Below, one piece after another: positions 1 through 64,000 of a DNA stretch of 64,000 nucleotides. Every line of letters starts with the position of its first letter. Position 1 is the stretch's first letter. Where the stretch lies: contig NZ_JACHNZ010000021.1 of the NCBI RefSeq assembly GCF_014199685.1, positions 1 to 64,000 of the forward strand, in the 5' to 3' direction. A model generated the notes under the pieces. That model did not search any database. It saw only the letters and a program-made list of their open reading frames with translations, and was not told the origin of the DNA. The translations under genes were made by a program, and so were the position numbers. The DNA is from Sphingosinicella soli. Lineage in GTDB: Bacteria > Pseudomonadota > Alphaproteobacteria > Sphingomonadales > Sphingomonadaceae.

Positions 1-596
1 CGACTGCGACGCCCCCGTCGCAAGCCGCGAGCGCGTCGGCGGCAGGCCAGGAACAGGTCAAAGTGTCGGCGAAGTCCTGCCCAAATACGGCGGCATTTGG
101 AGATCGCGACGGCATCCTCGCCCACGCCATCGCCGAGCATATCGAAGCGCTGCGCGAGGAATGGGGCGCCGGCCCGCTCTGCGGAGACATCGATTCGATC
201 CTCGCCGAATACGACACGGTCGCCATCGAGATCGCGCGTAACAGCGCCTATAATCGGATGCTGGTCGCGCTGTTCTTCTCGGTGAACCCCATAGCGTCGG
301 CCCTCGCGTCGATCCGCAGCCTGCCTGCCGAACGGATCGAGCGCTGGCTTGCGCAGGCGCCGCCGCGATCGCTGCTGCCGACGCTGGACCGCGACCGCGC
401 GGTGGATCGGTATGTGAACAGCGAGCTTTCCACCTATCGCTATTGGGCTTCCGGCCGGATTCCACTGCCCGACCTTGCCGACGAACTGCGCATCAACTTC
501 CTTTCGGCGCTTCTTGAAATCACCGCCGGCCCCACGCGGACGGACATCGCGCGTCGGCACGCCCTGCTCTGCGGACAGATGATAGCGCGACATTAA
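1..596 (+). CDS. TetR-like transcriptional regulator, 5' end outside window
   Basis: The reading frame is open from base 3, so the gene probably begins before the window. A GTG at 63 could also be a start, but it would leave no complete DNA-binding helix-turn-helix. The stretch FGDRDGILAHAIAEHI resembles the end of a TetR N-terminal domain, where the recognition helix is followed by FxDKDGLL. The remaining roughly 150 residues look like an all-helical effector-binding domain. It reads towards the catabolic island and is separated from the next gene by a conserved operator (615-636). It may be a second regulator of the island or the last gene of the neighbouring region. The family call rests on the short motif and the helical composition only. 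Confidence 0.45.
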   Translation, partial: TATPPSQAASASAAGQEQVKVSAKSCPNTAAFGDRDGILAHAIAEHIEALREEWGAGPLCGDIDSILAEYDTVAIEIARNSAYNRMLVALFFSVNPIASALASIRSLPAERIERWLAQAPPRSLLPTLDRDRAVDRYVNSELSTYRYWASGRIPLPDLADELRINFLSALLEITAGPTRTDIARRHALLCGQMIARH

Positions 597-614
597 TCGC
601 GTGATGGAAACATA

Positions 615-636
615 AAATACAATCAAGTTTGTTTTA
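615..636. promoter_or_regulatory. Island operator, site 1
   Basis: AAATACAA-N6-TTGTTTTA. This is one of eight copies of a 22-bp palindrome whose invariant positions are CA at 6-7, C at 10 and TG at 16-17. It lies 60 bp upstream of the VOC gene at 697. A second perfect 9-bp inverted repeat, AACATAAAA (609-617) and TTTTATGTT (632-640), surrounds it with its centre shifted by 1 bp. The binding protein is inferred, not shown. Confidence 0.65.
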
Positions 637-696
637 TGTTGTATATATCCGCTTCCTGAGTCCAAAGTCCGCAACCCTGTTGAGACGGAGACTGTG

Positions 697-1230
697 ATGA
701 GCCGATTGTTCGGGCCGATCTTCCAGCTTGCCTATGTCGTGGAAGAGATCGAGCCGGCGCTGGAGCACTGGACCAGGACGCTTGGCGTCGGGCCATTCTT
801 CATGTTTCCGACGCCTCTCCCCTTCAACTGGCTGCGCCGGGACGAGCAGCTTACCGAAGATTACGATATCCTCAGCCACGCCGCGCTCGCCTACAGCGGC
901 GATGTGATGATCGAACTCATCCGGCCTGGAAGCGCCCCGTCCCCCTATCGCGAGTTTCTGGATGCGGGACGACGCGGCGTGCACCATGTCGGCACGGTCG
1001 CAACCGATTACGATGCGCAGATGGCGGCGGCGCGTGCTGCCGGAATTCGGGTGGCGATCGAAGGCGAACTGCCCATCTCGCGCTTTTCCTATCTCGCCAC
1101 CGACATCCTGCATCCAGGAACGATGCTGGAGCTGATCGACATGTCGCAGGAGATGAAGGATTTGTTCGCCACGATCAAATCCGCTGGCGCGAACTGGGAC
1201 GGAAAAGACCCGGTGCGCACGCTTACCTGA
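697..1230 (+). CDS. VOC (vicinal oxygen chelate) family protein
   Basis: This 177-residue protein has the paired beta-alpha-beta-beta-beta modules of the glyoxalase/extradiol dioxygenase fold. The start of each module is visible as FQLAYVVEEIEPAL and VHHVGTVATDYDAQM. VOC enzymes use a metal held by His and Glu side chains in isomerase, dioxygenase or epimerase reactions. The exact reaction here cannot be told. ATG 697 is preferred to the overlapping GTG 694 because GGAG at 687-690 is then correctly spaced. It resembles the VOC protein at 32760-33296 at the other end of the island, so the two may act on related intermediates. Its 3' end overlaps the convergent PQQ dehydrogenase by 8 bp. Confidence 0.8.
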   Translation: MSRLFGPIFQLAYVVEEIEPALEHWTRTLGVGPFFMFPTPLPFNWLRRDEQLTEDYDILSHAALAYSGDVMIELIRPGSAPSPYREFLDAGRRGVHHVGTVATDYDAQMAAARAAGIRVAIEGELPISRFSYLATDILHPGTMLELIDMSQEMKDLFATIKSAGANWDGKDPVRTLT

Positions 1231-3331
1231 CGGCGGCCTTCGTTTCCTTACGAAGGTCGGCGGCGCGCGCGCGCAGGTAATACCTCAGCGCCTCGCGCTC
1301 GGTCTCGGTCATTTCCTCGAAGCCGGGCATGCCGGCCGGAACAAGTACGCCGTCGCGAACAATGGCATCGAACGTGTCGCGGTCCGCCACAGTGGGCGAC
1401 GTGCGCAGATCAGGCGCGACACCGGCGGCGACCACTTCGCCGCCATGGCAGACGACACAGCGCTGATTGTAGATATCCGCGCCCGCAGACGCCGCCGCCG
1501 TATCGGGGCGATAGTCGGGATCATCAAACGCGACCGGCTTGTAAGGCTCAGCGTCCGGCAGGACAGCCTTGCCGTCGAGCGCGAAGGTCAGCACGCGGCG
1601 TGCCTGGGACCGGTAATCGATGCCGTATTTCGCAAGCAGCGGCCCGAGAAACCCGCCGCTCGTGCCCATGCCGGTCAGTACCGTGACGTACTGGCGACCC
1701 TTTGCCATATAGGTGATCGGCGGCGCGATCACGGGCGCCTTGGCGTCGTATGACCAGAGCAGCTTGCCGGTTTTCGCATCATAGGCGTTGAATCTGGAAT
1801 CGACCTGCCCGTGGAAGACGAGCCCGCCCCCGGTCGCCGCGACGCCGCCGTTGAAATGACTGGGCGTCGGTATCCGCCACGCCTGCTTCTGCGTCACGGG
1901 ATCCACCGCGACGAGCGCGCTGTGCGTCTCCTGGCCTTCGAACAGCCTGATTTCCGGCCGCACCGCATAATCGAGCGCGCCGCCCGGGGCGCGTTTCCAG
2001 TTCTCGGGCGTAATTCCGCTGTCGTCGAAGGTCGCTTCCAGTTCGATCGCCGGAATGTAGACGAGGCGCGTTTGCGGACTGTACGCCATCGGCGTCCAGC
2101 TGTGCGCGCCGATCGGCGTCGGCGTCAGCGTCGCCGGACCGTTCTCGTAGCGGATGCCCGGCATTTCGACAGGGCGGCCGGTCTTGAGGTCGATCTTCGA
2201 CGCCCACGAGACCTTCACGAATGGCTCGGCGGAGATCAGCTTACCGTTGGTGCGATCGATCACATAGAAAAAGCCGTTCTTCGGCGCCTGCATCAGCACC
2301 TTGCGCGGCTTTCCGTCGATCTCCAGCGTCGCCACCTGCATGTCCATCGAGGCGTTGTAATCCCAGCTTTCCGCCGGGTTGATCTGGTAATGCCACTTGT
2401 ATTTGCCGGTCTTCGCGTCGAGCGCGACGATGGCGCAGAGGAACAGATTGTCGCCTTCACCGGCACTGCGGATCTTGTGATTCCACGGCGCGCCGTTGCC
2501 GGTGCCGAGGTAGATGGTATCAAGCTCGGCATCGTAGGTGATAGCGTTCCACACCGTCCCGCCGCCGCCGTGCTTCCACCATTCGCCCGCCCATGTCTCA
2601 GACGCGATCCGCGTCGTCTCGTCGTCGTCAACGCCGGGCTGGCCCGGAACCGTCCAGAACCGCCAGAGTTGCTTGCCTGTCTCCGCGTCATACGCCGTCA
2701 CGTAACCGCGGATCGAACCCACGTCCGCGCCGCCGTGGCCGATGATGACCTTGCCGTCGAACACCCGAGGCGCGCCCGAAATAAAACGCACGTCGTCCTT
2801 CTCAACCGTCATCTGCGACCACACGGGCTTGCCCGTCTTGGCGTCAATTGCGATCAGGCGCCCGTCCTGCGTGCCGGTGTAGACCTTGCCGTTCCACCAC
2901 GCGATGCCCCGGCTGCCCCAACCCTGACGCAGCTTGCGGCCAGACGCCTGCGGCGCTTCGGGATCATATTCCCAAAGCTGCTCTCCGGTCGCCGCATCGA
3001 ACGCCCGCACCACGCTGTAGCCCGTCGCGGTATAGAGCACACCGTCAACCGCGATCGGCCCCGTTACCGAATTCCCGAGCGGTAGATCGACCGACCACGC
3101 CAGGCCGAGACGCTCCACCGTCTCCCGATTTACCTCATCCAGCGGACTGTAATGCTGCTCCCCGTACGTGCGCCCGAATGCAGGCCAGTCGCGCCCAGAA
3201 GACGTGTCCAGCAATTCGCCGGCTGGAACGCGCGCAACCTCCGGGTCCGTCGGCCCGCCGCAAGAGGATAATGCGAAAAAGGCCGCCGCAATCAGCGAGG
3301 AAGAAACAAAGGGTTTCATTCCGGATCTCAT
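1223..3331 (-). CDS. PQQ-dependent alcohol dehydrogenase with C-terminal cytochrome c (paralogue 1)
   Basis: This 702-residue quinohaemoprotein alcohol dehydrogenase oxidises alcohols or aldehydes in the periplasm and passes electrons through its own haem. A lipobox (LSSC) in the N-terminal segment suggests lipid anchoring. Eight-bladed propeller repeats follow, with motifs such as GKVYTGTQDGRLIAIDAKTG. The catalytic aspartate lies in WDYNASMDMQ. The position two residues after it, which is Asp in lanthanide enzymes, is Asn, so a calcium-type cofactor is likely. The C-terminus holds CVVCHGG (haem) and a GMP methionine ligand. The vicinal cysteine pair usual in this family is replaced by GWGSRG. 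The first ~385 residues are almost identical to those of the protein at 10010-12136. It follows the TonB receptor gene and is probably co-transcribed with it. GGAGG supports the start at 3331. Confidence 0.93.
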   Translation of the reverse strand: MRSGMKPFVSSSLIAAAFFALSSCGGPTDPEVARVPAGELLDTSSGRDWPAFGRTYGEQHYSPLDEVNRETVERLGLAWSVDLPLGNSVTGPIAVDGVLYTATGYSVVRAFDAATGEQLWEYDPEAPQASGRKLRQGWGSRGIAWWNGKVYTGTQDGRLIAIDAKTGKPVWSQMTVEKDDVRFISGAPRVFDGKVIIGHGGADVGSIRGYVTAYDAETGKQLWRFWTVPGQPGVDDDETTRIASETWAGEWWKHGGGGTVWNAITYDAELDTIYLGTGNGAPWNHKIRSAGEGDNLFLCAIVALDAKTGKYKWHYQINPAESWDYNASMDMQVATLEIDGKPRKVLMQAPKNGFFYVIDRTNGKLISAEPFVKVSWASKIDLKTGRPVEMPGIRYENGPATLTPTPIGAHSWTPMAYSPQTRLVYIPAIELEATFDDSGITPENWKRAPGGALDYAVRPEIRLFEGQETHSALVAVDPVTQKQAWRIPTPSHFNGGVAATGGGLVFHGQVDSRFNAYDAKTGKLLWSYDAKAPVIAPPITYMAKGRQYVTVLTGMGTSGGFLGPLLAKYGIDYRSQARRVLTFALDGKAVLPDAEPYKPVAFDDPDYRPDTAAASAGADIYNQRCVVCHGGEVVAAGVAPDLRTSPTVADRDTFDAIVRDGVLVPAGMPGFEEMTETEREALRYYLRARAADLRKETKAAVR

Positions 3332-3407
3332 CGGGCGGACCTCCCTGGTATCAGATCATGGGCAGGCCGGAACGACGATCGCTCCGGCCTACACATGCGT
3401 TCAGATG

Positions 3408-5855
3408 CTAGCGGCTGCCGAACCTGACACCGGCCTCAACGCCGACGAAGCGCGGCGGGCCATATTGAGAATTGGCCCAGAGACCGCCGACGACCTGTGA
3501 TCCGATTGCATAACGCTTGTCGGTCAGGTTGCGTCCGATGACCCGCACATAATACTCGTCGTCGACATCGGACAGCGTGATCGAAGCGTTCACCAGAGTG
3601 CGCGCGTTCAGATATGTATTTTCGCTGCTCGCAGCAATCGACTGCGTCGAGAGGTTCCGGGCCGTGTAGGCGACATTGCCGTTCAGCAGCATCTTGAGAC
3701 CGCCCATCGGGATCTCATAGGTTCCATCCAGCGTCCATTGCCATTTGGGCAAGCGGTCGAGCGGCGCTGTCGTCAGATCATATCCCGCCGGAATCGGCGT
3801 GACATAATCGTTGTACTTGCCATCCTGATAGCCGAGCACCGCGCGCAGCGTGAGGCCGTCCACAGGAACCGCAGTCGCCTCTGCCTCTATACCCTTCACC
3901 GTCGCACTGGCGGCGTTGAAGAAGCGCGTGAGTTGGAACGGCAGGCCGTTGACTTCGATCGGCACGACGATCTGCTTTTGCAGATCGCTGTAATCCACCC
4001 AGAAGCCGGTCAGGTTGAAGCGCAGGCGTCGATCGAGCAGTTCCGACTTGATGCCGATCTCGTAGCTGTCCGCCTTCTCGGGGCGCGTCGCCGAAGCGGC
4101 CTCGCGGAACGCCGCCTCGTCAGCTCCGAACGGCGCGAAGCCGCCGATCTGATCGTTGAACGCCCCGGCCTTGAAGCCCCGCGAATAGGTGCCGTACAGG
4201 AAGACATCGTCGGTCGCCTGCCAACCGAGGCTGGCGCGGTATGTCGGCTCGTTCGCCTTGTCGACAATCTGCAGAACGCCCTGCGAATAGTTGAAGACAC
4301 TGGCATCGAGCGTTTCGTTGATACCGCCCGCGCCGCCCGTCAGTTGCGGAATAAAGACCTGCTGACGGCCGTACCAACGCTTGTGCTCCCACGTGTACCG
4401 GGCGCCCACGGTCAGCGTCAGCTGATCGGTGAAATTATATGTGCCTTCCGCAAACGCTGCGACCGAACGCGATTTCTGGGCATTGCACAGGATGTACGGC
4501 GTCTGGTTCCACGTGCCGTAAGGCGTCGGCGGCGACACGAGATCCTGGAAACCCAGAATCTGGTTCACGCAGAAATCGATCTTCTCTTTCTGATAGAAGC
4601 CGCCGGCGACAAAATCGAACGGCCCCGACAAATTTGATGCGAAGCGCAATTCCTGTTGCCAGGTGGTGCGGTCGTCGTCGCGGCTTGCGTCGAACAGCGA
4701 GAGAATTTCGCCGTCGTCAGCAATCGGCGCCTGGTTCGGATAGGTGCTGGGAAGGCGGGATTCCTGCTTGCGATAGCCGCTCACCGATGTGAACGTGCCG
4801 AGCCCGACATCCAGATCCATATTGAGGTAGGCACCGTCGACGCTGATGCGGTGGCCCTTTTCCATGAACAGCAACGCATCGTTGCGATTGCTGATCCCGG
4901 CATAATCCAGAGGATCACCGCCCGGCGGCGTCGCAGCGCCGACACCCAGAACATCGAACAGCTGACCCGGAAGCGATTCGTTGACGCCCGGCACGCTTTC
5001 CGAGGTGTCACGAATCCATTCGTACTGCAGCAGGGCGCTGAACGCCGGCGACGGCTCCCAGAGCAGCTTGGCGCGCGCGTTCCAGACATCCTTGCCGCCG
5101 ACGTTCTCGTTATCGCCGCAGCCTTCGGCACCCGCGAATTTGGACGGAACGAAAGCCACGACCGGACCGTAGCAGGCGCCGTTCTTGTAATAGCCGTCGC
5201 TGTATTCGTATCCGACCACGCCCCGGAACGCGAGTTGTCCGGGAATGATGGGAACATTCGCCGCCGCCTGAATGCGGGTCGTGCCATAGCTGCCGTACAT
5301 CACGCGCCCCTCGACGCCAACCGAGTCGAGATCGGGCCGCTTCGTCCGTACGGTTACAGCGCCGCCGGTCGTGTTCTTGCCGAACAGCGTACCCTGCGGG
5401 CCGCGCAGAACCTCGACCTGCTCGATATCGAACGTGTCGAGCAACTGCGTCTGCACGGAAGAGACCACGAAATCGTCCACGAGCACCGCCACCGGCGGCT
5501 CGAAATAAACGATGATGCTGTTCTGGCCGACGCCGCGGATCGCAAACGATGCCGCGTTGAAGTTGGTGACCGTGGCTGCGGAGAAGTTCGGAACGAAGGC
5601 GGCAAGCTCACCGAGATCGCGGGGCGCGGACCGCTCGATCAGGTTCGCGTCGAGCGCCGATACCGCGACGGGCGTGTCCTGAAGGTTGGTCGCGCGGCGC
5701 GTGGCTGTAACGACGATCTCTCCAAGCCCGCCGTCGGAGGACGCCTCGGGCGCAGCTTGCGAAGCCTCGTCGGTCTGAGCGGCGGCAGGCGACGACGCCA
5801 GTGCCGCAGCCAGAACCCAAAGCGCCGGCAGTGCATGACGATTACGGTCTTTCAT
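3408..5855 (-). CDS. TonB-dependent outer-membrane receptor
   Basis: This 815-residue protein has a signal peptide ending near SSPAAAQ, a TonB-box-like segment GEIVVTATRR, a plug domain (PVAVSALDANLIERS, VEVLRGPQGTLFGKNTTGG) and a long beta-barrel region. Such receptors import scarce or large substrates with energy from TonB-ExbBD. In sphingomonads many take up catabolic substrates rather than iron. It heads the unit that includes the PQQ dehydrogenase and diverges from the ABM gene across an island operator. It is therefore the likely importer of the island's substrate. The start at 5855 follows GGAGAGG; an upstream ATG at 5948 would add residues unlike a signal peptide. Confidence 0.93.
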   Translation of the reverse strand: MKDRNRHALPALWVLAAALASSPAAAQTDEASQAAPEASSDGGLGEIVVTATRRATNLQDTPVAVSALDANLIERSAPRDLGELAAFVPNFSAATVTNFNAASFAIRGVGQNSIIVYFEPPVAVLVDDFVVSSVQTQLLDTFDIEQVEVLRGPQGTLFGKNTTGGAVTVRTKRPDLDSVGVEGRVMYGSYGTTRIQAAANVPIIPGQLAFRGVVGYEYSDGYYKNGACYGPVVAFVPSKFAGAEGCGDNENVGGKDVWNARAKLLWEPSPAFSALLQYEWIRDTSESVPGVNESLPGQLFDVLGVGAATPPGGDPLDYAGISNRNDALLFMEKGHRISVDGAYLNMDLDVGLGTFTSVSGYRKQESRLPSTYPNQAPIADDGEILSLFDASRDDDRTTWQQELRFASNLSGPFDFVAGGFYQKEKIDFCVNQILGFQDLVSPPTPYGTWNQTPYILCNAQKSRSVAAFAEGTYNFTDQLTLTVGARYTWEHKRWYGRQQVFIPQLTGGAGGINETLDASVFNYSQGVLQIVDKANEPTYRASLGWQATDDVFLYGTYSRGFKAGAFNDQIGGFAPFGADEAAFREAASATRPEKADSYEIGIKSELLDRRLRFNLTGFWVDYSDLQKQIVVPIEVNGLPFQLTRFFNAASATVKGIEAEATAVPVDGLTLRAVLGYQDGKYNDYVTPIPAGYDLTTAPLDRLPKWQWTLDGTYEIPMGGLKMLLNGNVAYTARNLSTQSIAASSENTYLNARTLVNASITLSDVDDEYYVRVIGRNLTDKRYAIGSQVVGGLWANSQYGPPRFVGVEAGVRFGSR

Positions 5856-5944
5856 GTCCCTCTCCCCAAAAATGTTCACGCCAATACGGTTTCGACCGTT
5901 TTCTGCTGGCTGACATGTTCCTTTTAAGAGCACACTGGAAAATA

Positions 5945-5966
5945 ACAATCAATCATGAATGTTTCT
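5945..5966. promoter_or_regulatory. Island operator, site 2
   Basis: ACAATCAA-N6-ATGTTTCT with the common TCATGA centre. It lies between the divergent TonB receptor (start 5855) and the ABM gene (start 6110). It is the least perfect of the eight copies on its outer bases but keeps all the invariant core bases. Confidence 0.6.
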
Positions 5967-6109
5967 TTTGACAGGGCGCCGCTTTAGGATCAATAGTATC
6001 CCAGTTGCAACACATGCCTCCGCCAAGCCGGGATGACGTTCCTTTCAGGGCTTGGGGTTGCTTGCAGGTCATCCGCCGCATCCGGCGGGAAACACGGAAG
6101 GAAGAGACC

Positions 6110-6406
6110 GTGGCGTTCAGCTTTTTGTCGCGCTTCAGGATCAAATCGAGCCATGAAGCAGAATTCATCGCTCTCGCCCGGCAAATGGAAGGGCTGATCG
6201 ACCGCGAACCGGGCACATTGGCCTTCAAATTCTTCCGGCTCGAGGAGCCCGGCATGTTCGCGGTTTACGAATCGTTCGTCGATGAGGCCGCCGACAAGGC
6301 GCATATGGAAACCGAGCACGGCAAGCCCGTCATCGCCAAGATGCTGGACTGCATGGACGGCAGCTATTCCCGCGAGATGCTTTACGATCTCGACCGCGCG
6401 GGATGA
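6110..6406 (+). CDS. Antibiotic biosynthesis monooxygenase (ABM)-like protein
   Basis: A 98-residue ferredoxin-like-fold protein of the ABM/quinol monooxygenase family, whose members oxidise quinols or polyketide-like aromatics without a cofactor or bind small aromatics. The pattern (FLSRFRIKSSHEAEFIAL, followed by FKFFRLEEPGMFAVYESF and HMETEHGKPV) is typical. It resembles the protein at 12174-12470. The GTG at 6110 is chosen because GGAAGGAAGAG stands just upstream and the length then equals its paralogue. An upstream ATG at 6005 would add an unrelated 35 residues. The stop overlaps the next start as ATGA, so it is coupled to the SDR that follows. Confidence 0.75.
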   Translation: MAFSFLSRFRIKSSHEAEFIALARQMEGLIDREPGTLAFKFFRLEEPGMFAVYESFVDEAADKAHMETEHGKPVIAKMLDCMDGSYSREMLYDLDRAG

Positions 6407-7155
6407 ACACCGTCTTCATCACCGGCGCGACGTCGGGGATCGGAAGTGCTGCGGTGAACGCCTTCGCGGACGCGGGCTGGAAAGTGATCGCCGCCGGACG
6501 CCGCACCGAACGCCTGGAAGCGCTCGCATCGCCGTTCGGTGCGGACACCGTCCATACCGTGACGATGGACGTTCGAGACTCCGGCGCGATTTCCCAGGCT
6601 GTCGAGAGTCTTCCTCAGCCGTTTCGCGATATCGATCTGCTGATCAACAATGCCGGCCTCGCGCTCGCGGGCGCTGCCACGCCCGAGGCGGAACTCGATC
6701 AGTGGAAAACGATGATCGACACGAACATCGTCGGCCTGATCACCTTGACCCAGCACCTCCTGCCGGTGCTTTCCGAACGTCGCGGCGGGATCATCAATAT
6801 CTCGTCCGTCGCTGCCAGCTATCCCTTTCCCGGCGGCAAGGTTTACGGCGGCACGAAAGCCTTCGTCACGCAGTTCTCCCAGTGCCTGCGCGCCGATCTT
6901 CACGGCAAGGGCGTGCGGGTGACATCGATCGAACCCGGCCTTGTGGAAACCGAGTTCATGCTGGTGCGGAACCTCGATGATCGGAACCTCTCCGACGCGA
7001 TGTACCGAAACGCCTGCCCGCTGGCGCCGGACGATATCGCGGGCGCCCTGCTGTGGGTCGCGGGGCAGCCGCGCCACGTCAATATCAACAGGCTGGAGAT
7101 CATGCCCGTCAGCCAGTCCATGGCCGGTTTCCGAATCGCGCGCAGCGATGCCTAA
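6403..7155 (+). CDS. Short-chain dehydrogenase/reductase (YdfG-like)
   Basis: This 250-residue classical SDR has the NAD(P)-binding motif TGATSGIG at residues 7-14, an NNAG motif, the catalytic Ser in NISSVAAS and the YxxxK pair in VYGGTKAF. It resembles the broad-specificity 3-hydroxy acid dehydrogenases of the YdfG group. It is translationally coupled to the ABM gene through ATGA and overlaps the convergent SDR gene by 4 bp. It probably oxidises or reduces a hydroxyl or keto group of a pathway intermediate. The substrate is unknown. Confidence 0.88.
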   Translation: MNTVFITGATSGIGSAAVNAFADAGWKVIAAGRRTERLEALASPFGADTVHTVTMDVRDSGAISQAVESLPQPFRDIDLLINNAGLALAGAATPEAELDQWKTMIDTNIVGLITLTQHLLPVLSERRGGIINISSVAASYPFPGGKVYGGTKAFVTQFSQCLRADLHGKGVRVTSIEPGLVETEFMLVRNLDDRNLSDAMYRNACPLAPDDIAGALLWVAGQPRHVNINRLEIMPVSQSMAGFRIARSDA

Positions 7156-7925
7156 ATCGCGGCCGACGCGGCCCCGTCCATGGTGACGATCGTTCCCGTC
7201 AACGTCGGTGCGCGGTCCGAGGCGAGGAACACCACCGCCGCCGCAATCTCTCCCGGTTCGGAAAAGCGCCCGGTCGGGCTCTCCGCCGCCAGCTCCGCCA
7301 TGACGGCCTCGACCGACGATCCCCTGCCCCGCGCCACGACGGCGGCCGCCTCGCGCACACGATCCGTATTCGTAATGCCGGGGCTCACGCCGACGACCCG
7401 AACGCCGGAGGCCGCATAGGCAGCGCCGAGACCTGCCGTTGCAAGCATCAACGCCGCATTCGCCGCGCCGCCGGGCAGGTGGCTGGCGACGGGCCTCTTA
7501 CCGCCCGTGCCGATGATATTCACGATTACGCCTGCGCGCCGTGCCACCATCGCCTTGATTACGGGATCGATGAGATGGATGTAGGTGAAATATTTCGCGT
7601 CCATGGCATCACGCCACCGCGCCGGCGACAGATCTTCCGGCAGCGAACGCTGTGCCGCGCCGGCGGAATTGACGAGGATGTCGATCGGCCCGAATTGCCG
7701 CTCGACGGACGCAAGCGCGGCGGCCGCTTCGGTCTCCTGACGCAGATCGGCAGCGACGCCGATCACGCCGGGCAAATCGCCAAGTGCCGCTGCAACCGAA
7801 GCCTCGCTTCGCCCGATGATCGCGACGTGCGCGCCTTCCGCCAGAAACGCTGCGGCACAGGATCGGCCGATCCCGCGTGTTCCACCGGAAATCAGAACTC
7901 TTTTCGCCTTCAGATTCAAATCCAT
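7152..7925 (-). CDS. SDR-family oxidoreductase with atypical active site
   Basis: A 257-residue Rossmann protein with SGGTRGIG near the N-terminus and an NSAG motif, closing with the glycine-rich DGAA segment common in SDRs. Where classical members have YxxxK this one reads HLPGGAANAAL, so the usual catalytic tyrosine and lysine are absent. It may use another acid/base or have a binding role. The start at 7925 gives a normal SDR N-terminus, and the longer reading from 7970 adds a non-homologous tail. It diverges from the CMD gene across operator site 3. Confidence 0.8.
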   Translation of the reverse strand: MDLNLKAKRVLISGGTRGIGRSCAAAFLAEGAHVAIIGRSEASVAAALGDLPGVIGVAADLRQETEAAAALASVERQFGPIDILVNSAGAAQRSLPEDLSPARWRDAMDAKYFTYIHLIDPVIKAMVARRAGVIVNIIGTGGKRPVASHLPGGAANAALMLATAGLGAAYAASGVRVVGVSPGITNTDRVREAAAVVARGRGSSVEAVMAELAAESPTGRFSEPGEIAAAVVFLASDRAPTLTGTIVTMDGAASAAI

Positions 7926-7974
7926 CCGAATTTCCCGCCCATGCTTACCGCCTGAATCACTTGTTGCCACATAA

Positions 7975-7996
7975 AAAAACAGGCATGATTGTATTT
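7975..7996. promoter_or_regulatory. Island operator, site 3
   Basis: AAAAACAG-N6-TTGTATTT with a GCATGA centre, between the divergent SDR gene (start 7925) and the CMD gene (start 8036). It ends 39 bp before the CMD start codon. Confidence 0.68.
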
Positions 7997-8035
7997 AACA
8001 GACTCCGGCTGTCGATACATCAAAGGAAAAACAGG

Positions 8036-8602
8036 ATGCCCCGCGTCTTTGTCCCCGCTGAATTCGAACACGACCCTTCCGCCTATGTCTGGACGAAATA
8101 TGCGCCCGAAATCGGCGCGGCGGCAGCGGGCTATTCGCGCGCGGTGTACGAACGCTCGCTGCTTAGCCTCCGCGAGATGGAGGCCGCGCGCATCCGCACC
8201 GCCGACATCAACGGCTGCAAGCTCTGCAAGGGCATGCGCGCCGCGCGCGACCTGCCGGGCCATCTGGAGCGGTCCGGCGGCGATCCGTCGATCGCGGTCA
8301 CCGCGCGCAGCACGCAGCCCGCCCCCGGCGAGGATTTCTACGAAGCGATCTACAATGGCGATCCCGATGGGCGCCTGTCCGAACGCGAAAAACTGATCGT
8401 CGAATATGCCGACCGTTTCGGCAACGCCCCGCAATCCATGGACGGCGACGAGGATTTCTGGGCGCGGATGCATGCGGCCTTCAGCGATGCCGAAATCGTC
8501 GATGCGACGTTCAGCATCGGCAGCTGGGTCGCGCTCGGCCGGTTGACGCACATCCTCGATCTCGACGGCGTGTGCATGCCGACATTCGCAAACGCCAACT
8601 GA
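8036..8602 (+). CDS. Carboxymuconolactone decarboxylase (CMD/AhpD) family protein
   Basis: A 188-residue helical protein with a CxxC pair (Cys61, Cys64 in NGCKLCKGM), as in AhpD-like peroxidase partners. It also has the helix-rich C-terminal half usual for CMD proteins (LIVEYADRFG and a later segment). Members either decarboxylate ring-cleavage lactones or act as CxxC thiol peroxidases. The CxxC favours the latter or an unknown redox role. AAAGGA precedes ATG 8036. A Rieske oxygenase gene follows after 20 bp, so the two are likely co-transcribed. Confidence 0.78.
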   Translation: MPRVFVPAEFEHDPSAYVWTKYAPEIGAAAAGYSRAVYERSLLSLREMEAARIRTADINGCKLCKGMRAARDLPGHLERSGGDPSIAVTARSTQPAPGEDFYEAIYNGDPDGRLSEREKLIVEYADRFGNAPQSMDGDEDFWARMHAAFSDAEIVDATFSIGSWVALGRLTHILDLDGVCMPTFANAN

Positions 8603-8622
8603 CCCATACACGGAAGACCGCA

Positions 8623-9993
8623 ATGACTGAAGACAGCTACGATTTTCGCCGCACCTGGCCCGTCAACCCGGATGCTCCCGAAGACAGCCATGAAGTCAAG
8701 GCGCCGTTCGTGGACAACGGCACCGCCATCATTTCCAAGGACCGCTATTATTCCGCCGAATGGATGGAAAAGGAATGGCGCCACCTGTGGTCGAAAGTGT
8801 GGGTCTGGGCGGCGCGCGAGGAAGATATTCCCGAACCCGGCGATTTCGTGGTTTTCGAATTGCGCCGCGAAAGCATCGTCATCGTTCGCGGTGAAGACGG
8901 GGCCATTCGCGCCTTCTTCAATGTCTGCCCGCATCGCGGCAACCGCGTCGTCTACGATAGCGAAGGCAGTCTTGCGAGCGGCTTCACCTGCAGTTTCCAC
9001 AACTGGCGCTTCAATCTCGACGGCAGCCTGAAGGCCGTGACCGATCCCGAGACGTTCCGGCCCGAAGTGCTGTGCTCGAAGCTCGATCTCAGCGCCGTCC
9101 GCTGCGAGACATGGGACGGATTCATCTTCATCAATCTCGATGAGAACGCCGGTCCGCTGCTCGACCAGCTCGGGCCGCTTCCGGACCACGCCCGCCCCTA
9201 TCGCCTGAAGGACATGCGTATCGTCCGCCGCGCGCGCTCGGTATGGGACGCCAACTGGAAAGTGGGCGTGGACGGCTTCAACGAGGCCTATCACGTTCAC
9301 GCCATCCATCCCGAGATTTTGCCGATCTTCAACGATTACCACACGCAGATCGACCTCTATCCGAGCGGCATGAGCCGCATGGTGACGAAGTTCGCCTACG
9401 AAAGCCCGCGAATCGGCGCCGAGGACGGCGGCTTCAACGAGGGGCTGAAGGCGCTGATGCGCGAAGTCGGCCTAGACCCGGACGACTTCACGGGCCGCAT
9501 GGAAGACATCCGCCCGGCGATTCAGAAAGCCAAGCGCGCCCGCGCGGACAAACTGGGCCTCGATTATTCGCAGTTTATCGACAATCAGCTCACCGACGAC
9601 TGGAATTATTTCCTGTTCCCGAACCTTCAGATGGGGATTCATCCCGAAGGCGTCAGCTTCCTGTATTTCCGGCCGCACAAAACCGATCCGCGCAAATTCA
9701 TTTTTGACGTGATCGTCATGGTTCACCCGCAGGACGATCCTGAAATCCAGCCGCCCGCCTACATGGGCCTGCCGGAGGGATGGGACATCAGCGGCAGGAC
9801 GCCGCCGCTCGTCGAGGAGATCGATCCGCGCGAAGGCGGCCTGGGGCTGGTGTTCGATCAGGACAGCTCGCTGTTTCCGCTGGTGCAGGAAGGCATCGAA
9901 AGCAGCGGCTATCGGGGCGCGGTGCTGTCCGAGCAGGAACAGCGCATCCGGCACTTCCACGCCGAACTCGACCGCAGGCTCGCCATCGACTGA
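8623..9993 (+). CDS. Aromatic-ring-hydroxylating oxygenase, Rieske alpha subunit (1 of 3)
   Basis: This 456-residue protein catalyses O2-dependent hydroxylation of an aromatic or related ring, using electrons delivered by a ferredoxin or reductase. The Rieske cluster ligands are Cys102/His104 (CPH) and Cys123/His126 (CSFH). The non-haem iron ligands lie in FNEAYHVHAIH, with the distal Asp probably in LTDDWNYFLFPN. It resembles the third oxygenase (23887-25221) more than the second. No beta subunit, ferredoxin or reductase gene lies beside it, so it is probably a homomeric oxygenase served by shared electron carriers. It follows the CMD gene closely and converges on the second PQQ dehydrogenase gene. 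Confidence 0.92.
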   Translation: MTEDSYDFRRTWPVNPDAPEDSHEVKAPFVDNGTAIISKDRYYSAEWMEKEWRHLWSKVWVWAAREEDIPEPGDFVVFELRRESIVIVRGEDGAIRAFFNVCPHRGNRVVYDSEGSLASGFTCSFHNWRFNLDGSLKAVTDPETFRPEVLCSKLDLSAVRCETWDGFIFINLDENAGPLLDQLGPLPDHARPYRLKDMRIVRRARSVWDANWKVGVDGFNEAYHVHAIHPEILPIFNDYHTQIDLYPSGMSRMVTKFAYESPRIGAEDGGFNEGLKALMREVGLDPDDFTGRMEDIRPAIQKAKRARADKLGLDYSQFIDNQLTDDWNYFLFPNLQMGIHPEGVSFLYFRPHKTDPRKFIFDVIVMVHPQDDPEIQPPAYMGLPEGWDISGRTPPLVEEIDPREGGLGLVFDQDSSLFPLVQEGIESSGYRGAVLSEQEQRIRHFHAELDRRLAID

Positions 9994-10009
9994 CGAGGCA
10001 GCCGCGTTG

Positions 10010-12136
10010 CTACCGGTGGGTTTTCCGAAACAACGCACCCTGCGAGCGGATGAACTGGCGTAAAGCGGCAAGTTCGTTGTCCGTCATCTCCTCGTAACGC
10101 GGCATCCCCGCCGGAACGAGCATACCGCCGCGCACGACTTGGTCGAACGTCTCGGCATCCTGCGGTATCGCCGATGCGCGAAGGTCCGGCGCAAGACCTG
10201 CGGCTTTCACGTCCACGCCGTGACAGACGAGGCAGCGGCGGCCGTAGATCTCGACGCCTGCATCGGCGAGCGCCGCATCAGGCTTGTAGGTCGCATCCTC
10301 TATAGGTTCCGGATAATCCGGCACGGCGGCGGGCAATCGCACGGCTTTCCCGTTGAGCGCGAACGTCAGGATACGACGCGGCTGCGTGCGATACTGCCAG
10401 CCGAGACGCGCGACCTTTTCGCCGAACAGCGCGCCGCTCGTGCCGAAGCCCGAAAGCACCGTGACATATTGGCGGCCATCCACTTGATAGGTGATCGGCG
10501 GCGCGAGAACGCCGGTTCCCGCCTCGAAGCTCCACAGGCGTTTTCCGCTGGCGGAATCGAACGCATTGAATGTCCCGTCGGCATGCCCCTGAAACACGAG
10601 ATTGCCTGCCGTTGCCATCGTGCCGCCGTTCCAGAAGCTGTCGGTCTTCACCTGCCACAGCGCCTTCTGGTTCTTCGTATCCCACGCGACGAGCGCGCCG
10701 GTTCCCGCTTCGGGGTCACTGGAATCAAGACCGAAATTAACGCCGGTATCGTTGGCGTTGCCCGGCGTGCGCTGCCAGTTCTTCATCGAAATGCCGCGAT
10801 CATCGAAGGTGCCCGGCATGTGCAGGACCGGAATATAGGTTATCCCCGTGCGCGGATCGAACGACATCGGCATCCAGTTGTGCGCACCGTTCGGTCCCGG
10901 CCAAAGTTCGACCTGCGCGCCGTTCTCGAAGCGCGCACCCGGCACCTCAACCGGCCTTCCCGTGGCAAGGTCAACCTTCGTCGCCCATGTCACCTTCGCA
11001 TAAGGCTCGGCGGAGATCAGCTTGCCGTTGGTGCGATCGATCACATAGAAAAACCCGTTCTTCGGCGCCTGCGTCAGCACCTTGCGCGGCGTGCCGTCGA
11101 TCTCCAGCGTCGCCACCTGCATGTCCATCGAGGCGTTGTAATCCCACGCTTCGGCAGGCGTGGTCTGGTAATGCCACTTGTATTTGCCGGTCTTGGCATC
11201 CAGCGCGACGATGGCGCAGAGAAACAGATTGTCGCCCTTGCCTTCGCTGCGAATGCGATGGTTCCACGGCGCGCCGTTGCCGGTGCCGAGGTAGATCGTA
11301 TCAAGCTCGGCATCGTAGGTGATGGCGTTCCACACCGTGCCGCCGCCGCCGTATTTCCACCACTCACCCGCCCATGTCTCAGACGCGATGCGTGTCGTCT
11401 CGTCGTCGTCAACGCCGGGCTGGCCCGGAACCGTCCAGAACCGCCAGAGCTGTTTGCCTGTCTCCGCGTCATACGCCGTCACGTAACCACGGATCGAACC
11501 GACGTCGGCGCCGCCGTGGCCGATGATGACCTTGCCGTCGAACACACGCGGCGCGCCCGAAATGAAACGCACGTCGTCCTTCTCGACCGTCATCTGCGAC
11601 CAGACCGGCTTGCCCGTCTTGGCGTCAATTGCGATCAATCGACCGTCCTGCGTGCCCGTGTAAACCTTGCCGTTCCACCAGGCGATGCCCCGGCTGCCCC
11701 AGCCCTGACGCAGCTTGCGACCCGCCGCCTGCGGCGCTTCGGGATCATATTCCCAAAGCTGCTTGCCCGTCGCCGCATCGAACGCCCGCACCACGCTGTA
11801 GCCGGTAGCAGTGTAGAGAACCCCGTCCACCGCCACCGGGCCGGATACCGAATTGCCGATCGGCAGATCGACCGACCATGCCAGGCCCAGCCTTCCCACC
11901 GTCTCCCGGTTCACCTCATCCAGCGGGCTGTAATGCTGCTCCCCGTACGTGCGCCCAAACGCAGGCCAGTCGCGTCCCGAAGACGTATCAAGCAATTCAC
12001 CGCCCGAAACACTCGAAACCTCCGGGTCCGCAGAATCCGTGCAGGAGGACAGCAGCGCCAGCCCGCACAATATGGCGATGGAACGTCCTATCGAACGCAC
12101 GGCGCCGGCATCGGCGCCCGATCTGAAAACGCGCAT
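10010..12136 (-). CDS. PQQ-dependent alcohol dehydrogenase with C-terminal cytochrome c (paralogue 2)
   Basis: A 708-residue periplasmic quinohaemoprotein dehydrogenase with a lipobox-like LLSSC near residue 32. It has propeller repeats, the catalytic motif WDYNASMDMQ, and a C-terminal haem site CLVCHG with a GMP ligand. From GELLDTSSGRD to NGKLISAEP it is nearly identical to the protein at 1223-3331. Beyond that point the two drop to roughly half identity, which points to different substrate pockets or recent conversion of the 5' part. As in paralogue 1 the vicinal Cys-Cys pair is missing. It is the last gene of a unit with the acyl-CoA ligase and the second ABM gene. GGGAGGGAG precedes the start. 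Confidence 0.93.
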   Translation of the reverse strand: MRVFRSGADAGAVRSIGRSIAILCGLALLSSCTDSADPEVSSVSGGELLDTSSGRDWPAFGRTYGEQHYSPLDEVNRETVGRLGLAWSVDLPIGNSVSGPVAVDGVLYTATGYSVVRAFDAATGKQLWEYDPEAPQAAGRKLRQGWGSRGIAWWNGKVYTGTQDGRLIAIDAKTGKPVWSQMTVEKDDVRFISGAPRVFDGKVIIGHGGADVGSIRGYVTAYDAETGKQLWRFWTVPGQPGVDDDETTRIASETWAGEWWKYGGGGTVWNAITYDAELDTIYLGTGNGAPWNHRIRSEGKGDNLFLCAIVALDAKTGKYKWHYQTTPAEAWDYNASMDMQVATLEIDGTPRKVLTQAPKNGFFYVIDRTNGKLISAEPYAKVTWATKVDLATGRPVEVPGARFENGAQVELWPGPNGAHNWMPMSFDPRTGITYIPVLHMPGTFDDRGISMKNWQRTPGNANDTGVNFGLDSSDPEAGTGALVAWDTKNQKALWQVKTDSFWNGGTMATAGNLVFQGHADGTFNAFDSASGKRLWSFEAGTGVLAPPITYQVDGRQYVTVLSGFGTSGALFGEKVARLGWQYRTQPRRILTFALNGKAVRLPAAVPDYPEPIEDATYKPDAALADAGVEIYGRRCLVCHGVDVKAAGLAPDLRASAIPQDAETFDQVVRGGMLVPAGMPRYEEMTDNELAALRQFIRSQGALFRKTHR

Positions 12137-12173
12137 CGACTCCCTCCCCGGATTGAATTCGGAATGTCGCTTG

Positions 12174-12470
12174 TCAGTTCAGCGACCGGTAGAACTGGAT
12201 CGTCATGTCTTCCGCCAGACAATCGAAGATCGGCGGAACGAGACGGTCATGGAAATCGATCTGCATATGATGATCGAACGCGGCATCATCGCGGAAGGTG
12301 GCCACGCAGACGAAAAGATCGGGATCCTCGTCGGACTGAAACAGCTCGTAAACCAGTGCATCCGGTTCCTGCGCATGGACGAGCTGCTTCATTTCCACCT
12401 GAAGTCGAATCAGTTCGTCGCGCTTTTCCGGTTTTGTGCGCAGCTGCGCGATGAAACTCTTGCCGCTCAT
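12174..12470 (-). CDS. Antibiotic biosynthesis monooxygenase (ABM)-like protein 2
   Basis: A 98-residue ABM-domain protein (KSFIAQLRTKPEKRDELI, then VYELFQSDEDPDLFVCVATF and HHMQIDFHDRL). It has the same length and layout as the one at 6110-6406. The two copies sit beside the two PQQ dehydrogenase units, so an ABM/PQQ pairing seems to have been duplicated. It overlaps the upstream acyl-CoA ligase by 4 bp (ATGA coupling). The role is unknown: a small quinol/aromatic monooxygenase or an intermediate-binding protein. Confidence 0.75.
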   Translation of the reverse strand: MSGKSFIAQLRTKPEKRDELIRLQVEMKQLVHAQEPDALVYELFQSDEDPDLFVCVATFRDDAAFDHHMQIDFHDRLVPPIFDCLAEDMTIQFYRSLN

Positions 12471-14113
12471 GCCGCTTCCCCTTCACCGAGTTCCGCGATC
12501 AGTTGCTGCCGCAGCTTGAATTTCTGAATCTTCGAGGTCGACATCGGCCAGGCGGAAACCGGGCGCACATGCCTCGGCAGCTTGAAGCTGGCGAGCTGAC
12601 CCCGGCAGTGCTGGATGAGTTCCGCTTCGGACGCGGTCATGCCCTCTGAGAATTCCACGAACGCGGCGGGCACCTCGACATATCGATCGTGGGGAATTCC
12701 AACGACCTGCGCCAGCTTCACGGCGGGATGGCTCTGGAGCATCGCTTCGATCTCGGCCGCCGCGACATTCTCTCCGCCTACCTTCAGCATATCCTTCGTG
12801 CGCCCATGGAACATGATCTGCCCGTCCGCATTGAAGGCGCCGATATCGCCCGTGTGGAACCAGCCGTCCCTGATCGCCTCGGCGGTCTTGTCGGGTGCGT
12901 TGTAATAGCCCCTCAGCATGTTCGGACCGCGCAGAACGATTTCGCCCTGCTCGTCGAGACCGCAATCGGCGCCGCTTTCCATGTCGACGATCCGCACTTC
13001 CCACTCGTCGAGCGGCACGCCGCATCGCCCGGTGCGCTGTTCGTACGTATCGGAAAGGCGGCTCGTCGTGACGGTCCCTGCCGCCTCGGTGAGCCCGTAG
13101 GTGCCGACCTGAATCGTGTGCGGCATCGCGGCGGTGACGGCCTCCTTGATCCACTTCGGCTGCACGGCGAAGTTGGAATTCATCACGCGCAGCGAAGAGA
13201 GATCGGTATCCTTGAACGTGGGATGCGAAATCAGATCCTGCATGATGGTCACGAAACTCGGGTAGGCGATGGTGGCCTGCTCGCGCCCCAGCATCTCGAG
13301 CGCAGTGCCCGCATCGAAATGCGGAACCGTCATGTACGCGCCGCCGAGATCGAGGATCATCACCATGGGAAGAATGCCGGCGATATGAAAAATCGGAAGC
13401 GGCGACCAGACCCTGTCGTTCTCCGCAGCCTCGTACCGAACGCCGAGATTGCGGCTGTTCGCCACCTGCGCGCGGTGCGCGATCATCGCCCCCTTGGGGT
13501 TCGCCGTCGTGCCCGACGTGTAGAGGATCATGCCGATATCGCCGGGTTTCACCGCATCGATGCGCGCATCGACATCCGCATCCGAAATCGAAGCGCCTTT
13601 GGCAAGCGCAGTTTCCGCAAGCAGAAGCCGGGCTTCGCACGGAGGGTCAAGGCAGATGACGCTTCGCAGTTTCGGAGCGTCTTCCAGAGACAGCGCCTGC
13701 GGGTCGGCGGCATCCTTCAGCGACGGCAGCGCCGCCATCAGACGCTCGGCGAAGTTGAGGCCGTCGGCGACACGTCCCGTCGTCACCAGCAGAACCAGAT
13801 CCGCATCGCGAACGAGGTAACTCAGTTCCGATGCCTGATAACGCGCGTTGACGGGAACGGCGACACCCCCGGCCATGACGATGCCGAAAAGCAGCTCAAC
13901 GAATTCAGGGCGCGTGGTCAGCAATATGCCGACATGGTCGCCGGGCTTCACACCCATCGCGATGAACGTCTTCGCCCAGTTGCGCGCCGACTCGTTCAAC
14001 TGGCGATAACTCAATTTGCGATCCGGGAAGATGAGTGCGGGCGCATCGGCAAAGCGCGCGGCTGACGCCCTGAGCATCGCACACATCGTATATATCGGGG
14101 CGTCGGCCACCAT
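12467..14113 (-). CDS. AMP-forming acyl-CoA synthetase/ligase
   Basis: A 548-residue ANL-superfamily enzyme that activates a carboxylic acid as the acyl-adenylate and then the CoA thioester. Visible motifs are LYTSGTTANPKGAM (phosphate-binding), YGLTEAAG, GWFHTGDIG and the C-terminal catalytic lysine region STSKIQKFKL. The closest style is the medium/long-chain or aromatic fatty-acid CoA ligase group. GGGAGG lies 6 bp before ATG 14113, and the reading extended to 14233 adds a non-conserved tail. It leads the minus-strand unit with the second ABM and PQQ genes, below operator site 4. It is probably the CoA-activation step for the side chain. Confidence 0.9.
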   Translation of the reverse strand: MVADAPIYTMCAMLRASAARFADAPALIFPDRKLSYRQLNESARNWAKTFIAMGVKPGDHVGILLTTRPEFVELLFGIVMAGGVAVPVNARYQASELSYLVRDADLVLLVTTGRVADGLNFAERLMAALPSLKDAADPQALSLEDAPKLRSVICLDPPCEARLLLAETALAKGASISDADVDARIDAVKPGDIGMILYTSGTTANPKGAMIAHRAQVANSRNLGVRYEAAENDRVWSPLPIFHIAGILPMVMILDLGGAYMTVPHFDAGTALEMLGREQATIAYPSFVTIMQDLISHPTFKDTDLSSLRVMNSNFAVQPKWIKEAVTAAMPHTIQVGTYGLTEAAGTVTTSRLSDTYEQRTGRCGVPLDEWEVRIVDMESGADCGLDEQGEIVLRGPNMLRGYYNAPDKTAEAIRDGWFHTGDIGAFNADGQIMFHGRTKDMLKVGGENVAAAEIEAMLQSHPAVKLAQVVGIPHDRYVEVPAAFVEFSEGMTASEAELIQHCRGQLASFKLPRHVRPVSAWPMSTSKIQKFKLRQQLIAELGEGEAA

Positions 14114-14225
14114 CTCTATCCTCCCGCGATTGCGCCGACCCTCCGCGCATGTGGCGGGGCGGGCAGTAGTCTCCGTCAAGACGGTCTGTGGCCGCTTTCC
14201 ATAACCCATAAAGCAGTTCCATATA

Positions 14226-14247
14226 AAAAACAATCTTACCTGATTTT
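14226..14247. promoter_or_regulatory. Island operator, site 4
   Basis: AAAAACAA-N6-CTGATTTT, with TCTTAC at the centre. It lies between the divergent acyl-CoA ligase gene (start 14113) and the SDR gene (start 14318). This is the only copy with A instead of G at position 13. Confidence 0.65.
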
Positions 14248-14317
14248 TTTACTTTCTTCCGGTAGTCAAAGGGGATAAGCCAAGATCGGCAATAAGATCG
14301 CTTTGGGGAGTGCAACC

Positions 14318-15115
14318 ATGGGAATGCTGGACGGCAAGGTCGCCGTGGTCATCGGCGCCGCAGGCCGCGACAACATGGGACAGGTCATCGCCCGCCGCTT
14401 TGCCGGTGAAGGCGCCAAGGTCGTCGTTGCCGGACGGGACGAAGCCGCACTGGCCGAAATCGCCGAGGAAATCGGCGGGATCGGCGTGCGCTGCGACATC
14501 ACCAGCGAAAGCGATCTGGCGGCGCTTGCCGATGCCGCAGTCGAGCGCTTCGGCCATCTCGATATCGCCCTCAACGCAACGGGCTGGGGTTTGCTGAAAC
14601 CCTTCCTCGAAACCTCCAAGGAAGAGCTGGAACGCATTGCCGCGCTTCAGTTCACCGGGCCGATCCTGTTCTATCAGGCCATGCTGCGGCGGATGCGCGA
14701 CGGCGGCTCCATCATCCAGATTTCCTCGGCAACCGCTTCGATCATGCTGGAAGATCACGCCGCGTACATGGGCACCAAGGCGGGCACCGATCATGTCATC
14801 CGCTGCGTCGCCAACGAATTCGGCCGCCGAGGCATTCGCGCCAACTCGATCGCCCCGGGCTTCACCCCGACGCCGATGACCGCGAGGGCATCCCGCAATC
14901 AGGCGATCCTCGACAGCTTTGCGAAGGAATATCCGCTCGGCCGTGTCGGCACCAGCGACGACATCGCCGATGCGGCGGTCTGGGTCGCCTCGGACCATTG
15001 CTTCATGACCGGGCAGGTGCTGCAGATCAACGGCGGCCTCACGCTGCGCCGCAATCCGACGAACGCCGAGATCGGTGCCGCCGTAAAAGCTGCGCGCGCG
15101 GCAGCGGCCAGCTAG
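14318..15115 (+). CDS. Short-chain dehydrogenase/reductase
   Basis: A 265-residue SDR with an N-terminal nucleotide-binding segment VIGAAGRDNMGQVIA that departs from the usual TGxxxGIG. It has the active-site serine in QISSATAS, the catalytic pair in AYMGTKAG, and the C-terminal NGG motif. The inserted residues in the glycine motif recall the enoyl-ACP-reductase-like branch. GGGGAG stands 7 bp before ATG 14318. It overlaps the convergent isomerase-like gene by 4 bp. Substrate unknown. Confidence 0.85.
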   Translation: MGMLDGKVAVVIGAAGRDNMGQVIARRFAGEGAKVVVAGRDEAALAEIAEEIGGIGVRCDITSESDLAALADAAVERFGHLDIALNATGWGLLKPFLETSKEELERIAALQFTGPILFYQAMLRRMRDGGSIIQISSATASIMLEDHAAYMGTKAGTDHVIRCVANEFGRRGIRANSIAPGFTPTPMTARASRNQAILDSFAKEYPLGRVGTSDDIADAAVWVASDHCFMTGQVLQINGGLTLRRNPTNAEIGAAVKAARAAAAS

Positions 15116-15909
15116 GCCGGAAGCGTTTCGCGCAGCGCTGCCATGGCACGCCGCGCGCGTTCGGCGCCGCTCACGCCGGCCTTGCGCGCCGCGCCCTGCG
15201 GTATCTCCGCCTCCATGATCGCCTGCGGTGCGATGGGTGCCAGAATGTCGCCGAGCGGGAATTCTCCCTTCCCCGGCAGCAGTCGTTCGCCGATCGCCTC
15301 GCGCCACGCGGCACCTTCGGGGATTTCGAGCGGCCCGTCGGAGACCTGCACATAGGTGATGAGGTCTGCGTTCGGGGCGACGGCCGAGACCTCCGCACCG
15401 TTGCGCATCAGGTGGAGCACATCGAGCACGACGCTGCCGCACCCGGCTTCCCGCACGATGGCGCAGGCGGTGGCGATATCCTTCACATCGGAAAAGCCGT
15501 TGAACTCAAGGCCGGGCACGATGCCGTAGTCGGCGGCCATCGCGTTGAATTCCCGAAGACGCCGCGCCGCCGCGCCGATATCGTCGTAGTTGTAGAGATG
15601 CACCGTCGCGCGCGGAGCGCCGAGCGCAGCCCCCGTCTTCAAGCCCTGCTCAAAGCGTTGCAGGTTTCCGTCCTGATCGAGCGAAAACACTTCGAGGTTG
15701 CAAACCGAGACACAGGCAGCGGCCAAAGCCTCCTTCAGCGCGGCGACATCGCCCGGCATCACGCACGGAAACAGCGTCCGCGCCTGCTTGGGCACCAGCG
15801 TAAACAGCGTAACATGAGCAAAGCCGGTGTCACCCGCCAGGGCCACCAGTTCCAGCGGCGATGTGTCCAGGACGGTCAGGTGATGCAGCGACAAAGCGTG
15901 CGCAGTCAT
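15112..15909 (-). CDS. Sugar-phosphate isomerase/epimerase-like TIM-barrel protein
   Basis: A 265-residue protein of the xylose-isomerase-like TIM-barrel family. Supporting segments are VPGLEFNGFSDVK (metal-binding Glu) and VVLDVLHLMRNG, which matches the Asp/His strand of the family, and a closing metal ligand is likely in AIMEAEIPQG. Members isomerise or epimerise sugars, inosols or keto-acids with a divalent metal. In an aromatic/terpenoid island it may act on a hydroxy-keto intermediate rather than on a sugar. It diverges from the second Rieske gene across operator site 5. Confidence 0.75.
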   Translation of the reverse strand: MTAHALSLHHLTVLDTSPLELVALAGDTGFAHVTLFTLVPKQARTLFPCVMPGDVAALKEALAAACVSVCNLEVFSLDQDGNLQRFEQGLKTGAALGAPRATVHLYNYDDIGAAARRLREFNAMAADYGIVPGLEFNGFSDVKDIATACAIVREAGCGSVVLDVLHLMRNGAEVSAVAPNADLITYVQVSDGPLEIPEGAAWREAIGERLLPGKGEFPLGDILAPIAPQAIMEAEIPQGAARKAGVSGAERARRAMAALRETLPA

Positions 15910-15923
15910 CTCTCGCCTCTAAA

Positions 15924-15945
15924 AAAATCAAACATGATTGTTTTT
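15924..15945. promoter_or_regulatory. Island operator, site 5
   Basis: AAAATCAA-N6-TTGTTTTT with an ACATGA centre, between the divergent isomerase-like gene (start 15909) and the Rieske gene (start 15989). It begins only 15 bp from the isomerase start, a position that would allow direct repression. Confidence 0.7.
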
Positions 15946-15988
15946 ATGCAAGACTATGCTAGACAGTGTCAATCAGGAGTTGCGAACC

Positions 15989-17215
15989 ATGGAACTGAAC
16001 AGCCAATCTGTCGAGCGCGTTCATGAAACGATGCAGTACGAACGCAGCCGGAGCACGCCTCCGGAGGATTTCCCCAATCTTCCCGATATCCCCGGCAGGC
16101 GCTATGTCGATCCGGAATTCCTGGCGCTCGAACGCGAACGCATGTGGCAACGCGCCTGGCTTTACGCCGGGCACACCGACCAGCTCCCCAATCCCGGCAG
16201 CTGGTTCCTGACGCGTAACACCGGCGCCCCGGTCATCGTGGTGCGCGATCTGGAGGGCACGGTCCGCGCCTTCTACAACACCTGCCAGCACCGAGGCGCG
16301 CCGCTGGTCAACACCGAGTCGGGCGATGCGCGCGGCTTCGTGTGCGGCTACCACGGCTGGAGCTACACGCTGGAAGGCAAGCTGACCGCCGTGCGCGACA
16401 AGCGCGATTTCGTCGATCTCGATTTTTCGTGCCGTTCGCTGGTGGCGGTCCGCTGCGAGCTGCTCGGCAGTCTGATCTTCATAAACGAAGATCCCGACGC
16501 CCAGCCTTTGAACGAGCACATCGGGCCGATGGCGAAGGAACTCGCGCAATACGATCTTGAGAATCTTCGTCTCGTCGATTCGCGAAGCTACGAGGTTCAG
16601 TGCAACGTCAAGGTTCTGCTCGACGCCTTCCTCGAAGTTTATCATCTCAAATCGATTCACCAGCACACCGTCGATCGTTTTCTCGATCATCGCGGCATGT
16701 TCGTGACGTTATGGCCCAACGGACACAGCCGCATGCTGACCCCGAATCGCCGGCCGGACTGGAAGGATCCGGGCACCATCGGCATGCCCAAGATTCCCAC
16801 GATCACCGAAGTTCCTGCCGACAACAACGTCAGCTATCACGTCTATCCGAACTTCGTGATGCCTGCGTCGGACAGCGGCATTCCGCTGCTGCAATTCTGG
16901 CCGACATCAGACAAGACGTGCCGCGTGGTGTCGAGCTGGATCGCGCCCGATTACGATGCATCCAAGGACAATCCGCTGTGGGATACGCGCATCGCGAACT
17001 GGGAGCGCATTCTCTACGAAGATCTGCAATTCGCGCCGCAGATTCAGGAATCCCTGGAAAGCAAAGGCTTTCGCGGCATGCCGCTCAATTATCAGGAGCG
17101 CCGCATCTATCACTGGCATGAAGAGCTCGACCGTCGCATCGGGCTCAATCAGGTGCCGCCCGAAGCGCGTGTGGAGCAGGTGCTCCACGATTTCGTCGAC
17201 AGCGGCGAGGGCTGA
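15989..17215 (+). CDS. Aromatic-ring-hydroxylating oxygenase, Rieske alpha subunit (2 of 3)
   Basis: A 408-residue Rieske oxygenase. Cluster ligands are Cys99/His101 (CQHRGAP) and Cys119/His122 (CGYHGWSY), and the iron-site helix reads FLEVYHLKSIH. The CGYHGW form and the shorter length set it apart from the other two oxygenases of the island, so it probably acts on a different intermediate. AGGAG at 15975 supports the ATG at 15989. It begins a unit that continues with a TesB-like thioesterase and a MaoC-like hydratase. No electron-transfer partner is encoded nearby. Confidence 0.92.
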   Translation: MELNSQSVERVHETMQYERSRSTPPEDFPNLPDIPGRRYVDPEFLALERERMWQRAWLYAGHTDQLPNPGSWFLTRNTGAPVIVVRDLEGTVRAFYNTCQHRGAPLVNTESGDARGFVCGYHGWSYTLEGKLTAVRDKRDFVDLDFSCRSLVAVRCELLGSLIFINEDPDAQPLNEHIGPMAKELAQYDLENLRLVDSRSYEVQCNVKVLLDAFLEVYHLKSIHQHTVDRFLDHRGMFVTLWPNGHSRMLTPNRRPDWKDPGTIGMPKIPTITEVPADNNVSYHVYPNFVMPASDSGIPLLQFWPTSDKTCRVVSSWIAPDYDASKDNPLWDTRIANWERILYEDLQFAPQIQESLESKGFRGMPLNYQERRIYHWHEELDRRIGLNQVPPEARVEQVLHDFVDSGEG

Positions 17216-17270
17216 ACACATTCATAGCGCCGAGCATGCCGACAGCGAAGGGCTGGCGCGCGAACGTCGC

Positions 17271-18122
17271 ATGCTCTTCGCTTACGAGGATGCCGGGAAA
17301 GACCGATTTCGCACGGCGGCGATCCCGAGCGAACTCGTCCGCCTCTACGGTGGTCAGCTTATCGCGCAGGCGCTCGGCGCCATGCAGAAAACCGTTTCGC
17401 CGGAGAAAACCGCGCACAGTTTCCACGCCTATTTCGGTCGCCCCGGCCATATCGACAAAGACCTCGATTTCGCCGTCCTGCGGGATAACGATGGGCGCAG
17501 CTTCTCCACCCGGCGTGTCACGGTAACGCAGGACGGCGCTGTCATCCTGACCGCATCGGCATCCTTTCAGGTCGGCGAGGACGGCCCGCGCCACCAGTTT
17601 CCGATGCCCGACGTCCCCCCGCCGGAGGGGCTGCGACCGCTGCACGACTATGTGGCCGAGGCTGCCGATCGTTTGCCCGTGCGTCACCGTCCTTTCTGGC
17701 TGGGGCAGCACCAGTTCGAATGGCGTCCGGTCGAACCGTTCCGCATCTTCAGCGGCGGCCCGCCGACGGCGGGGCCCCACTACTGGCTGAAACTGAAAGC
17801 CCGGCTGGGAGATGACGAGGCGGAGCACCAGCGCTACCTCACCTACGTTTCCGATCTCCACATTCTCCACGCCGGCCTCGCGCCGCTCGCGATCGGCTGG
17901 GCGGACGACCATCTGCAAACGTCGAGCCTCGATCATGCGCTCTGGTTCCACGACCGCTTTCGGGTTGACGAATGGCTGCTCTATACGCTGGACAGTCCGG
18001 CAGCAGGCGGCGGCCGGGCGCTTGGCAGGGGCACACTCCATGCGTCGGACGGCCGGCTGGTGGCGACGGTCTCCCAGGAAGGGCTGATCCGCGTGCACGA
18101 GACGCCCAGAAGCCGGTTCTGA
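17271..18122 (+). CDS. tesB: Acyl-CoA thioesterase II (TesB family)
   Basis: A 283-residue double-hotdog thioesterase that hydrolyses acyl-CoA. It shows family landmarks LYGGQLIAQAL, SFHAYFGRPG, the segment RRVTVTQDGAVILTASASF, and LDHALWFHDRF near the C-terminus, with catalytic residues of the Asp-Thr/Ser-Gln type. The length is normal for TesB from ATG 17271, but no good ribosome-binding site precedes it. The open frame continues upstream with no other ATG, GTG or TTG, so the exact start is uncertain. It may release the free acid or recycle CoA from dead-end intermediates. Confidence 0.85.
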   Translation: MLFAYEDAGKDRFRTAAIPSELVRLYGGQLIAQALGAMQKTVSPEKTAHSFHAYFGRPGHIDKDLDFAVLRDNDGRSFSTRRVTVTQDGAVILTASASFQVGEDGPRHQFPMPDVPPPEGLRPLHDYVAEAADRLPVRHRPFWLGQHQFEWRPVEPFRIFSGGPPTAGPHYWLKLKARLGDDEAEHQRYLTYVSDLHILHAGLAPLAIGWADDHLQTSSLDHALWFHDRFRVDEWLLYTLDSPAAGGGRALGRGTLHASDGRLVATVSQEGLIRVHETPRSRF

Positions 18123-18142
18123 GCGAGCGATTGGAAAGAGTC

Positions 18143-18652
18143 ATGACGTCCGCCGGATTTACAGTCGTGAAGCCTCACCGGGCCTTCGAGGATCTCGTCG
18201 TCGGCGAATTTCGCAAATCACGCGAACGCGTCGTCACGCAGGACGAAATTCTCGCGTTCGCCCGCACCTATGATCCGCAGTGGTTTCATGCCGATAGCGA
18301 ACTGGCGCGCGAATCGGTTTTCGGCGAGGTCGTCGCGAGCGGCATTCATGTGCTGGCGATGTGGCGGCAACTCGATCACGAAATCAACAGCGACATCGAT
18401 TTCGTCTGCGGCGTGGGGTGGGATGAGCTGCGCCTGCGCCGCGCGATCCGTGCGGGCGATGTGATCCACGTCACGTCCCGGATCGTCGAACTGAAGCCGT
18501 CTGCGAGTCGCGACGACCGGGGCACCGCGCTGACGCGTTACGCCGTCGTCACGCAGGATGGAACCGAGGCGGTGACGTTCACCAGCATCAACCTCGTCTA
18601 CACGCGCGCCGCGCGCGAAAGACGCTCGGTTAGCGACCCGGCTTCGACATAA
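18143..18652 (+). CDS. MaoC-like dehydratase/enoyl-CoA hydratase
   Basis: A 169-residue single-hotdog protein. The hydratase-2 signature appears as YDPQWFHADSELA, with the catalytic Asp and His, followed by FGEVVASGIHVLAMW. Such enzymes add water to 2-enoyl-CoA to give 3-hydroxyacyl-CoA. It follows the thioesterase gene after 20 bp. With the acyl-CoA dehydrogenase and the thiolase-fold/DUF35 pair it could form a side-chain shortening module. Its last 55 bp overlap the 3' end of the convergent azoreductase-like gene. Confidence 0.85.
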   Translation: MTSAGFTVVKPHRAFEDLVVGEFRKSRERVVTQDEILAFARTYDPQWFHADSELARESVFGEVVASGIHVLAMWRQLDHEINSDIDFVCGVGWDELRLRRAIRAGDVIHVTSRIVELKPSASRDDRGTALTRYAVVTQDGTEAVTFTSINLVYTRAARERRSVSDPAST

Positions 18653-19236
18653 GCCTGCCGCATCGCGGCCTCGACGACATCTTCGGAGCCGAAGGTCGGC
18701 ATGACGCGGATGGTGTGAACATCGCCGACCCCGATGAATCCCAACCATTGCTGAAGATAAGCCGCCTGGTGATCGAGCGATGCCATCGGTCCTTCTGGAC
18801 GCGTATCGAGCGCCCCTGCGGCCACAATGATCGCGAAGCCGTGCGCGGCGTGGCCGATGACATTTCCGTTCGCGTCGGCTGAAAACGCCATGCCCGGCTG
18901 CGTAATCACATCGATGTAATGCTTCAGGCGGTAAGGCACGCCGAAGTTCCACGCAGGCGTGCTGATCAGCCAACCGTCGAAGGCGAGGAAATGCGCAGCC
19001 ATGTCGCGGATGCGGTCCCAGTCCGCCGCGATCTCGCCCGCCACGTCCTCTCCGGCAAGCAGCGCATAGCGGCCCTCAATGGTTTCACCAGCGAGCGCAG
19101 GCAAGTCCACCGTATCGAGATCGAGCGTCTCGACCGCCACGTCGTCGAGGCGTTCCAGAAGGTGACGCGCCACCATGGCCGAACGCGAGCGATTGCCGCG
19201 CGGGCTGGCGTTTATGTGAATAAGGCGGCGTGTCAC
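18598..19236 (-). CDS. FMN-dependent NADH:quinone reductase/azoreductase-like flavoprotein
   Basis: A 212-residue flavodoxin-fold protein of the AzoR type. The N-terminal FMN phosphate loop is HINASPRGNRSRS. The flavin-binding stretch is STPAWNFGVPYRLKHYID, followed by MAFSADANGNVIG. AzoR enzymes reduce quinones by two electrons, which would limit redox cycling of catechol or quinone products. The start is GTG 19236, 8 bp after the stop of the acyl-CoA dehydrogenase gene, so it is the last gene of a seven-gene minus-strand unit. Confidence 0.82.
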   Translation of the reverse strand: MTRRLIHINASPRGNRSRSAMVARHLLERLDDVAVETLDLDTVDLPALAGETIEGRYALLAGEDVAGEIAADWDRIRDMAAHFLAFDGWLISTPAWNFGVPYRLKHYIDVITQPGMAFSADANGNVIGHAAHGFAIIVAAGALDTRPEGPMASLDHQAAYLQQWLGFIGVGDVHTIRVMPTFGSEDVVEAAMRQAYVEAGSLTERLSRAARV

Positions 19237-19244
19237 GATACCGC

Positions 19245-20405
19245 TCAGCGGCGCTGGTCGAACCGGCGCCCCAGCATGGCTCCGGCGATGTTCACCTTCT
19301 GGATATCGATCGCCCCGCCCGCGATCCCCCATCCCCAGCTGTCGCGCAGGCGGCGTTCCATCGGGAACTCCTTGGAATAGCCGTATGCGCCCATCAACTG
19401 CATCGCGTCGCCCGTCACTTCGCGGGCGATGGAATTCGCGAAGCATTTCGCCGTCGAACTGTCGAGGATGGACGGGAGCCCGTCCTGCGCGTTCGCCGCC
19501 GCGCGCCAGATCAGCAGCCGCGCCGCCTCGCACTTCATGTGCATCTCGGCGAGCTTGATCTGAACCGCCTGGAAATCCGCGATCGGCTTGCCGAACTGCT
19601 TGCGCTCCTGCACGTATTCGGAAACATCCTCTAGCGCGCCCGACGCCTGCCCGAGCGCCATCGTGGCGTTGCCGCAGCGTTCCAGATCGAACGCCTCCAT
19701 CAGCTTCTTGAAGCCGCCGGCGGCAACGACGATGTTTTCGGCCGGAACCTCGCAATCATCGAAATAAAGATCGGACGACGGCACGCCGCGAAAGCCCATC
19801 AGCTGCTCGTTGGAACCGAATGTGAGACCCGGGGTATCCTTTTCCACGAGCACGGCACCGATGGCTTTTGCACCGGGGTCGTCCGAAAGTCTGCAATACA
19901 CGACATAGCCGTCGGCATGACCGCCGCCCGAGCACCAGCGCTTGATGCCGTTCAGGATCACCTTGTCGCCGCGAATCTCGCCGCGCGTTTTCAGATCGGT
20001 CAGCGCCGAACCGGCGTCGGGCTCCGACATCGATACGGCAACCTGCATCTCGCCCCGGCAGACGGCAGGAACGACGCGCGCCTTCAGCGCGTCGGACGCG
20101 AAGTGTTCGATGGCGCGCACCGGCCCCACCGACGATTCGAAGATCGGGAAGGCGACGGCGGACGAAATCTTCGCGAATTCCTCAAGCACGATCAGCGCCT
20201 CGACATTGCCGAGGCCGAGCCCACCAAGGTCAGCGGGAATGTTGATGCCGAGGAAACCCATCTCCGCATACCGGCGCACGAGATCGTGGCTCGGCGGTTT
20301 GTTGTCGCGCTCCAGTTCGGCGGCGATGGCGGGCAGTTCCGCACGTGCGAACGCGCGGGCGGCAGCGCGTAGCTGCTCCTGCTCGGAACTCAGTCTGAAA
20401 TCCAT
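19245..20405 (-). CDS. Acyl-CoA dehydrogenase
   Basis: A 386-residue flavoprotein that introduces an alpha,beta double bond into an acyl-CoA. Landmarks are MGFLGINIPADLGGLG, VSMSEPDAGSALTDLKTRG, FRGVPSSDLYFDDCEVP and ERKQFGKPIADFQAVQ. The residue equivalent to the catalytic Glu of medium-chain enzymes is Gly (IAGGAIDIQ). A Glu is present in FDLERCGNA, the position used by isovaleryl- and long-chain-type enzymes, so a branched or bulky acyl-CoA is a plausible substrate. It precedes the azoreductase-like gene and follows the E2 gene. ATG 20405 gives a full N-terminus. Confidence 0.9.
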   Translation of the reverse strand: MDFRLSSEQEQLRAAARAFARAELPAIAAELERDNKPPSHDLVRRYAEMGFLGINIPADLGGLGLGNVEALIVLEEFAKISSAVAFPIFESSVGPVRAIEHFASDALKARVVPAVCRGEMQVAVSMSEPDAGSALTDLKTRGEIRGDKVILNGIKRWCSGGGHADGYVVYCRLSDDPGAKAIGAVLVEKDTPGLTFGSNEQLMGFRGVPSSDLYFDDCEVPAENIVVAAGGFKKLMEAFDLERCGNATMALGQASGALEDVSEYVQERKQFGKPIADFQAVQIKLAEMHMKCEAARLLIWRAAANAQDGLPSILDSSTAKCFANSIAREVTGDAMQLMGAYGYSKEFPMERRLRDSWGWGIAGGAIDIQKVNIAGAMLGRRFDQRR

Positions 20406-20440
20406 GATATGTCTCCCCAGGGCGCCAGCGCCTCCTGACG

Positions 20441-21829
20441 CTAAAGCAGTTCGGGTCGCTCGATCAGATTTGCGAGCGCCGCCATGAAACGTCCGCCGTC
20501 GGCACCGTCGATCGCGCGGTGATCGCACGACAGCGACAGATGCAGAACCGGCACGATACGAATGGCCCCGTCGTCGTCTATCGGTTCCGGCCGCGCGGTG
20601 CCGACGGCAAGGATCGCACCCTGCGGCGGATTGATGATCGCATCGAATTGCTCGACCCCGAACCCGCCGAGGTTGGAAAGCGAAAAGCTGCCCCCGGTGA
20701 ATTCTTCGGGTTTGAGCTTGCCCGCCTTCGCCCGCTGCGCCAGCGCCTGCATCGCGGCCGATATGTCGACGATGCTGCGTTCGTCGGCGCGCGTCACGAT
20801 GGGCGTGACGAGCCCCTTTTCGGTGGCGACGGCGACGGCGATATCGGCCGATTCGAACCGGTGAATATCGTTGCCGTGGACCTGAATGTTCACCTGCGGC
20901 ACTTCCATCAGCGCAAGCGCGCACGCCCTGATGAGGTAATCGTTGACGCTGGGACGCTGCCCCTGCACCGCCGCCCGCAGCGCCAGCAGCCGGTCCGCCC
21001 GCACCCTGCGCCGAATATAGAAATGCGGAATCGTCGCCTTGGATTCGGTCAACCGGCGCGCGATGGTCCGCCGCATCGACGACATCGCGTTTACCGTCAC
21101 GCCTGATACCGGCGGCGCAACTACGGTGGCCTGAGGCGCCACAGGCTGAATTTGCGCGAGGACATCCGCCTTGCGAACGCGCCCGCGCGCGCCGGTGCCG
21201 GAAATTCCGGCGAGCGGCACGTCGTGAAGGACAGAGAGCCGCTTCGCCATCGGCGATGCGAAAACGTCCGTATCGGGGCTGAGCGGATATGGCCCGGCGA
21301 GTGTATTCGACGCAACCGGCCGCACAACCTGATCGATATCCTGCGCCGTGATCCGCCCGCCCGGACCGGAGCCCTTGATCGTCGCAACATCGACACCGGC
21401 TGCGGCCGCGCGTGTCAATGCGACCGGGCTGATGGCGATCCCTGCGGGAATTTCAGGCGCGGCGGGGGGTGGCGGAGCAGCAGCGGGCGGTGCCTTCGCA
21501 TCGGCGGCGCCTGCGTCGGGCTCGAAGCTCGTATCGGCCTGTTTGAAATTCGCAACGAAGGCGTCGATGTCCGCCGCTGCGGCCTCGCCGTCCGACAGCA
21601 CCGCCAGCAGCGCGCCGACCGGATAGGTGCCGCCCGCCTCGGCGAGTATGCGCACGAAACGCCCGGCCGCTTCCGCCTCGATCTCGTTGGTGATCTTGTC
21701 GGTTTCAACGAGCGTGAGGACCGCGCCCTTCGTAAAGGGTTCGTTCTCTCCCACCATCCATTCCGAGATGGTTCCCTCACTCATTTCGATGCCCCATTTC
21801 GGCATCGTGAAGGCCTTGAGCGTTGCCAT
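20441..21829 (-). CDS. 2-oxoacid dehydrogenase complex E2 (dihydrolipoamide acyltransferase)
   Basis: A 462-residue E2 with one N-terminal lipoyl domain (ETDKITNEIEA, lipoylated Lys), a proline/alanine linker, a peripheral-subunit-binding domain (SPMAKRLSVLHDVPL, then GRVRKADVLA) and a C-terminal catalytic domain with DHRAIDGADGGRF. It transfers the acyl group made by E1 to CoA. Together with E1-beta and E1-alpha just upstream it forms an acetoin- or branched-chain-type complex. No E3 (lipoamide dehydrogenase) gene is present in the window, so the housekeeping E3 must serve. Confidence 0.92.
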   Translation of the reverse strand: MATLKAFTMPKWGIEMSEGTISEWMVGENEPFTKGAVLTLVETDKITNEIEAEAAGRFVRILAEAGGTYPVGALLAVLSDGEAAAADIDAFVANFKQADTSFEPDAGAADAKAPPAAAPPPPAAPEIPAGIAISPVALTRAAAAGVDVATIKGSGPGGRITAQDIDQVVRPVASNTLAGPYPLSPDTDVFASPMAKRLSVLHDVPLAGISGTGARGRVRKADVLAQIQPVAPQATVVAPPVSGVTVNAMSSMRRTIARRLTESKATIPHFYIRRRVRADRLLALRAAVQGQRPSVNDYLIRACALALMEVPQVNIQVHGNDIHRFESADIAVAVATEKGLVTPIVTRADERSIVDISAAMQALAQRAKAGKLKPEEFTGGSFSLSNLGGFGVEQFDAIINPPQGAILAVGTARPEPIDDDGAIRIVPVLHLSLSCDHRAIDGADGGRFMAALANLIERPELL

Positions 21830-21840
21830 GGCCCCGCCCC

Positions 21841-22851
21841 TCAGCGGAATGCGAGAACGTGGCGAACCGCGTCCTCGATCTTTTGCGGAGACGGCACCCA
21901 GGCGCGTTCGAGTTCGCGCGCGTACGGGATCGGCGAATGCGGCCCCGTGACCATCGCCGGCGGCGCCTTCAGGCTCGTGAACGCCTTGGATGCGACGATG
22001 GCGGCAATGTCGGCGGCCAGGCTGCAGCGCGGCGGGCTTTCGTCCACGATGACCAGCCGTCCCGTCTCCTCGACCGAATCGAGAATGGCTTCCTCGTCAA
22101 GCGGACTCGTCGTCCGAAGGTCGAGCAGATCGGCGCCGATGCCTTCGGCCGCCAGCTTGTCGCATGTCTTTTCGGCAAACCCGACCATGCGTCCGCACGC
22201 CACGATGGTCACGTCGCCGCCTTCGCGCACGACACGCGCCTCGCCGAAGCGCTGGCGATACTCGCCGTCGGGAACCTCGCCCTTCACGCCGTAGAGCGTC
22301 TTGTGTTCCATGAACATCACAGGGTCATCGCCGCGCAGCGCCTCGGTGAGCAGCCCCTTGGCGTCGGCGGGCGTGGCGGGAAGCACCACCTTCAGACCCG
22401 GCATCGCGGTCAACAGCGCATAGACCGACTGGCTGTGCTGCGCCGCCGCGTTCATGCCCGCGCCGTAGATCATCCGCACCACGGCCGGGCATTTCGTCTT
22501 GCCGCCGAACATGTAGCGAAACTTCGCCATCTGGTTCCAGAGCTGGTCGAGGCTGACGCCGATGAAGTCCGCGAACATCAGTTCCGCGACCGGCCGCTTG
22601 CCGGCAAGCGCCGCGCCCGCCGCCGCGCCGATGATGGCGCTTTCCGAAATCGGCGTATCGATGACACGGCCCGCGCCGAACTTCGCGTAGAGCCCCCCGG
22701 TGGTTCCCCAGATGCCGCCGATCGCTTCCTGGCCACCGGCCGTTCCGGCACCGCCGACGACGTCCTCGCCGAGCACGATAATATTGGAATCGCGTTCCAT
22801 TTCAGCGTGAAGCGTGCGGTTGATCGCCTCGCGGATATTCATGATTGCCAC
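21841..22851 (-). CDS. 2-oxoacid dehydrogenase complex E1 beta subunit
   Basis: A 336-residue transketolase-like beta subunit: NIREAINRTLHAEMERD at the N-terminus, VLGEDVVGGAGTAGG, TPISESAIIGAAAGAAL and LLDLRTTSPLDEEAI in the C-terminal domain. It pairs with the alpha subunit to form the thiamine-diphosphate active site that decarboxylates a 2-oxoacid or cleaves acetoin. It starts 13 bp downstream of the alpha gene and ends 11 bp before the E2 gene, so the three are clearly one unit. Confidence 0.92.
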   Translation of the reverse strand: MAIMNIREAINRTLHAEMERDSNIIVLGEDVVGGAGTAGGQEAIGGIWGTTGGLYAKFGAGRVIDTPISESAIIGAAAGAALAGKRPVAELMFADFIGVSLDQLWNQMAKFRYMFGGKTKCPAVVRMIYGAGMNAAAQHSQSVYALLTAMPGLKVVLPATPADAKGLLTEALRGDDPVMFMEHKTLYGVKGEVPDGEYRQRFGEARVVREGGDVTIVACGRMVGFAEKTCDKLAAEGIGADLLDLRTTSPLDEEAILDSVEETGRLVIVDESPPRCSLAADIAAIVASKAFTSLKAPPAMVTGPHSPIPYARELERAWVPSPQKIEDAVRHVLAFR

Positions 22852-22864
22852 GGCCGATCCCCCC

Positions 22865-23836
22865 TCAATAATCCACGTAGACGTCTTTGGCGACGCTTTC
22901 CGGATCGGGCGGCGGTGCCGCCCGCGCCTCGCTCACGGCCTCGTCGATCAGCTGCGCGACCTCCGCATCGATGGCGTCCAACTCAGCAAGATCGAGCAGA
23001 CCCGCATCGCCCACGCGCGCACGAAACGCCTTCAGACAGTCGCGCTCCTCGCGGATCCGGTCCAGCTCGCCGGGCCCGCGATAGCGCTGCGGATCGCCCT
23101 CGAAGTGGCCGTAGAACCGCTCCGTATCCAGCTCGATCGCCGCCGGACCGTTGCCCGCGCGGACGTAATCGAGGAGTTCCCGCATGGTCTCATACGTGTC
23201 GAAATAGTCGGAGCCGTTGGCGCGCCAGGCTTTCATGCCGAACGCTTCCGCGCGGCTGGCGATGTCCTTGTTCGTGCCGACCGCATAATCGACGCCGGTG
23301 TGTTCGGAATAGTGGTTGTTCTCGAATACGAAAATGGCAGGCGCCTTGACGACGACCGCAAGGTTCATGGCCTCGAACGTCGTCCCCTGGTTGCAGGCGC
23401 CGTCACCGGAAAAGGCGATCGCGACATGGCCGTTTCCGTCCAGCTTGGCGGCGATCGCAGCGCCGACCGCTTGCGGCGCACCGGCGCCGACGATCCCGTT
23501 CGCCCCCAGCATGCCCAGCGAAAGGTCCGCGATATGCATGGACCCGCCGCGCCCTTTACAGAGCCCGTCCCTGCGGCCGTAGATTTCCTTCATCATCCCC
23601 TTCACGTCGCAGCCCTTGGCGATGCAGTGCCCGTGGCCGCGGTGCGTGGAAACAATGAAATCCTCGACCGCGAGATGATCGCAAACCCCCACGGCAGCCG
23701 CTTCCTGGCCGCAGTAAAGATGCGTGAAACCGGCAATCTCGCCGGTCTTGATCTCGTCGTGCAGCCGTTCCTCGAACTGGCGGATCGTCGCCATCCGGCG
23801 ATAGGCGCCAAGCAGATCATCCCTCGAAAGCTGCAT
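22865..23836 (-). CDS. 2-oxoacid dehydrogenase complex E1 alpha subunit
   Basis: A 323-residue thiamine-diphosphate-binding subunit. The TPP motif is GDGACNQGTTFEAMNLA running on to FENN. HLYCGQEAAAVGVC and HRGHGHCIAKG are typical of acetoin dehydrogenase or pyruvate/branched-chain E1 alpha. Two ATGs lie close together (23842 and 23836). GGGAG sits about 7 bp from the second and only 1 bp from the first, so 23836 is preferred. It follows the third Rieske gene after 50 bp and leads the E1-E2 cassette. Confidence 0.9.
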   Translation of the reverse strand: MQLSRDDLLGAYRRMATIRQFEERLHDEIKTGEIAGFTHLYCGQEAAAVGVCDHLAVEDFIVSTHRGHGHCIAKGCDVKGMMKEIYGRRDGLCKGRGGSMHIADLSLGMLGANGIVGAGAPQAVGAAIAAKLDGNGHVAIAFSGDGACNQGTTFEAMNLAVVVKAPAIFVFENNHYSEHTGVDYAVGTNKDIASRAEAFGMKAWRANGSDYFDTYETMRELLDYVRAGNGPAAIELDTERFYGHFEGDPQRYRGPGELDRIREERDCLKAFRARVGDAGLLDLAELDAIDAEVAQLIDEAVSEARAAPPPDPESVAKDVYVDY

Positions 23837-23886
23837 CTTCATTCTCCCGCCCTTCCGCCTGGAAGGATCATTTTTTCGTCCGTATG

Positions 23887-25221
23887 TCAGATATCGCCGG
23901 GTGTTTTGCCGCCCGGCCCATAGATGTAATCGTCGAGAACCTTGTGGAAATGCCGAATGCGCAGCTCCTGGTCGCCGACCCACAAGCCCTTGAACGCATC
24001 CGAATGCATGCCCTTCTGCACGGTCGGCAGATTGTACGCGTCCTGATCCAGCACCTGCCCGATCGAGCGGTCGCCGTGTTTGAAGCGCTTGTGCTTGGGC
24101 CTCTCCGGCCATTCCTCTCCGTCCGGCACCAGTTCGAACAGCCAGATGTCGTAGAGCATCTTGTTCGGGTCGGTCGCGTGCGGACGCTGCCGGAACAGCA
24201 TCACGTCATCGGCATGCACGTTCATGGATACGTTGGGGAAGATCGTATAATGATAGTCGTCGGTCAGCTGGTCGTCGTTCAGCTCCGAATAGTCCTTGCC
24301 CTGCGCCGCGCCGTGCTTGCGCTTGAACAGCTGGACGTCGCGGCGGATATCGCTGGTGCGCCCTTCATATTCCGCCGGGTCCATGCCCGCCTTCACCATC
24401 ACCTCGTAAATCGCCGGCGGAATTGCGGACGGCAGCGCAACTCGCGGACTGATCGCGGCGAACGGCACCAGATAGCGATTGTGCTTTTCGTAGCAATCGA
24501 TCTGGACGTTCACATCATCGAGATACCACTGAAGCTGCGGGTGAATGCCCTGCACGTGGTACGTCTCGCTGAAGGCATCGACGCTGGCCTTCCAGTTGCA
24601 ATCCCACTCGACCGTGATGTCGCGCGCCCACGCCATGCGTTCCATATGATAGGGACCGAGATGCTGCGGCATCGGATCGAGATACTGCTCCAGCGGCTCG
24701 ACGTCGGGATTGAGCGAATACCAGACGAACCCGCCCCATTCCGCGCAGGGATAGCGCTGCAGGGACGCGCCGGGAGGGCAGCCCTGCGGAAACGTGTCGA
24801 GATCGGGAATTCGCTCGATGCGTCCATCCAGACCGTAGGTCCAGTGATGGTACAGGCAGCGGAAATGCTCGACATTGCCGAGCCCTTCGGGGCGGAGCCG
24901 GTTGCCGCGATGCAGGCAGACATTGGGGAACGCACGCACCGAGAGATCCGGCTGGCGCACGATCAGCACCGATTCCTTGCCGATTTCCGTGCAGATGTAA
25001 TCGCCCGGTTCCGGCATATCGTCGCAGCGCCCGCCCAGCAGCCAGACCTTGGTCCAGATCCGCTCCCACTCCAGCTTCATGAACGCTTCGGTGGTGTATC
25101 GCTCTGCCGGGATGATGTCATGGCCAAGGTCGGGGTCTTCCGCCTTCCAGGCAGGCGTACCCTCCGGCCAATCCTGCGGATTGACGCGAATGACCTCAAT
25201 CTGGCGCTTGACGTCCGGCAT
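23887..25221 (-). CDS. Aromatic-ring-hydroxylating oxygenase, Rieske alpha subunit (3 of 3)
   Basis: A 444-residue Rieske oxygenase. Cluster ligands are Cys102/His104 (CLHRGNR) and Cys122/His125 (CLYHHWTYG). The iron site is in SETYHVQGIHPQ, with a likely Asp in LTDDYHYTIFPN. The layout, with the Rieske ligands at almost the same residue numbers, matches the oxygenase at 8623-9993, so the two are probably paralogues with different ring positions or substrates. It lies between the SDR and the E1-alpha gene in the long minus-strand unit. No reductase or ferredoxin is encoded nearby. Confidence 0.92.
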   Translation of the reverse strand: MPDVKRQIEVIRVNPQDWPEGTPAWKAEDPDLGHDIIPAERYTTEAFMKLEWERIWTKVWLLGGRCDDMPEPGDYICTEIGKESVLIVRQPDLSVRAFPNVCLHRGNRLRPEGLGNVEHFRCLYHHWTYGLDGRIERIPDLDTFPQGCPPGASLQRYPCAEWGGFVWYSLNPDVEPLEQYLDPMPQHLGPYHMERMAWARDITVEWDCNWKASVDAFSETYHVQGIHPQLQWYLDDVNVQIDCYEKHNRYLVPFAAISPRVALPSAIPPAIYEVMVKAGMDPAEYEGRTSDIRRDVQLFKRKHGAAQGKDYSELNDDQLTDDYHYTIFPNVSMNVHADDVMLFRQRPHATDPNKMLYDIWLFELVPDGEEWPERPKHKRFKHGDRSIGQVLDQDAYNLPTVQKGMHSDAFKGLWVGDQELRIRHFHKVLDDYIYGPGGKTPGDI

Positions 25222-25248
25222 GATCCGATCCCCGGAACCCTCTATTGT

Positions 25249-26010
25249 CTAGAAATGCGTGCGGTTGGTGAAGCCGCCATCAACGACGAGATGCGATCCG
25301 TTGCACCAGCTTGCCGCCGGGCTGGCGAGGAAAACGATGCAGCGGGCGATCTCCTCGGGTGTTCCCAGGCGTCCGAGCGGCTGCTGGCGCAGCTGCGACT
25401 GATAGAATTTTTCCATCGTGCCCTTGATCATGTCCCAGTTGCCGCCCTCGAACTCCACCGGACCCGGCGAAACGACGTTGACGCGAATCCCGTCCTTGCC
25501 GTGGAACAGCGCAAGCTGTTTGCCCCACGTGACAAGCGACGCCTTCATGGCGTTGTACGCCTGCGGCCCGCCCATAGCCTCTCCGGCAGAGGTCGTGGCG
25601 ATCAGCACGATCGCGCCGCCACCCTTCTCCGTCATGGTCGGCAGCACCGCCTCGACAGCGCGAACCGGGCCCATCACGTCGACCTCGAAGGCATTCTGCC
25701 AGTATTTCTCGCTGCCCATGCCGCCGCCCGCCGACGTGATCGGAATCAGGATGTCGCAGCCGTCCAGCGCCTCGATCGCCCAGGCCAGCCAATCCTTGTA
25801 ATCATCGGCTTTCTTTACGTTGACGGCCTTGCCGACGACGTTGGTGCCGTACTTGCGCAGGTTCGCGACCGCGTCTTTCACGCCGTCCTCGGAACGGGCG
25901 GCGATGGCGATGTCGCAGCCTTCGCGCGCAAGCGCCTCGGCGGTCGCCATGCCGATGCCGCGGGCCGCGCCAACCAGAATTGCCTTCTTGCCTTGCAGCC
26001 CCAGATCCAT
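25249..26010 (-). CDS. Short-chain dehydrogenase/reductase
   Basis: A 253-residue SDR with the cofactor motif VGAARGIGMAT, active-site Thr/Ser in IATTSAGEA, catalytic YNAMK and the C-terminal VDGGF. GGAGG stands 5 bp before ATG 26010. It heads a long unit (SDR, Rieske oxygenase, E1-alpha, E1-beta, E2, acyl-CoA dehydrogenase, azoreductase-like) that diverges from the TetR gene across operator site 6. It is likely an alcohol or cis-diol dehydrogenase acting after a Rieske oxygenase, but that is inference from position. Confidence 0.87.
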   Translation of the reverse strand: MDLGLQGKKAILVGAARGIGMATAEALAREGCDIAIAARSEDGVKDAVANLRKYGTNVVGKAVNVKKADDYKDWLAWAIEALDGCDILIPITSAGGGMGSEKYWQNAFEVDVMGPVRAVEAVLPTMTEKGGGAIVLIATTSAGEAMGGPQAYNAMKASLVTWGKQLALFHGKDGIRVNVVSPGPVEFEGGNWDMIKGTMEKFYQSQLRQQPLGRLGTPEEIARCIVFLASPAASWCNGSHLVVDGGFTNRTHF

Positions 26011-26146
26011 CCCCGCCTCCTTAAACTTTAGTTTCGCAACGATTTTCGCAGCGCCGTCCACAGATCGCGCGCATTCCACCATAGCCGAGAGGTTGCGCCG
26101 CCTGCTTGCTCAGACTTTTGAACCAAGCCCTGCACATTGGCAAGCA

Positions 26147-26168
26147 AAAAACATGCATGACTGTTTTC
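26147..26168. promoter_or_regulatory. Island operator, site 6 (TetR gene / seven-gene operon)
   Basis: AAAAACAT-N6-CTGTTTTC with a GCATGA centre. It lies between the start of the seven-gene minus-strand operon (26010) and the start of the TetR gene (26288). Its position would let the TetR protein control both itself and the operon. Confidence 0.7.
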
Positions 26169-26287
26169 ATTTGTGCGCCCGAAGGTTGCAATTTCCCCTT
26201 GTCTAGTGGCAGGATAACGATATATCCGCCGCAAGGCTCCGGTGTAAAAAAATCACACCTGTCTAACGGAAAGGAACGCCGCATACC

Positions 26288-26956
26288 ATGGCTTTAGCTG
26301 CTGTCCGATCCGCCACGGCCCGACGCAAATCAAAGGCCGACGCTTCCGGGGCGCCGACGCTTCAGTCGCTCAAGAGCGGCCAGACGCGCATGAGACTGGT
26401 GGAAGCCACGATCCGCTGCATCGTCAAGAACGGCTACTCCAACACCACGACGCCGCAGATCGCCAACGAAGCCGGCCTGTCGCGGGGCGCCATGCTGCAT
26501 CACTTTGAAAATGGTGCGGCACTCATCAAGGCGGCCATCATCGAGCTTCACGAAAAGCGCCTTCGCGCTTTCCGCCGCGCCGCCGATACGGGGCACGGCG
26601 ACCCGACCACGCTGGTGCGCACGTACTGGCAACAGATTCAGAAGCCCGCCTTCATCGCGTTTCATGAACTTGCGCTGGCGGCACGGACGCATGCCGATCT
26701 GGCGCGCATGCTGAATCCGCTGCAGGTCGAATTTCGGGAGCGCTACATGGCGACGGCGTTCTCGCTGTTCCCGGAATGGGCGCACCATCGCAAGCAGTTC
26801 GATCTCGCCATGGCCCTGTCGCAGAACCTTCTGGAAGGCCTCGCCATCAATGTTCAGACGGGTGCGACCGATCCGGAGATGGTGGAGCCTATGCTGGAAC
26901 TTCTGGAAAACCAGATTCGTGCAATGAACCCGGCCCTCGCAAAGGCGTCAAGCTAG
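26288..26956 (+). CDS. TetR/AcrR-family regulator, probable regulator of the island
   Basis: A 222-residue regulator. After a basic N-terminal extension of about 30 residues comes a helix-turn-helix domain (LVEATIRCIVKNGYSN, then IANEAGLSRGAMLHHF), then a helical effector-binding domain of about 140 residues. TetR proteins are dimers that bind palindromes and release DNA when a small ligand binds. Its own promoter region carries one of the eight conserved palindromes of the island, and it is the only complete TetR gene in the window. It is therefore the best candidate for binding them. Overlaps the convergent ThuA-like gene by 9 bp. Confidence 0.88.
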   Translation: MALAAVRSATARRKSKADASGAPTLQSLKSGQTRMRLVEATIRCIVKNGYSNTTTPQIANEAGLSRGAMLHHFENGAALIKAAIIELHEKRLRAFRRAADTGHGDPTTLVRTYWQQIQKPAFIAFHELALAARTHADLARMLNPLQVEFRERYMATAFSLFPEWAHHRKQFDLAMALSQNLLEGLAINVQTGATDPEMVEPMLELLENQIRAMNPALAKASS

Positions 26957-27679
26957 GCCGGGCATGCCCCACCGCACGCCGCGGCGGAGCAATTCGTAGA
27001 AGACCGGGTAATTCCATCCGCAGCGCTGCGGATGGGGCCAGAACTTCGTGGCAGGGAGCATGTCGTAATGACCGCGGCAGTGACCCAAGGTCAGGTAAAG
27101 CACCGCGCCTTGTCCGAGCTTGCGCTCGTAAAGGACGGGAACCTGCGGCTCGTTCCAGTCCGCATCGCGGAATTCGGAACACTGTCCGGTGAAACTGGTG
27201 TGAAGCAAAACGTCGATCTCGGCCGTGCGGCGGCTGAGGTAGAGTTCGTCCTCGATACGGAAATCGCGCAGCCCTTCGGTCAGCGGATGGTCGGGGCGGG
27301 TGACGAAAACCTTGAAGGGTTCGATGGGCGGATGCGCGGTGAAACGGGTTCCGACAAGCGCCATGAAATCGGGTGTATCGTCCGGCGTGTCGACGATACC
27401 GTCGTCGGCAATGCGAAGAATCGAATTGGTGCCGTGAAGCGCAAGCCAGCGACCGCCGCGCTCCAGAAACGCCCGCAGCACCTCGGTCTGCTCCGTCGTC
27501 GGCACCAGATCGCAGGTGTAGGTAATCAGCAGATCGGCGGCTTCGATCCGGTCCGTGTCGGAATAATCCGAAGCGACCGAGGTGCGGATTTGCGGGTGCT
27601 CGGCGAGCAGTTTCAGCAGTTCCAGACGCGCGAAATCGATATCGTGATATTTCCCCGCCGCAACCAGATGAGCCTTCAT
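26948..27679 (-). CDS. ThuA-like domain protein
   Basis: A 243-residue protein of the ThuA / class-I-glutamine-amidotransferase-like fold. Segments such as LLITYTCDLVPT, GGRWLALHGTNS, FKVFVTRPDHPLTEGL and VLYLTLGHCRGHY are typical of the family. Some ThuA homologues take part in disaccharide catabolism, where 3-keto sugars are formed, but the reaction is not established for this branch. It diverges from the CoA-transferase gene. The 77-bp gap between them lacks a full copy of the island operator. Confidence 0.75.
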   Translation of the reverse strand: MKAHLVAAGKYHDIDFARLELLKLLAEHPQIRTSVASDYSDTDRIEAADLLITYTCDLVPTTEQTEVLRAFLERGGRWLALHGTNSILRIADDGIVDTPDDTPDFMALVGTRFTAHPPIEPFKVFVTRPDHPLTEGLRDFRIEDELYLSRRTAEIDVLLHTSFTGQCSEFRDADWNEPQVPVLYERKLGQGAVLYLTLGHCRGHYDMLPATKFWPHPQRCGWNYPVFYELLRRGVRWGMPGLA

Positions 27680-27756
27680 CGTTCCCGTCCCTTACGCACA
27701 TGCATGCGCACGAGCCTATGGCGGCGGCGCCGCATTGCAAGCCCCGGAGAAACACT

Positions 27757-28989
27757 ATGAGAGGTCGTGGACAAGGCCCGCTGCAAGGGGTCAGGATTCT
27801 GGATCTGACCAGCGTTCTGATGGGCCCCTACGCAACCCAGATCTTCGCCGATCTGGGCGCGGACGTCATCAAGATCGAAGGGCCTGCGGGCGACACCACC
27901 CGTTATCTTCCGCCGGGCCACGATCCGGCGCGCGGCGGCATGTTTCTGAACGTCAATCGCGGCAAGCGCAGTCTCGCGCTCGATCTCAAGCAGCCCGCCG
28001 CGCGCGAAGTCCTGCTGAAGCTTGCGGCAAATGCCGACGTCTTTGTGCATTCGATGCGCGCCCAGGCCATCGGCCGCCTCGGCCTCGACTACAAGGCACT
28101 GCGCGCGGCGAACCCCCGGATCGTCTACGCCAATCTCTACGGCTTCGGACGCAACGGCCCCTACCGCGACTATCCCGCCTACGACGACATCGTTCAGGCC
28201 GCATCGGGCCTCGTCGATCTTCAGGCGCGCCTGTCGAACGGCGTGCCGACCTATCTCAGCACCGTCGTTGCGGACAAGGTCGCAGGGCTGACCGGAACCT
28301 ACGCGATCATCGCGGCGCTGTTCGCCCGTGAACGCACGGGGCTTGGCCAGGAAATCGAAGTGCCGATGTTCGAGACGCTGGTCTCGTTTGCGATGGTCGA
28401 ACATCTCTGCGGATCGATTTTCGAACCGCCGCTCGGACCGCCCGAATACGTGCGGGCAACGTCTGAATCGCGCCGCCCCTATCGCACCAGCGACGGCTAC
28501 ATCGGCGTGATGATCTACAACGACAAGCACTGGCGGGCGTTCTTCGACGTGCTCGGCAACCCGGACTGGTCACGCGACCCCATGTTCGCATCGATGCGCA
28601 GCCGCACCGAGAACATCACCACCGTCCTCGCGAAACTGGCGACCGTGATCGAGGGACGCACGACCGATGAATGGCTGGACCTGCTTCGAAAGGCCGAAAT
28701 CCCCGCCACGCAGATCGCCACGCTGACCGACCTTCTGCACGATCCCCACCTGATGGAGACCGGCTTCTGGGAAGAGCGGGACACGCAGGACGGCAAGCTC
28801 CGGTTTCCCGGAATTCCGACGCATTTTTCCGAAACGCCCGGCGCGATCGGCGATGCGGGACCGGCGCTCGGCGCGGACAGCAGGGATGTCCTCACCGAAG
28901 GCGGCTTCACCGACGCCGAGATCGAGGCACTCATGGAAAGCGGCGCGGCGATCATGCCGAAGATGGAGGAGCACGATGGCCAGCAATGA
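27757..28989 (+). CDS. CaiB/BaiF (class III) CoA-transferase
   Basis: A 410-residue CoA-transferase that moves CoA between two carboxylic acids. The N-terminus GVRILDLTSVLMGPYAT and GADVIKIEGPAGD are hallmarks, and the catalytic Asp is probably in PAYDDIVQAASG. A CoA-transferase beside an AMP-forming ligase suggests two routes to activate the substrate or transfer of CoA between intermediates. CGGAGAA precedes ATG 27757. The DUF35 gene overlaps its 3' end by 14 bp. Confidence 0.9.
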   Translation: MRGRGQGPLQGVRILDLTSVLMGPYATQIFADLGADVIKIEGPAGDTTRYLPPGHDPARGGMFLNVNRGKRSLALDLKQPAAREVLLKLAANADVFVHSMRAQAIGRLGLDYKALRAANPRIVYANLYGFGRNGPYRDYPAYDDIVQAASGLVDLQARLSNGVPTYLSTVVADKVAGLTGTYAIIAALFARERTGLGQEIEVPMFETLVSFAMVEHLCGSIFEPPLGPPEYVRATSESRRPYRTSDGYIGVMIYNDKHWRAFFDVLGNPDWSRDPMFASMRSRTENITTVLAKLATVIEGRTTDEWLDLLRKAEIPATQIATLTDLLHDPHLMETGFWEERDTQDGKLRFPGIPTHFSETPGAIGDAGPALGADSRDVLTEGGFTDAEIEALMESGAAIMPKMEEHDGQQ

Positions 28990-29344
28990 CGCGCCGGAAG
29001 CCGTGTGGACGGCCGCGCTTGCCGAGGGACGCTTCCTGCTCCAGCGCGCGCAATCGACAGGCACGCGTATCTTTCCGCCGCGCGTGATGGAGCCCGGCAC
29101 CGGCGAAACCGATCTCGAATGGATCGAGGCGATGGGCACGGGAACCGTCTATTCCGTCACCGTCATCGGCCGCAAGCCGCCTGCCGATCCCTACCATGTC
29201 GCGCTTATCGACCTAGACGAAGGCCCCCGGCTGATGAGCCGCGTCGAAGGCGTCGATGCGGAAGCGGTGCATATCGGCATGCGGGTGAAATCCCGCGTGG
29301 CGCAAGAGGATGGAACCCCCATTCTCGTGTTCGATCCGGTCTGA
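28976..29344 (+). CDS. DUF35 (OB-fold) protein without zinc-ribbon cysteines
   Basis: A 122-residue DUF35 protein, made of a short N-terminal helix, a rubredoxin-like ribbon and an OB-fold (TGTVYSVTVIGRKP, YHVALIDLDEGPRLM). DUF35 proteins pair with SCP2-type thiolases. In steroid side-chain degradation such pairs are retro-aldolases. The ribbon normally holds four cysteines; here the segment LLQRAQSTGTRIFPPRVM and what follows has none, so it cannot bind zinc in the usual way. GGAGGA precedes ATG 28976. The stop lies 10 bp before the thiolase-fold gene, which suggests a complex of the two products. Confidence 0.82.
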   Translation: MASNDAPEAVWTAALAEGRFLLQRAQSTGTRIFPPRVMEPGTGETDLEWIEAMGTGTVYSVTVIGRKPPADPYHVALIDLDEGPRLMSRVEGVDAEAVHIGMRVKSRVAQEDGTPILVFDPV

Positions 29345-29354
29345 GGAGATCCTG

Positions 29355-30506
29355 ATGGGCGGCAGCTTTCCAAGAGGCGCAACCGCAATCTCCGGCCTTT
29401 CGACCTTCGGGATCGGCGAAGCGCCCGGATACACATCGATGGAACTGGCCGCCAAGGCGTCGCTGCTCGCGGTCGCAGACGCCGGGTTGCGTCTCGAAGA
29501 TGTCGACGGGCTTTTCGTCTGCCTGCCGGACGATTTTTTCGCGGGCCTGTCGGTCGCCGAATACCTGGGCATCCAGCCCCGCTTTACCGACAACAACCGA
29601 ACGGGCGGCTCCGCGTTCATGAGCCACATGATAACCGCGGCGCTCGCGCTTTCAGCAGGGTACATCGATGTCGCGCTGATCGCTTACGGCTCGAACCAGC
29701 GCACCGCCGGAGGCAAACTCGCCACACCGTTCAAGAACAACCGCTGGGAGGCGCCGTATCGTCCGGTCTTCCCCGTTTCCTCCTATGCGCTCGCGGCCGC
29801 GCGGCACATGCATGATTACGGCACGACACGCGCCCAGCTCGCCGAAGTCGCCGTCGCAGCGAGACGGTGGGCGGACGGAAATCCGGAAGCCTTCATGCAG
29901 GGGCCTTTGACGATAGAGGAGTGCCTTGCGGCCCGCGTCATCAGCAGTCCGCTCTCCGTAAAGGATTGCTGCCTCGTCACCGACGGCGCGGCGGCGATCG
30001 TCATGACCCGCACCGACCGCGCGCGCCATGCGCCCAAGCCCGCCGTTCCCGTGCTCGGCGGGGCCGCCGCGACATGGTGGAACGCGATATCGCAGGCGCA
30101 GGACGTCACCGTCACCGCCGCCGCCGAATCCGGTCCGCGCGCCTACGCGATGGCCGGTCTCGGCCCTGCCGATATCGATGTCGTGCAACTCTACGATGCC
30201 TTCACGATCAACACGATCCTGTTCCTCGAAGACCTCGGCTTCTGCCCGAAGGGCGAAGGCGGGCGGTTCGTCGAGAATGGCGCGATTGCGCCGGGCGGGA
30301 GTCTGCCCGTGAACACCAACGGCGGCGGCCTGTCGTGCTGCCACCCCGGCATGTACGGGCTCTTCGCCATTGTCGAAGCGGCAAGGCAGATACGCGGAGA
30401 GGCCGCCAATCAGATCGAAGGCGTCTCAACGGCGTTGGCGCACGGCAACGGCGGCACCTTGTCGAGTCAGGCGACGGTCATTCTGGGTTCGCTTGAAACA
30501 CTCTGA
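29355..30506 (+). CDS. Thiolase-fold (SCP-x/Ltp-type) enzyme, likely aldolase
   Basis: A 383-residue thiolase-superfamily protein of the lipid-transfer-protein-like branch. Landmarks are GIGEAPGYTSMELAA, DIDVVQLYDAFTI, and NTNGGGLSCCHPGMYG near the C-terminus. The first catalytic segment reads NNRTGGSAFMSHMI, where true thiolases have a nucleophilic Cys; Cys is absent there. That absence and the adjacent DUF35 gene recall Ltp2/DUF35 retro-aldolases, which cleave 3-hydroxyacyl-CoA into a ketone or aldehyde and a short acyl-CoA. The start at 29355 follows GAGGAG. A thiolytic role is the alternative. Confidence 0.85.
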   Translation: MGGSFPRGATAISGLSTFGIGEAPGYTSMELAAKASLLAVADAGLRLEDVDGLFVCLPDDFFAGLSVAEYLGIQPRFTDNNRTGGSAFMSHMITAALALSAGYIDVALIAYGSNQRTAGGKLATPFKNNRWEAPYRPVFPVSSYALAAARHMHDYGTTRAQLAEVAVAARRWADGNPEAFMQGPLTIEECLAARVISSPLSVKDCCLVTDGAAAIVMTRTDRARHAPKPAVPVLGGAAATWWNAISQAQDVTVTAAAESGPRAYAMAGLGPADIDVVQLYDAFTINTILFLEDLGFCPKGEGGRFVENGAIAPGGSLPVNTNGGGLSCCHPGMYGLFAIVEAARQIRGEAANQIEGVSTALAHGNGGTLSSQATVILGSLETL

Positions 30507-30577
30507 GCAAACAATGCATGTAAATGCTGTAAGCTATGCATTGAAATGCAAAGATAATCGCCGATCGAGAATGAAAT

Positions 30578-30599
30578 AAAGGCATTCATGATTGTTTTT
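30578..30599. promoter_or_regulatory. Island operator, site 7
   Basis: AAAGGCAT-N6-TTGTTTTT with a TCATGA centre, in the 196-bp gap upstream of the SDR gene at 30703. Its presence suggests that this SDR has its own promoter rather than relying on the CoA-transferase unit. Confidence 0.65.
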
Positions 30600-30702
30600 A
30601 ATGTTTGCTTGGGTAGAGTGATCCCCGATCGCGCTGCCCGCCCGCATCCGGAACCTCAGGAACGGGACATGCAAGATCGTGTGTACAGGCGAAGGAGCGG
30701 GC

Positions 30703-31608
30703 ATGGCCCAACCGAAGATTTTTAAGCCCGACCCGAACGATCCCGACCGCCCGAAGCGGGGATTGACGTCGGATGACCTCGCTGTTCGCGAAACCGTGTA
30801 TCGTCCTGATCTGCTCCAGGGCCAGAAAGTCCTCATCAGCGGCGGCGGCAGCGGTCTGGGCAAGGCCGCGGCATTCCTCGCCGCACGCCTGGGCGCCAAA
30901 GTCGCCATTTGCGGACGCAGCGAAGACAAGCTCGAACTCGTTCGTGACGAGATCCACAAGGCCACGGGCGTGGAAATCCACACCCAGTCGACGAACATCC
31001 GCGATCCCGAGGCTGTCGAGGCGCTCATCGCCGATGTCCACGCGCAGCTCGGAGGGCTCGACACGCTCGTCAACAATGCCGGGGGTCAGTTCCCGCAGGA
31101 CGCTATCGATTTCAGCCGAAAAGGCTGGCTGGCGGTCATCGACACCAATCTCAACGGCAGCTGGTGGATGATGCAGGAGGCCGCGAAAGTCTGGCGCGAG
31201 AAAGGCCAGCCCGGCAACATCGTCAACATCGTCGCCAACGTGGAACGCGGCATGCCGCAGGCCGCCCACACCTGCGCGGCCCGCGCCGGCGTGATCTACC
31301 TGTCCAAAACACTGGCGACCGAATGGGCGCCCTTCCAGATCCGCATCAACTGCATCGGCCCGGGCGTGATCGAAACCGAAGGCTTCTACATGTACCCGGA
31401 AGAAGCGCTGAAACGCTTCCACAAGGCCAACCCCATGAAGATGCGGGGCGACGCCTGGGATGTGGCCGAAGCCATCGCCTACCTCGCCTCGCCCGCCGCG
31501 CGCTTCATCAACGGCGACCTGCTCGTTCTCGATGGCGGTCAGGCGCAGTGGGGCGTGATATGGCCCGCCGGGATGCCCGATTATTTCAGCGAGGACGGCG
31601 CCGCCTGA
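30703..31608 (+). CDS. SDR of the enoyl-CoA reductase (PECR/DECR-like) branch
   Basis: A 301-residue SDR with an N-terminal extension of about 45 residues, cofactor motif SGGGSGLGKAA and NNAGGQF. At the active site it reads AHTCAARAGVIYLSK instead of YxxxK, as in the peroxisomal-type 2-enoyl-CoA reductase and dienoyl-CoA reductase branch, which have an AARAG or AAKAG form. The C-terminal region ends in LVLDGG. It may reduce or isomerise an unsaturated acyl-CoA. GAAGGAG precedes ATG 30703. It overlaps the convergent VOC gene by 28 bp. Confidence 0.83.
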   Translation: MAQPKIFKPDPNDPDRPKRGLTSDDLAVRETVYRPDLLQGQKVLISGGGSGLGKAAAFLAARLGAKVAICGRSEDKLELVRDEIHKATGVEIHTQSTNIRDPEAVEALIADVHAQLGGLDTLVNNAGGQFPQDAIDFSRKGWLAVIDTNLNGSWWMMQEAAKVWREKGQPGNIVNIVANVERGMPQAAHTCAARAGVIYLSKTLATEWAPFQIRINCIGPGVIETEGFYMYPEEALKRFHKANPMKMRGDAWDVAEAIAYLASPAARFINGDLLVLDGGQAQWGVIWPAGMPDYFSEDGAA

Positions 31609-32090
31609 GCCGCGTCAGGCGCGGCGGGCGCGCCTTTGTCCTGAAACGGGAACGGGTTGTCCTCGGCGATCACCTGCAGCAGTTCGACGACATTGCCGTC
31701 GCAGTCGCGGCCGTAGGTGGCGAGCAGCGTGCCCGATCCCCCCGGCGGGCAGTGGAACGCCATTCCCAGCGCGGAGAGCCGCTCATATTCCGCCCAGGCG
31801 TCGTCGACATACAGGCAGATATGGATGAGCCCCGGATCGCACATGCGCCGCTCGAACCGCGTCCCGACCGGGTCGAGATACTGGAACACCTCCATGTAGA
31901 AGCTGCCGAGCCGGATCATCGCATAGCGCGCCGACGATCCGGGCAGCTGCACCATGCGGCCGATCCTCTCGTTGTCGGCCTCCCATCCCCCGTCCGCGAC
32001 CCGCACGAAGCCGAACCAGCGCTCATAATGATCGACGAAGCGTTCGAGATCCGGCGTCGACACGGCGACATGATGAAAACCGCGAATCAT
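31581..32090 (-). CDS. VOC family protein (second)
   Basis: A 169-residue glyoxalase-fold protein, with metal-site patterns GFHHVAVSTPDLERF at the N-terminus and an expected Glu in NVVELLQVI near the end. The single-gene layout and the spacing of the two modules fit lactoylglutathione-lyase-like or extradiol-dioxygenase-like enzymes. The C-terminal tail is Ala/Pro-rich and probably unstructured. It diverges from the SnoaL-like gene across operator site 8. Confidence 0.8.
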   Translation of the reverse strand: MIRGFHHVAVSTPDLERFVDHYERWFGFVRVADGGWEADNERIGRMVQLPGSSARYAMIRLGSFYMEVFQYLDPVGTRFERRMCDPGLIHICLYVDDAWAEYERLSALGMAFHCPPGGSGTLLATYGRDCDGNVVELLQVIAEDNPFPFQDKGAPAAPDAAQAAPSSLK

Positions 32091-32134
32091 TGAACGTCTC
32101 CCCGCACAGCGCGAGCACGCGAACCGCGCTTATT

Positions 32135-32156
32135 AAAAACAGTCTTGCCTGTTTTT
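32135..32156. promoter_or_regulatory. Island operator, site 8 (best palindrome)
   Basis: AAAAACAG-N6-CTGTTTTT, a perfect 8-bp inverted repeat around TCTTGC. It lies between the divergent VOC (start 32090) and SnoaL-like (start 32212) genes. This copy defines the symmetry of the motif and marks the right border of the regulated region. Confidence 0.72.
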
Positions 32157-32211
32157 ATTGACCCATTGCCGGAGAAGAGCAATAGTCGCTTCGATATGAT
32201 GGAGAGCATGA

Positions 32212-32763
32212 ATGCAGGCTCTGGAAGACCGCCTCACGCGGCTGGAAGCAGAATCGCAGATCCGCCAACTCGTCGCACGTTATTGCTTCTACCTCGACGA
32301 CCGCTTGATGGAACGGGTGCCAAGTCTGTTTACCGATGATGCCACGCTGCGATCCGCCGACGGCGTGATGAACGCCGTGGGCGTGGAGGCGATCGTGGAG
32401 CAGTTCCACGGCCGGTTCGACGTTCTGGGTCCGGGCCATCATTTCATGCACGATGTTCAGATCGATTTCGGCGACGACAAAACCACGGCGCGCGGCCGCG
32501 TCTCCGGCCATGCCGAACTCTGGCGGCGCGGCCAAATGATGGTCACCGCCCTCCGTTACGACGATGTGTATCGCAGCACCGAGGACGGCTGGAAATTCGC
32601 CGACCGGGTCATAAACTTCCTCTATTACGTGCCGGTCAGCGAATACCCGGACATTCTGCGCACGCCGGACCGGAACCGCGCGTACGACGAACCGAAGCCG
32701 GCGGACTTCCCCGAACGTCTGCCCAGCTGGATCGCTTATGAAAAATCGCGAGGCCGCTCATGA
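32212..32763 (+). CDS. SnoaL-like (NTF2-fold) protein
   Basis: A 183-residue NTF2-fold protein (LEAESQIRQLVARYCFYLDD, then VPSLFTDDATLR). The family includes polyketide cyclases, ketosteroid isomerase-like proteins and Rieske oxygenase beta subunits. The fold resembles the beta subunit of ring-hydroxylating oxygenases, but the N-terminal helix pattern is that of SnoaL-type proteins. It could be an isomerase/hydratase or an accessory subunit. It is coupled (ATGA) to the VOC gene that follows. Confidence 0.72.
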   Translation: MQALEDRLTRLEAESQIRQLVARYCFYLDDRLMERVPSLFTDDATLRSADGVMNAVGVEAIVEQFHGRFDVLGPGHHFMHDVQIDFGDDKTTARGRVSGHAELWRRGQMMVTALRYDDVYRSTEDGWKFADRVINFLYYVPVSEYPDILRTPDRNRAYDEPKPADFPERLPSWIAYEKSRGRS

Positions 32764-33296
32764 CCCATGGTTTCCGGCCCGATATCATCCAGTTCGCCTG
32801 GGTGGTCCCCAATCTCGAAGAGGCCGCGCGCCGCTGGCATGCGTCGCTCGGCGTGGGGCCGTTTCTGGTCAACCGCAACCTTGCGCTCGATGCGCCGCGA
32901 CACCGGGGCAATCCCTCCAGCACGCGATTTTCCACAGCCGTCGCGCAATCCGGCGAATTCCAGATCGAGCTGGTCGAGCAGCACGATGACGGCCCTTCGG
33001 TTTACCGGGACACGATAGCGCCGGGCGCCACTGGGCTGCACCACGTCGCGATGATCGCCGCCGATTTCGATGCGGCGGTGGCGCATTATACCGATCAGGG
33101 CTTCGAGATCGGTGCCGACGGGCGCTTCGGCGACATGCGCTACGCCTATATCGACACATCCGCCGCGCTCGGCCACATGGTCGAGATCGTCGAGGACAAG
33201 CCTGCCATTCAGGCGTTCTTCGCAGGCGTGCGCAAGGCTGCCCAGCGCTGGGACGGCGATCCGGCAACCCTCATGCGTGAACTGAACCGGGGATAA
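32760..33296 (+). CDS. VOC family protein (third), similar to the first
   Basis: A 178-residue protein with paired VOC modules (IIQFAWVVPNLEEAARRW; LHHVAMIAADFDAAV). It shares its length, the LGVGPF motif near residue 30 and the C-terminal WDGDPxxxMRE-like ending with the VOC protein at 697-1230, so the two are probably paralogues. It lies at the right end of the regulated island and overlaps the SnoaL-like gene by 4 bp. Function within VOC (isomerase, epimerase, dioxygenase) is open. Confidence 0.8.
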   Translation: MTHGFRPDIIQFAWVVPNLEEAARRWHASLGVGPFLVNRNLALDAPRHRGNPSSTRFSTAVAQSGEFQIELVEQHDDGPSVYRDTIAPGATGLHHVAMIAADFDAAVAHYTDQGFEIGADGRFGDMRYAYIDTSAALGHMVEIVEDKPAIQAFFAGVRKAAQRWDGDPATLMRELNRG

Positions 33297-33317
33297 GTCC
33301 GCCGTCCGCGCGAGGCT

Positions 33318-33752
33318 TCAGGAGGCGGTTCGCGCCGTCGGCTGCGCCGTCGTCCGCTCTGCCTCGGCGAGCGGGTAAAGTTCGATGTTTTCGCGCCGCA
33401 CGCGCAGATCGAGTGCTTCCACCAGAGCCCACGTGGCGGTCTGGAACGCTTCCCATTCGTTCGTGATGCGGTCTTCCGTCCAGTCCAGCATGTAGGCGTT
33501 GAACGCCGCGGCGAGCCCGCCCATCTCGCGCTGGAAGTCCGCCGCCATCGTCGAGGTCCGCGCGGAGCCGTCGCGAATGAGCGCGGGATAGAGCCACTTG
33601 TCCTCGACCGCGAGGTGCGCGATCAGCACGCGCGCCAGCCACCAGCGGCACTTCGCAACCTCCAGACGGTCGCGCGCTATCACCGCGTTGATCAGGCCCT
33701 CGGAGACCTTCCCGATCTCGTCGTGCTGCTTCCTGAGCGTCTGTATGTCCAT
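33318..33752 (-). CDS. Hemerythrin-domain (HHE) protein
   Basis: A 144-residue helical protein with hemerythrin-type iron-site patterns: LRKQHDEIGKVSEGL, RVLIAHLAVEDKWLYP and RVRRENIELYPLAE. Such proteins bind a di-iron centre and sense or store O2, NO or iron. The His and Glu residues seen are consistent, but not every classical ligand is obvious, so the site may be incomplete. ATG 33752 is taken as the start; a GTG at 33776 is possible. This is the first gene outside the operator-bearing island. Confidence 0.7.
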   Translation of the reverse strand: MDIQTLRKQHDEIGKVSEGLINAVIARDRLEVAKCRWWLARVLIAHLAVEDKWLYPALIRDGSARTSTMAADFQREMGGLAAAFNAYMLDWTEDRITNEWEAFQTATWALVEALDLRVRRENIELYPLAEAERTTAQPTARTAS

Positions 33753-33891
33753 AGGCGCGCAGGATCGGCGAGACACGTTGCGATCCGCTTAATGTCACGC
33801 CCTGCGGTTCGCGAAAAATGCCGACGATGCGAGCCGCCGCTCGACGTTCTCATCGAGCACCTCGCGGTCGATCGGAACGCTTTCGAATCCG

Positions 33892-34446
33892 CTATTCCAC
33901 CACCTTGAAGCGGGTCAGTTCGTTCGCAGGCTCCGCCCAGTCGGGTTTCAGCGCCGCCGCCTGCCGGTAGTCGTCGTAGGCTGCGCGCACCTGCCCGAGC
34001 TTTTCGTGCGCGACGCCGCGCGCGTAGAGCGCGATTTCGGGCCGGTTCGGCGTCAGCGCGAGTCCACGCGACAACAGATCCACCGCAAGCGTCTCGCCGC
34101 CGCCGCGATGCAGCACCGCAATGCCCTTGTTCACATAGGCTTCGGCAAGATCGACATCGATGCCGAGCGCCGTATCGTAGTCGGCGATCGCATTCGCGTA
34201 ATCGCGGCCCTGCATGAACAGAACCCCGCGATTCACGTGCGTCGCCGCGCGTTCGGATTTGGAGAGCTTGTCGAATTTCAGCGCGAGGTCGCAGTCCGCA
34301 AACGCAGCGCGCCCGGCGCGGTTGAACTCGGCGGCTTCATAGCATTTTCTGGCATAGCCGTCGCCCAGGATGGTTACTGCGGCGTCGGCGGTCCCGGCGG
34401 CGGGGAGCGCGGCAAGAGCGGCCGCAAACCACAGCGTCTTCGTCAT
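33892..34446 (-). CDS. Periplasmic tetratricopeptide-repeat protein
   Basis: A 184-residue protein with a signal peptide (MTKTLWFAAALAALPAAGTA) and about three TPR units (ATHVNRGVLFMQGRDYANAI; AEAYVNKGIAVLHRG; IALYARGVAHEKLGQ). TPR proteins mediate protein-protein contacts. The partner is not evident, and no enzymatic domain is seen. It is separate from its neighbours and probably monocistronic. Confidence 0.8.
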   Translation of the reverse strand: MTKTLWFAAALAALPAAGTADAAVTILGDGYARKCYEAAEFNRAGRAAFADCDLALKFDKLSKSERAATHVNRGVLFMQGRDYANAIADYDTALGIDVDLAEAYVNKGIAVLHRGGGETLAVDLLSRGLALTPNRPEIALYARGVAHEKLGQVRAAYDDYRQAAALKPDWAEPANELTRFKVVE

Positions 34447-34519
34447 GACGGCACCTCCCGATCAGGGAAACGATGCGGCCCAGTCTACACCCGAACGCGG
34501 CTTCGCGCAGCAATCGGTT

Positions 34520-34717
34520 TCAGGCGATGATATCGGGCTGGAGTTGATCCCGCAGCATCTCGATTTCGTCCTTCAGGCGCAGCTTGCGCTTCTTCATGCG
34601 GGCGAGCTGGAGCTGGTCGCTGCTCGGCAGCGCACGGATCGCATCGATGGCGGCATCGAGATCGCGGTGCTCTTCGAACAGAGCCTGGAGGCGGGCCCTT
34701 GCATCGCTTTCATCCAC
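34520..34717 (-). CDS. DUF465 (YdcH-like) small protein
   Basis: A 65-residue helical hairpin peptide: LFEEHRDLDAAIDAIRAL, then LQLARMKKRKLRLKDEIE. This is the DUF465 pattern, with two coiled-coil helices and a conserved (K)KxKLxLKDEI segment. The function of the family is unknown. A second member (34963-35121) lies 250 bp away in the opposite direction. Confidence 0.85.
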   Translation of the reverse strand: MDESDARARLQALFEEHRDLDAAIDAIRALPSSDQLQLARMKKRKLRLKDEIEMLRDQLQPDIIA

Positions 34718-34962
34718 GATGTGTGCACTCCGGGCGCCGGTTCACGAGTCGTCTGATCATGCCGCCACCATAAGCGTGCGTGCGCGCGCTGCGAGTCGTT
34801 TCGATACGACTGCGATATGCCGCCCAGATTCTGCGGATGGGCCGCGTCGGCTCACCATAGATTGTGGTAAATGCGCACTTCACCGCTTCCCCCCTGACAA
34901 GCGCTTCGAAATATGGTCCACTCGATCATCCTGATGCACCTCAGAGCAAAGGAGAACGGACT

Positions 34963-35121
34963 ATGGTCGATGCACACCGGGCTGCGCTTTCGGAAAAACA
35001 CGCCAACCTTGAAAGCCAGATCGATCAGGAAGTCCACCGACCCTTGCCCGACGAACTTCTCATTGCACAATGGAAAAAGGAAAAATTGCGGCTGAAGGAA
35101 GCGATAACCGGCATCCGTTAA
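34963..35121 (+). CDS. DUF465 (YdcH-like) small protein, second copy
   Basis: A 52-residue peptide with SEKHANLESQIDQEVHRP and IAQWKKEKLRLKEAI, the same two-helix layout as the neighbouring DUF465 gene. AAAGGAG lies 8 bp before ATG 34963, so the start is well supported. The tail end faces the ccmI gene. Function unknown. Confidence 0.85.
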   Translation: MVDAHRAALSEKHANLESQIDQEVHRPLPDELLIAQWKKEKLRLKEAITGIR

Positions 35122-35138
35122 AAGCCGCGATTTCCGAT

Positions 35139-35810
35139 CTAACGCTGTTCGAGCGCCGGCGCATTGTCGTCGGCGCCCGGAAAGCGGCCACCGTCGATGC
35201 CTGCCGCCATCATCGCGCGGGCGCCGCGCATCAGCCGTTCGAGTTCCGGCCGGTAGGGTGCGTCTTCGGGGCTGCGCGCGTACAGATCCTGCCACACCTT
35301 CAGCGCCTCGTCCGGTTCGCCCGCCTGCAGCCAGGCGAGGCCGAGGAAGTAGTAGGGCCCCGGATGCGTCGGATCGATTTCAGAGGCCCGTCCGAACGCG
35401 AGCCGCGCCGCGGGTGTGACAAAGCCGTCAGCATGGCGCGTCAGCGCATTGCCGAGACCCACCCACAGATCAGGCACATCCGGCATCGCCTTCGCGGCAA
35501 GGCTCAACCCTTCCACAGCTTGCGCGGTCTTGCCCTCGTGGCTCAGGATGTCGGCGAACATCAGCCACGCCCCGACATCGCCCGTGTTCTGCAGCAGCCG
35601 CTTGCGCGCGATTTCCAGCTGCGGCGCCGCATTGGCGTCGATGGCACGCGGCGGCGCGGGCTTGCTCGGCAGCGCGGGGTTGCTCGTCAGCAGATAGCCT
35701 GCAAGGCCAACTGCGAGCGCGAAGCCGACCGGCAGCAGCGGCATCTTCATCCGCCACAGCGCCGCCCCCGTCAGCAGCGTCAGCAGGGCGACGGCGATCC
35801 AGCCGCTCAT
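35139..35810 (-). CDS. ccmI: Cytochrome c maturation protein CcmI/CycH-like TPR protein
   Basis: A 223-residue protein, short for the family. Two membrane-spanning N-terminal helices (MSGWIAVALLTLLTGAA, then VGFALAVGLAGYLL) are followed by a periplasmic TPR domain (APQLEIARKRLLQNTGD, LGNALTRHADGFV, YFLGLAWLQAGEPDEAL). CcmI presents the apocytochrome to the CcmFH ligation machine. It is the last gene of the ccmCDEFGHI unit and overlaps ccmH by 4 bp. Confidence 0.82.
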   Translation of the reverse strand: MSGWIAVALLTLLTGAALWRMKMPLLPVGFALAVGLAGYLLTSNPALPSKPAPPRAIDANAAPQLEIARKRLLQNTGDVGAWLMFADILSHEGKTAQAVEGLSLAAKAMPDVPDLWVGLGNALTRHADGFVTPAARLAFGRASEIDPTHPGPYYFLGLAWLQAGEPDEALKVWQDLYARSPEDAPYRPELERLMRGARAMMAAGIDGGRFPGADDNAPALEQR

Positions 35811-36178
35811 GCGCCTTTCCTCCGATAAAGCCGCCACACGGCGACGCCGCCGATCGCGAGGAACAGCAGCGGCGCGGCCCACAGCACGAGGTTCGCGCCG
35901 GTTTTCGGCGGATCGAACGTCACATAGTCGCCGTAGCGGCTCACGAGATACGCCTTCACCTGCGCAGGGTTCTCGCCCGCCGCGATCCTGTCGCGCACGA
36001 CGGCGCGCATGTCGGCGGCCATGTCGGCGTCGCTGTCGGCGATCGACTGGTGCTGGCAGACGAGGCAGCGCAGTTCGTGCATCAATGCGCGCGCCTCCGC
36101 CTCCTGCGCAGGCGCCAGGGGCGGCCCCTCGGCGGCGGCGGTGAGCGCGAGAAACGCCAGCGGAAGCAGCACCCTCAT
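35807..36178 (-). CDS. ccmH: Cytochrome c maturation protein CcmH/CycL
   Basis: A 123-residue periplasmic thiol oxidoreductase with a signal peptide (MRVLLPLAFLALTAAA), the active-site motif LRCLVCQHQS and a C-terminal membrane anchor (LVLWAAPLLFLAIGGVAV). It reduces the CXXCH cysteines of apocytochrome c before haem attachment. It overlaps the ccmG gene by 4 bp (ATGA). Confidence 0.95.
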   Translation of the reverse strand: MRVLLPLAFLALTAAAEGPPLAPAQEAEARALMHELRCLVCQHQSIADSDADMAADMRAVVRDRIAAGENPAQVKAYLVSRYGDYVTFDPPKTGANLVLWAAPLLFLAIGGVAVWRLYRRKGA

Positions 36179-36711
36179 CGCCGCGCCTCCTCGATATCCT
36201 TCAGGATTTCCGCCACCTGCTCGGGGCGGATCTGGCCGATATACTGCTTGCGGATGATGCCCTTGCCGTCGATCAGGAACGTCTCGGGCAGGCCCGACGC
36301 GCCGAGGCTCAGCACCGCCTTGCTGTTCGGGTCCATGCCGATGCGGCGAAACGGGTCGCCGTGGTCGTTCAGGAACGCCGCGATGTCTTCCGGCGTGTCG
36401 CGCACGGCGATGCCGTGGATCACGACGCCCTTGTCGGCGAGTTCTTTCAGTTGCGGCGCTTCGATCCTGCAGGGCGCGCACCAGCTCGCGAACAGGTTGA
36501 CCAGCGTTACGGTGCCATGCCGAAGATCGCCGTCGTTCAGGCCGGGGTGCAGTTCGTCCGCGCCGACAAGATCCATTGCGGGCACCGGCTTGCCGACCAT
36601 CTTCGATACGATCACGCGCTCCGGCGGCTCGCCCATCCGGTAGACGGCGAGCGCCACGAAACCCAGGAACATCAGGAGCGGCACGATCAGCGCCGCGCGT
36701 CTCAGCATCAT
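36175..36711 (-). CDS. ccmG: Thiol:disulfide oxidoreductase CcmG/DsbE
   Basis: A 178-residue membrane-anchored thioredoxin-like protein. The N-terminal anchor is AALIVPLLMFLGFVALAV, the active site is LFASWCAPCRIEAP and the cis-Pro loop is GLPETFLID. It supplies reductant to CcmH and the apocytochrome. ATG 36711 overlaps the ccmF stop (ATGA). Confidence 0.95.
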   Translation of the reverse strand: MMLRRAALIVPLLMFLGFVALAVYRMGEPPERVIVSKMVGKPVPAMDLVGADELHPGLNDGDLRHGTVTLVNLFASWCAPCRIEAPQLKELADKGVVIHGIAVRDTPEDIAAFLNDHGDPFRRIGMDPNSKAVLSLGASGLPETFLIDGKGIIRKQYIGQIRPEQVAEILKDIEEARR

Positions 36712-38600
36712 GCGAACGCCTCCTGCCGTCTGCGCCCCTGCCGCATTGCGATCAGCCCGCCGAGCGCCGCCATCATGCCCCCGATCCAGATCAGCGCGAT
36801 CATCGGCTGCCACACCAGCCGCACCTGCCAGCGCCCGCTGCCGTCGCCGGGCCCGAGCACCGCATAGAGATTGCCGGTAAGGCGCGGCCAGATGTCGGTT
36901 TCCGTGGTCTCGTTGGAGGGACTTACAAACGTGCGCCGCTCGGGCATCAGAACCGTGGCGCCGCCCGGTCCGGTCACGCTGATAACGGCGCGGATCGCGG
37001 TATAGTTCGGCCCGGCTGCGGGCATGATATCATCGACCTGCGCGGTATATGCGCCGGCGCTCAGCCTCCCGCCCGGCGCAAGGTTCGCCAGCGTTTCGAT
37101 GCCGCCCGCGCCGCTTGCCGCGATGCCGAGCGTGGCCACCGCGACGCCGAGGTGCGCGATCGACGTGCCCCACACGCTTGCCGGGATCAGCCGGATGCGC
37201 TTCAGCTTGCGCCCCCGGAAAATCATCACGCTCGCCGCGGCGAGCCAGGCTGAAAGCGCCACGCCCGCCAGCGCGAGCGGACTCCGCATGCCGAGCGCGA
37301 GCGCAACGCCGATCGCCGCGATACCGAGCACGAGCGCGGGCACCAGCCGCCGTCCCAGCCCCGCCCAGTCCATCGTCCGCCAGCGCATCAGCGGCCCCGC
37401 CGCCATCAGCGCGACGAGCGGCAGCAGCAGCGGCAGCAGCGCGGTTTCGAAATACGGCGGCCCGACCGAAACCTGATCGCCCGTCACGGCCTCCAGCAGC
37501 AGCGGGTAGAGCGTGCCGAGAAACACGACGCCCAGCACCGCCGAAAGGATCAGGTTGTTGACGACAAGGCTGCCCTCGCGGCTCACCGGCCGGAACGGCG
37601 CGCCCGCCGTCACCGTGCCCGCACGCAGCGCATAGAGCGCCAGCGCGCCGCCCACGTAGATCGCCAGCAGGATCAGCAGGAACACGCCCCGCTCGGGATC
37701 GACCGCGAAGGCATGCACCGATGTCAGCAGCCCGGAGCGCACGATGAACGTACCGACCATGCTGAGCGAGAAGGCGACCACCGCGAGCAGCAGCGTCCAG
37801 TTCTTGAGCGCGCCGCGCGCCGCGAGCACCCCCACCGAGTGGAACAGCGCCGTCGCCGCGAGCCAGGGCATCAGCGAAGCGTTTTCCACCGGATCCCAGA
37901 ACCACCAGCCGCCCCAGCCGAGTTCGTAATAGGCCCAGAAGCTGCCGAGCGTGATGCCTGCGGTCAGAAAGCTCCACGCGCCGAGCACCCACGGCTTCAC
38001 CGCGCGCGCCCATTCGGGCGTCACCTTGTCGAGCACCAGCGCCGCCACCGCGAACGAGAAGGTCACCGAAAGCCCGACATAGCCGATGTAGAGAAGCGGC
38101 GGATGGAACGCGAGGCCGGGATCCTGCAGCAGCGGGTTCAGGCCGGAGCCCTCCACCGGCGCGGGCACGATGCGCGCGAACGGGTTGGATGCGATCAGCA
38201 GATACGCATAGAAGCCGATCGCGATGAACCCCTGCGCGGAGAGCATCACCGTGCGGAACCGCTCGCCCAGGCTCTTTGCGCGCAGCGCCGCCAGCGCGCC
38301 GAAAACGGCCAGCACGGCAACCCACAGCAGCATGGAGCCTTCGTGGTTCGCCCACACGCCCGTCCACTTGTAAAGCTCGGGCTTTGCGGTGTGGCTGTTG
38401 CCCGCGACGAGCGCGACCGAAAAATCAGACTTCAGGAACGCCCACGTCAGCGCCGCGAACGCGACGGCGCAGAGCGCGCCCTGCGCCAGCGCGGCGGGCA
38501 CGGCGATGCGGCCCCCGTCGGCGCGAAACCCCGCAAGCGCCTGCGCCAGCGCAAGCCCCGCAGCCAGCCACAGCGCGGCATGCCCGATCTCCGGTATCAT
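36708..38600 (-). CDS. ccmF: Haem lyase subunit CcmF
   Basis: A 630-residue multispanning inner-membrane protein. The tryptophan-rich haem-handling motif is GWGGWWFWDPVENAS, preceded by conserved histidine-bearing loops (FHPPLLYIGYVGLS). With CcmH and CcmI it ligates haem to the apocytochrome. The start at 38600 begins MIPEIGHAALWLA, the usual CcmF N-terminus. A longer open frame reads through the GC-rich repeat upstream and is not coding. Confidence 0.95.
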   Translation of the reverse strand: MIPEIGHAALWLAAGLALAQALAGFRADGGRIAVPAALAQGALCAVAFAALTWAFLKSDFSVALVAGNSHTAKPELYKWTGVWANHEGSMLLWVAVLAVFGALAALRAKSLGERFRTVMLSAQGFIAIGFYAYLLIASNPFARIVPAPVEGSGLNPLLQDPGLAFHPPLLYIGYVGLSVTFSFAVAALVLDKVTPEWARAVKPWVLGAWSFLTAGITLGSFWAYYELGWGGWWFWDPVENASLMPWLAATALFHSVGVLAARGALKNWTLLLAVVAFSLSMVGTFIVRSGLLTSVHAFAVDPERGVFLLILLAIYVGGALALYALRAGTVTAGAPFRPVSREGSLVVNNLILSAVLGVVFLGTLYPLLLEAVTGDQVSVGPPYFETALLPLLLPLVALMAAGPLMRWRTMDWAGLGRRLVPALVLGIAAIGVALALGMRSPLALAGVALSAWLAAASVMIFRGRKLKRIRLIPASVWGTSIAHLGVAVATLGIAASGAGGIETLANLAPGGRLSAGAYTAQVDDIMPAAGPNYTAIRAVISVTGPGGATVLMPERRTFVSPSNETTETDIWPRLTGNLYAVLGPGDGSGRWQVRLVWQPMIALIWIGGMMAALGGLIAMRQGRRRQEAFA

Positions 38601-38650
38601 ACCCCCTCTCCCCGCCGGGGAGAGGGCCGGGGAGAGGGGCAAACCAGAAT
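38601..38650. repeat. GC-rich palindromic intergenic repeat, copy A (inside ccm operon)
   Basis: CTCTCCCCGCCGGGGAGAG, then GGCCGGGGAGAGGGG and a GCAAACC tail. It fills the gap between ccmE and ccmF, the only gap over 5 bp in the ccmC-to-ccmI unit. It could form a stem-loop that alters ccmF expression. Related copies lie near 42591, 46105 and 62485. Confidence 0.8.
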
Positions 38651-38661
38651 CTTCCCCATCG

Positions 38662-39111
38662 CTATTTCTCCGGCCTCGCCTTGGCCGCAGCCTCGGCGCG
38701 TTCGATCGCCTTCGCCACTTCCGGCGGCATGTAGTTTTCGTCGTGCTTGGCGAGCAGCGTTTCGGCGCGGAACGTGCCGCCGTCATCGAAGCGGCCGTCG
38801 GCGATCATGCCCTGCCCTTCGCGAAACAGGTCCGGCACGATGCCCGTGTACGCCACCGGCACCGTTTCCAGCCGGTCGGTGACGCGGAAATGGATGGTGA
38901 GCCCGTCGGCACTCCGTTCGATCGATCCTTTTTCGACAAGCCCGCCGAGCCTGATCGCCTGCCCCGGCGTCACGCCCTTCGCAACGACATCGGCAGGCGC
39001 ATAGAAATACGCCGCCTGATCTTTCAGCGCAGGCAGCGCGAGCGCCGCCGCGACCCCGAGCGCCGCCACTGCCGCGCCCGCAAGCGCGAGCCGTTGATGC
39101 TTGGGCTTCAT
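38662..39111 (-). CDS. ccmE: Haem chaperone CcmE
   Basis: A 149-residue protein with an N-terminal membrane anchor (LALAGAAVAALGVAAALAL), a beta-barrel OB-fold and the haem-attachment region LAKHDENYMPPEV, whose His forms the covalent bond to haem. It carries haem from CcmC to CcmF. It overlaps ccmD by 4 bp. Confidence 0.95.
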   Translation of the reverse strand: MKPKHQRLALAGAAVAALGVAAALALPALKDQAAYFYAPADVVAKGVTPGQAIRLGGLVEKGSIERSADGLTIHFRVTDRLETVPVAYTGIVPDLFREGQGMIADGRFDDGGTFRAETLLAKHDENYMPPEVAKAIERAEAAAKARPEK

Positions 39112-39242
39112 CGCCGTTCTCCGCGCAGTGCGTCCGCCGCCTTTTCGGCGCGCCGCATCGAAACCCAGCTCCACAGCAGCACGCCGCCGATGCAGAGCGC
39201 CGCTGCCGTATAGGCCGCGATCACGAAGGGCAGCGCGTTCAT
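39108..39242 (-). CDS. ccmD: Cytochrome c maturation small membrane protein CcmD
   Basis: A 44-residue peptide with a single transmembrane helix (FVIAAYTAAALCIGGVLL) and a basic C-terminal tail (MRRAEKAADALRGERR). CcmD assists release of haem-loaded CcmE. It lies exactly between ccmC and ccmE with 4-bp overlaps at both ends. Confidence 0.9.
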   Translation of the reverse strand: MNALPFVIAAYTAAALCIGGVLLWSWVSMRRAEKAADALRGERR

Positions 39243-39961
39243 GCCGCGTCTCCCGCCAGCCTTGCGCGCCGCGCGGCGATGCGCTGTTCGGCGATGATCG
39301 CGCGCATCCGCATCAGCACCGCCGCCGCCATCAGCAGGCCGAGGCCGCCCGCGCTCGTCAGCAGCGGATACAGCATGTCGGGATGAATGCTGGAGCCTTT
39401 GAGCGTGATCGAGGCGGGCTGGTGCAGCGTGTTCCACCATTCCACCGAGAATTTGATGATGGGCAGGTTCACGAGCCCGACGATGGCGAGCACCGCCGCC
39501 GCCCGCGCGCCCCGGCTGCGCTCATCGAACGCGCCGGCGAGCGCAACCACGCCGAGGTACAGGAAGAACAGCACCAGCATCGAGGTCAGCCGACCGTCCC
39601 ACACCCACCAGGTGCCCCATGTCGGGCGCCCCCAGATCGATCCGGTGAGCAGGCAAACCCCCGCATACACCGCGCCCACCGGCGCGAGCGCCTCCAGCGC
39701 CACCTCGGCCAGCGGATGCTTCCACACCAGCACGGCGATCCCGGTGATGCCGAGGCCAAGATAGGCCCCCATCGAAATCCAGGCGGTCGGCACGTGCAGA
39801 TACATGATGCGCACGCTCTCACCCTGCAGATAATCGGGCGGCGCGCGGAACAGACCCCACCACAGCGCGGCTGTGGTCAGCGCGAATCCCAGCGCGAGCG
39901 TCGCCGCCGTCAGCGGCCGGGCGAGCTTCAGAAAGCGTGCGGGATTTGCGAACCGATGCAT
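39239..39961 (-). CDS. ccmC: Haem exporter/haem-handling protein CcmC
   Basis: A 240-residue protein with six predicted membrane helices and the WWD motif TWGTWWVWDGRLTS. It loads haem onto CcmE. It is the first gene of the unit ccmC-D-E-F-G-H-I, in which consecutive genes overlap by 4 bp except across the repeat between ccmE and ccmF. Confidence 0.95.
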   Translation of the reverse strand: MHRFANPARFLKLARPLTAATLALGFALTTAALWWGLFRAPPDYLQGESVRIMYLHVPTAWISMGAYLGLGITGIAVLVWKHPLAEVALEALAPVGAVYAGVCLLTGSIWGRPTWGTWWVWDGRLTSMLVLFFLYLGVVALAGAFDERSRGARAAAVLAIVGLVNLPIIKFSVEWWNTLHQPASITLKGSSIHPDMLYPLLTSAGGLGLLMAAAVLMRMRAIIAEQRIAARRARLAGDAA

Positions 39962-40169
39962 CGAAATCGTCTCATAAGCACTGTTTGCCCGCGCGACCAG
40001 CGCTTGCGCCCGGTCGGCAGCCGTTATGCCGCAATCCCCGCCCCCAGGCCAAGCGAGCGCATTGTCACAGGTGCTGCGCGCCCCTGAATTGCAACCGGGA
40101 CCGTCGGGTAATTTTACGAAAGTTATTGAAAATCACTCGCAAAGCACGGAATTGCGGGCAATTCGAGGC

Positions 40170-40187
40170 TTGGCATACGTCTTGCTT
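40170..40187 (+). promoter_or_regulatory. Sigma-54-type promoter of the PEP-CTERM gene
   Basis: TGGCAT-N5-TTGCTT, with GG and GC exactly 10 bases apart, as the -24/-12 elements of sigma-54 promoters require. It lies about 57 bp upstream of the ATG at 40244. The exosortase/PEP-CTERM system is linked to sigma-54 control (PrsK/PrsR) in several Proteobacteria, so this placement is meaningful. Confidence 0.7.
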
Positions 40188-40243
40188 CATTACATGCACG
40201 TATCGGAGATCAGTACGGCTGATGCACCGACGGGGAGACGAAC

Positions 40244-40840
40244 ATGAAAACCATTCTGTTGACCGCAGCCGCCGTCGGCGCCCTCGCCGCCCTCAGCGCG
40301 CCCGCCAATGCCGCACTGATGGCGTGCCCCGCTGCGCACACTGCGGACGGCACCTCGAAGGTGTTTTACGCAGGCGGGTCTGCGGCCAGCGCCTGCCAGT
40401 ATCTGGACAACGCGGATCCGGGCAATGTCGCCAACCTCGGCAACATCAACGCGGCGGACTTCTTCGGCTACAGCGACTGGACCATCAACGTCGACAAGTT
40501 CGATCTCGAACCGTCGGCATCATCGGGCACGTGGGCGCTCGCCGGTGTTGATTTCGAGGCCTATGATTACATGATTGTTTTCAAAGGCGGAAATACCAAT
40601 CTTATCGCGTTCCTCTTGAACGAGGAAGCATCCAGCGGTGACTGGAACACGCCGTTGACCGATCCGCCCTTTGATCTTCCAGGCGCATCGACTGCCGCGG
40701 GTGTCTCGCACTTCACGATCGTGAAGCGCTACAACCCGGAAACGCCGCCGCCGGTTGATGTGCCGGAGCCCGCTGCGCTCGCGCTGTTCGGCCTCGGCCT
40801 CATGGGTCTCGGCATGGCGCGTCGCCGCCGTCACGGCTGA
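40244..40840 (+). CDS. PEP-CTERM sorting-domain protein
   Basis: A 198-residue secreted protein. It has a signal peptide (KTILLTAAAVGALAAL, cut near PANA), a middle region without recognised domains, and the C-terminal sorting signal VPEPAALALFGLGL followed by a basic RRRRH tail. Exosortase cleaves such tails and hands the protein to the cell envelope or extracellular matrix. The middle region shows no enzyme motif. A sigma-54 promoter sits upstream and an imperfect hairpin follows. Confidence 0.93.
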   Translation: MKTILLTAAAVGALAALSAPANAALMACPAAHTADGTSKVFYAGGSAASACQYLDNADPGNVANLGNINAADFFGYSDWTINVDKFDLEPSASSGTWALAGVDFEAYDYMIVFKGGNTNLIAFLLNEEASSGDWNTPLTDPPFDLPGASTAAGVSHFTIVKRYNPETPPPVDVPEPAALALFGLGLMGLGMARRRRHG

Positions 40841-40858
40841 TACGACGGCTTTCGTCAC

Positions 40859-40892
40859 GAAAAACGGGCGTCCGGCAACGGGCGCCGTTTTC
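40859..40892 (+). terminator. Candidate transcription terminator after the PEP-CTERM gene
   Basis: An imperfect stem (ACGGGCGTCC paired with GGGCGCCGT) sits 18 bp after the PEP-CTERM stop codon and ends in TTTTCGTTT. The stem has one bulge and the T run is broken, so termination efficiency is uncertain. The remaining ~240 bp to the helicase gene hold nothing else I can identify. Confidence 0.45.
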
Positions 40893-41132
40893 GTTTGCGC
40901 CATAGTGCCTTGACGCCGCCACATTTTTCCGCCAAACGCCGCCGCGACCGAACGTCGGCCCTCAAGGCCCTGACGCGCCCGGCGTGATCGCTTCCTTCGG
41001 GGATTGAGCGCGCGTCTTCAGACGGTTCGGCCCACCGGCTTCCCCTCGTCACGCGGGTCGTCACGACACCGCACCCGCGTCCGCGCGCCAATTCCGGCAG
41101 CGCGGCACGGGTCTGTTTATTGAAAGACTATA

Positions 41133-42578
41133 ATGACCGATTTTCTCCAGTTCGGCCTCGGCGAGCGTATCGAAAAGGCGCTCACCGAAGCGAATTACAC
41201 CGTCCCCACGCCGATCCAGCGGCAGGCGATCCCGATCCTGAAACAGGGTCATGATCTGCTCGGCATCGCGCAGACCGGCACCGGCAAGACCGCCGCGTTC
41301 GCGCTGCCCTCGCTCGATTACCTGTCGCAGACCTACAAGCCGCTGAACGCGCGCACGTCGCGCATGCTGGTGCTTGCGCCGACGCGCGAGCTTGCCAGCC
41401 AGATCGCAGAATCCTTCCGCACCTACGGCAAGTTCCTGCGCCTCACCATCACCACGGCGTTCGGCGGCGTGCCGATCGGGCGGCAGATCCGCGCGTTGCA
41501 GCGCGGCGTCGATATCCTCGTCGCGACCCCCGGCCGCCTCATCGATCTGGTCGATCAGAACGCGCTCGATCTCTCGCAGGTCGAAGTGTTCGTGCTCGAT
41601 GAAGCCGATCAGATGCTCGATCTCGGCTTCATCCACGCGCTGCGCCGGATCGTCCGCATCCTGCCGAAGAAGCGCCAGTCGCTGTTCTTCTCCGCCACCA
41701 TGCCGCCCGCGATCGCCGATCTGGCGGCGCAGTTCCTCACCAACCCGCAGAAGGTGGAGGTGAAGCCGCAGGCGACGACGGCGGAGCGTGTCGCGCAGCA
41801 CGTCATCCACGTGAACGCTGCCGAGAAGCAGGCGCTGCTCACCATCATGCTCCAGGATCTCGGCGCGGACATGGATCGCGGCCTGATCTTCATGCGCACC
41901 AAGCACGGCGCAGACCGCGTCGTCCGCCATCTCAAGGGCGGCGGCATTGCGGCCGAAGCGATCCACGGCAACAAGTCGCAGCCGCAGCGCGAACGCGCGC
42001 TCGGCATGTTCCGCACCGGCGAGATCAAGATCCTCGTCGCCACGGACATCGCCGCGCGCGGCATCGACGTGCCGGGCGTCAGCCACGTGTTCAACTTCGA
42101 GCTGCCGAACGTGCCGGAGCAATATGTCCACCGCATCGGTCGCACCGCGCGCGCCGGGCGCGAGGGCATCGCCATCGCGCTGGTTTCAGACAATGACGAG
42201 CGCGGCTACCTGCGCGACATCGAGCGGCTGATCCGCCAGAAGCTGGAGCCGATGCCGCTGCCCGAAAACTTCCTCACCCGCGCTGCCGCACTCGCGAAGC
42301 CGATCGCCCGCACCGACGGCAACAGCGGCGATCAGCGCGGCTTCGGCGGCGAGCGTCGTGACGGCCGCCGCGACGGCGGCCATCGCGGTGCGCCGGGTCA
42401 TCGCGACACGGGCCATCGCGGAGAGCGTTCCGGCGGCGAACGCCGCGAAGGCGCCGACGGCCAGCGCCGTCATTTCGGCGCGGCCAAGCCGAAATATTCG
42501 GCAAAGCCCGCGCACGGCGGCGCGGGCAACGGCAGCAGCCGCGCCCCCGGCGGCGGCCAACGCCGCCAGGGCCGCTAA
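41133..42578 (+). CDS. DEAD-box ATP-dependent RNA helicase (RhlE-like)
   Basis: A 481-residue helicase with the Q motif PTPIQRQAIPIL, motif I AQTGTGKTAAF, motif Ia PTRELASQ, motif II VLDEADQML, motif III FFSATMPP and motif VI HRIGRTARAG. The last 90 residues are rich in Gly, Arg and His (GERSGGERREG), an RNA-binding tail. It unwinds RNA in ribosome assembly or mRNA turnover, often under cold stress. It is monocistronic and converges on the next gene over a repeat. Confidence 0.95.
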   Translation: MTDFLQFGLGERIEKALTEANYTVPTPIQRQAIPILKQGHDLLGIAQTGTGKTAAFALPSLDYLSQTYKPLNARTSRMLVLAPTRELASQIAESFRTYGKFLRLTITTAFGGVPIGRQIRALQRGVDILVATPGRLIDLVDQNALDLSQVEVFVLDEADQMLDLGFIHALRRIVRILPKKRQSLFFSATMPPAIADLAAQFLTNPQKVEVKPQATTAERVAQHVIHVNAAEKQALLTIMLQDLGADMDRGLIFMRTKHGADRVVRHLKGGGIAAEAIHGNKSQPQRERALGMFRTGEIKILVATDIAARGIDVPGVSHVFNFELPNVPEQYVHRIGRTARAGREGIAIALVSDNDERGYLRDIERLIRQKLEPMPLPENFLTRAAALAKPIARTDGNSGDQRGFGGERRDGRRDGGHRGAPGHRDTGHRGERSGGERREGADGQRRHFGAAKPKYSAKPAHGGAGNGSSRAPGGGQRRQGR

Positions 42579-42589
42579 ACCCAACCTCC

Positions 42590-42636
42590 CTCCCTCTCCC
42601 CGCCGGGGAGAGGGTCGGGGAGAGGGGCAAGCCCAA
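42590..42636. repeat. GC-rich palindromic intergenic repeat, copy B
   Basis: CTCTCCCCGCCGGGGAGAG followed by GGTCGGGGAGAGGGGC and AAGCCCAAAACC. It lies between the convergent helicase gene and the membrane-protein gene at 42642. The stem could end transcription from both sides. Confidence 0.8.
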
Positions 42637-42641
42637 AACCC

Positions 42642-43697
42642 CTACCGATTTTTCTGCTGATACTCCTCGCGCACGCGCTGCGCGAGGCGACCGCTGGCGA
42701 TGTCGTCGTAGCTAGCTATATTGTTCGCCATGCTTTCGGACTGCTGGCGCGCGATGCTTTCCATGTCGCCCGCGTACTGCGGCAGGAAATACCAGTGCTG
42801 TGCCGGGTGCGCGCCGTAGAGCGCCCGGAACTTCTCGATCAGGGCACGTTCCGCGATGAACCGGTCGCGCTGCGCCGCCGCGCCGCGCTGGTTCATGTCG
42901 GGCACCCGCATCGGCTTGGGCCGCATGATGTCCCACCACGCGAACGGCAGTTCCGGGTCCAGCGCCTGCGCTTCGGCCGCCATCGCGTCGCCCGCCTCGC
43001 CGCTCGGCGCCGCGCGCGCGGCGATCACCAGCAGCGTCGCGTCGCCGGTTTTGCGCGCCAGCGCCTGCATGTCTTCCACCAGCTTTGTGCGCCCGGTCAC
43101 GGCATTGCCCGCGTCGAAATAAAGCTGCGCGGCGTCCAGCTTCCTGGGTGCATATTCGCCGTACAGCGCCTGCATCTCCGCGAAGGCCTTCGCCGGATTG
43201 CGCTGCATCATCTGGTAGATCCAGGCGTTGTTGAAATGATCCGCCGCCGATTTCGGCCTGTCGATAATCATCTGCGGCTGCGACATCGCATGAAGATCGC
43301 CCACCTGATCGCGGATCACGGCGGTGTCTTCCTTGATGAGCCCGAGCTGCCGCCCAACCGCTTCGGTCGCGGACTGGCCCTGCCCGACCAGCATCAGCAG
43401 GATAAACGCGGCGGTGGCGAACAGCCCGAAGCGGAAGGCGTCGCACTGCGTGCACTGCACCACATCGTCGACAGCCTTGTCGTCGGCCGCGTTCACCATG
43501 AACGCGCGCTGGAAGCAGAGCAGGCCCGCAACGCCCGTGATGACCGCGAAAATCAGCACCAGCATGTCGGCGGAAAGGAATTCGGAGAAGAAGTTGACGA
43601 GGTCGCCGAACAGTCCCACCGCGCCGCCGATCAAAGCGAACAGCGATGCCCGCGCCGGCCAGACGATCCGCTTGACGATTCCGATCCGCGATCCCAT
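42642..43697 (-). CDS. Uncharacterised membrane protein with helical C-terminal domain
   Basis: A 351-residue protein I do not recognise. Two hydrophobic segments stand near the N-terminus (LFALIGGAVGLFGDLV and MLVLIFAVITGVAGLL) and a third later (FGLFATAAFILLMLVG). Two cysteines (CTQCDAF) stand between the second and third. The C-terminal ~200 residues are soluble, with repeated helical elements resembling TPR (ADHFNNAWIYQMMQRNPAKA). GGAGG stands 5 bp before ATG 43697. It diverges from the MgtC-like gene. Confidence 0.7.
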   Translation of the reverse strand: MGSRIGIVKRIVWPARASLFALIGGAVGLFGDLVNFFSEFLSADMLVLIFAVITGVAGLLCFQRAFMVNAADDKAVDDVVQCTQCDAFRFGLFATAAFILLMLVGQGQSATEAVGRQLGLIKEDTAVIRDQVGDLHAMSQPQMIIDRPKSAADHFNNAWIYQMMQRNPAKAFAEMQALYGEYAPRKLDAAQLYFDAGNAVTGRTKLVEDMQALARKTGDATLLVIAARAAPSGEAGDAMAAEAQALDPELPFAWWDIMRPKPMRVPDMNQRGAAAQRDRFIAERALIEKFRALYGAHPAQHWYFLPQYAGDMESIARQQSESMANNIASYDDIASGRLAQRVREEYQQKNR

Positions 43698-43886
43698 GCC
43701 CACCTCCATCGAACAGCCCGTCGTTTCCTAGGCATAACAAGCGCATACCCGCGCATCCACCCCCTTCCCGCCGCGCCCGAGAATTTTCTGGCGGCGCCAT
43801 GCCGGGAAACCTGCATACAGCGCGCTTTCCGTCTTCCACGAACGCGTGCGGGACCGCATACCTGCGGACGGGGAGGACAGGCGTAG

Positions 43887-45158
43887 CTGAACGATCTCGC
43901 ACCGCTGGCTGATCTGGGTATCGCGCTCGCGCTCGGCCTGCTGGTCGGGCTCGAGCGGGGCTGGAGCGCGCGCGGCGAGCCTGCGGGCGGCCGCGTCGCG
44001 GGGTTTCGCACCTTCGGTCTCCTGGGTCTCCTCGGCGGCCTTTCCGGGGTCATGCTGGCGGAGGCGCGCCTGCCTGCGGTGCTGCTGATCGCCGCCGCCG
44101 CGCTCGCGCTCGTCGCGGGCTATGTCCGCGACATGGCGCGGGACAGCGGCGCGAGCGTCAGCGCCACCACCACGATCGCCGGGCTCATCACGCTCGCGCT
44201 CGGCCTGCTCGCGACGACCGATCACGTCCTCGTCGCGTCGGTCTCGGCGGGCGTCATGGTGCTGCTGCTTTCGATGCGCGAAGAACTTCACGCCTGGATT
44301 CGCGGCCTCACCGCTGCGGAGGTGAAGGCGGTGGCGCGTTTCGCGCTCATCTCCATCGTCGTCTGGCCGCTGCTGCCGGATGCCGCCTACGGGCCTTACG
44401 ACGCCTGGAACCCGCGCGACATCTGGCTCGTCGTCGTTCTCGTCTCGGGGCTTTCGTTCGTCGGCTATGTCGCGGCGAAGCGTTTCGGCGAGGTGCGCGG
44501 CACGCTCGCCACGGCGGCGGCCGGCGCGCTCGTTTCGTCGACCGCAGCCACCGCCGCGCTCGCCCGCCGTCTTGCTGCGGGGGAGGACGCGCCCGCCCCC
44601 GCGATTGCCGGCATTGCGCTCGCGGGCGCCGTTATGATGACGCGCACGCTCATCCTTGCCGCCGTCGTCGCGGGTTTCGTGGTGCCGATGCTGGCGTGGG
44701 TCTTGGTTCCGGGCGGGATCGCCGCGCTCGCGGCCACGGCGTTCGTCATGCGCAACAACCGCCGCGCACCGTCGCGCGCCGCGCCGATGACCTCGTCCAA
44801 CCCGTTCGACATCCTGCCCGCGCTGGGCTTCGCCGCGCTGATCGCTGTCGCCGCGCTGTTCGCGCGCTGGGCGGAGGCGCGATACGGCGACGCGGGCCTC
44901 GGCGTCATCATCGCGCTTACCGGCACGTTCGATGTCGATGCGGCGACCGTCACGCTCGGCGCGCTGCCGGCAGGCAGTCTCGATCCCGTCATGGCGGGCA
45001 TCGTGCTCGGCATTCCCGTGCTTCTCAACACCGCGTTCAAGGCGGCGATCTGCATCGCCCTTGCCGGATGGCGCAGGGGCTGGCCGGCCGCCGCTGCGCT
45101 GCTCTTCAGCTTCGCGGCGGGCGGCATCGGCCTCGTGGCGCTCGCGACCACGCTCTAA
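43887..45158 (+). CDS. MgtC/SapB and DUF4010 family membrane protein, probable CTG start
   Basis: A 423-residue polytopic membrane protein. The N-terminal MgtC-like part reads LGLLVGLERGW and AGFRTFGLLGLLGGL. The DUF4010 half follows (FVGYVAAKRFGEVRG, STAATAALARR, NPFDILPALGFAAL). The frame has a TAG at 43884 immediately before CTG 43887, with GGGGAGGAC 8 bp upstream. No ATG, GTG or TTG exists before ATG 44052, which would cut off the conserved N-terminus. CTG is therefore the likely start. Function of the family is unsettled (Mg2+/virulence-linked in MgtC relatives). Confidence 0.82.
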   Translation: MNDLAPLADLGIALALGLLVGLERGWSARGEPAGGRVAGFRTFGLLGLLGGLSGVMLAEARLPAVLLIAAAALALVAGYVRDMARDSGASVSATTTIAGLITLALGLLATTDHVLVASVSAGVMVLLLSMREELHAWIRGLTAAEVKAVARFALISIVVWPLLPDAAYGPYDAWNPRDIWLVVVLVSGLSFVGYVAAKRFGEVRGTLATAAAGALVSSTAATAALARRLAAGEDAPAPAIAGIALAGAVMMTRTLILAAVVAGFVVPMLAWVLVPGGIAALAATAFVMRNNRRAPSRAAPMTSSNPFDILPALGFAALIAVAALFARWAEARYGDAGLGVIIALTGTFDVDAATVTLGALPAGSLDPVMAGIVLGIPVLLNTAFKAAICIALAGWRRGWPAAAALLFSFAAGGIGLVALATTL

Positions 45159-45178
45159 GAAAACCCGACCGTTGATAT

Positions 45179-45210
45179 TGCGATTAATTCGCATTAGTGT
45201 TGATTCGCAA
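45179..45210. promoter_or_regulatory. Possible Fur-like operator upstream of the gene at 45232
   Basis: TGCGA-N5-TCGCA at 45179-45193 is an inverted repeat, and ATTCGCA recurs at 45203-45209, 16 bp after its first occurrence. Short repeats of this kind near a start codon resemble iron-responsive (Fur-type) or similar repressor sites. The match is by eye only. Confidence 0.4.
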
Positions 45211-45231
45211 CACAACGTAAAGGGAGCCCGA

Positions 45232-45669
45232 ATGACGAACCCTCTCGATGATCTGCTTAGAAGGCCCGATCTGCGCGATCTCGCGCGCACGCCGATGCAC
45301 ATGGTGATGGGCACGCGGCTGGTGGTGATGTGTCAGCGCGCCGGGCACGACCCGCGCGACGTGCTTGCCGAACGTCTCGGCAGCCCGCTTGCCGCATCAC
45401 GCCTGCTCAGCGCGGTGCAGATCGTCGGCGATCACTGGCCGGATTGTTTCCTCATCAGCCCGCCCTGCTGCCGGGGGCTGGGGCCCGACGAAGCGGCGCT
45501 GTCGGCGATGACGGCGGCGGCGGCGGCAAACGATCGCCCGCGCTTCGACACCGCCTGCCGCGAAATGCTGGATGCGGAAGCGCGCGACGCCACTTACGCC
45601 GCGCTCAGCGCCTTCGCCCGCGCCCTGCCCCCGCGCACGACAGAACCGGCCTGCGCGCGTCAGCCGTAG
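45232..45669 (+). CDS. Uncharacterised protein, cysteine-containing
   Basis: A 145-residue protein that I do not recognise. It has a Cys pair (SPPCCRGLGPDE) and a few more cysteines (VMCQRAG, TACREML). It looks helical in the C-terminal half and lacks a signal peptide. AAAGGGAG stands before ATG 45232, which follows a possible operator with ATTCGCA repeats. It starts 74 bp after the MgtC-like gene. Confidence 0.65.
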   Translation: MTNPLDDLLRRPDLRDLARTPMHMVMGTRLVVMCQRAGHDPRDVLAERLGSPLAASRLLSAVQIVGDHWPDCFLISPPCCRGLGPDEAALSAMTAAAAANDRPRFDTACREMLDAEARDATYAALSAFARALPPRTTEPACARQP

Positions 45670-45729
45670 TTGTCAGCGCCGCACCTCCCGCTCTAGGATC
45701 GCGCGGCATCTTTGGGGGGTAAGGGCGGT

Positions 45730-45879
45730 ATGCAGGATCAGGGGCAATCCGGTGGAAAGCGGCGCAGCACGCGCCTCCTCGTCATAACCATCGCGATCAT
45801 CATCGTCGTCGCCGCCGTGCTCGGCTATTTCGTCGTCGACATCCTCGAAACCGCGACCAGCGCGATGAAGGGCCGGTAA
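45730..45879 (+). CDS. Small single-helix membrane protein
   Basis: A 49-residue reading frame: a basic N-terminus (GGKRRSTR), one transmembrane helix (LLVITIAIIIVVAAVLGY) and a polar tail ending in KGR. The start lies shortly after a GGGGGG-containing run and is not well supported by a Shine-Dalgarno sequence. It stands just ahead of the Flp pilin gene, so it may belong to a small pilus-related unit. The function is unknown. Confidence 0.45.
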   Translation: MQDQGQSGGKRRSTRLLVITIAIIIVVAAVLGYFVVDILETATSAMKGR

Positions 45880-45936
45880 CGCTTCGGCAACCCGCGCGCC
45901 CGATACGTTGCGGCGCAACAGCAGTGGACCGGATCG

Positions 45937-46101
45937 ATGCACACTCTTCGCCGTCTTCTCGCCAGCCGCACGGGTGCGACCGCGATCGAATACGCGCTCA
46001 TCGCCGCGCTCATTCCGCTCGCCGCGATCATCGCCTTCCAGATGCTCGGCCTCTCGCTGGTCAATGTCTTCACCGACATCACCACCGCCATGAGCCCCTG
46101 A
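45937..46101 (+). CDS. Flp/Fap-type pilin component
   Basis: A 54-residue prepilin of the Flp family: a short basic leader (MHTLRRLLASRTG), then ATAIEYALIAALIPLAAI, the hydrophobic helix that follows the prepilin peptidase site (G before ATAIEYAL). Flp pilins form tight-adherence pili. No tad assembly genes lie in this window, so this is an orphan copy. The sequence ends immediately before a GC-rich repeat. Confidence 0.85.
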   Translation: MHTLRRLLASRTGATAIEYALIAALIPLAAIIAFQMLGLSLVNVFTDITTAMSP

Positions 46102-46103
46102 TC

Positions 46104-46152
46104 TCCCTCTCCCCACCGGGGAGAGGGCCGGGGAGAGGGGCAAACCAAAACC
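46104..46152. repeat. GC-rich palindromic intergenic repeat, copy C
   Basis: CTCTCCCCACCGGGGAGAG, then GGCCGGGGAGAGGGGC and AAACCAAAACC. It directly follows the pilin stop codon and shares with copies A and B the stem and the trailing GGGGCAA-CC signature. Confidence 0.8.
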
Positions 46153-46214
46153 CCCGCGACAGCCCGCCATGTTCCTGATACGTTCTCATCATTCCGATTC
46201 GAAGGGGAACACCG

Positions 46215-46835
46215 ATGACCGATCTCGTGCTTTACACGAACCCCATGTCGCGCGGCCGTATCGTGCGCTGGATGCTGGAGGAAGCGGGCGCAGAGTACCG
46301 CACGGAAATCCTCGAATACGGCACCACGATGAAGGCCCCGGCGTATCTCGCCGTCAATCCGATGGGCAAGGTTCCCGCGATCCGCCACGGCGACACGGTC
46401 GTCACCGAATGCGCCGCGATCTGCGCCTATCTCGCCGATGCCTTCCCGCAGGCGAACCTCGCCCCCGCGCTCAAGGATCGCGGCAGCTACTACCGCTGGC
46501 TGTTCTTCGCGGCAGGCCCGCTCGAAGCCGCGATCGCGGACCGCACGCTCGGCGTCGAGGTGCCCGCCGACAAGCAGCCGATGGTCGGCTACGGAACCTA
46601 CGCGCATGTGATGGACGCGCTCGAAAAGGCGGTCAGCGACGGGCGGCCCTATATCGCAGGCGACAGCTTCACGGCGGCGGACGTCTACATCGGCTCGCAC
46701 ATCAGCTGGGGCATCCAGTTCGGCACCATGGAAACGCGCCCCGCGTTCGAAGCCTACTGGAAACGCCTCGAATCCCGCCCCGCCCACCTCCGCGCCACCG
46801 AACTCGACGACGCCGACATGCCGAAACAGGCGTAG
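46215..46835 (+). CDS. Glutathione S-transferase
   Basis: A 206-residue GST: thioredoxin-like N-terminal domain (LVLYTNPMSRGRIVRW, then VNPMGKVPAIRHGD, with the cis-Pro in KVPA and the following TECAAICAYLAD) and an all-helical C-terminal domain (GDSFTAADVYIGSHI). It conjugates glutathione to electrophiles or acts as a peroxidase. The active-site residue is likely the Ser of NPMSRG. GGGGAA precedes ATG 46215. Confidence 0.9.
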   Translation: MTDLVLYTNPMSRGRIVRWMLEEAGAEYRTEILEYGTTMKAPAYLAVNPMGKVPAIRHGDTVVTECAAICAYLADAFPQANLAPALKDRGSYYRWLFFAAGPLEAAIADRTLGVEVPADKQPMVGYGTYAHVMDALEKAVSDGRPYIAGDSFTAADVYIGSHISWGIQFGTMETRPAFEAYWKRLESRPAHLRATELDDADMPKQA

Positions 46836-46860
46836 CGCGCTTCGCGCGCCCTCCCCCCTC

Positions 46861-46930
46861 TCGTCATACCGGCGCAGGCCGGTATCCATACCCCCGATCG
46901 CATGGATACCCGCCTGCGCCGGTATGACGA
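46861..46930. repeat. Long inverted repeat (29-bp arms, 12-nt loop)
   Basis: The arms at 46861-46889 (starting TCGTCATACCGGCGCAGG) and 46902-46930 are complementary with a single mismatch. A 12-nt loop separates them. It lies between the GST gene and the amidohydrolase gene. It is a mobile or REP-like palindromic element rather than a simple terminator, because no T run follows. Confidence 0.8.
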
Positions 46931-47075
46931 GGACTGTGGCCTGCGCGCCATTGCGGACTTCGAGATAGCGCGCGATTTCCCGATCATGCGAACCGCACTA
47001 TAGGTTTGTGGTCGCATCGTTTTCGGCGGAACACCGGTTCTCGCGTTTCCGCACGGTGCCGTAAGGGAGGTCCGC

Positions 47076-48164
47076 ATGAGGTTTCGGATTGTTTGTGCCC
47101 ACGCCCTCGCCGGGGCTGCGCTCATGCTCGGCATCGGCACGGCTGCGGCCGATGATGTCGCCCCGCGCGTCGATCATCACATGCACGTCAAGAGCGCGCT
47201 CATCACCGACTGGCTGCTCGACATGCAGAAGGCGATACCCACGGTTTTCGAGGGACTTTCGAGCGACATCTTCAAGGTGCACACGGGCGAGGACGCCGTG
47301 AAGCAGCTGGACCGCGCAGGCATCCGTCAGGGCGTTCTGCTCTCCGCCGGCTATATGTTCGGCATTCCCGCCGTGCCGCTCGCGCCTGAAGAGATGGCAC
47401 GCAGGATGCGCGCCGAGAACCGTTACAACGTCGATGCCGCCCTCGCCTCGGGCGGCCGCCTCGCCGCGTTCGTCGGTATCAATCCGTTTCTCGGCAATGC
47501 GCTGGATGAACTCGAATACTGGTCGCGCCGGCCCGGCGCGTCGGGCGTGAAGCTCCACCTCGGCAACAGCGGCTTCGATCTCGGCAATTCCGATCAGGTC
47601 GAAGCGCTTGCCGCCTTCTTCGCCGCCGCGGGAAAGGCGCGAATGCCCCTGGTCGTTCACCTGCGCGGCGGAGCGCCGTTCACGAGCGCAAACGTCGCCG
47701 TGTTCATCGACAAGGTGCTGCCGCAGGCGGGCGACCTGCCCGTGCAGATCGCGCACGGCGGCAGTTACGGCGGCATCGATGCGGCGACGCTCGAAGCCCT
47801 CAGGCTCTACGGTGATGCCATCGGGCGTAAAGCCCCGGGAACCGCGAACCTCGTGCTCGACATCTCCGCCGTCGCGCAGCTCGACATCTCCAAGGTTCCA
47901 AGCATTTCACAGGAAGGCATCAAAGGCCGCACCGCCGACGAATGGCGCGCCGCCTACGTCGCGCAGATGCGCACGATCGGCCTCGATCGCTTCGTCCTCG
48001 CCAGCGACTGGCCCGCGCTCACGCCTCCGGCAGAGTATTTCGCCGCCGAGAGAAAACTGCTTCCGGTTACCGAGGCCGAATGGAAAACGCTCTGCGAGAA
48101 CGTCGCGCCCTATTTGCAGGCGGACTGGGCGCAGCGCAGGGAAACGGCGATCGCAAGGCCGTAG
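47076..48164 (+). CDS. Periplasmic amidohydrolase-family metal-dependent hydrolase
   Basis: A 362-residue TIM-barrel hydrolase with a signal peptide (MRFRIVCAHALAGAAL, cut near AAADD). Metal-binding patterns are RVDHHMHVKS (HxH), LVVHLRGGA, IAHGGSYGG and ASDWP (Asp). It is likely an amidohydrolase_2-type lactonase or decarboxylase acting on a small organic acid. GGGAGG precedes ATG 47076. The substrate is unknown. Confidence 0.85.
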   Translation: MRFRIVCAHALAGAALMLGIGTAAADDVAPRVDHHMHVKSALITDWLLDMQKAIPTVFEGLSSDIFKVHTGEDAVKQLDRAGIRQGVLLSAGYMFGIPAVPLAPEEMARRMRAENRYNVDAALASGGRLAAFVGINPFLGNALDELEYWSRRPGASGVKLHLGNSGFDLGNSDQVEALAAFFAAAGKARMPLVVHLRGGAPFTSANVAVFIDKVLPQAGDLPVQIAHGGSYGGIDAATLEALRLYGDAIGRKAPGTANLVLDISAVAQLDISKVPSISQEGIKGRTADEWRAAYVAQMRTIGLDRFVLASDWPALTPPAEYFAAERKLLPVTEAEWKTLCENVAPYLQADWAQRRETAIARP

Positions 48165-48183
48165 CGACACGCAAACCCGGTGG

Positions 48184-48603
48184 TCAGGGCGTGGCGTCCG
48201 TGCCGAGAATGCGCGCCGCGCGCACGTAGCGGAATTCGCCCTCGCCCGACCACGCGTTTCCGTCGGGATAGCGCAGTTCGATTCCGGCGAGATCGCTCTC
48301 GTCCGCCAGCCACATGTTCACGCCCATCAGGCTGTTGCCGAATTTCGCCGCGGCGCTCGCGGTCAAAGTGAAATGGGTGGTTGCGCCGCAATTCGAGCAG
48401 AATTGAACCTCCGCCGCCGGATCGTCCTTGTCTTCCCGGCAATATCCCTTTGCCGGTCCCTCGGCATTCACCTCCGACGGGTGAAAATAACCCCAGCGCG
48501 CGCCCGACTTTCGGCACAGCGAGCAATTGCAGGCGTGGATGTAGTCCGGCTGTTTCTTGATTTCGATGCGGATCAGGCCGCAGTGGCAGGAAAAATTCAT
48601 CAT
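48184..48603 (-). CDS. GFA (glutathione-dependent formaldehyde-activating, CENP-V) family protein
   Basis: A 139-residue protein with the zinc-binding pattern CHCGLIRIEIK, CNCSLCRKSG and CSNCGATTHF (seven Cys). The family is named for a formaldehyde-activating enzyme, but most members have unknown substrates. It converges on the amidohydrolase gene and is followed upstream by the phosphate-transporter gene. Confidence 0.9.
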   Translation of the reverse strand: MMNFSCHCGLIRIEIKKQPDYIHACNCSLCRKSGARWGYFHPSEVNAEGPAKGYCREDKDDPAAEVQFCSNCGATTHFTLTASAAAKFGNSLMGVNMWLADESDLAGIELRYPDGNAWSGEGEFRYVRAARILGTDATP

Positions 48604-48647
48604 GCGCGGCTTCTATCGCGCACGCCCGCCGCCGTACAACCGTCTCC

Positions 48648-49661
48648 CTAAAACAAACGCGTAATCATGTAAAAGATCGCCCCGACCGCAGCGGAGGCGG
48701 GGATGGTGATCACCCACGCCATCATCACGTTCTGCGCGACGCCCCAGCGCACGGCAGAGGCGCGGCGGGCGGTGCCGGCGCCGATCACGCAGCCGGTAAT
48801 CGTGTGCGTCGTGGAAACCGGGATCCCGAGCAGCGAGGCGGCGAACACCATCACCGATCCGCCCGCCGAGGCGCTGAAACCCTGGTGCTGCGAGAGCTTG
48901 GTGATGCGCGATCCCATCGTCTCGATGATCTTCCAGCCGCCGCAAAGCGTGCCGAGCGCGATCGCCACGTAGCAGCTGATCGCCACCCAGTGCGGCACAT
49001 GGAATTCGCCCTGCAGCCGGCCGGTCGAATAGAGCAGCACGGCGATGATCCCCATCGTCTTCTGCGCGTCGTTCAGCCCGTGGCTGATCGAATAGGCGGC
49101 CGACGAGGCGAGATGCAGATAGCGGAACCCGCGCTCCGCGCCGCGCGCAGTCGCGTCCTTCATCAGCCAGCTCGTCAGCAGCATGACAAGCATCGAGAGC
49201 ATCATGCCGAGCAGCGGCGAGAGCACGATCGCGATCAGCGTCTTGTTGAGCCCGCTCCACTGGATGCCCGACATGCCCGCGTGCGCGACGCCCGCGCCGA
49301 TCAGCCCGCCGACGAGCGCGTGGCTGGATGAGGACGGGATGCCCTTCAGCCACGTGACGACGTTCCAGAACATCGCCCCGATCAGCGCGCCGAACACGAC
49401 GGCGGGCGTCACCAGATCCTTGTCGATCAGGCCCTGCCCGATCGTCTCGGCGACCTTGTGCAGTTCCGGGAAGATCAGGCTCAGGAAATAGGCCGCGAAG
49501 TTGAATGTCGCCGCGAAGGCGACCGCCTGCACGGGCCCCAGCAGGCGCGTCGCGACAACGGTTGCGATGGAATTCGCCGCGTCGTGCAGGCCGTTCAGGA
49601 AGTCGAATGCCAGCGCGAGGATGACAAGGCCGACAAGCAGCGGCAACGCGAGTTCGTGCAT
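48648..49661 (-). CDS. pit: Inorganic phosphate transporter, Pit family
   Basis: A 337-residue membrane protein with about ten helices and the signature FDFLNGLHDAANSIATV near the N-terminus, repeated as a second half with HGLNDAQKTMGII. Low-affinity, H+-coupled uptake of phosphate or metal-phosphate. It lies 12 bp downstream of the Nudix-DUF47 gene, whose DUF47 part is the usual accessory of Pit. Confidence 0.93.
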   Translation of the reverse strand: MHELALPLLVGLVILALAFDFLNGLHDAANSIATVVATRLLGPVQAVAFAATFNFAAYFLSLIFPELHKVAETIGQGLIDKDLVTPAVVFGALIGAMFWNVVTWLKGIPSSSSHALVGGLIGAGVAHAGMSGIQWSGLNKTLIAIVLSPLLGMMLSMLVMLLTSWLMKDATARGAERGFRYLHLASSAAYSISHGLNDAQKTMGIIAVLLYSTGRLQGEFHVPHWVAISCYVAIALGTLCGGWKIIETMGSRITKLSQHQGFSASAGGSVMVFAASLLGIPVSTTHTITGCVIGAGTARRASAVRWGVAQNVMMAWVITIPASAAVGAIFYMITRLF

Positions 49662-49673
49662 CGTGCGTCCGCG

Positions 49674-50780
49674 TCAGGCGTGATCGATGACGATGCCGTC
49701 GATCTCGTTCGCGACATCCTCGAGCGCGTCGACGATCCGCTCCAGATGTTTGTACACTTCTCGCGAAACGATGAAGCGCAGCGTGTCGTCGGCCCCGTAG
49801 TCCTTGAAGGCCTTCTTCACGCCGATCGCGTGGATCTCGTCGGCATGGCCTTCCATGCGCACCAGCCGCTCGGTGAGTTCGTGGAGGCGCTGGCCGTTTC
49901 GCGCCACGTCGCGCAGCAGCGGCATCGCCTCGGCAACGAGCCGCGCGCCGTCCACGATGATCGCGGTCATGTCGCGCATTTCCTGTTCGAAGTCGCTCAC
50001 CTCGTACAGCGAGATCGCCGAAACCGTCGCCTGCATCTCGTCGATCGCGTCATCCATCGCGCCGATCAGGCTGGTGATCGCGCCCCGGTCGAACGGTGTC
50101 AGGAAGGTGCGGCGCACCGTGTGCAGCACCTCGCGGATGATGTCGTCGGCGTCGTGCTCGCGCTCGATCACCTCGCGGATGTGATCCTCCGCCGACGAGC
50201 CGTTTTCGAGCAGCCGCGCCAGCGCGTCCGCTGCGGCGACCACGGTTATCGCGTGCGCCTCGAACAGTTCGAAGAAGTTGCCCGTCTTGGGGAGCAGGCG
50301 CTGGAACCAGGCGAACATGTGGGGAATCCTCGATTTCCGGGCAACCGCGGTCAGCATTCCGGTGCGGCGGGCGGCGGCATTGAATTCGGAAGCGCCGAAC
50401 GAGCGGATGAGATCGCGCAGGTCGTCCTCCTCCACCGCATCCGCCGCTTCGGCGAGCGTGAACCAGCGGCGTTCGCGCTCGTCCTTTTCCTTCCAGTTCT
50501 CCAGCTCGCGCGTCACCGCGAGCGGGAAGACGTCGACGTCCACCATCAGCGAGGCGCCGTTGCTGCGCCGCTTGCGGTAGCGATAGGAGCCGAGCGGCGT
50601 CGGGCACACCGCGCCGCGCACGCCCGCCTCTTCCTCCGCCTCGTCGGCGGCGGCGGCGTGCGGCGCGAGTCCCTTGGTCGCGTTGCCTTTCGGGATCACC
50701 CAGCGCCGGCTGCTGCGCGATGTGACGAGCAGGATCCGCACGGGCGCATCGATCGCTGGTCCTTCCGATCGATAGGGCAA
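49674..50780 (-). CDS. Nudix-DUF47 fusion protein, Pit accessory
   Basis: A 368-residue continuous frame with two parts. Residues 1 to about 145 form a Nudix-like domain (RWVIPKGNATKG, then DEAEEEAGV, where the box has Leu and Asp in place of the conserved first Glu and the Arg). Residues from about 155 form a DUF47/PhoU-like domain (MFAWFQRLLPKTGNFFEL, VIEREHDADDIIREV). DUF47 proteins assist Pit transporters. A second start, ATG 50318 with GAGGA 8 bp upstream, would give DUF47 alone (214 residues, the normal size). The start taken here is TTG 50780. Confidence 0.78.
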   Translation of the reverse strand: MPYRSEGPAIDAPVRILLVTSRSSRRWVIPKGNATKGLAPHAAAADEAEEEAGVRGAVCPTPLGSYRYRKRRSNGASLMVDVDVFPLAVTRELENWKEKDERERRWFTLAEAADAVEEDDLRDLIRSFGASEFNAAARRTGMLTAVARKSRIPHMFAWFQRLLPKTGNFFELFEAHAITVVAAADALARLLENGSSAEDHIREVIEREHDADDIIREVLHTVRRTFLTPFDRGAITSLIGAMDDAIDEMQATVSAISLYEVSDFEQEMRDMTAIIVDGARLVAEAMPLLRDVARNGQRLHELTERLVRMEGHADEIHAIGVKKAFKDYGADDTLRFIVSREVYKHLERIVDALEDVANEIDGIVIDHA

Positions 50781-50898
50781 GGCGGCGATCTGGCGAATGA
50801 AACTCTCCGGGCTGCGATGGCGCGCTTTGCGACAGTTTGGTGGCGGTCTGATGACAGATTTTTGAACCCGCGCAAGCCCGGCGAATCGATCTGCAAAA

Positions 50899-50918
50899 AC
50901 TTAGGATTTGACCTAAGT
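50899..50918. promoter_or_regulatory. Operator of the ArsR gene
   Basis: ACTTAGG-N6-CCTAAGT, a perfect 7-bp inverted repeat 41 bp upstream of the ArsR start codon. This is the usual place for autorepression by an ArsR-type protein. A second role in the divergent Nudix-DUF47 gene, 119 bp away, is possible. Confidence 0.7.
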
Positions 50919-50959
50919 ATTTAAACGTCCTACCGATGTCTTCGAAAGGAGCCTGCGGA

Positions 50960-51307
50960 ATGCAAAGCGCGCAATCACCCGCAGTGATCGACGGCATTTT
51001 CCGCGCCCTTTCGGACCCCACGCGCCGTAGCGTGCTCGAACGGCTGAGCGCGAAGCCCGCATCCGTCAGCGATCTCGCCGCCGACCACCCCATGGCTCTC
51101 CCCTCGTTCGTCGCGCATCTGAAGGTGCTCGAAGGTGCGGGGCTGGTGCGCTCCAAAAAGGCCGGGCGGATCAGAACCTATGAGCTTGCCCCGGAGCAGC
51201 TGCATCTCGCCGAAGACTGGCTGGGCAGGCAGCGCACGATGTGGGAGCGCAGGCTGGACCGGCTCGATGCCTATTTGCTGAAGTTGAAGAAGGAGAGATC
51301 GCAATGA
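50960..51307 (+). CDS. ArsR-family transcriptional regulator
   Basis: A 115-residue winged-helix protein: [18 protein letters not shown], then [19 protein letters not shown] (recognition helix) and [18 protein letters not shown] (wing). No cysteine or metal cluster of the metal-sensing type is seen. It is coupled by ATGA to an AHSA1 gene, a common regulator/SRPBCC pairing. AAGGAG lies 8 bp before ATG 50960. Confidence 0.92.
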
Positions 51308-51795
51308 CATCCAACCTGTTCCAGTTCACCCCCGACCCCCAGCGCGATCTGGTGCTCGAACGCGAGATCGACGTCCCCGTGGAGCTTGTGTGGGAGGCGT
51401 GGACCACGCCCGAGAGCCTCAAGGAGTGGTTCTGCCCGAAGCCCTGGTCGATCAGCGCATGCGAGATCGATCTGCGCCCCGGCGGCAGGTTCAACACCGT
51501 CATGCGCTCGCCCGAGGGAGAAGAGTTCCCGAACAGCGGCTGCTATCTCGAAGTCGTGCCGAACCAGCGCCTCGTCTTCACCGATACGCTGCTTTCCGGC
51601 TTCCGCCCCGCGCCCAAGCCGTTCTTCACCGCCGCGCTTCTGCTGGAGCCGACCGCAACCGGCACGCGCTACACCGCGATAGCCATCCACGGCAACGCGG
51701 AGACCCGCGCGCAGCACGAGCAGATGGGCTTCCACGACGGCTGGGGCACCGTCCTCGATCAGCTCGTCGCGCACATCAAGGCATCGATGCATTAG
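51304..51795 (+). CDS. AHSA1/SRPBCC-domain protein
   Basis: A 163-residue START-like protein of the Aha1 C-terminal family ([19 protein letters not shown], then [14 protein letters not shown] and [13 protein letters not shown]). It has a hydrophobic ligand cavity but no known catalytic residues. It is co-transcribed with the ArsR regulator, whose activity it may influence through a ligand. Function is not settled for this family. Confidence 0.88.
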
Positions 51796-51876
51796 GAACC
51801 AGCGACGCCCGGAAGCGTTCGGCGAACAGGGAGTCGCCGCCTGTTCCGGGCGGCGGACAAAACGAGGAGAAACGCG

Positions 51877-52290
51877 ATGCGAATGACTCTGGCACTTTTG
51901 GGCGCCGCAATGGTCATCACGCCTGCGGCCGCCGCGCCCGTCACGATGCAGCTTGATCTCACCGGCGCCGCCGAGGTTCCCGAACCCGGCGACCCCGACG
52001 GCAAGGGCACCGCGACCATCACGATCGACAGTGCGAAGCCCGAAGTCTGCTACACGCTTGCCGTCAGCGGTATCGATACCGCCACCATGGCGCACATTCA
52101 CAAGGGCGCAGCAGGCGCCGCAGGCCCTCCTGTCGTCACGCTCGATCCGCCCACAGAGGGAACGTCGGAAGGCTGCGTCACGACGGAAGCAGCCGTCGTG
52201 GCCGCGATCCTCGCGAAGCCGGCCGATTATTACGTCAACGTCCACAACGCGCCGCACCCGAAGGGAGCGCTACGCGGCCAGCTCCGCTAG
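51877..52290 (+). CDS. Secreted CHRD-domain protein
   Basis: A 137-residue protein with a signal peptide (TLALLGAAMVITPAAAA) and one CHRD domain (LTGAAEVPEPGDPDGKG, TMAHIHKGAAGAAG, KGALRGQL). The CHRD domain is a beta-rich fold of unknown bacterial function. GAGGAG stands before ATG 51877. Its 3' end faces the yghU-like gene. Confidence 0.9.
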   Translation: MRMTLALLGAAMVITPAAAAPVTMQLDLTGAAEVPEPGDPDGKGTATITIDSAKPEVCYTLAVSGIDTATMAHIHKGAAGAAGPPVVTLDPPTEGTSEGCVTTEAAVVAAILAKPADYYVNVHNAPHPKGALRGQLR

Positions 52291-52293
52291 CGG

Positions 52294-53169
52294 TTATTCC
52301 GCCGTCAGCTTGTCGGCGGTCTTCGTGTCGAAATCGCCCGCATCGTGGCGCTCGCGGAGCTGTTCCGCGAGCGGCCCGACAGTGCGGTTCACGATCCGCC
52401 CGCGCCGCACCCCCGGCCGCGCCCCCACCTGCGTCGTCCAGCGCTGCACATGCTCGTATTCGTGGACGGCGAGAAACGTCGCCGCTTCGCTGTAAAGCTC
52501 GCCGCGCACCAGCCCGCCGTACCACGGCCAGATCGCCATGTCGGCGACGGTATATTCCGGCCCCGCGATATATTCGAACTCTGCGAGGCGGCGGTTCATC
52601 ACGTCGAGCTGCCGCTTCACTTCCATTGCATAGCGGTTGATCGCATATTCGATCTTCTCGGGCGCGTAGGCGTAGAAGTGCCCGAAGCCGCCGCCCAGAA
52701 ACGGCGCGCTGCCCATCTGCCAGAACAGCCACGACAGCGTCTCTGCCCGCGCCGCGCCGCCTGCGGGCAGGAACGCCCCGAACTTTTCGGCAAGATACAT
52801 GAGAATCGCCCCGCTCTCGAACACGCGCACGGGCTCCGCGCCGCTGCGGTCGACAAGCGCCGGGATCTTCGAATTCGGGTTCACATCGACGAACCCCGAT
52901 CCGAACTGGTCGCCTTCCATGATGTTGATGAGCCAGGCATCGTATTCGGCGCCCGCATGCCCCGCCGCCAGCAGCTCCTCCAGCAGGATCGTCACCTTCT
53001 GCCCGTTCGGGGTGCCGAGCGAATAGAGCTGCAGCGGATGCTTCCCCACCGGCAGCGCCTTGTCGTGCGTGGGGCCCGCGACGGGCCGGTTGACCGAAGC
53101 GAAGCGCCCGCCGCTCCCCCGGTCCCACGTCCACACTTCGGGGGGTACATATCCGGCCGGTTCGCTCAT
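52294..53169 (-). CDS. yghU: Glutathione-dependent disulfide-bond oxidoreductase (YghU-like GST)
   Basis: A 291-residue member of the Nu-class GST group. Landmarks are HPLQLYSLGTPNGQKVT, VNPNSKIPALVD and the extended loop DQFGSGFVDVNP, with the helical domain closing in YTVADMAIWPWYGG. YghU binds two glutathione molecules and has disulfide-bond reductase activity. AGGAG stands 7 bp before ATG 53169. Confidence 0.92.
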   Translation of the reverse strand: MSEPAGYVPPEVWTWDRGSGGRFASVNRPVAGPTHDKALPVGKHPLQLYSLGTPNGQKVTILLEELLAAGHAGAEYDAWLINIMEGDQFGSGFVDVNPNSKIPALVDRSGAEPVRVFESGAILMYLAEKFGAFLPAGGAARAETLSWLFWQMGSAPFLGGGFGHFYAYAPEKIEYAINRYAMEVKRQLDVMNRRLAEFEYIAGPEYTVADMAIWPWYGGLVRGELYSEAATFLAVHEYEHVQRWTTQVGARPGVRRGRIVNRTVGPLAEQLRERHDAGDFDTKTADKLTAE

Positions 53170-53246
53170 CACTGATCTCCTGTCTTGCGGAGACCACAGG
53201 TAGGGACGCGCCGCCCGCTTCGCCAGCCCCGCCGCGAAGTGCAGTA

Positions 53247-53801
53247 TCAGCGCCTGCCCGGCAGCATCCTCAGCAGCGTATCGTCTCGCATCACATAGTG
53301 GTGAAACAGCGCGGCGGCGGCATGCAGGCCGATTACGTAATAGGCCACCTCGCCCGCCGTTTCGTGAATCTCCTCGACCTGTTCGGAAAGCGCTTCATTG
53401 GGGAGCACGATCGGCGGCAGTTCCATCCCGAAGAAGGGGATCGGCTCCCCCGCCGCGCTCAGGATCACCCATCCCGCGATCGGCATGGCGATCATGAAAA
53501 GATAAAGCGCGCCGTGCACGGCATGCGCGGCGGCGGTCTGCCAGAACGGCGGACGCGGCGAGATCGCGGGCGTACCGCCGACAACGCGCGCGGCGATGCG
53601 CAGCGCCACGAAGATCAGCACCGAAAGCCCCAGCATGAAATGCAGCGCCTTCACGAATTCGCGTGTCTCGCTGCCGCGCTCGAACAGCACGCGCATCTCG
53701 ATCGTCGCGAACACCGCCGCCAGCAGCAACAGCATCACCCAGTGCAGTGCGATCGTGGCCCTGCCGTAGCGCGCGCCCGTAACCGATCCGCTCATCGTCA
53801 T
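53247..53801 (-). CDS. Cytochrome b561 family protein
   Basis: A 184-residue four-helix membrane protein with haem-ligand histidines in IALHWVMLLL, VKALHFMLGL, AVHGALYLFMI and IGLHAAAALFHHYV. It carries electrons in the inner membrane, probably from ubiquinol to a periplasmic acceptor or the reverse. Two ATGs, 53801 and 53795, are possible starts. The former is kept; GGTGAG lies 3 or 9 bp upstream. Confidence 0.88.
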   Translation of the reverse strand: MTMSGSVTGARYGRATIALHWVMLLLLAAVFATIEMRVLFERGSETREFVKALHFMLGLSVLIFVALRIAARVVGGTPAISPRPPFWQTAAAHAVHGALYLFMIAMPIAGWVILSAAGEPIPFFGMELPPIVLPNEALSEQVEEIHETAGEVAYYVIGLHAAAALFHHYVMRDDTLLRMLPGRR

Positions 53802-53956
53802 GATCTCACCCCCCGTTCGATTTGCCACCAATGTGCCGCTATCACGCATTCGCTGACGCTTGCCTGACGGCCGGACATCCGTTTGTCTTCATCGACTCGA
53901 TGGCGTTCTTTGCGCTCGCCTTGCGCGAACAGCCTCGGTCGTGGGTGTGTGGGGAT

Positions 53957-54562
53957 TCAGCCGTCGCCCTGCCGCAGTGCAGCCGCCGCTGCAAAGGGCG
54001 CAATGGCGGTGACGACAAGGCTCGCTGCGGCGAGCAGGCGCAGGTCTCCGGCGCTCCCGAAAATCAGCACCGGCAGCGCGAGCGGCAGCACGATCAGCCC
54101 GGCAAGCGCAGGCCCGCCGCGCGCGCCCGCAACGAGCGCCGCCGCAACAAGGCCGAGCCCGGCGAGTGCGGGCGTACCGAGCGCAAGACCCGTCACCAGC
54201 GCGGGCACATCGGCCCCCAGCATCGCGCCGCCGATCACCGCCGCGACGAGCAGCGCGGGCGCGAAGCCCAGCCAGTGCGCGGCGAGCCGCGCCGCCATGA
54301 TGGTTTCCACCGCGATGCCGCGCACGCGAAGCTGGTCCATCGTGCCGTCAGCGACGTCCTCGGCGATCAGCGTGCCCACCGGCAGCAGCGCCGCGAGCAG
54401 CGCCGCCACCCACAGGCTGCCCGCGCCCACGCGCTGCAGCAGCGCCGCATCAGGGCCGATCGCGAAGGCCGTCATGCTCGCGACCATCACGAAAAACACG
54501 AGCGGAATGAGCCCGCCCGCACCGATATCCACGCCGCGCAGCACCAGACGCCAGAAACTCAC
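53957..54562 (-). CDS. ccmB: Haem exporter permease CcmB
   Basis: A 201-residue protein with about six membrane helices (LIPLVFFVMVASMTAF, LLAALLPVGTLIAEDV). It is the permease of the CcmAB transporter. GTG 54562 overlaps the ccmA stop (GTGA). Compared with the family norm of about 220 residues it is slightly short. Confidence 0.88.
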   Translation of the reverse strand: MSFWRLVLRGVDIGAGGLIPLVFFVMVASMTAFAIGPDAALLQRVGAGSLWVAALLAALLPVGTLIAEDVADGTMDQLRVRGIAVETIMAARLAAHWLGFAPALLVAAVIGGAMLGADVPALVTGLALGTPALAGLGLVAAALVAGARGGPALAGLIVLPLALPVLIFGSAGDLRLLAAASLVVTAIAPFAAAAALRQGDG

Positions 54563-55116
54563 AGCGCCAGCTCCCGCGCGCGCGGTACATTCGTCTCGCC
54601 GTGCGTCACCACGATCGCGCCGCCGCCCGCCGCAAGGTGCGCCCCGATCGCCGCCGACAGCGCCTCGGCGTTCGCCGCGTCGAGCCCCGCACCCGGCTCG
54701 TCGAGCAGCCAGAGCGCCGCGCCCGAAGCGATCACCCGCGCCAGCGCCGCGCGCCGCTTCTGCCCCGCCGAAAGCATCCGCACGGGCACGTCGCCGAGCG
54801 TTTCGAGCCCCAGTGCATACACCGGCCCGGTGCCGTCGAGGCGCGCCCACCAGCCGAGTTCCTGCGCCAGCGTGCGCGACGGCTTCAGGGCGTTTTCATG
54901 TCCCAGCCAGGCAATGTTCGCAGACTGTTCGATGCGCCCGGCGGCGGGCGCCAGCAGCCCGGCGAGGCAGCGCAGCAGGCTCGATTTGCCCCGTCCGTTC
55001 GGCCCGGTCACGCGCAGCGCTTCGCCGCTGCCGACCGCGAGCGACAGCCCTTCGAACAGCAGCCGCCCGCCCCGCACGCAGGCGAGGTTTTCGGCGCGGA
55101 TGAGCGTGTCCCCCAT
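54559..55116 (-). CDS. ccmA: Haem exporter ATPase CcmA
   Basis: A 185-residue ABC ATPase, with Walker A GPNGRGKSS, signature LSAGQKRRAALA, Walker B LWLLDEPG and the switch His in VVTHGETN. CcmA with CcmB supports release of haem-loaded CcmE. It lies 14 kb from the other ccm genes (ccmC-I at 35139-39961). Confidence 0.92.
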   Translation of the reverse strand: MGDTLIRAENLACVRGGRLLFEGLSLAVGSGEALRVTGPNGRGKSSLLRCLAGLLAPAAGRIEQSANIAWLGHENALKPSRTLAQELGWWARLDGTGPVYALGLETLGDVPVRMLSAGQKRRAALARVIASGAALWLLDEPGAGLDAANAEALSAAIGAHLAAGGGAIVVTHGETNVPRARELAL

Positions 55117-55149
55117 GCGCCTCGACGTACCTTCTCGCGTGTCCGCGCG

Positions 55150-55629
55150 CTACTTCTTCTTGGGTTTTTCGGTCTTGCCGCGTGCCGCCGTCATCTCGCG
55201 CAGCGCGCCTTCGACGCCTGGCACGGCAAGCGCCTGATACGCGCATTCGCCCACGGTCCAGCCATAGGGCGTCTGGCGCAGCGCCGTCACCACGCGCGAT
55301 CCGGCGGGTGCGTCGATGCGCCCCCAGTCGTCGGTATTCAGAATATCGTGCCGCGTCGGTTTGCGGGGGCCGGGCCAGATGTCGATGGAATCCGCGCCCT
55401 TGCCTTTCAGATATCGGATCACCTCGATGCGCTGAAACAGCGTGCCGTCGCCGCGCGGAAGCTCGCGGACGATACCGTCGATCACCAGCGCCTCGCTCGC
55501 GAGCACGTATTCCGCAGCTTCGTCCGCATCACGTTGCACCAGGATCGGCAGCACGCAGCGCGCCTCTGCCGCTCCGCTGAACCCGGCCGCCGCCACAAAG
55601 GCTGCGGCTGCCAAACAACGCTTACGCAT
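55150..55629 (-). CDS. Secreted protein of unknown function
   Basis: A 159-residue protein that I do not recognise. It has a signal peptide (AAAAFVAAAGFSGAAEA) and a basic lysine-rich C-terminus (KTEKPKKK). The mature part is about 130 residues with two cysteines (ARCVLP, GECAYQ) that could form a disulfide. Its stop lies 33 bp before the ccmA start. GAGGGG precedes ATG 55629. Confidence 0.7.
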   Translation of the reverse strand: MRKRCLAAAAFVAAAGFSGAAEARCVLPILVQRDADEAAEYVLASEALVIDGIVRELPRGDGTLFQRIEVIRYLKGKGADSIDIWPGPRKPTRHDILNTDDWGRIDAPAGSRVVTALRQTPYGWTVGECAYQALAVPGVEGALREMTAARGKTEKPKKK

Positions 55630-55701
55630 CACGACCCCTCCATTTTCCCTTTTCCGGGAGTGTATCACACGGAAGAGATCGTTGCGATTCCGCATCGACC
55701 C

Positions 55702-56226
55702 TCAGCGGCGGCGGCGCAGACCAAGCGCGGCGAGGCCGAGGCCGAACAGCGCGAGTGCGGCGGGTTCCGGCACGTCGGCGATCGGCGCTTCGATCAGCGG
55801 CTGCACCTGCGCGGCTTCAGGAGCCGCAGCGGCCCACACGCGCACGGCGTCCCAGCCTTCGGCGACACCCGAGAAGCGGTCTTCGACACCCGTGTAATAG
55901 GCGTTCAGCACCCAGTCGGCGCCGTCCGTGCCGAACACGATGATTTCGGTCAGAGAGTCGCTGAAATCGTATAGGAAGCTGTCGATGCCGCCGAGCGCGA
56001 AGTCTTCGGCGTGCCATGCGTCGCTGCCGCCGGTCCACGAGGCCGAAAACGCGGTCAGCTCGTTTGCCGAAATGAAGCCGTCGAAGTTCAGGTCTTCGCC
56101 GCTGAAGCTGCCGCTCACGGCGGCGCCGTCGCCATAGTCCTGCTCGAAGTTGAAGCTCATCGGCGCGGCGTTCGCACCGGCGGCGATCAGCATGGCGGCG
56201 GCGGAAAGGAAGAAAGCGCGTGTCAT
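55702..56226 (-). CDS. PEP-CTERM sorting-domain protein with EF-hand-like loop
   Basis: A 174-residue secreted protein: signal peptide (FFLSAAAMLIAAGANA), a calcium-binding-like loop DLNFDGFISANEL, and the sorting signal VPEPAALALFGLGLAALG followed by RRRR. AGGAG stands before ATG 56226. A sigma-54-like promoter lies just upstream (56262-56278). It faces away from the S9 peptidase gene behind it. Confidence 0.92.
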   Translation of the reverse strand: MTRAFFLSAAAMLIAAGANAAPMSFNFEQDYGDGAAVSGSFSGEDLNFDGFISANELTAFSASWTGGSDAWHAEDFALGGIDSFLYDFSDSLTEIIVFGTDGADWVLNAYYTGVEDRFSGVAEGWDAVRVWAAAAPEAAQVQPLIEAPIADVPEPAALALFGLGLAALGLRRRR

Positions 56227-56261
56227 GTACAAAACTCCTGTCTCGGATCTCGACATCGAAT

Positions 56262-56278
56262 AATCAAGAACCGTGCCA
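56262..56278 (-). promoter_or_regulatory. Sigma-54-like promoter of the second PEP-CTERM gene
   Basis: TGGCAC-N5-TTGATT read on the minus strand, 36 bp before the start codon. The -24 box is perfect and the 10-base spacing of GG to the -12 dinucleotide is kept. However, the -12 GC is GA, so strength may be reduced. Confidence 0.55.
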
Positions 56279-56409
56279 GTTGCGGAGTTCCGCCATCTTA
56301 ATGATTAACGCGCATTCCCCCTGTAAATCCTGCCGACGCTTTGCCGTTCATATTCATGAACAAAAACAGAATACTTATAGTTAATAGTACGGAACCGTAA
56401 TAATATTCA

Positions 56410-58476
56410 TCACTTTCCGAGTGTTTCGGTGAAGAAAGCCGCCTGGTCGCGCCACAATTGCTGCCAGCTCGAATAGCGGATCAGCGAGTGGGATTCGCCC
56501 GGCAACAGCACAGTGCGCACATCCACGCCCTGCCGCCGCAGTTTCTGCGTCAGGTCCACCGTCTCGCGCACGTCGACGTTCATGTCCTGGTCGCCGTGGA
56601 CGAGAAGCACCGGCGATCGCCAGCCTTCCACCGCGCCGAGCGGCGAGGCGGCAAACGCCGTCGCCTTGTCGGCCTCGCCCACGCCGAAGAACTTGCTGGG
56701 GTTCAGGTGTCCCGGCACCGGCGAAGGCCAGCTCCAGTCGAACACGCCGTGGATCGCGACGCCCGCCGCGAACAGGTCGGAGTTGCGCGCGAGCGCGTGT
56801 CCGGTCAGCAGCCCGCCGTAGGAGCCGCCCCAGATGCCGATGCGTTTCGGGTCCACGTCGTCGCGTGCCGCGAGCCAGCGCCCCGCGCCGAGCACGTCCT
56901 GATATTCCGAAGCCGTGCGCCACGCCCGTCCCGGCGCCTCGCGGAAGTCGCGCCCGTAGCCGACGCCCGAGCGGTAGTTGAGCGCGAGCACCACATAGCC
57001 CATCTCCGCGAGCCGCCGGTTCATCGCATAGTCGTTCGCGTAATATCCGCTGAAGTGGAACGCGGGAAACATCTGCCGCGTCGGTCCGCCGTGCACATAG
57101 ACGAGCGCCGGGTGCGGCCCCTTGCCCCTGGGCAGGAACAGCTGCCCCGGCACGCTCTGCCCGTCCGCTGCGGCAAGCCGCACCTGCTGCGGCGGGGGCG
57201 CGGTGAAGCTGCGGCGATAGCCGTAGTCCGCCGGTGTTTCGGCGTAGGTGATCTTGCCCGTCGCGGTGTCGAGGATGCGCAGCATCGCGGAGGCGTCAGC
57301 GTCCGCGCCCGTCATCGCGACATACCGCCCGTCGCCCGTCGCGCTCGCCCCTGCAAGCACGACGTCTTTCGTCTCCACCGCGCGTTCCTTGCCGGTGGAC
57401 ACGTTGATGAGCGACGCCTGCCGCGTGTCGAGATCGCGGCAGTTGTGGATGACGAGCAGCGTATCGGGCGCCGCCAGTTCGCTTTCCGCGACCTCGCATT
57501 TCTCGCCGGTCAGCGCGCGCGCCTTGCCGCCGCTCACGGCGTAGAGCCGCGCCCAGCCGTTTTCCTCGCTGCGGAACACCACGGTCTTGTCGTCGGACCA
57601 GCGCAGCAGCCCCTCGTTGTCGTCGGAGATATACGATCCCCCGCGCGGCCCGGAGGACCACAGCGTCGTCGGCTTGCCCCCCGCCAGCGCCACCGTTTCC
57701 ACGGAGACCGGCTGGTTTTCGAGATTGTCGTAAGTCACCGTATGCTCGCGCCCCGGCCAGCGCAGGTATGCGATCGTTTTGCCGTCGGGGGAAAGCACCG
57801 GGTGGCTCAGCCGGTCCGCGCCCGTCACCAGCCACTCGACCCGGTCGCTGCCGAGCGTATGGCGCCCCAGGAACGACCAGCCGCCGCGATCCTGCACGAA
57901 GATCATGCCCTTGCCGTCTGCCGTCCACACCGGCTGGCCGAAGGCTGCACCGCCGCGCACGAGCATTTCCGGTTTCGCCTCGCCCGCGCCCACGCTCACC
58001 GCCCAAAGGTCGGCGCCGCTGCGGTAGACGAGGCGCTTTCCGTCGGGCGAGAAATGCGCGCCGCCGCCCTCGCCGATCTTCACCGGCGCCGCGCCGCCCG
58101 CCGTCGAAACGATCCACAGCGTCGCCTTCGGCGGCGTCAGCAGGCCCGCCGGATTGTACCCGCCCGAGGAAAACCCCGTCGTGAACGCCACATGATTTCC
58201 GTCCGGCGAGATCTGGATCCCGGTGATCGGCGTGCCGTCCACGTCGCTTTGTTCGAACAGTGCCGTCCGCTTGAAGCCCGGCCCGCGCGCGGCGAGCAGC
58301 TGCGTCTTGTCGCCCTGCTGCACGGTCCACGCAAACGCGCCTGTGCGCGCCGCGCTGATGTCGGTTGCCATGGGGAAGGCGAGGAACGCCGTATCGTCGG
58401 CGGCAGACGCGGAAGACGCCGCGATCAGCGCGGCGCAGGCGATTGCAAAACGGGAAACCGGAAACGAAACGCGCAT
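56410..58476 (-). CDS. S9-family serine peptidase (dipeptidyl-peptidase/acylaminoacyl-peptidase type)
   Basis: A 688-residue secreted peptidase: signal peptide (FAIACAALIAASSASAA), a beta-propeller of WD40/PD40-type repeats (QISPDGNHVAFTTG, HFSPDGKRLVYRSG), and a C-terminal alpha/beta-hydrolase domain. The nucleophile is in GIWGGSYGG, the acid in VHGDQDMNVD and the His in GESHSLI. It likely degrades oligopeptides in the periplasm. GGAGG stands about 8 bp before ATG 58476. Confidence 0.92.
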   Translation of the reverse strand: MRVSFPVSRFAIACAALIAASSASAADDTAFLAFPMATDISAARTGAFAWTVQQGDKTQLLAARGPGFKRTALFEQSDVDGTPITGIQISPDGNHVAFTTGFSSGGYNPAGLLTPPKATLWIVSTAGGAAPVKIGEGGGAHFSPDGKRLVYRSGADLWAVSVGAGEAKPEMLVRGGAAFGQPVWTADGKGMIFVQDRGGWSFLGRHTLGSDRVEWLVTGADRLSHPVLSPDGKTIAYLRWPGREHTVTYDNLENQPVSVETVALAGGKPTTLWSSGPRGGSYISDDNEGLLRWSDDKTVVFRSEENGWARLYAVSGGKARALTGEKCEVAESELAAPDTLLVIHNCRDLDTRQASLINVSTGKERAVETKDVVLAGASATGDGRYVAMTGADADASAMLRILDTATGKITYAETPADYGYRRSFTAPPPQQVRLAAADGQSVPGQLFLPRGKGPHPALVYVHGGPTRQMFPAFHFSGYYANDYAMNRRLAEMGYVVLALNYRSGVGYGRDFREAPGRAWRTASEYQDVLGAGRWLAARDDVDPKRIGIWGGSYGGLLTGHALARNSDLFAAGVAIHGVFDWSWPSPVPGHLNPSKFFGVGEADKATAFAASPLGAVEGWRSPVLLVHGDQDMNVDVRETVDLTQKLRRQGVDVRTVLLPGESHSLIRYSSWQQLWRDQAAFFTETLGK

Positions 58477-58582
58477 GAACAGACCCTCCTGCTGAACGAA
58501 GGGCGTGGAGCGCACGGCGCAATTCTCCCCTCGGGCACTTTATGTCCCGAACTTATCGCAATGCGCCTGGTTGGCAAATGCC

Positions 58583-58834
58583 TTAAGCGGCGTCCTCGTC
58601 GGGGACGGCGTCCATAGCCGATGTGCGCTCTTCGTCGCGTTCCGCGTCGCGCGCGGATTTGTCGGCGATCACCTTCATCCGGGCTTCGCGCGTGCGCACG
58701 TGCTGGTCGGAGAGTTCGATCCAGCGGTCGAGCGCCAGTTCGGCCTGATGCCGCACGTTGTCGAGCGCCGCCACGCTGACCGCCTGGCGGGCCTCCGCGA
58801 TCCGTTCCTCGTAAAAAATGGTCTGGTCTTTCAC
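58583..58834 (-). CDS. Small helical protein of unknown function
   Basis: An 83-residue, highly charged, coiled-coil-like protein (YEERIAEARQAVSVAAL; HVRTREARMKVIADKSAR) with an acidic C-terminus. It starts with GTG 58834. No family is recognised. It lies between the S9 peptidase gene and another small gene in the same direction, and could be part of a short unit. Confidence 0.6.
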   Translation of the reverse strand: MKDQTIFYEERIAEARQAVSVAALDNVRHQAELALDRWIELSDQHVRTREARMKVIADKSARDAERDEERTSAMDAVPDEDAA

Positions 58835-58864
58835 GCGAAGGCTCTTTCGTTGGTAGACCGGCGC

Positions 58865-59023
58865 TTAGCCGATCAGGTCATAAACGATCTGTCGAAGCTG
58901 CTGCCGGGTCAGACCGCCGGGCTCGCGCCGCGTGCTGGTTGAGGGCGCCGTCTCGGGCATGTTCGATGTGCGGCGCGCCGGGTGTCGGCGTCCGGAATTC
59001 ATATGAGTCTGCATATCTGTCAT
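58865..59023 (-). CDS. Small hypothetical protein
   Basis: A 52-residue frame ending GGLTRQQLRQIVYDLIG, a C-terminus that looks like a real amphipathic helix. The N-terminal half is rich in Arg, Ser and Thr and probably disordered. No Shine-Dalgarno is obvious, and the start could also be the later ATG at 59014. It lies 30 bp upstream of the small gene at 58583. Confidence 0.45.
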   Translation of the reverse strand: MTDMQTHMNSGRRHPARRTSNMPETAPSTSTRREPGGLTRQQLRQIVYDLIG

Positions 59024-59134
59024 TTTTCTGGGCCGCCGTTCTGGCGGCATTGGTGTCGGCAAAGCGCGCCTGGCGCATGCCGGTTGAGGCGGCCCGGCGC
59101 GTTTCGCCGGGCCTCTCGAATTCTGAAAGGGCGC

Positions 59135-59341
59135 TCAGGCCGATTTCAGGGCGACCGCGCTGGTGCGGCCGCGTTGATCGCGTTCCAGCTCATAGCTGAC
59201 GCGCTGGTCCTTATCGAGCGTCTCCATGCCCGCCATCTGAACGGCGGTGATGTGGACGAATGCATCTTCGCCGGCGCCTTCGGGCGCGATGAAGCCATAG
59301 CCCTTCTGGGCGTCGAAGAATTTTACTGTGCCGATGGGCAT
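59135..59341 (-). CDS. Cold-shock protein (CspA family)
   Basis: A 68-residue OB-fold RNA chaperone with RNP1 (KGYGFIAPE) and RNP2 (DAFVHITAV) motifs. It binds single-stranded RNA/DNA and melts RNA structure. The start (MPIGTVKFFD) has no clear Shine-Dalgarno and follows an AT-rich leader, which is usual for cold-shock genes. Confidence 0.95.
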   Translation of the reverse strand: MPIGTVKFFDAQKGYGFIAPEGAGEDAFVHITAVQMAGMETLDKDQRVSYELERDQRGRTSAVALKSA

Positions 59342-59794
59342 ATTTTTTATCTCAGTATTCAAATAATGATCGTACCCGCGCACCACATGGCGGCGGGTGC
59401 CGAGAGGCCGGTGTTCTGAAAAGGGGAGCCGCAGCGCCGCAATCCGTCGCGCGCAACGTCAGCCCCGCTCATATAGCGCATGCCGGGTTAATTTACAATG
59501 TCGGGGGGGAGTGGCGCCCCCGGTGCCCACCGCCCCATCCCAAAACCCGGTCATTCCGAGCGAAGTCGAGGAACGCACCGCGCGCGCGGCAAACTTCTCG
59601 CCCTGCGCCTCCAAGTCCCTCTGCTCAATCACCGTTTTTCCAGCATACATTCCGCTGAGGCCGGGCTGCAAACGGCCTTCGTCCCCTTCCCAACCTGCTC
59701 CCCCTTCGCTAAAGCAGCCCCGACTCCGGCGGTTGCTGCGCTGCAATAGGCGCGTACGGCCGGGCCTGAATGGCAAGACAAGGGGATCGTGAAG
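59342..59794. other. Intergenic region without genes between cspA and acnA
   Basis: 453 bp. The cspA side is an AT-rich probable 5' leader. The middle carries a repeat-like block GTCATTCCGAGCGAAGTCGA at 59551-59570, a half-element common in bacterial genomes. No convincing gene is present. The acnA promoter must lie in the last ~150 bp, but I cannot single it out. Confidence 0.5.
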
Positions 59795-62476
59795 ATGACC
59801 GCCACCGGACGCGACAGCCTGAACACCCGCCGCACGCTGAAAGTCGGCGGCCGCGAGTTCGCATATTATTCGATCCCCGCCGCCGCCGAGCGCTTCGGCG
59901 ATTTCTCGGCGCTGCCCTTCTCGATGAAGGTGCTGCTGGAAAACATGCTCCGCTTCGAAGACGGCAACACCGTCACCGAAGGCGATGTCGAAGCCTTCCG
60001 CTCGTTCCTCAACGCCAACCTCGGCGAGCGCGAGATCCAGTATCGCCCCGCGCGCGTGCTGATGCAGGATTTCACCGGCGTTCCGGCCGTCGTCGATCTC
60101 GCCGCGATGCGCGATGCGATGGCGAAGCTCGGCGCGGACGCGGAGAAGATCAATCCGCTCGTCCCCGTCGATCTCGTCATCGATCACTCGGTGATGGTGG
60201 ACGAGTTCGGCACGCCGCAGGCGTTCGGGCAGAACGTCGCGCTTGAATACGAGCGCAATATGGAGCGCTACAAGTTCCTGAAGTGGGGCGCGCAGGCGTT
60301 CCGCAACTTCCGCGTCGTGCCGCCGGGAACGGGCATCTGCCATCAGGTGAACCTGGAATATCTGGCGCAGGCGGTGTGGACCTCCGAAGACGCGAGCGGC
60401 ACGCTCGTCGCCTATCCCGATACGCTGGTCGGCACCGACTCGCACACCACGATGGTGAACGGCCTCGGCGTGCTCGGCTGGGGCGTCGGCGGGATCGAGG
60501 CGGAAGCCGCGATGCTCGGCCAGCCGGTTTCCATGCTCATCCCCGAAGTCGTCGGCTTCAAGCTCAGCGGCCGCATGGCCGAAGGCATCACCGCCACCGA
60601 TCTCGTGCTCACCGTCACGCAGATGCTGCGCAAGAAGGGCGTCGTCGGCCGCTTTGTAGAATTCTACGGCCCCGGCCTCGATGCGCTCAGCCTCGCGGAC
60701 CGCGCGACGATCGCCAACATGGCGCCCGAATACGGCGCGACCTGCGGCTTCTTCCCGATCGACGCGGAAACCATCCGCTACATGCGCTTCACCGGCCGTG
60801 AAGACTGGCGCTGCGAAATGGTGGAGGCCTATGCCAAGGCGCAGGGCATGTGGCGCGATGCCGCCACGCCGGACCCCGTATTCACCGACACGCTCGGGCT
60901 CGATCTTGCCGAAGTGCGCCCCAGCCTCGCCGGCCCGCGCCGCCCGCAGGACCGCGTGCTGCTCGAAGATCTCGCCGCCGGTTTCGAAGCCGAACTGGGC
61001 AGCAGCTTCAAGGTCGCTGATCCGAAAAAGCGCGTCTCCGTCGACGGCGCGAAACACGATATCGGCCACGGCGACGTCGTGATCGCCGCGATCACCAGCT
61101 GCACCAACACCTCGAACCCCGATGTGCTCGTCGCCGCCGGTCTCGTCGCGCGGAAGGCGCGCGCCAAGGGGCTTACGCGTCAGCCGTGGGTGAAAACCTC
61201 GCTCGCGCCCGGTTCGCAGGTCGTCACCGATTATCTGATGAAGGCCGGTCTGCAGGCTGATCTCGATGCGATCGGTTTCGATCTCGTCGGCTATGGCTGC
61301 ACCACCTGCATCGGCAACTCGGGGCCGCTGCCCGCGCCGATTTCAAAGGCCGTGAACGATGGCGACATCGTCGCCGCGTCGGTGCTTTCGGGCAACCGCA
61401 ACTTCGAAGGCCGCGTCTCGCAGGATGTGCGCGCCAACTATCTCGCCTCGCCGCCGCTCGTCGTCGCCTATGCGCTCGCGGGCACGGTGCGCAAGAACCT
61501 CGCGGTCGAGCCGATCGGCACGGGGTCGGACGGCGAGCCGGTGTTCCTCAAGGACATCTGGCCGACCAATCTGGAGATTCGCGCCACCGTCGAAGCCTCG
61601 CTCGATGCGGACATGTTCAAGGCGCGCTACGCGCACGTCTTCACGGGCGATGCGCAGTGGCAGGCGATCGATGTCACCGGCGGGCGCACCTACAGCTTCT
61701 CGTCGGTTTCCACCTATGTGCAGAACCCGCCCTATTTCGAAGGGCTCACGATGACGCCCAGGCCGCTCACGAACATCGTCGGCGCGCGCGCGCTCGCCGT
61801 GTTCGGCGATTCGATCACCACCGATCACATTTCGCCGGCGGGAAGCATCAAGGCCGATTCCCCGGCGGGCAACTATCTTACCGAGCATCAGGTCAGCCGC
61901 GCCGACTTCAACTCCTACGGCTCGCGCCGCGGCAACCACGAAGTCATGATGCGCGGCACGTTCGCGAACATCCGCATCCGCAACAAGATGACGCCGGGCA
62001 TCGAGGGCGGCGTCACTCGTCACGTTCCGTCGGGCGAACAGCTTGCGATCTATGACGCCGCGATGCGCTACAAGGCCGAAGGCACCCCGCTCGTCGTTCT
62101 CGCCGGCAAGGAATACGGCACCGGCTCGTCGCGCGATTGGGCCGCGAAGGGCACCACGCTTCTGGGCGTGCGCTGCGTCGTCGCCGAAAGCTACGAGCGC
62201 ATCCACCGCTCGAACCTTGTCGGCATGGGCGTGCTGCCGCTCCAGTTCCAGGGCAATGACAGCGCCGAAACGCTCGGTCTCACCGGCGACGAGCTGTTCA
62301 GCATCGACGGCGTCGCCAGCCTCTCGCCGCGTCAGGAGGTGACCGTCACCTTCACGCGCGCCGACGGCACCACGGGTTCGTTCGTGGCGCGCTGCCGCAT
62401 CGATACAAACAACGAGCTGGAATATTTCCGCAGCGGCGGCATCCTGCACTACGTGCTGCGCAACCTCGCCGCTTAA
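59795..62476 (+). CDS. acnA: Aconitate hydratase AcnA
   Basis: An 893-residue aconitase/IRP-type enzyme that isomerises citrate to isocitrate in the TCA cycle. [4Fe-4S] ligand cysteines lie in [13 protein letters not shown] and [24 protein letters not shown] and [13 protein letters not shown] are family hallmarks, and the swivelling domain has [18 protein letters not shown] 59795 has a better spaced AGGGG than GTG 59789. The length is normal for AcnA. Confidence 0.97.
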
Positions 62477-62483
62477 AACCGCC

Positions 62484-62525
62484 TTCCTCTCCCCTCCCCT
62501 TCAGGGGAGGGGCCGGGGGTGGGGC
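62484..62525. repeat. GC-rich palindromic intergenic repeat, copy D (variant)
   Basis: CCTCTCCCCTCCCC-TTCA-GGGGAGGGG followed by CCGGGGGTGGGG, 8 bp after the acnA stop. It is a variant of copies A-C: the same layout of a C-rich arm, a short loop and a G-rich arm, but with a different loop and tail. It could double as a transcription terminator. Confidence 0.65.
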
Positions 62526-62544
62526 GGTTCCGACGCGCTCGACC

Positions 62545-63213
62545 CTATTCCCATTCGATCACTTGCCAGCCGCGCGCCTCGCCAAGTGCGCGCAGTTTCG
62601 GCGTCGGGTTGATCGCGAAGCCTTCGTCGGCCCATTCGAACATCGGCGCGTCGCTGTGGTGGTCTGAAAAGAAGCGCACGTGCAGCGTCTCGCGCGGCGG
62701 CAGCGCCTCCGCCACCATGTCGCGTTTCGCGCCGTCGTAGCAGTTTTCGCCGTCCAGCTTCGCCAGCACCGCGCCCGACGCGTCGCGGTGCGATTTCGTG
62801 CCCACCACGTGCTCCACGCCCAGCCTTGCTGCGATGGCGTGCACATAGAACGTGTAGGATGCCGTCGCGATCACCACGGTGCGGCCCTCCGCCTTCTCCG
62901 CCTCGATCCGCGCCCGCGCCCCCCGGAACGTGCGCCCCGGCACCATCCGGCGCGCGAAGCCTTCGGCGCGCGGCGCGATCCGTTCGATCGGCACGCGCCT
63001 GCCCATCAGCAGCCGGTGGTTGATTTCCTTCAGCCGCCCCCGGCTCACCAGCCCCGCCACGTACGCTGCGCCCGCCAGCAGCGACAGCGGCAGAAACAGC
63101 AGCCGCCACGGCGCCTCGTGCCACGCCCAATAGAGCAGCCAGGGCGAATAGGATCCACCCCGCGTGATCGTTCTGTCCATGTCGAACACGGAATACTGTA
63201 TTAGCGTACTCAA
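62545..63213 (-). CDS. HAD-superfamily hydrolase (subfamily IB)
   Basis: A 222-residue HAD phosphatase with motif I DMDRTITRGG, motif II ATASYTF, the Lys of motif III (PTPKLRAL, or AKRDMVAE just before it) and motif IV FFSDHHSDAPMFEWA. A hydrophobic segment in the cap (LLFLPLSLLAGAAYVAGL) suggests membrane association. IB members act on phosphoserine-like substrates or lipids. It overlaps the 3' end of the PLP-enzyme gene by 4 bp. Confidence 0.88.
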   Translation of the reverse strand: MSTLIQYSVFDMDRTITRGGSYSPWLLYWAWHEAPWRLLFLPLSLLAGAAYVAGLVSRGRLKEINHRLLMGRRVPIERIAPRAEGFARRMVPGRTFRGARARIEAEKAEGRTVVIATASYTFYVHAIAARLGVEHVVGTKSHRDASGAVLAKLDGENCYDGAKRDMVAEALPPRETLHVRFFSDHHSDAPMFEWADEGFAINPTPKLRALGEARGWQVIEWE

Positions 63214-64000
63214 ACAGCCTCCAGCGCTTGCCGGAAGTCTGCGACAAGATCGTCTACATGTTCAACCCCGATCGACACCCGAACCAGATTGTCGCTGATC
63301 CCCAGCTCCGCCTTGCGCGCAGCAGGCACGGAAAGGTGCGTCATCGCCGCCGGGTGACTCGCAAGGCTCTCCGTCCCGCCCAGCGAAACGGCCAGCTTCA
63401 CCAGCGTCAGGTTATCCAGCAACCGAAACGCCTCCGCCTCCCCGCCCTTCACGATCACCGAAAAGGTCGATCCGGCACCCGCACAGTGTCGGTCGTATAT
63501 GCCCCGCTGCGCACTCCCCGGCTCCAGGAACCCCAGATAACCGACCCGCTCGATCTTCGGATGATCGCGCAAGAATTCACACAACGTCCGCGCATTCGCC
63601 TCCGCCCGCTCCATGCGAAGCTGCACCGTTTCAAGGCTGCGCAGCAGCATCCACGACGTGTGCGGATCGGTGATCGTGCCGATGGTATTGCGGAGCGCAA
63701 GGATCGGCGCCAGCACCGCCTTTCCGCCGATGCACGCTCCGCCCACCAGATCGGAATGCCCGCCTACGTACTTGGTAAGCGAATAAAGCGAGATGTCTGC
63801 GCCGTGCCGCGTCGGCGCCTGGAAAACGGGCCCGAGAAACGTGTTGTCACACATGATGACGGGCTTCTCGTCCACCCCTGCGAACACCTCATCCCGCACG
63901 GCCGCAACAGCCTCGATATCGACGAGTTCATTTGTCGGGTTCGCGGGGCTTTCCAGGTAAATAACCGAAACACGCCCTTTGGCCCGTGCGGCGCGCAGCG
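63210..64000 (-). CDS. Cys/Met-metabolism PLP-dependent enzyme, 5' end beyond the window
   Basis: About 263 C-terminal residues are visible. The PLP lysine is in LYSLTKYVGGHSDLV. The upstream part LESPANPTNELVDI and DNTFLGPVFQAP is typical of cystathionine gamma-synthase/gamma-lyase and methionine gamma-lyase. The frame is open to base 64000, so the N-terminus is missing. Which family member it is cannot be decided. It is likely co-transcribed with the HAD gene. Confidence 0.88.
   Translation of the reverse strand, partial: LRAARAKGRVSVIYLESPANPTNELVDIEAVAAVRDEVFAGVDEKPVIMCDNTFLGPVFQAPTRHGADISLYSLTKYVGGHSDLVGGACIGGKAVLAPILALRNTIGTITDPHTSWMLLRSLETVQLRMERAEANARTLCEFLRDHPKIERVGYLGFLEPGSAQRGIYDRHCAGAGSTFSVIVKGGEAEAFRLLDNLTLVKLAVSLGGTESLASHPAAMTHLSVPAARKAELGISDNLVRVSIGVEHVDDLVADFRQALEAV

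Follow-up and report, generated by a model that had tools for sequence, protein, structure and literature searches.

Can a thiolase-fold protein that lacks the nucleophilic cysteine, encoded beside a DUF35 protein that lacks its zinc cysteines, still be an enzyme, and for which reaction? The question is raised by a gene pair of Sphingosinicella soli in a 64,000-nucleotide stretch of contig NZ_JACHNZ010000021.1, the whole of which we call the window (Table 1). A sequence-only reading had described the two genes as adjacent and nearly overlapping; that layout and its coordinates hold, with 10 nucleotides between the DUF35 stop codon and the ATG of the thiolase-fold gene. An alternative in-frame ATG for the latter, at 29310, would make it overlap the DUF35 gene. 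The same reading had not mentioned that an upstream CaiB gene, with its stop at 28989, overlaps the start of the DUF35 gene by 14 nucleotides, so that the unit comprises at least three genes.

Table 1. Features of the gene pair and its surroundings (window coordinates)
Feature	Position	Strand	Remarks
Rieske oxygenase alpha subunit, candidate for an earlier hydroxylation step	23887..25221	-	Rieske and Ring_hydroxyl_A (Pfam)
SDR oxidoreductase	25249..26082	-	16/20 sphingomonad loci at >=76% identity
TetR-like regulator	26288..26956	+	Named from sequence reading
CaiB/BaiF (family III) CoA-transferase, proposed substrate activation	27700..28989	+	CoA_transf_3, 2.4e-115
DUF35 (ribbon and OB fold) protein	28976..29344	+	ATG to stop, 122 aa, 0 Cys
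Former zinc-ribbon positions A25 (29048), T28 (29057), E39 (29090), T42 (29099)	29048..29101	+	Alignment with four-Cys relatives
Thiolase-fold subunit, PRK06158 subfamily, proposed retro-aldolase	29355..30506	+	ATG to stop, 383 aa
Gly84-Gly85 at the thiolase nucleophile site	29604..29609	+	81/81; Gly84 aligns with the nucleophilic Cys of the SCP2 thiolase in the same genome
Y280-D-A-F motif	30192..30203	+	Tyr280 = Ltp2 Tyr294/Sal Tyr302; Ala282 = Ltp2 His296/Sal Cys304; 81/81
His330, proposed acid/base partner	30342..30344	+	Position of Ltp2 Tyr344, Sal Gln352, thiolase GHP His; 81/81
SDR	30679..31608	+	Nearest NCBIfam model 2,4-dienoyl-CoA reductase, below cut-off

As a reference for the nucleophile position, we used the SCP2-type thiolase of the same genome (L088, motif NNNCATGSS). 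Its nucleophilic cysteine aligns with Gly84 of the window thiolase-fold protein, the His and Cys of its HDCF motif align with Tyr280 and Ala282 of YDAF, and the His of its GHP motif aligns with His330. Two cysteines that define a Cys-dependent SCP2-type thiolase, the nucleophile and the HDCF acid, are thus replaced by Gly84 and Ala282, which bears out the earlier observation that GGS stands in place of the nucleophilic cysteine. In an alignment of 81 sequences (80 relatives and the window protein), Gly84, Gly85, Tyr280, D281, His330 and N320-T321-N322 are each present in 81/81, as is the YDAF motif, and His363 is conserved in 80/81. With Gly84 leaving no nucleophile at the thiolase site, thiolysis by the window pair is therefore unlikely, judging from its residues. 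By profile, the protein is a full member of NF004811 (PRK06158; 635.7 bits vs a cut-off of 421), an NCBI model whose name, acetyl-CoA acetyltransferase, implies an activity for which all 81 aligned members lack the residues.

The closest folds are those of known aldolases. PDB matches of the window protein include 4u4e (3.9e-97), Ltp2 (6ok1, 1.9e-51) and Sal (9myr, 9.4e-46). The nearest solved relative, 4u4e from Sphaerobacter, is 45% identical in structure alignment and has GGS and the HPG histidine as in the window protein; our literature search on PRK06158 or 4U4E returned nothing related. The two best fold matches of the predicted model are Sal (Z 51.2) and Ltp2 (Z 50.3), with other thiolase folds near it too, such as archaeal acetoacetyl-CoA thiolase 6esq_A (Z 49.6). 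Ltp2-ChsH2(DUF35) is a C3 steroid side-chain aldolase and Sal-Shy(DUF35) a C5 bile-acid side-chain aldolase, and for both complexes the DUF35 folds match as well (Z 14.7 each; residues 3-122 for the Ltp2 partner and 5-122 for the Sal partner). Both catalytic subunits have a Gly at the nucleophile site, like the window protein, and their catalytic Tyr, in Ltp2 the base Tyr294 of YDxF, is kept there as Tyr280; PMC12329534 reports that Sal Tyr302 is catalytic by mutation, cites Ltp2 Tyr294 as catalytic and notes the Gly at the Cys site in Sal as well. The acids differ. Where Ltp2 has its catalytic acid Tyr344, the window protein has His330 (Gln352 in Sal), and where Sal has its catalytic Cys304 (YDCY), Ala282 is found in 81/81 (His296 in Ltp2). 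The predicted dyad would be Tyr280/His330, compared to Tyr/Tyr in Ltp2 and Tyr/Cys in Sal; the loop that holds His330 (323-332) has a pLDDT of <50 in the predicted model, so the His330 geometry is without model support. The window protein also scores 245.1 against the PRK07855 cut-off of 469, which an Ltp2-like protein of pIBU218 passes.

The second loss lies in the DUF35 protein, in which the absence of cysteine at the expected zinc ribbon had been noted earlier and is confirmed here: the ligand positions are A25, T28, E39 and T42, and the translation holds no Cys at all. The protein matches OB_ChsH2_C (PF01796; 73.9 bits vs a cut-off of 27.1, 9.5e-21) and falls below the cut-off of zf-ChsH2 (PF12172), the four-Cys rubredoxin-like ribbon (20.6 bits vs 23.2). 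Zinc held by other ribbon ligands was set aside because residues 19-50 contain neither Cys nor His, and from the lost ligands we infer that the protein is free of metal. Its predicted model has a mean pLDDT of 93, with Trf (6htj, Z 16.6) as the top structural match ahead of the partners of Ltp2 and Sal. Those partners keep their ligands, with four zinc Cys in the DUF35 partner of Ltp2 and a Cys3His zinc site in Shy, which is fused to a MaoC domain. Gene decay was rejected on one pair, window vs L120 (NG86), by low dN against dS: 0.072 and 0.949 for the DUF35 genes (105/118 residues identical), 0.052 and 1.27 for their ribbon stretch, and 0.082 and 1.25 for the thiolase genes (334/383 identical).

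We then surveyed the DUF35 proteins that neighbour the thiolase-fold relatives. Zinc cysteines number none in 47 of 72, one in 4 and four in 21; outside the window, 46/71 DUF35s in other genomes are free of them. Given these counts and the invariance of Gly84 and Gly85, the losses are not due to chance. At the sequence level, a DUF35 ribbon without zinc ligands is real, and it is common in the family; neither it nor the nucleophile-free partner is unique to the window. All nine genomes with no DUF35 within 1.5 kb of the thiolase gene encode a Cys-less DUF35 of the same type elsewhere. On a quick tree with long outgroup branches, three zinc-state changes are needed. The sequence-only reading had treated the two losses as one logic, for which we find no support: the nucleophile is missing in 81/81, including the 21 members whose DUF35 keeps four Cys, so by its distribution zinc loss is separate from nucleophile loss. 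Our search for literature on zinc-less DUF35 returned nothing on point.

Has any studied pair lost both features? IpfD-IpfE, the ibuprofen retro-aldolase pair of pIBU218 in Rhizorhabdus wittichii MPO218, likewise joins a thiolase-fold protein with a DUF35 protein; IpfD has YDAF and lacks the nucleophilic Cys, and IpfE has lost the zinc-ribbon ligands and gives no hit to zf-ChsH2 when the E-value limit is relaxed to 10. In PMC9195938, the conversion of ibuprofen dihydrodiol-CoA to propionyl-CoA and 4-isobutylcatechol is described as retro-aldolase cleavage. IpfD is 36% identical to the window thiolase-fold protein and IpfE 39% identical over the OB part, and the best NCBIfam match of IpfD is PRK06158, the window protein's subfamily, at 287.4 bits and thus below the 421 cut-off. 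Among studied pairs IpfD/IpfE comes closest, though narrowly: an Ltp2-type protein nearly equals IpfD against the window protein (32.8%, 170 vs 174 bits). At the 330 position, IpfD has Tyr whereas the window protein has His. Both clusters combine CoA activation with a Rieske-type oxygenase, encoding a CoA ligase and a two-subunit dioxygenase for ibuprofen and the putative activating enzyme CaiB and a Rieske gene in the window. Over 232 residues, the window's Rieske protein shares 29% identity with IpfA. We found no paper combining DUF35 and ibuprofen.

The surroundings of the pair were compared by tblastn over 80 loci, 20 from sphingomonads and 60 others. CaiB is present in 20/20 sphingomonad loci, and in 19 of them the thiolase gene follows 0.9-1.0 kb downstream of the CaiB midpoint; CaiB was not found in 20/80 loci overall, some on short contigs. 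A TetR-like homologue occurs in 20/20 sphingomonad loci vs 0/60 others, the Rieske oxygenase in 15/20 at >=71% identity and the downstream SDR in 9/20 at >=70%. The conservation of these neighbours suggests an accessory CoA-dependent catabolic cluster in sphingomonads; literature searches on Rieske and sphingomonad terms returned nothing concerning it. At the four-Cys loci, MaoC hydratases are present in 19/21 and ACADs in 18/21. Window-type ACAD was found in 20/21 four-Cys loci, 3/20 sphingomonad loci and 39/80 overall, and in the 20 sphingomonad loci other-clade MaoC queries match at most 1, the ACAD query 2 and window-type MaoC 8. With MaoC and ACAD this sparse, the pair shows no general linkage there to a route of dehydrogenation and hydration.

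Because the closest folds are those of Sal and Ltp2, Tyr280 corresponds to their catalytic Tyr, and IpfD/IpfE likewise lack nucleophile and zinc ligands, we read the pair as a CoA-thioester retro-aldolase with a thiolase-fold catalytic subunit and a DUF35 subunit, at a probability of about 0.6. The adjacent CaiB would activate an acid, other enzymes of the cluster (the Rieske oxygenase, or an ACAD and a MaoC hydratase) would put in the 3-hydroxyl, and the pair would cleave the resulting 3-hydroxyacyl-CoA to an aldehyde or ketone and acetyl- or propionyl-CoA. Tyr280 would take the proton of the 3-hydroxyl, and His330 might protonate the enolate or act in a proton relay. As in Ltp2-ChsH2 and Sal-Shy, the DUF35 subunit may hold and shape the catalytic subunit, with its ribbon serving as a structural element for docking and retaining its fold in the absence of zinc. 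The Ltp2-ChsH2-type logic proposed from the letters is therefore supported by the top folds, and retro-aldol cleavage remains the likeliest reaction by predicted fold and conserved Tyr; the single logic of the losses and the steroid side-chain setting are the parts of that interpretation that lack support. Judging by the genome's DUF35 and Thiolase_C_1 proteins, we did not take up the steroid reading: a single DUF35 scores above cut-off, with one further match below it, Thiolase_C_1 is found in two proteins, of which one is SCP2-type, and IpfD is nearest by profile.

Could the same residues serve another reaction? Non-aldol CoA chemistry through Tyr280/His330, by a Claisen-type C-acylase, hydrolase or decarboxylase, is unlikely. 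(Cys-less SCP2-thiolase-like proteins were formerly read as doing such chemistry.) It finds some support in TbSLP, which has a similar fold (5ab7, Z 49.6 vs the model) and, according to PMC12329534, a very slow malonyl-CoA decarboxylase activity, and in PhlABC-type multicomponent acylases, which also combine DUF35 and thiolase folds (5m3k is among the model matches). However, PhlC-type acylases retain a nucleophilic Cys, in line with the C88S in the title of 9skm. Against such chemistry, Sal itself did not decarboxylate malonyl-CoA (PMC12329534). IpfDE and the hydratase-linked loci, moreover, point to a 3-hydroxyacyl-CoA.

It is distinctly improbable that the pair is catalytically silent and serves only to bind an acyl-CoA or hand it on to a second enzyme, for instance CaiB, whose gene overlaps that of DUF35. 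CaiB lies directly upstream in 19/20 sphingomonad loci and DUF35 is proposed as an acyl-CoA delivery protein in PMC2954200, but the invariance of Y280, D281, H330 and N320-T321-N322 would be unexpected in a pseudoenzyme, and CaiB was not found in a quarter of the loci as counted above. An ordinary thiolase drawing its Cys from elsewhere in the chain is hardly credible: Cys206 and Cys297 (81/81), Cys205 (80/81) and Cys328 (76/81) are conserved and the family carries its acetyltransferase annotation, yet Gly-Gly occupies the nucleophile site throughout and the DCC at 204-206 is also found in Ltp2, a known aldolase.

If the retro-aldolase reading is right, renaming PRK06158 members as probable aldolases would alter pathway predictions across many Proteobacteria, and acid-base catalysis by Tyr/His would add a third solution to those of Ltp2 and Sal. 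Since the family contains natural pairs of both kinds, zinc-ligated and ligand-free, it also makes the role of DUF35 zinc testable. It is tempting but doubtful to go further and propose a widespread, uncharacterised group of DUF35 aldolases that work without metal and use a Tyr/His dyad. Such a group would have given up its structural zinc site on more than one occasion while the ribbon fold stayed under selection, and its sphingomonad version may cut side chains from Rieske-hydroxylated CoA esters, as a parallel in nature to ibuprofen degradation. The loss of the zinc site in the helper protein is common to much of a large, unstudied family, relatives being encoded in at least 584 stretches of the genome collection.

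The DUF35 product contains no cysteine in translation, and Pfam gives the OB domain a clear match but scores the zinc ribbon under the cut-off. Its thiolase-fold partner belongs fully to NCBIfam NF004811/PRK06158 (635.7 bits; cut-off 421), a family named acetyl-CoA acetyltransferase, and places Gly84 where the genome's own SCP2-type thiolase (L088) has the nucleophilic Cys. The sequence-only reading, which had noted that both the zinc cysteines and the nucleophile were missing, was thus correct on this point. As the upstream CaiB-type CoA-transferase gene stops at 28989, within the DUF35 start, all three appear to form a single operon; the GAGGAG preceding the thiolase-fold start (29355) is, on our own reading, a probable ribosome site. 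For a ThuA-domain protein encoded near the CaiB gene, no part in CoA metabolism is evident.

Features of the gene pair, its surroundings and compared loci (L083, ibuprofen plasmid pIBU218; L022, a fetched locus)
Feature	Position	Strand	Remark
DUF35 gene	28976-29344	+	OB domain clear in Pfam
Thiolase-fold gene	29355-30506	+	PRK06158 member
CoA ligase	12467-14233		First 36 kb of window
ACAD	19245-20405		First 36 kb of window
PQQ alcohol dehydrogenase-type	1223-3331		Assigned by likeness to 10010-12136
PQQ alcohol dehydrogenase-type	10010-12136	-	Assigned by Pfam
Rieske oxygenase alpha-type	8572-9993	+	
Rieske oxygenase alpha-type	15938-17215	+	
Rieske oxygenase alpha-type	23887-25221	-	
E1-alpha, E1-beta, lipoyl E2	20441-23890	-	Adjoins Rieske gene
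ThuA-domain protein	26948-27679	-	
SnoaL_4 protein	32212-32763		
IpfD	L083:13639-14826		Accession matches list in part of PMC11347016
IpfE	L083:13228-13626		Accession matches list in part of PMC11347016
Second pIBU218 pair	L083:938-4556		Ltp2 type, PRK07855, 583 bits
Two DUF35 genes of L022	7624-7971, 9921-10280		No zinc Cys

Alignment with L088 also showed that its HDCF motif is replaced by YDAF in the window protein and that the GHP-motif His is retained as His330. Across the window protein and 80 relatives (81 sequences), Gly84, Gly85, Tyr280, Asp281, Ala282, Phe283 and His330 were each present in 81/81, and His363 in 80/81. In HMMER alignments to solved chains, Tyr280 corresponds to Ltp2 Tyr294 and the Tyr of Sal YDCY, while His330 corresponds to Ltp2 Tyr344, a Gln of Sal and the His of the BbsB GHP motif. 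Compared with the active-site residues whose roles are described in passages of PMC12329534, the family keeps the aldolase Tyr (Tyr280) but lacks Cys304 of Sal and Tyr344 of Ltp2, with an invariant His in place of the latter. We infer that His330 is the acid of the active site; the AlphaFold model is unsure around it (pLDDT <50 at residues 323-332).

From the genome collection, where relatives number at least 584, we kept 80 loci; 71 of these carry a DUF35 gene no more than 1.5 kb from the thiolase gene (same strand in 66, opposite strand in 5). Counting the window's own, 72 DUF35s had no Cys (47), one (4) or four (21) at the zinc positions. Replacements in the 47 Cys-less proteins were biased: zinc position 1 had Ser in 26 and Ala in 8, position 2 had Ser in 30, position 3 had Glu in 27 and Ala in 15, and position 4 had Thr in 34 and Ser in 9. 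In L022, a single thiolase-fold gene is flanked by two different DUF35 genes. As a control we used the genomes of the 9 loci lacking a nearby DUF35: window-type DUF35s occurred elsewhere in 9/9 (10 loci, 50-59% identity), with zinc Cys absent in 10/10, whereas, of 20 other DUF35 loci fetched from these genomes, 17 carried Cys at all four aligned positions, the remaining 3 yielding no alignment. This comparison indicates that, at the sequence level, zinc loss tracks the DUF35 of the PRK06158 family and not the organism.

On a thiolase tree from a quick search (83 rows, two of them long-branched outgroups), the four-Cys state set against all others required three changes, two of them forced by the starred branches alone. 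The tree cannot tell gains and losses apart; three or more losses would follow if a four-Cys site, once gone, does not return. None of the 21 rows in the sphingomonad clade that includes the window (support 98) has a zinc Cys. The Cys-less thiolase active site is found unchanged in the 21 four-Cys members, so the zinc ligands and the nucleophile were lost in separate events.

An AlphaFold2 model of the DUF35 protein, built from 30 sequences with zero or one zinc Cys, had a mean pLDDT of 93, with residue blocks of 21-50 at 92-95. Its best structural match was Trf (6htj, Z 16.6), followed by the DUF35 partner of Ltp2 (Z 14.7, rmsd 3.6) and that of Sal (Z 14.7, rmsd 2.6), each aligned over almost the whole length. 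Against the nearest relative, the ribbon stretch gave dN 0.052 and dS 1.27. These data support a ribbon shape kept without metal, the absence of metal itself not being proved by model or dN/dS.

The ibuprofen plasmid pIBU218 offers the functional precedent. The top NCBIfam model for IpfD is PRK06158, at a score under that model's cut-off, and BLASTP aligned it to the window protein at 36.0% identity (174 bits), an Ltp2-type protein of the same plasmid being close behind (32.8%, 170 bits). Like the window protein, IpfD has YDAF and no nucleophilic Cys. IpfE matched only the OB model, and its four zinc positions read His, Thr, Trp, Ala in an ungapped by-eye alignment, where MAFFT put gaps. Passages of PMC9195938 and PMC6063337 list MIBU12, a miniTn5 insertion in ipfD, among mutants without growth on ibuprofen, caution that an insertion in this operon may have polar effects on the ipf genes downstream of it, and describe a retro-aldolase step yielding propionyl-CoA and 4-isobutylcatechol. 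Since IpfD and IpfE lack both nucleophile and ribbon Cys and the ipfD mutant fails on ibuprofen, the combination seen in the sequence-only reading has genetic precedent. Our literature search found no paper remarking on the missing zinc ligands. The second DUF35/thiolase-fold pair of pIBU218 keeps its zinc-ribbon Cys, with CaiB and an enoyl-CoA hydratase-related gene alongside.

The thiolase-fold model matched Sal (Z 51.2, rmsd 2.1, 371 aligned), then Ltp2 (Z 50.3), then 4u4e (Z 49.9) and, at Z 49.6, a thiolase for acetoacetyl-CoA from an archaeon, so the order of fold matches alone is weak evidence. Retro-aldol cleavage, as first proposed for the pair, is its likely, though unproven, activity. 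Within a large subfamily that is already known, the pair varies the DUF35-aldolase kind in two respects: the zinc ligands, which many family members have lost, and the active site, predicted to be Tyr/His.

Among 20 sphingomonad loci, window excluded, CaiB and a TetR-like gene were present in 20/20, the upstream SDR in 16 (≥76% identity), a Rieske oxygenase in 15 (≥71%), ThuA in 10 and E1-alpha in 9; 7 had a CoA ligase resembling that of the window (69-70%). Of the 21 four-Cys loci, 19 had CaiB, 19 a MaoC hydratase and 18 an ACAD; the Rieske gene occurred in none. The thiolase-fold gene, at E 1e-100 or better, occurred in 18/199 same-family genomes, own genome counted, and in 0/2 other same-genus genomes searched, and by this distribution the cluster is judged accessory. 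Resembling the ipf scheme, it combines CoA activation, Rieske hydroxylation and a DUF35 pair; we speculate, by this analogy, that it attacks an aromatic side chain.

The first 36 kb also hold a MaoC protein, an acyl-CoA thioesterase, a PQQ alcohol dehydrogenase with a close copy, and an E1/E2 set that may be a 2-oxoacid or acetoin-type dehydrogenase. The three Rieske alpha-type genes lie within 17 kb, and the SnoaL_4 protein gave only weak matches to a dioxygenase small subunit. The two PQQ alcohol dehydrogenase-type proteins, highly alike and each with a cytochrome c end, are encoded on either side of genes for Rieske, SDR and TonB-receptor-like proteins.
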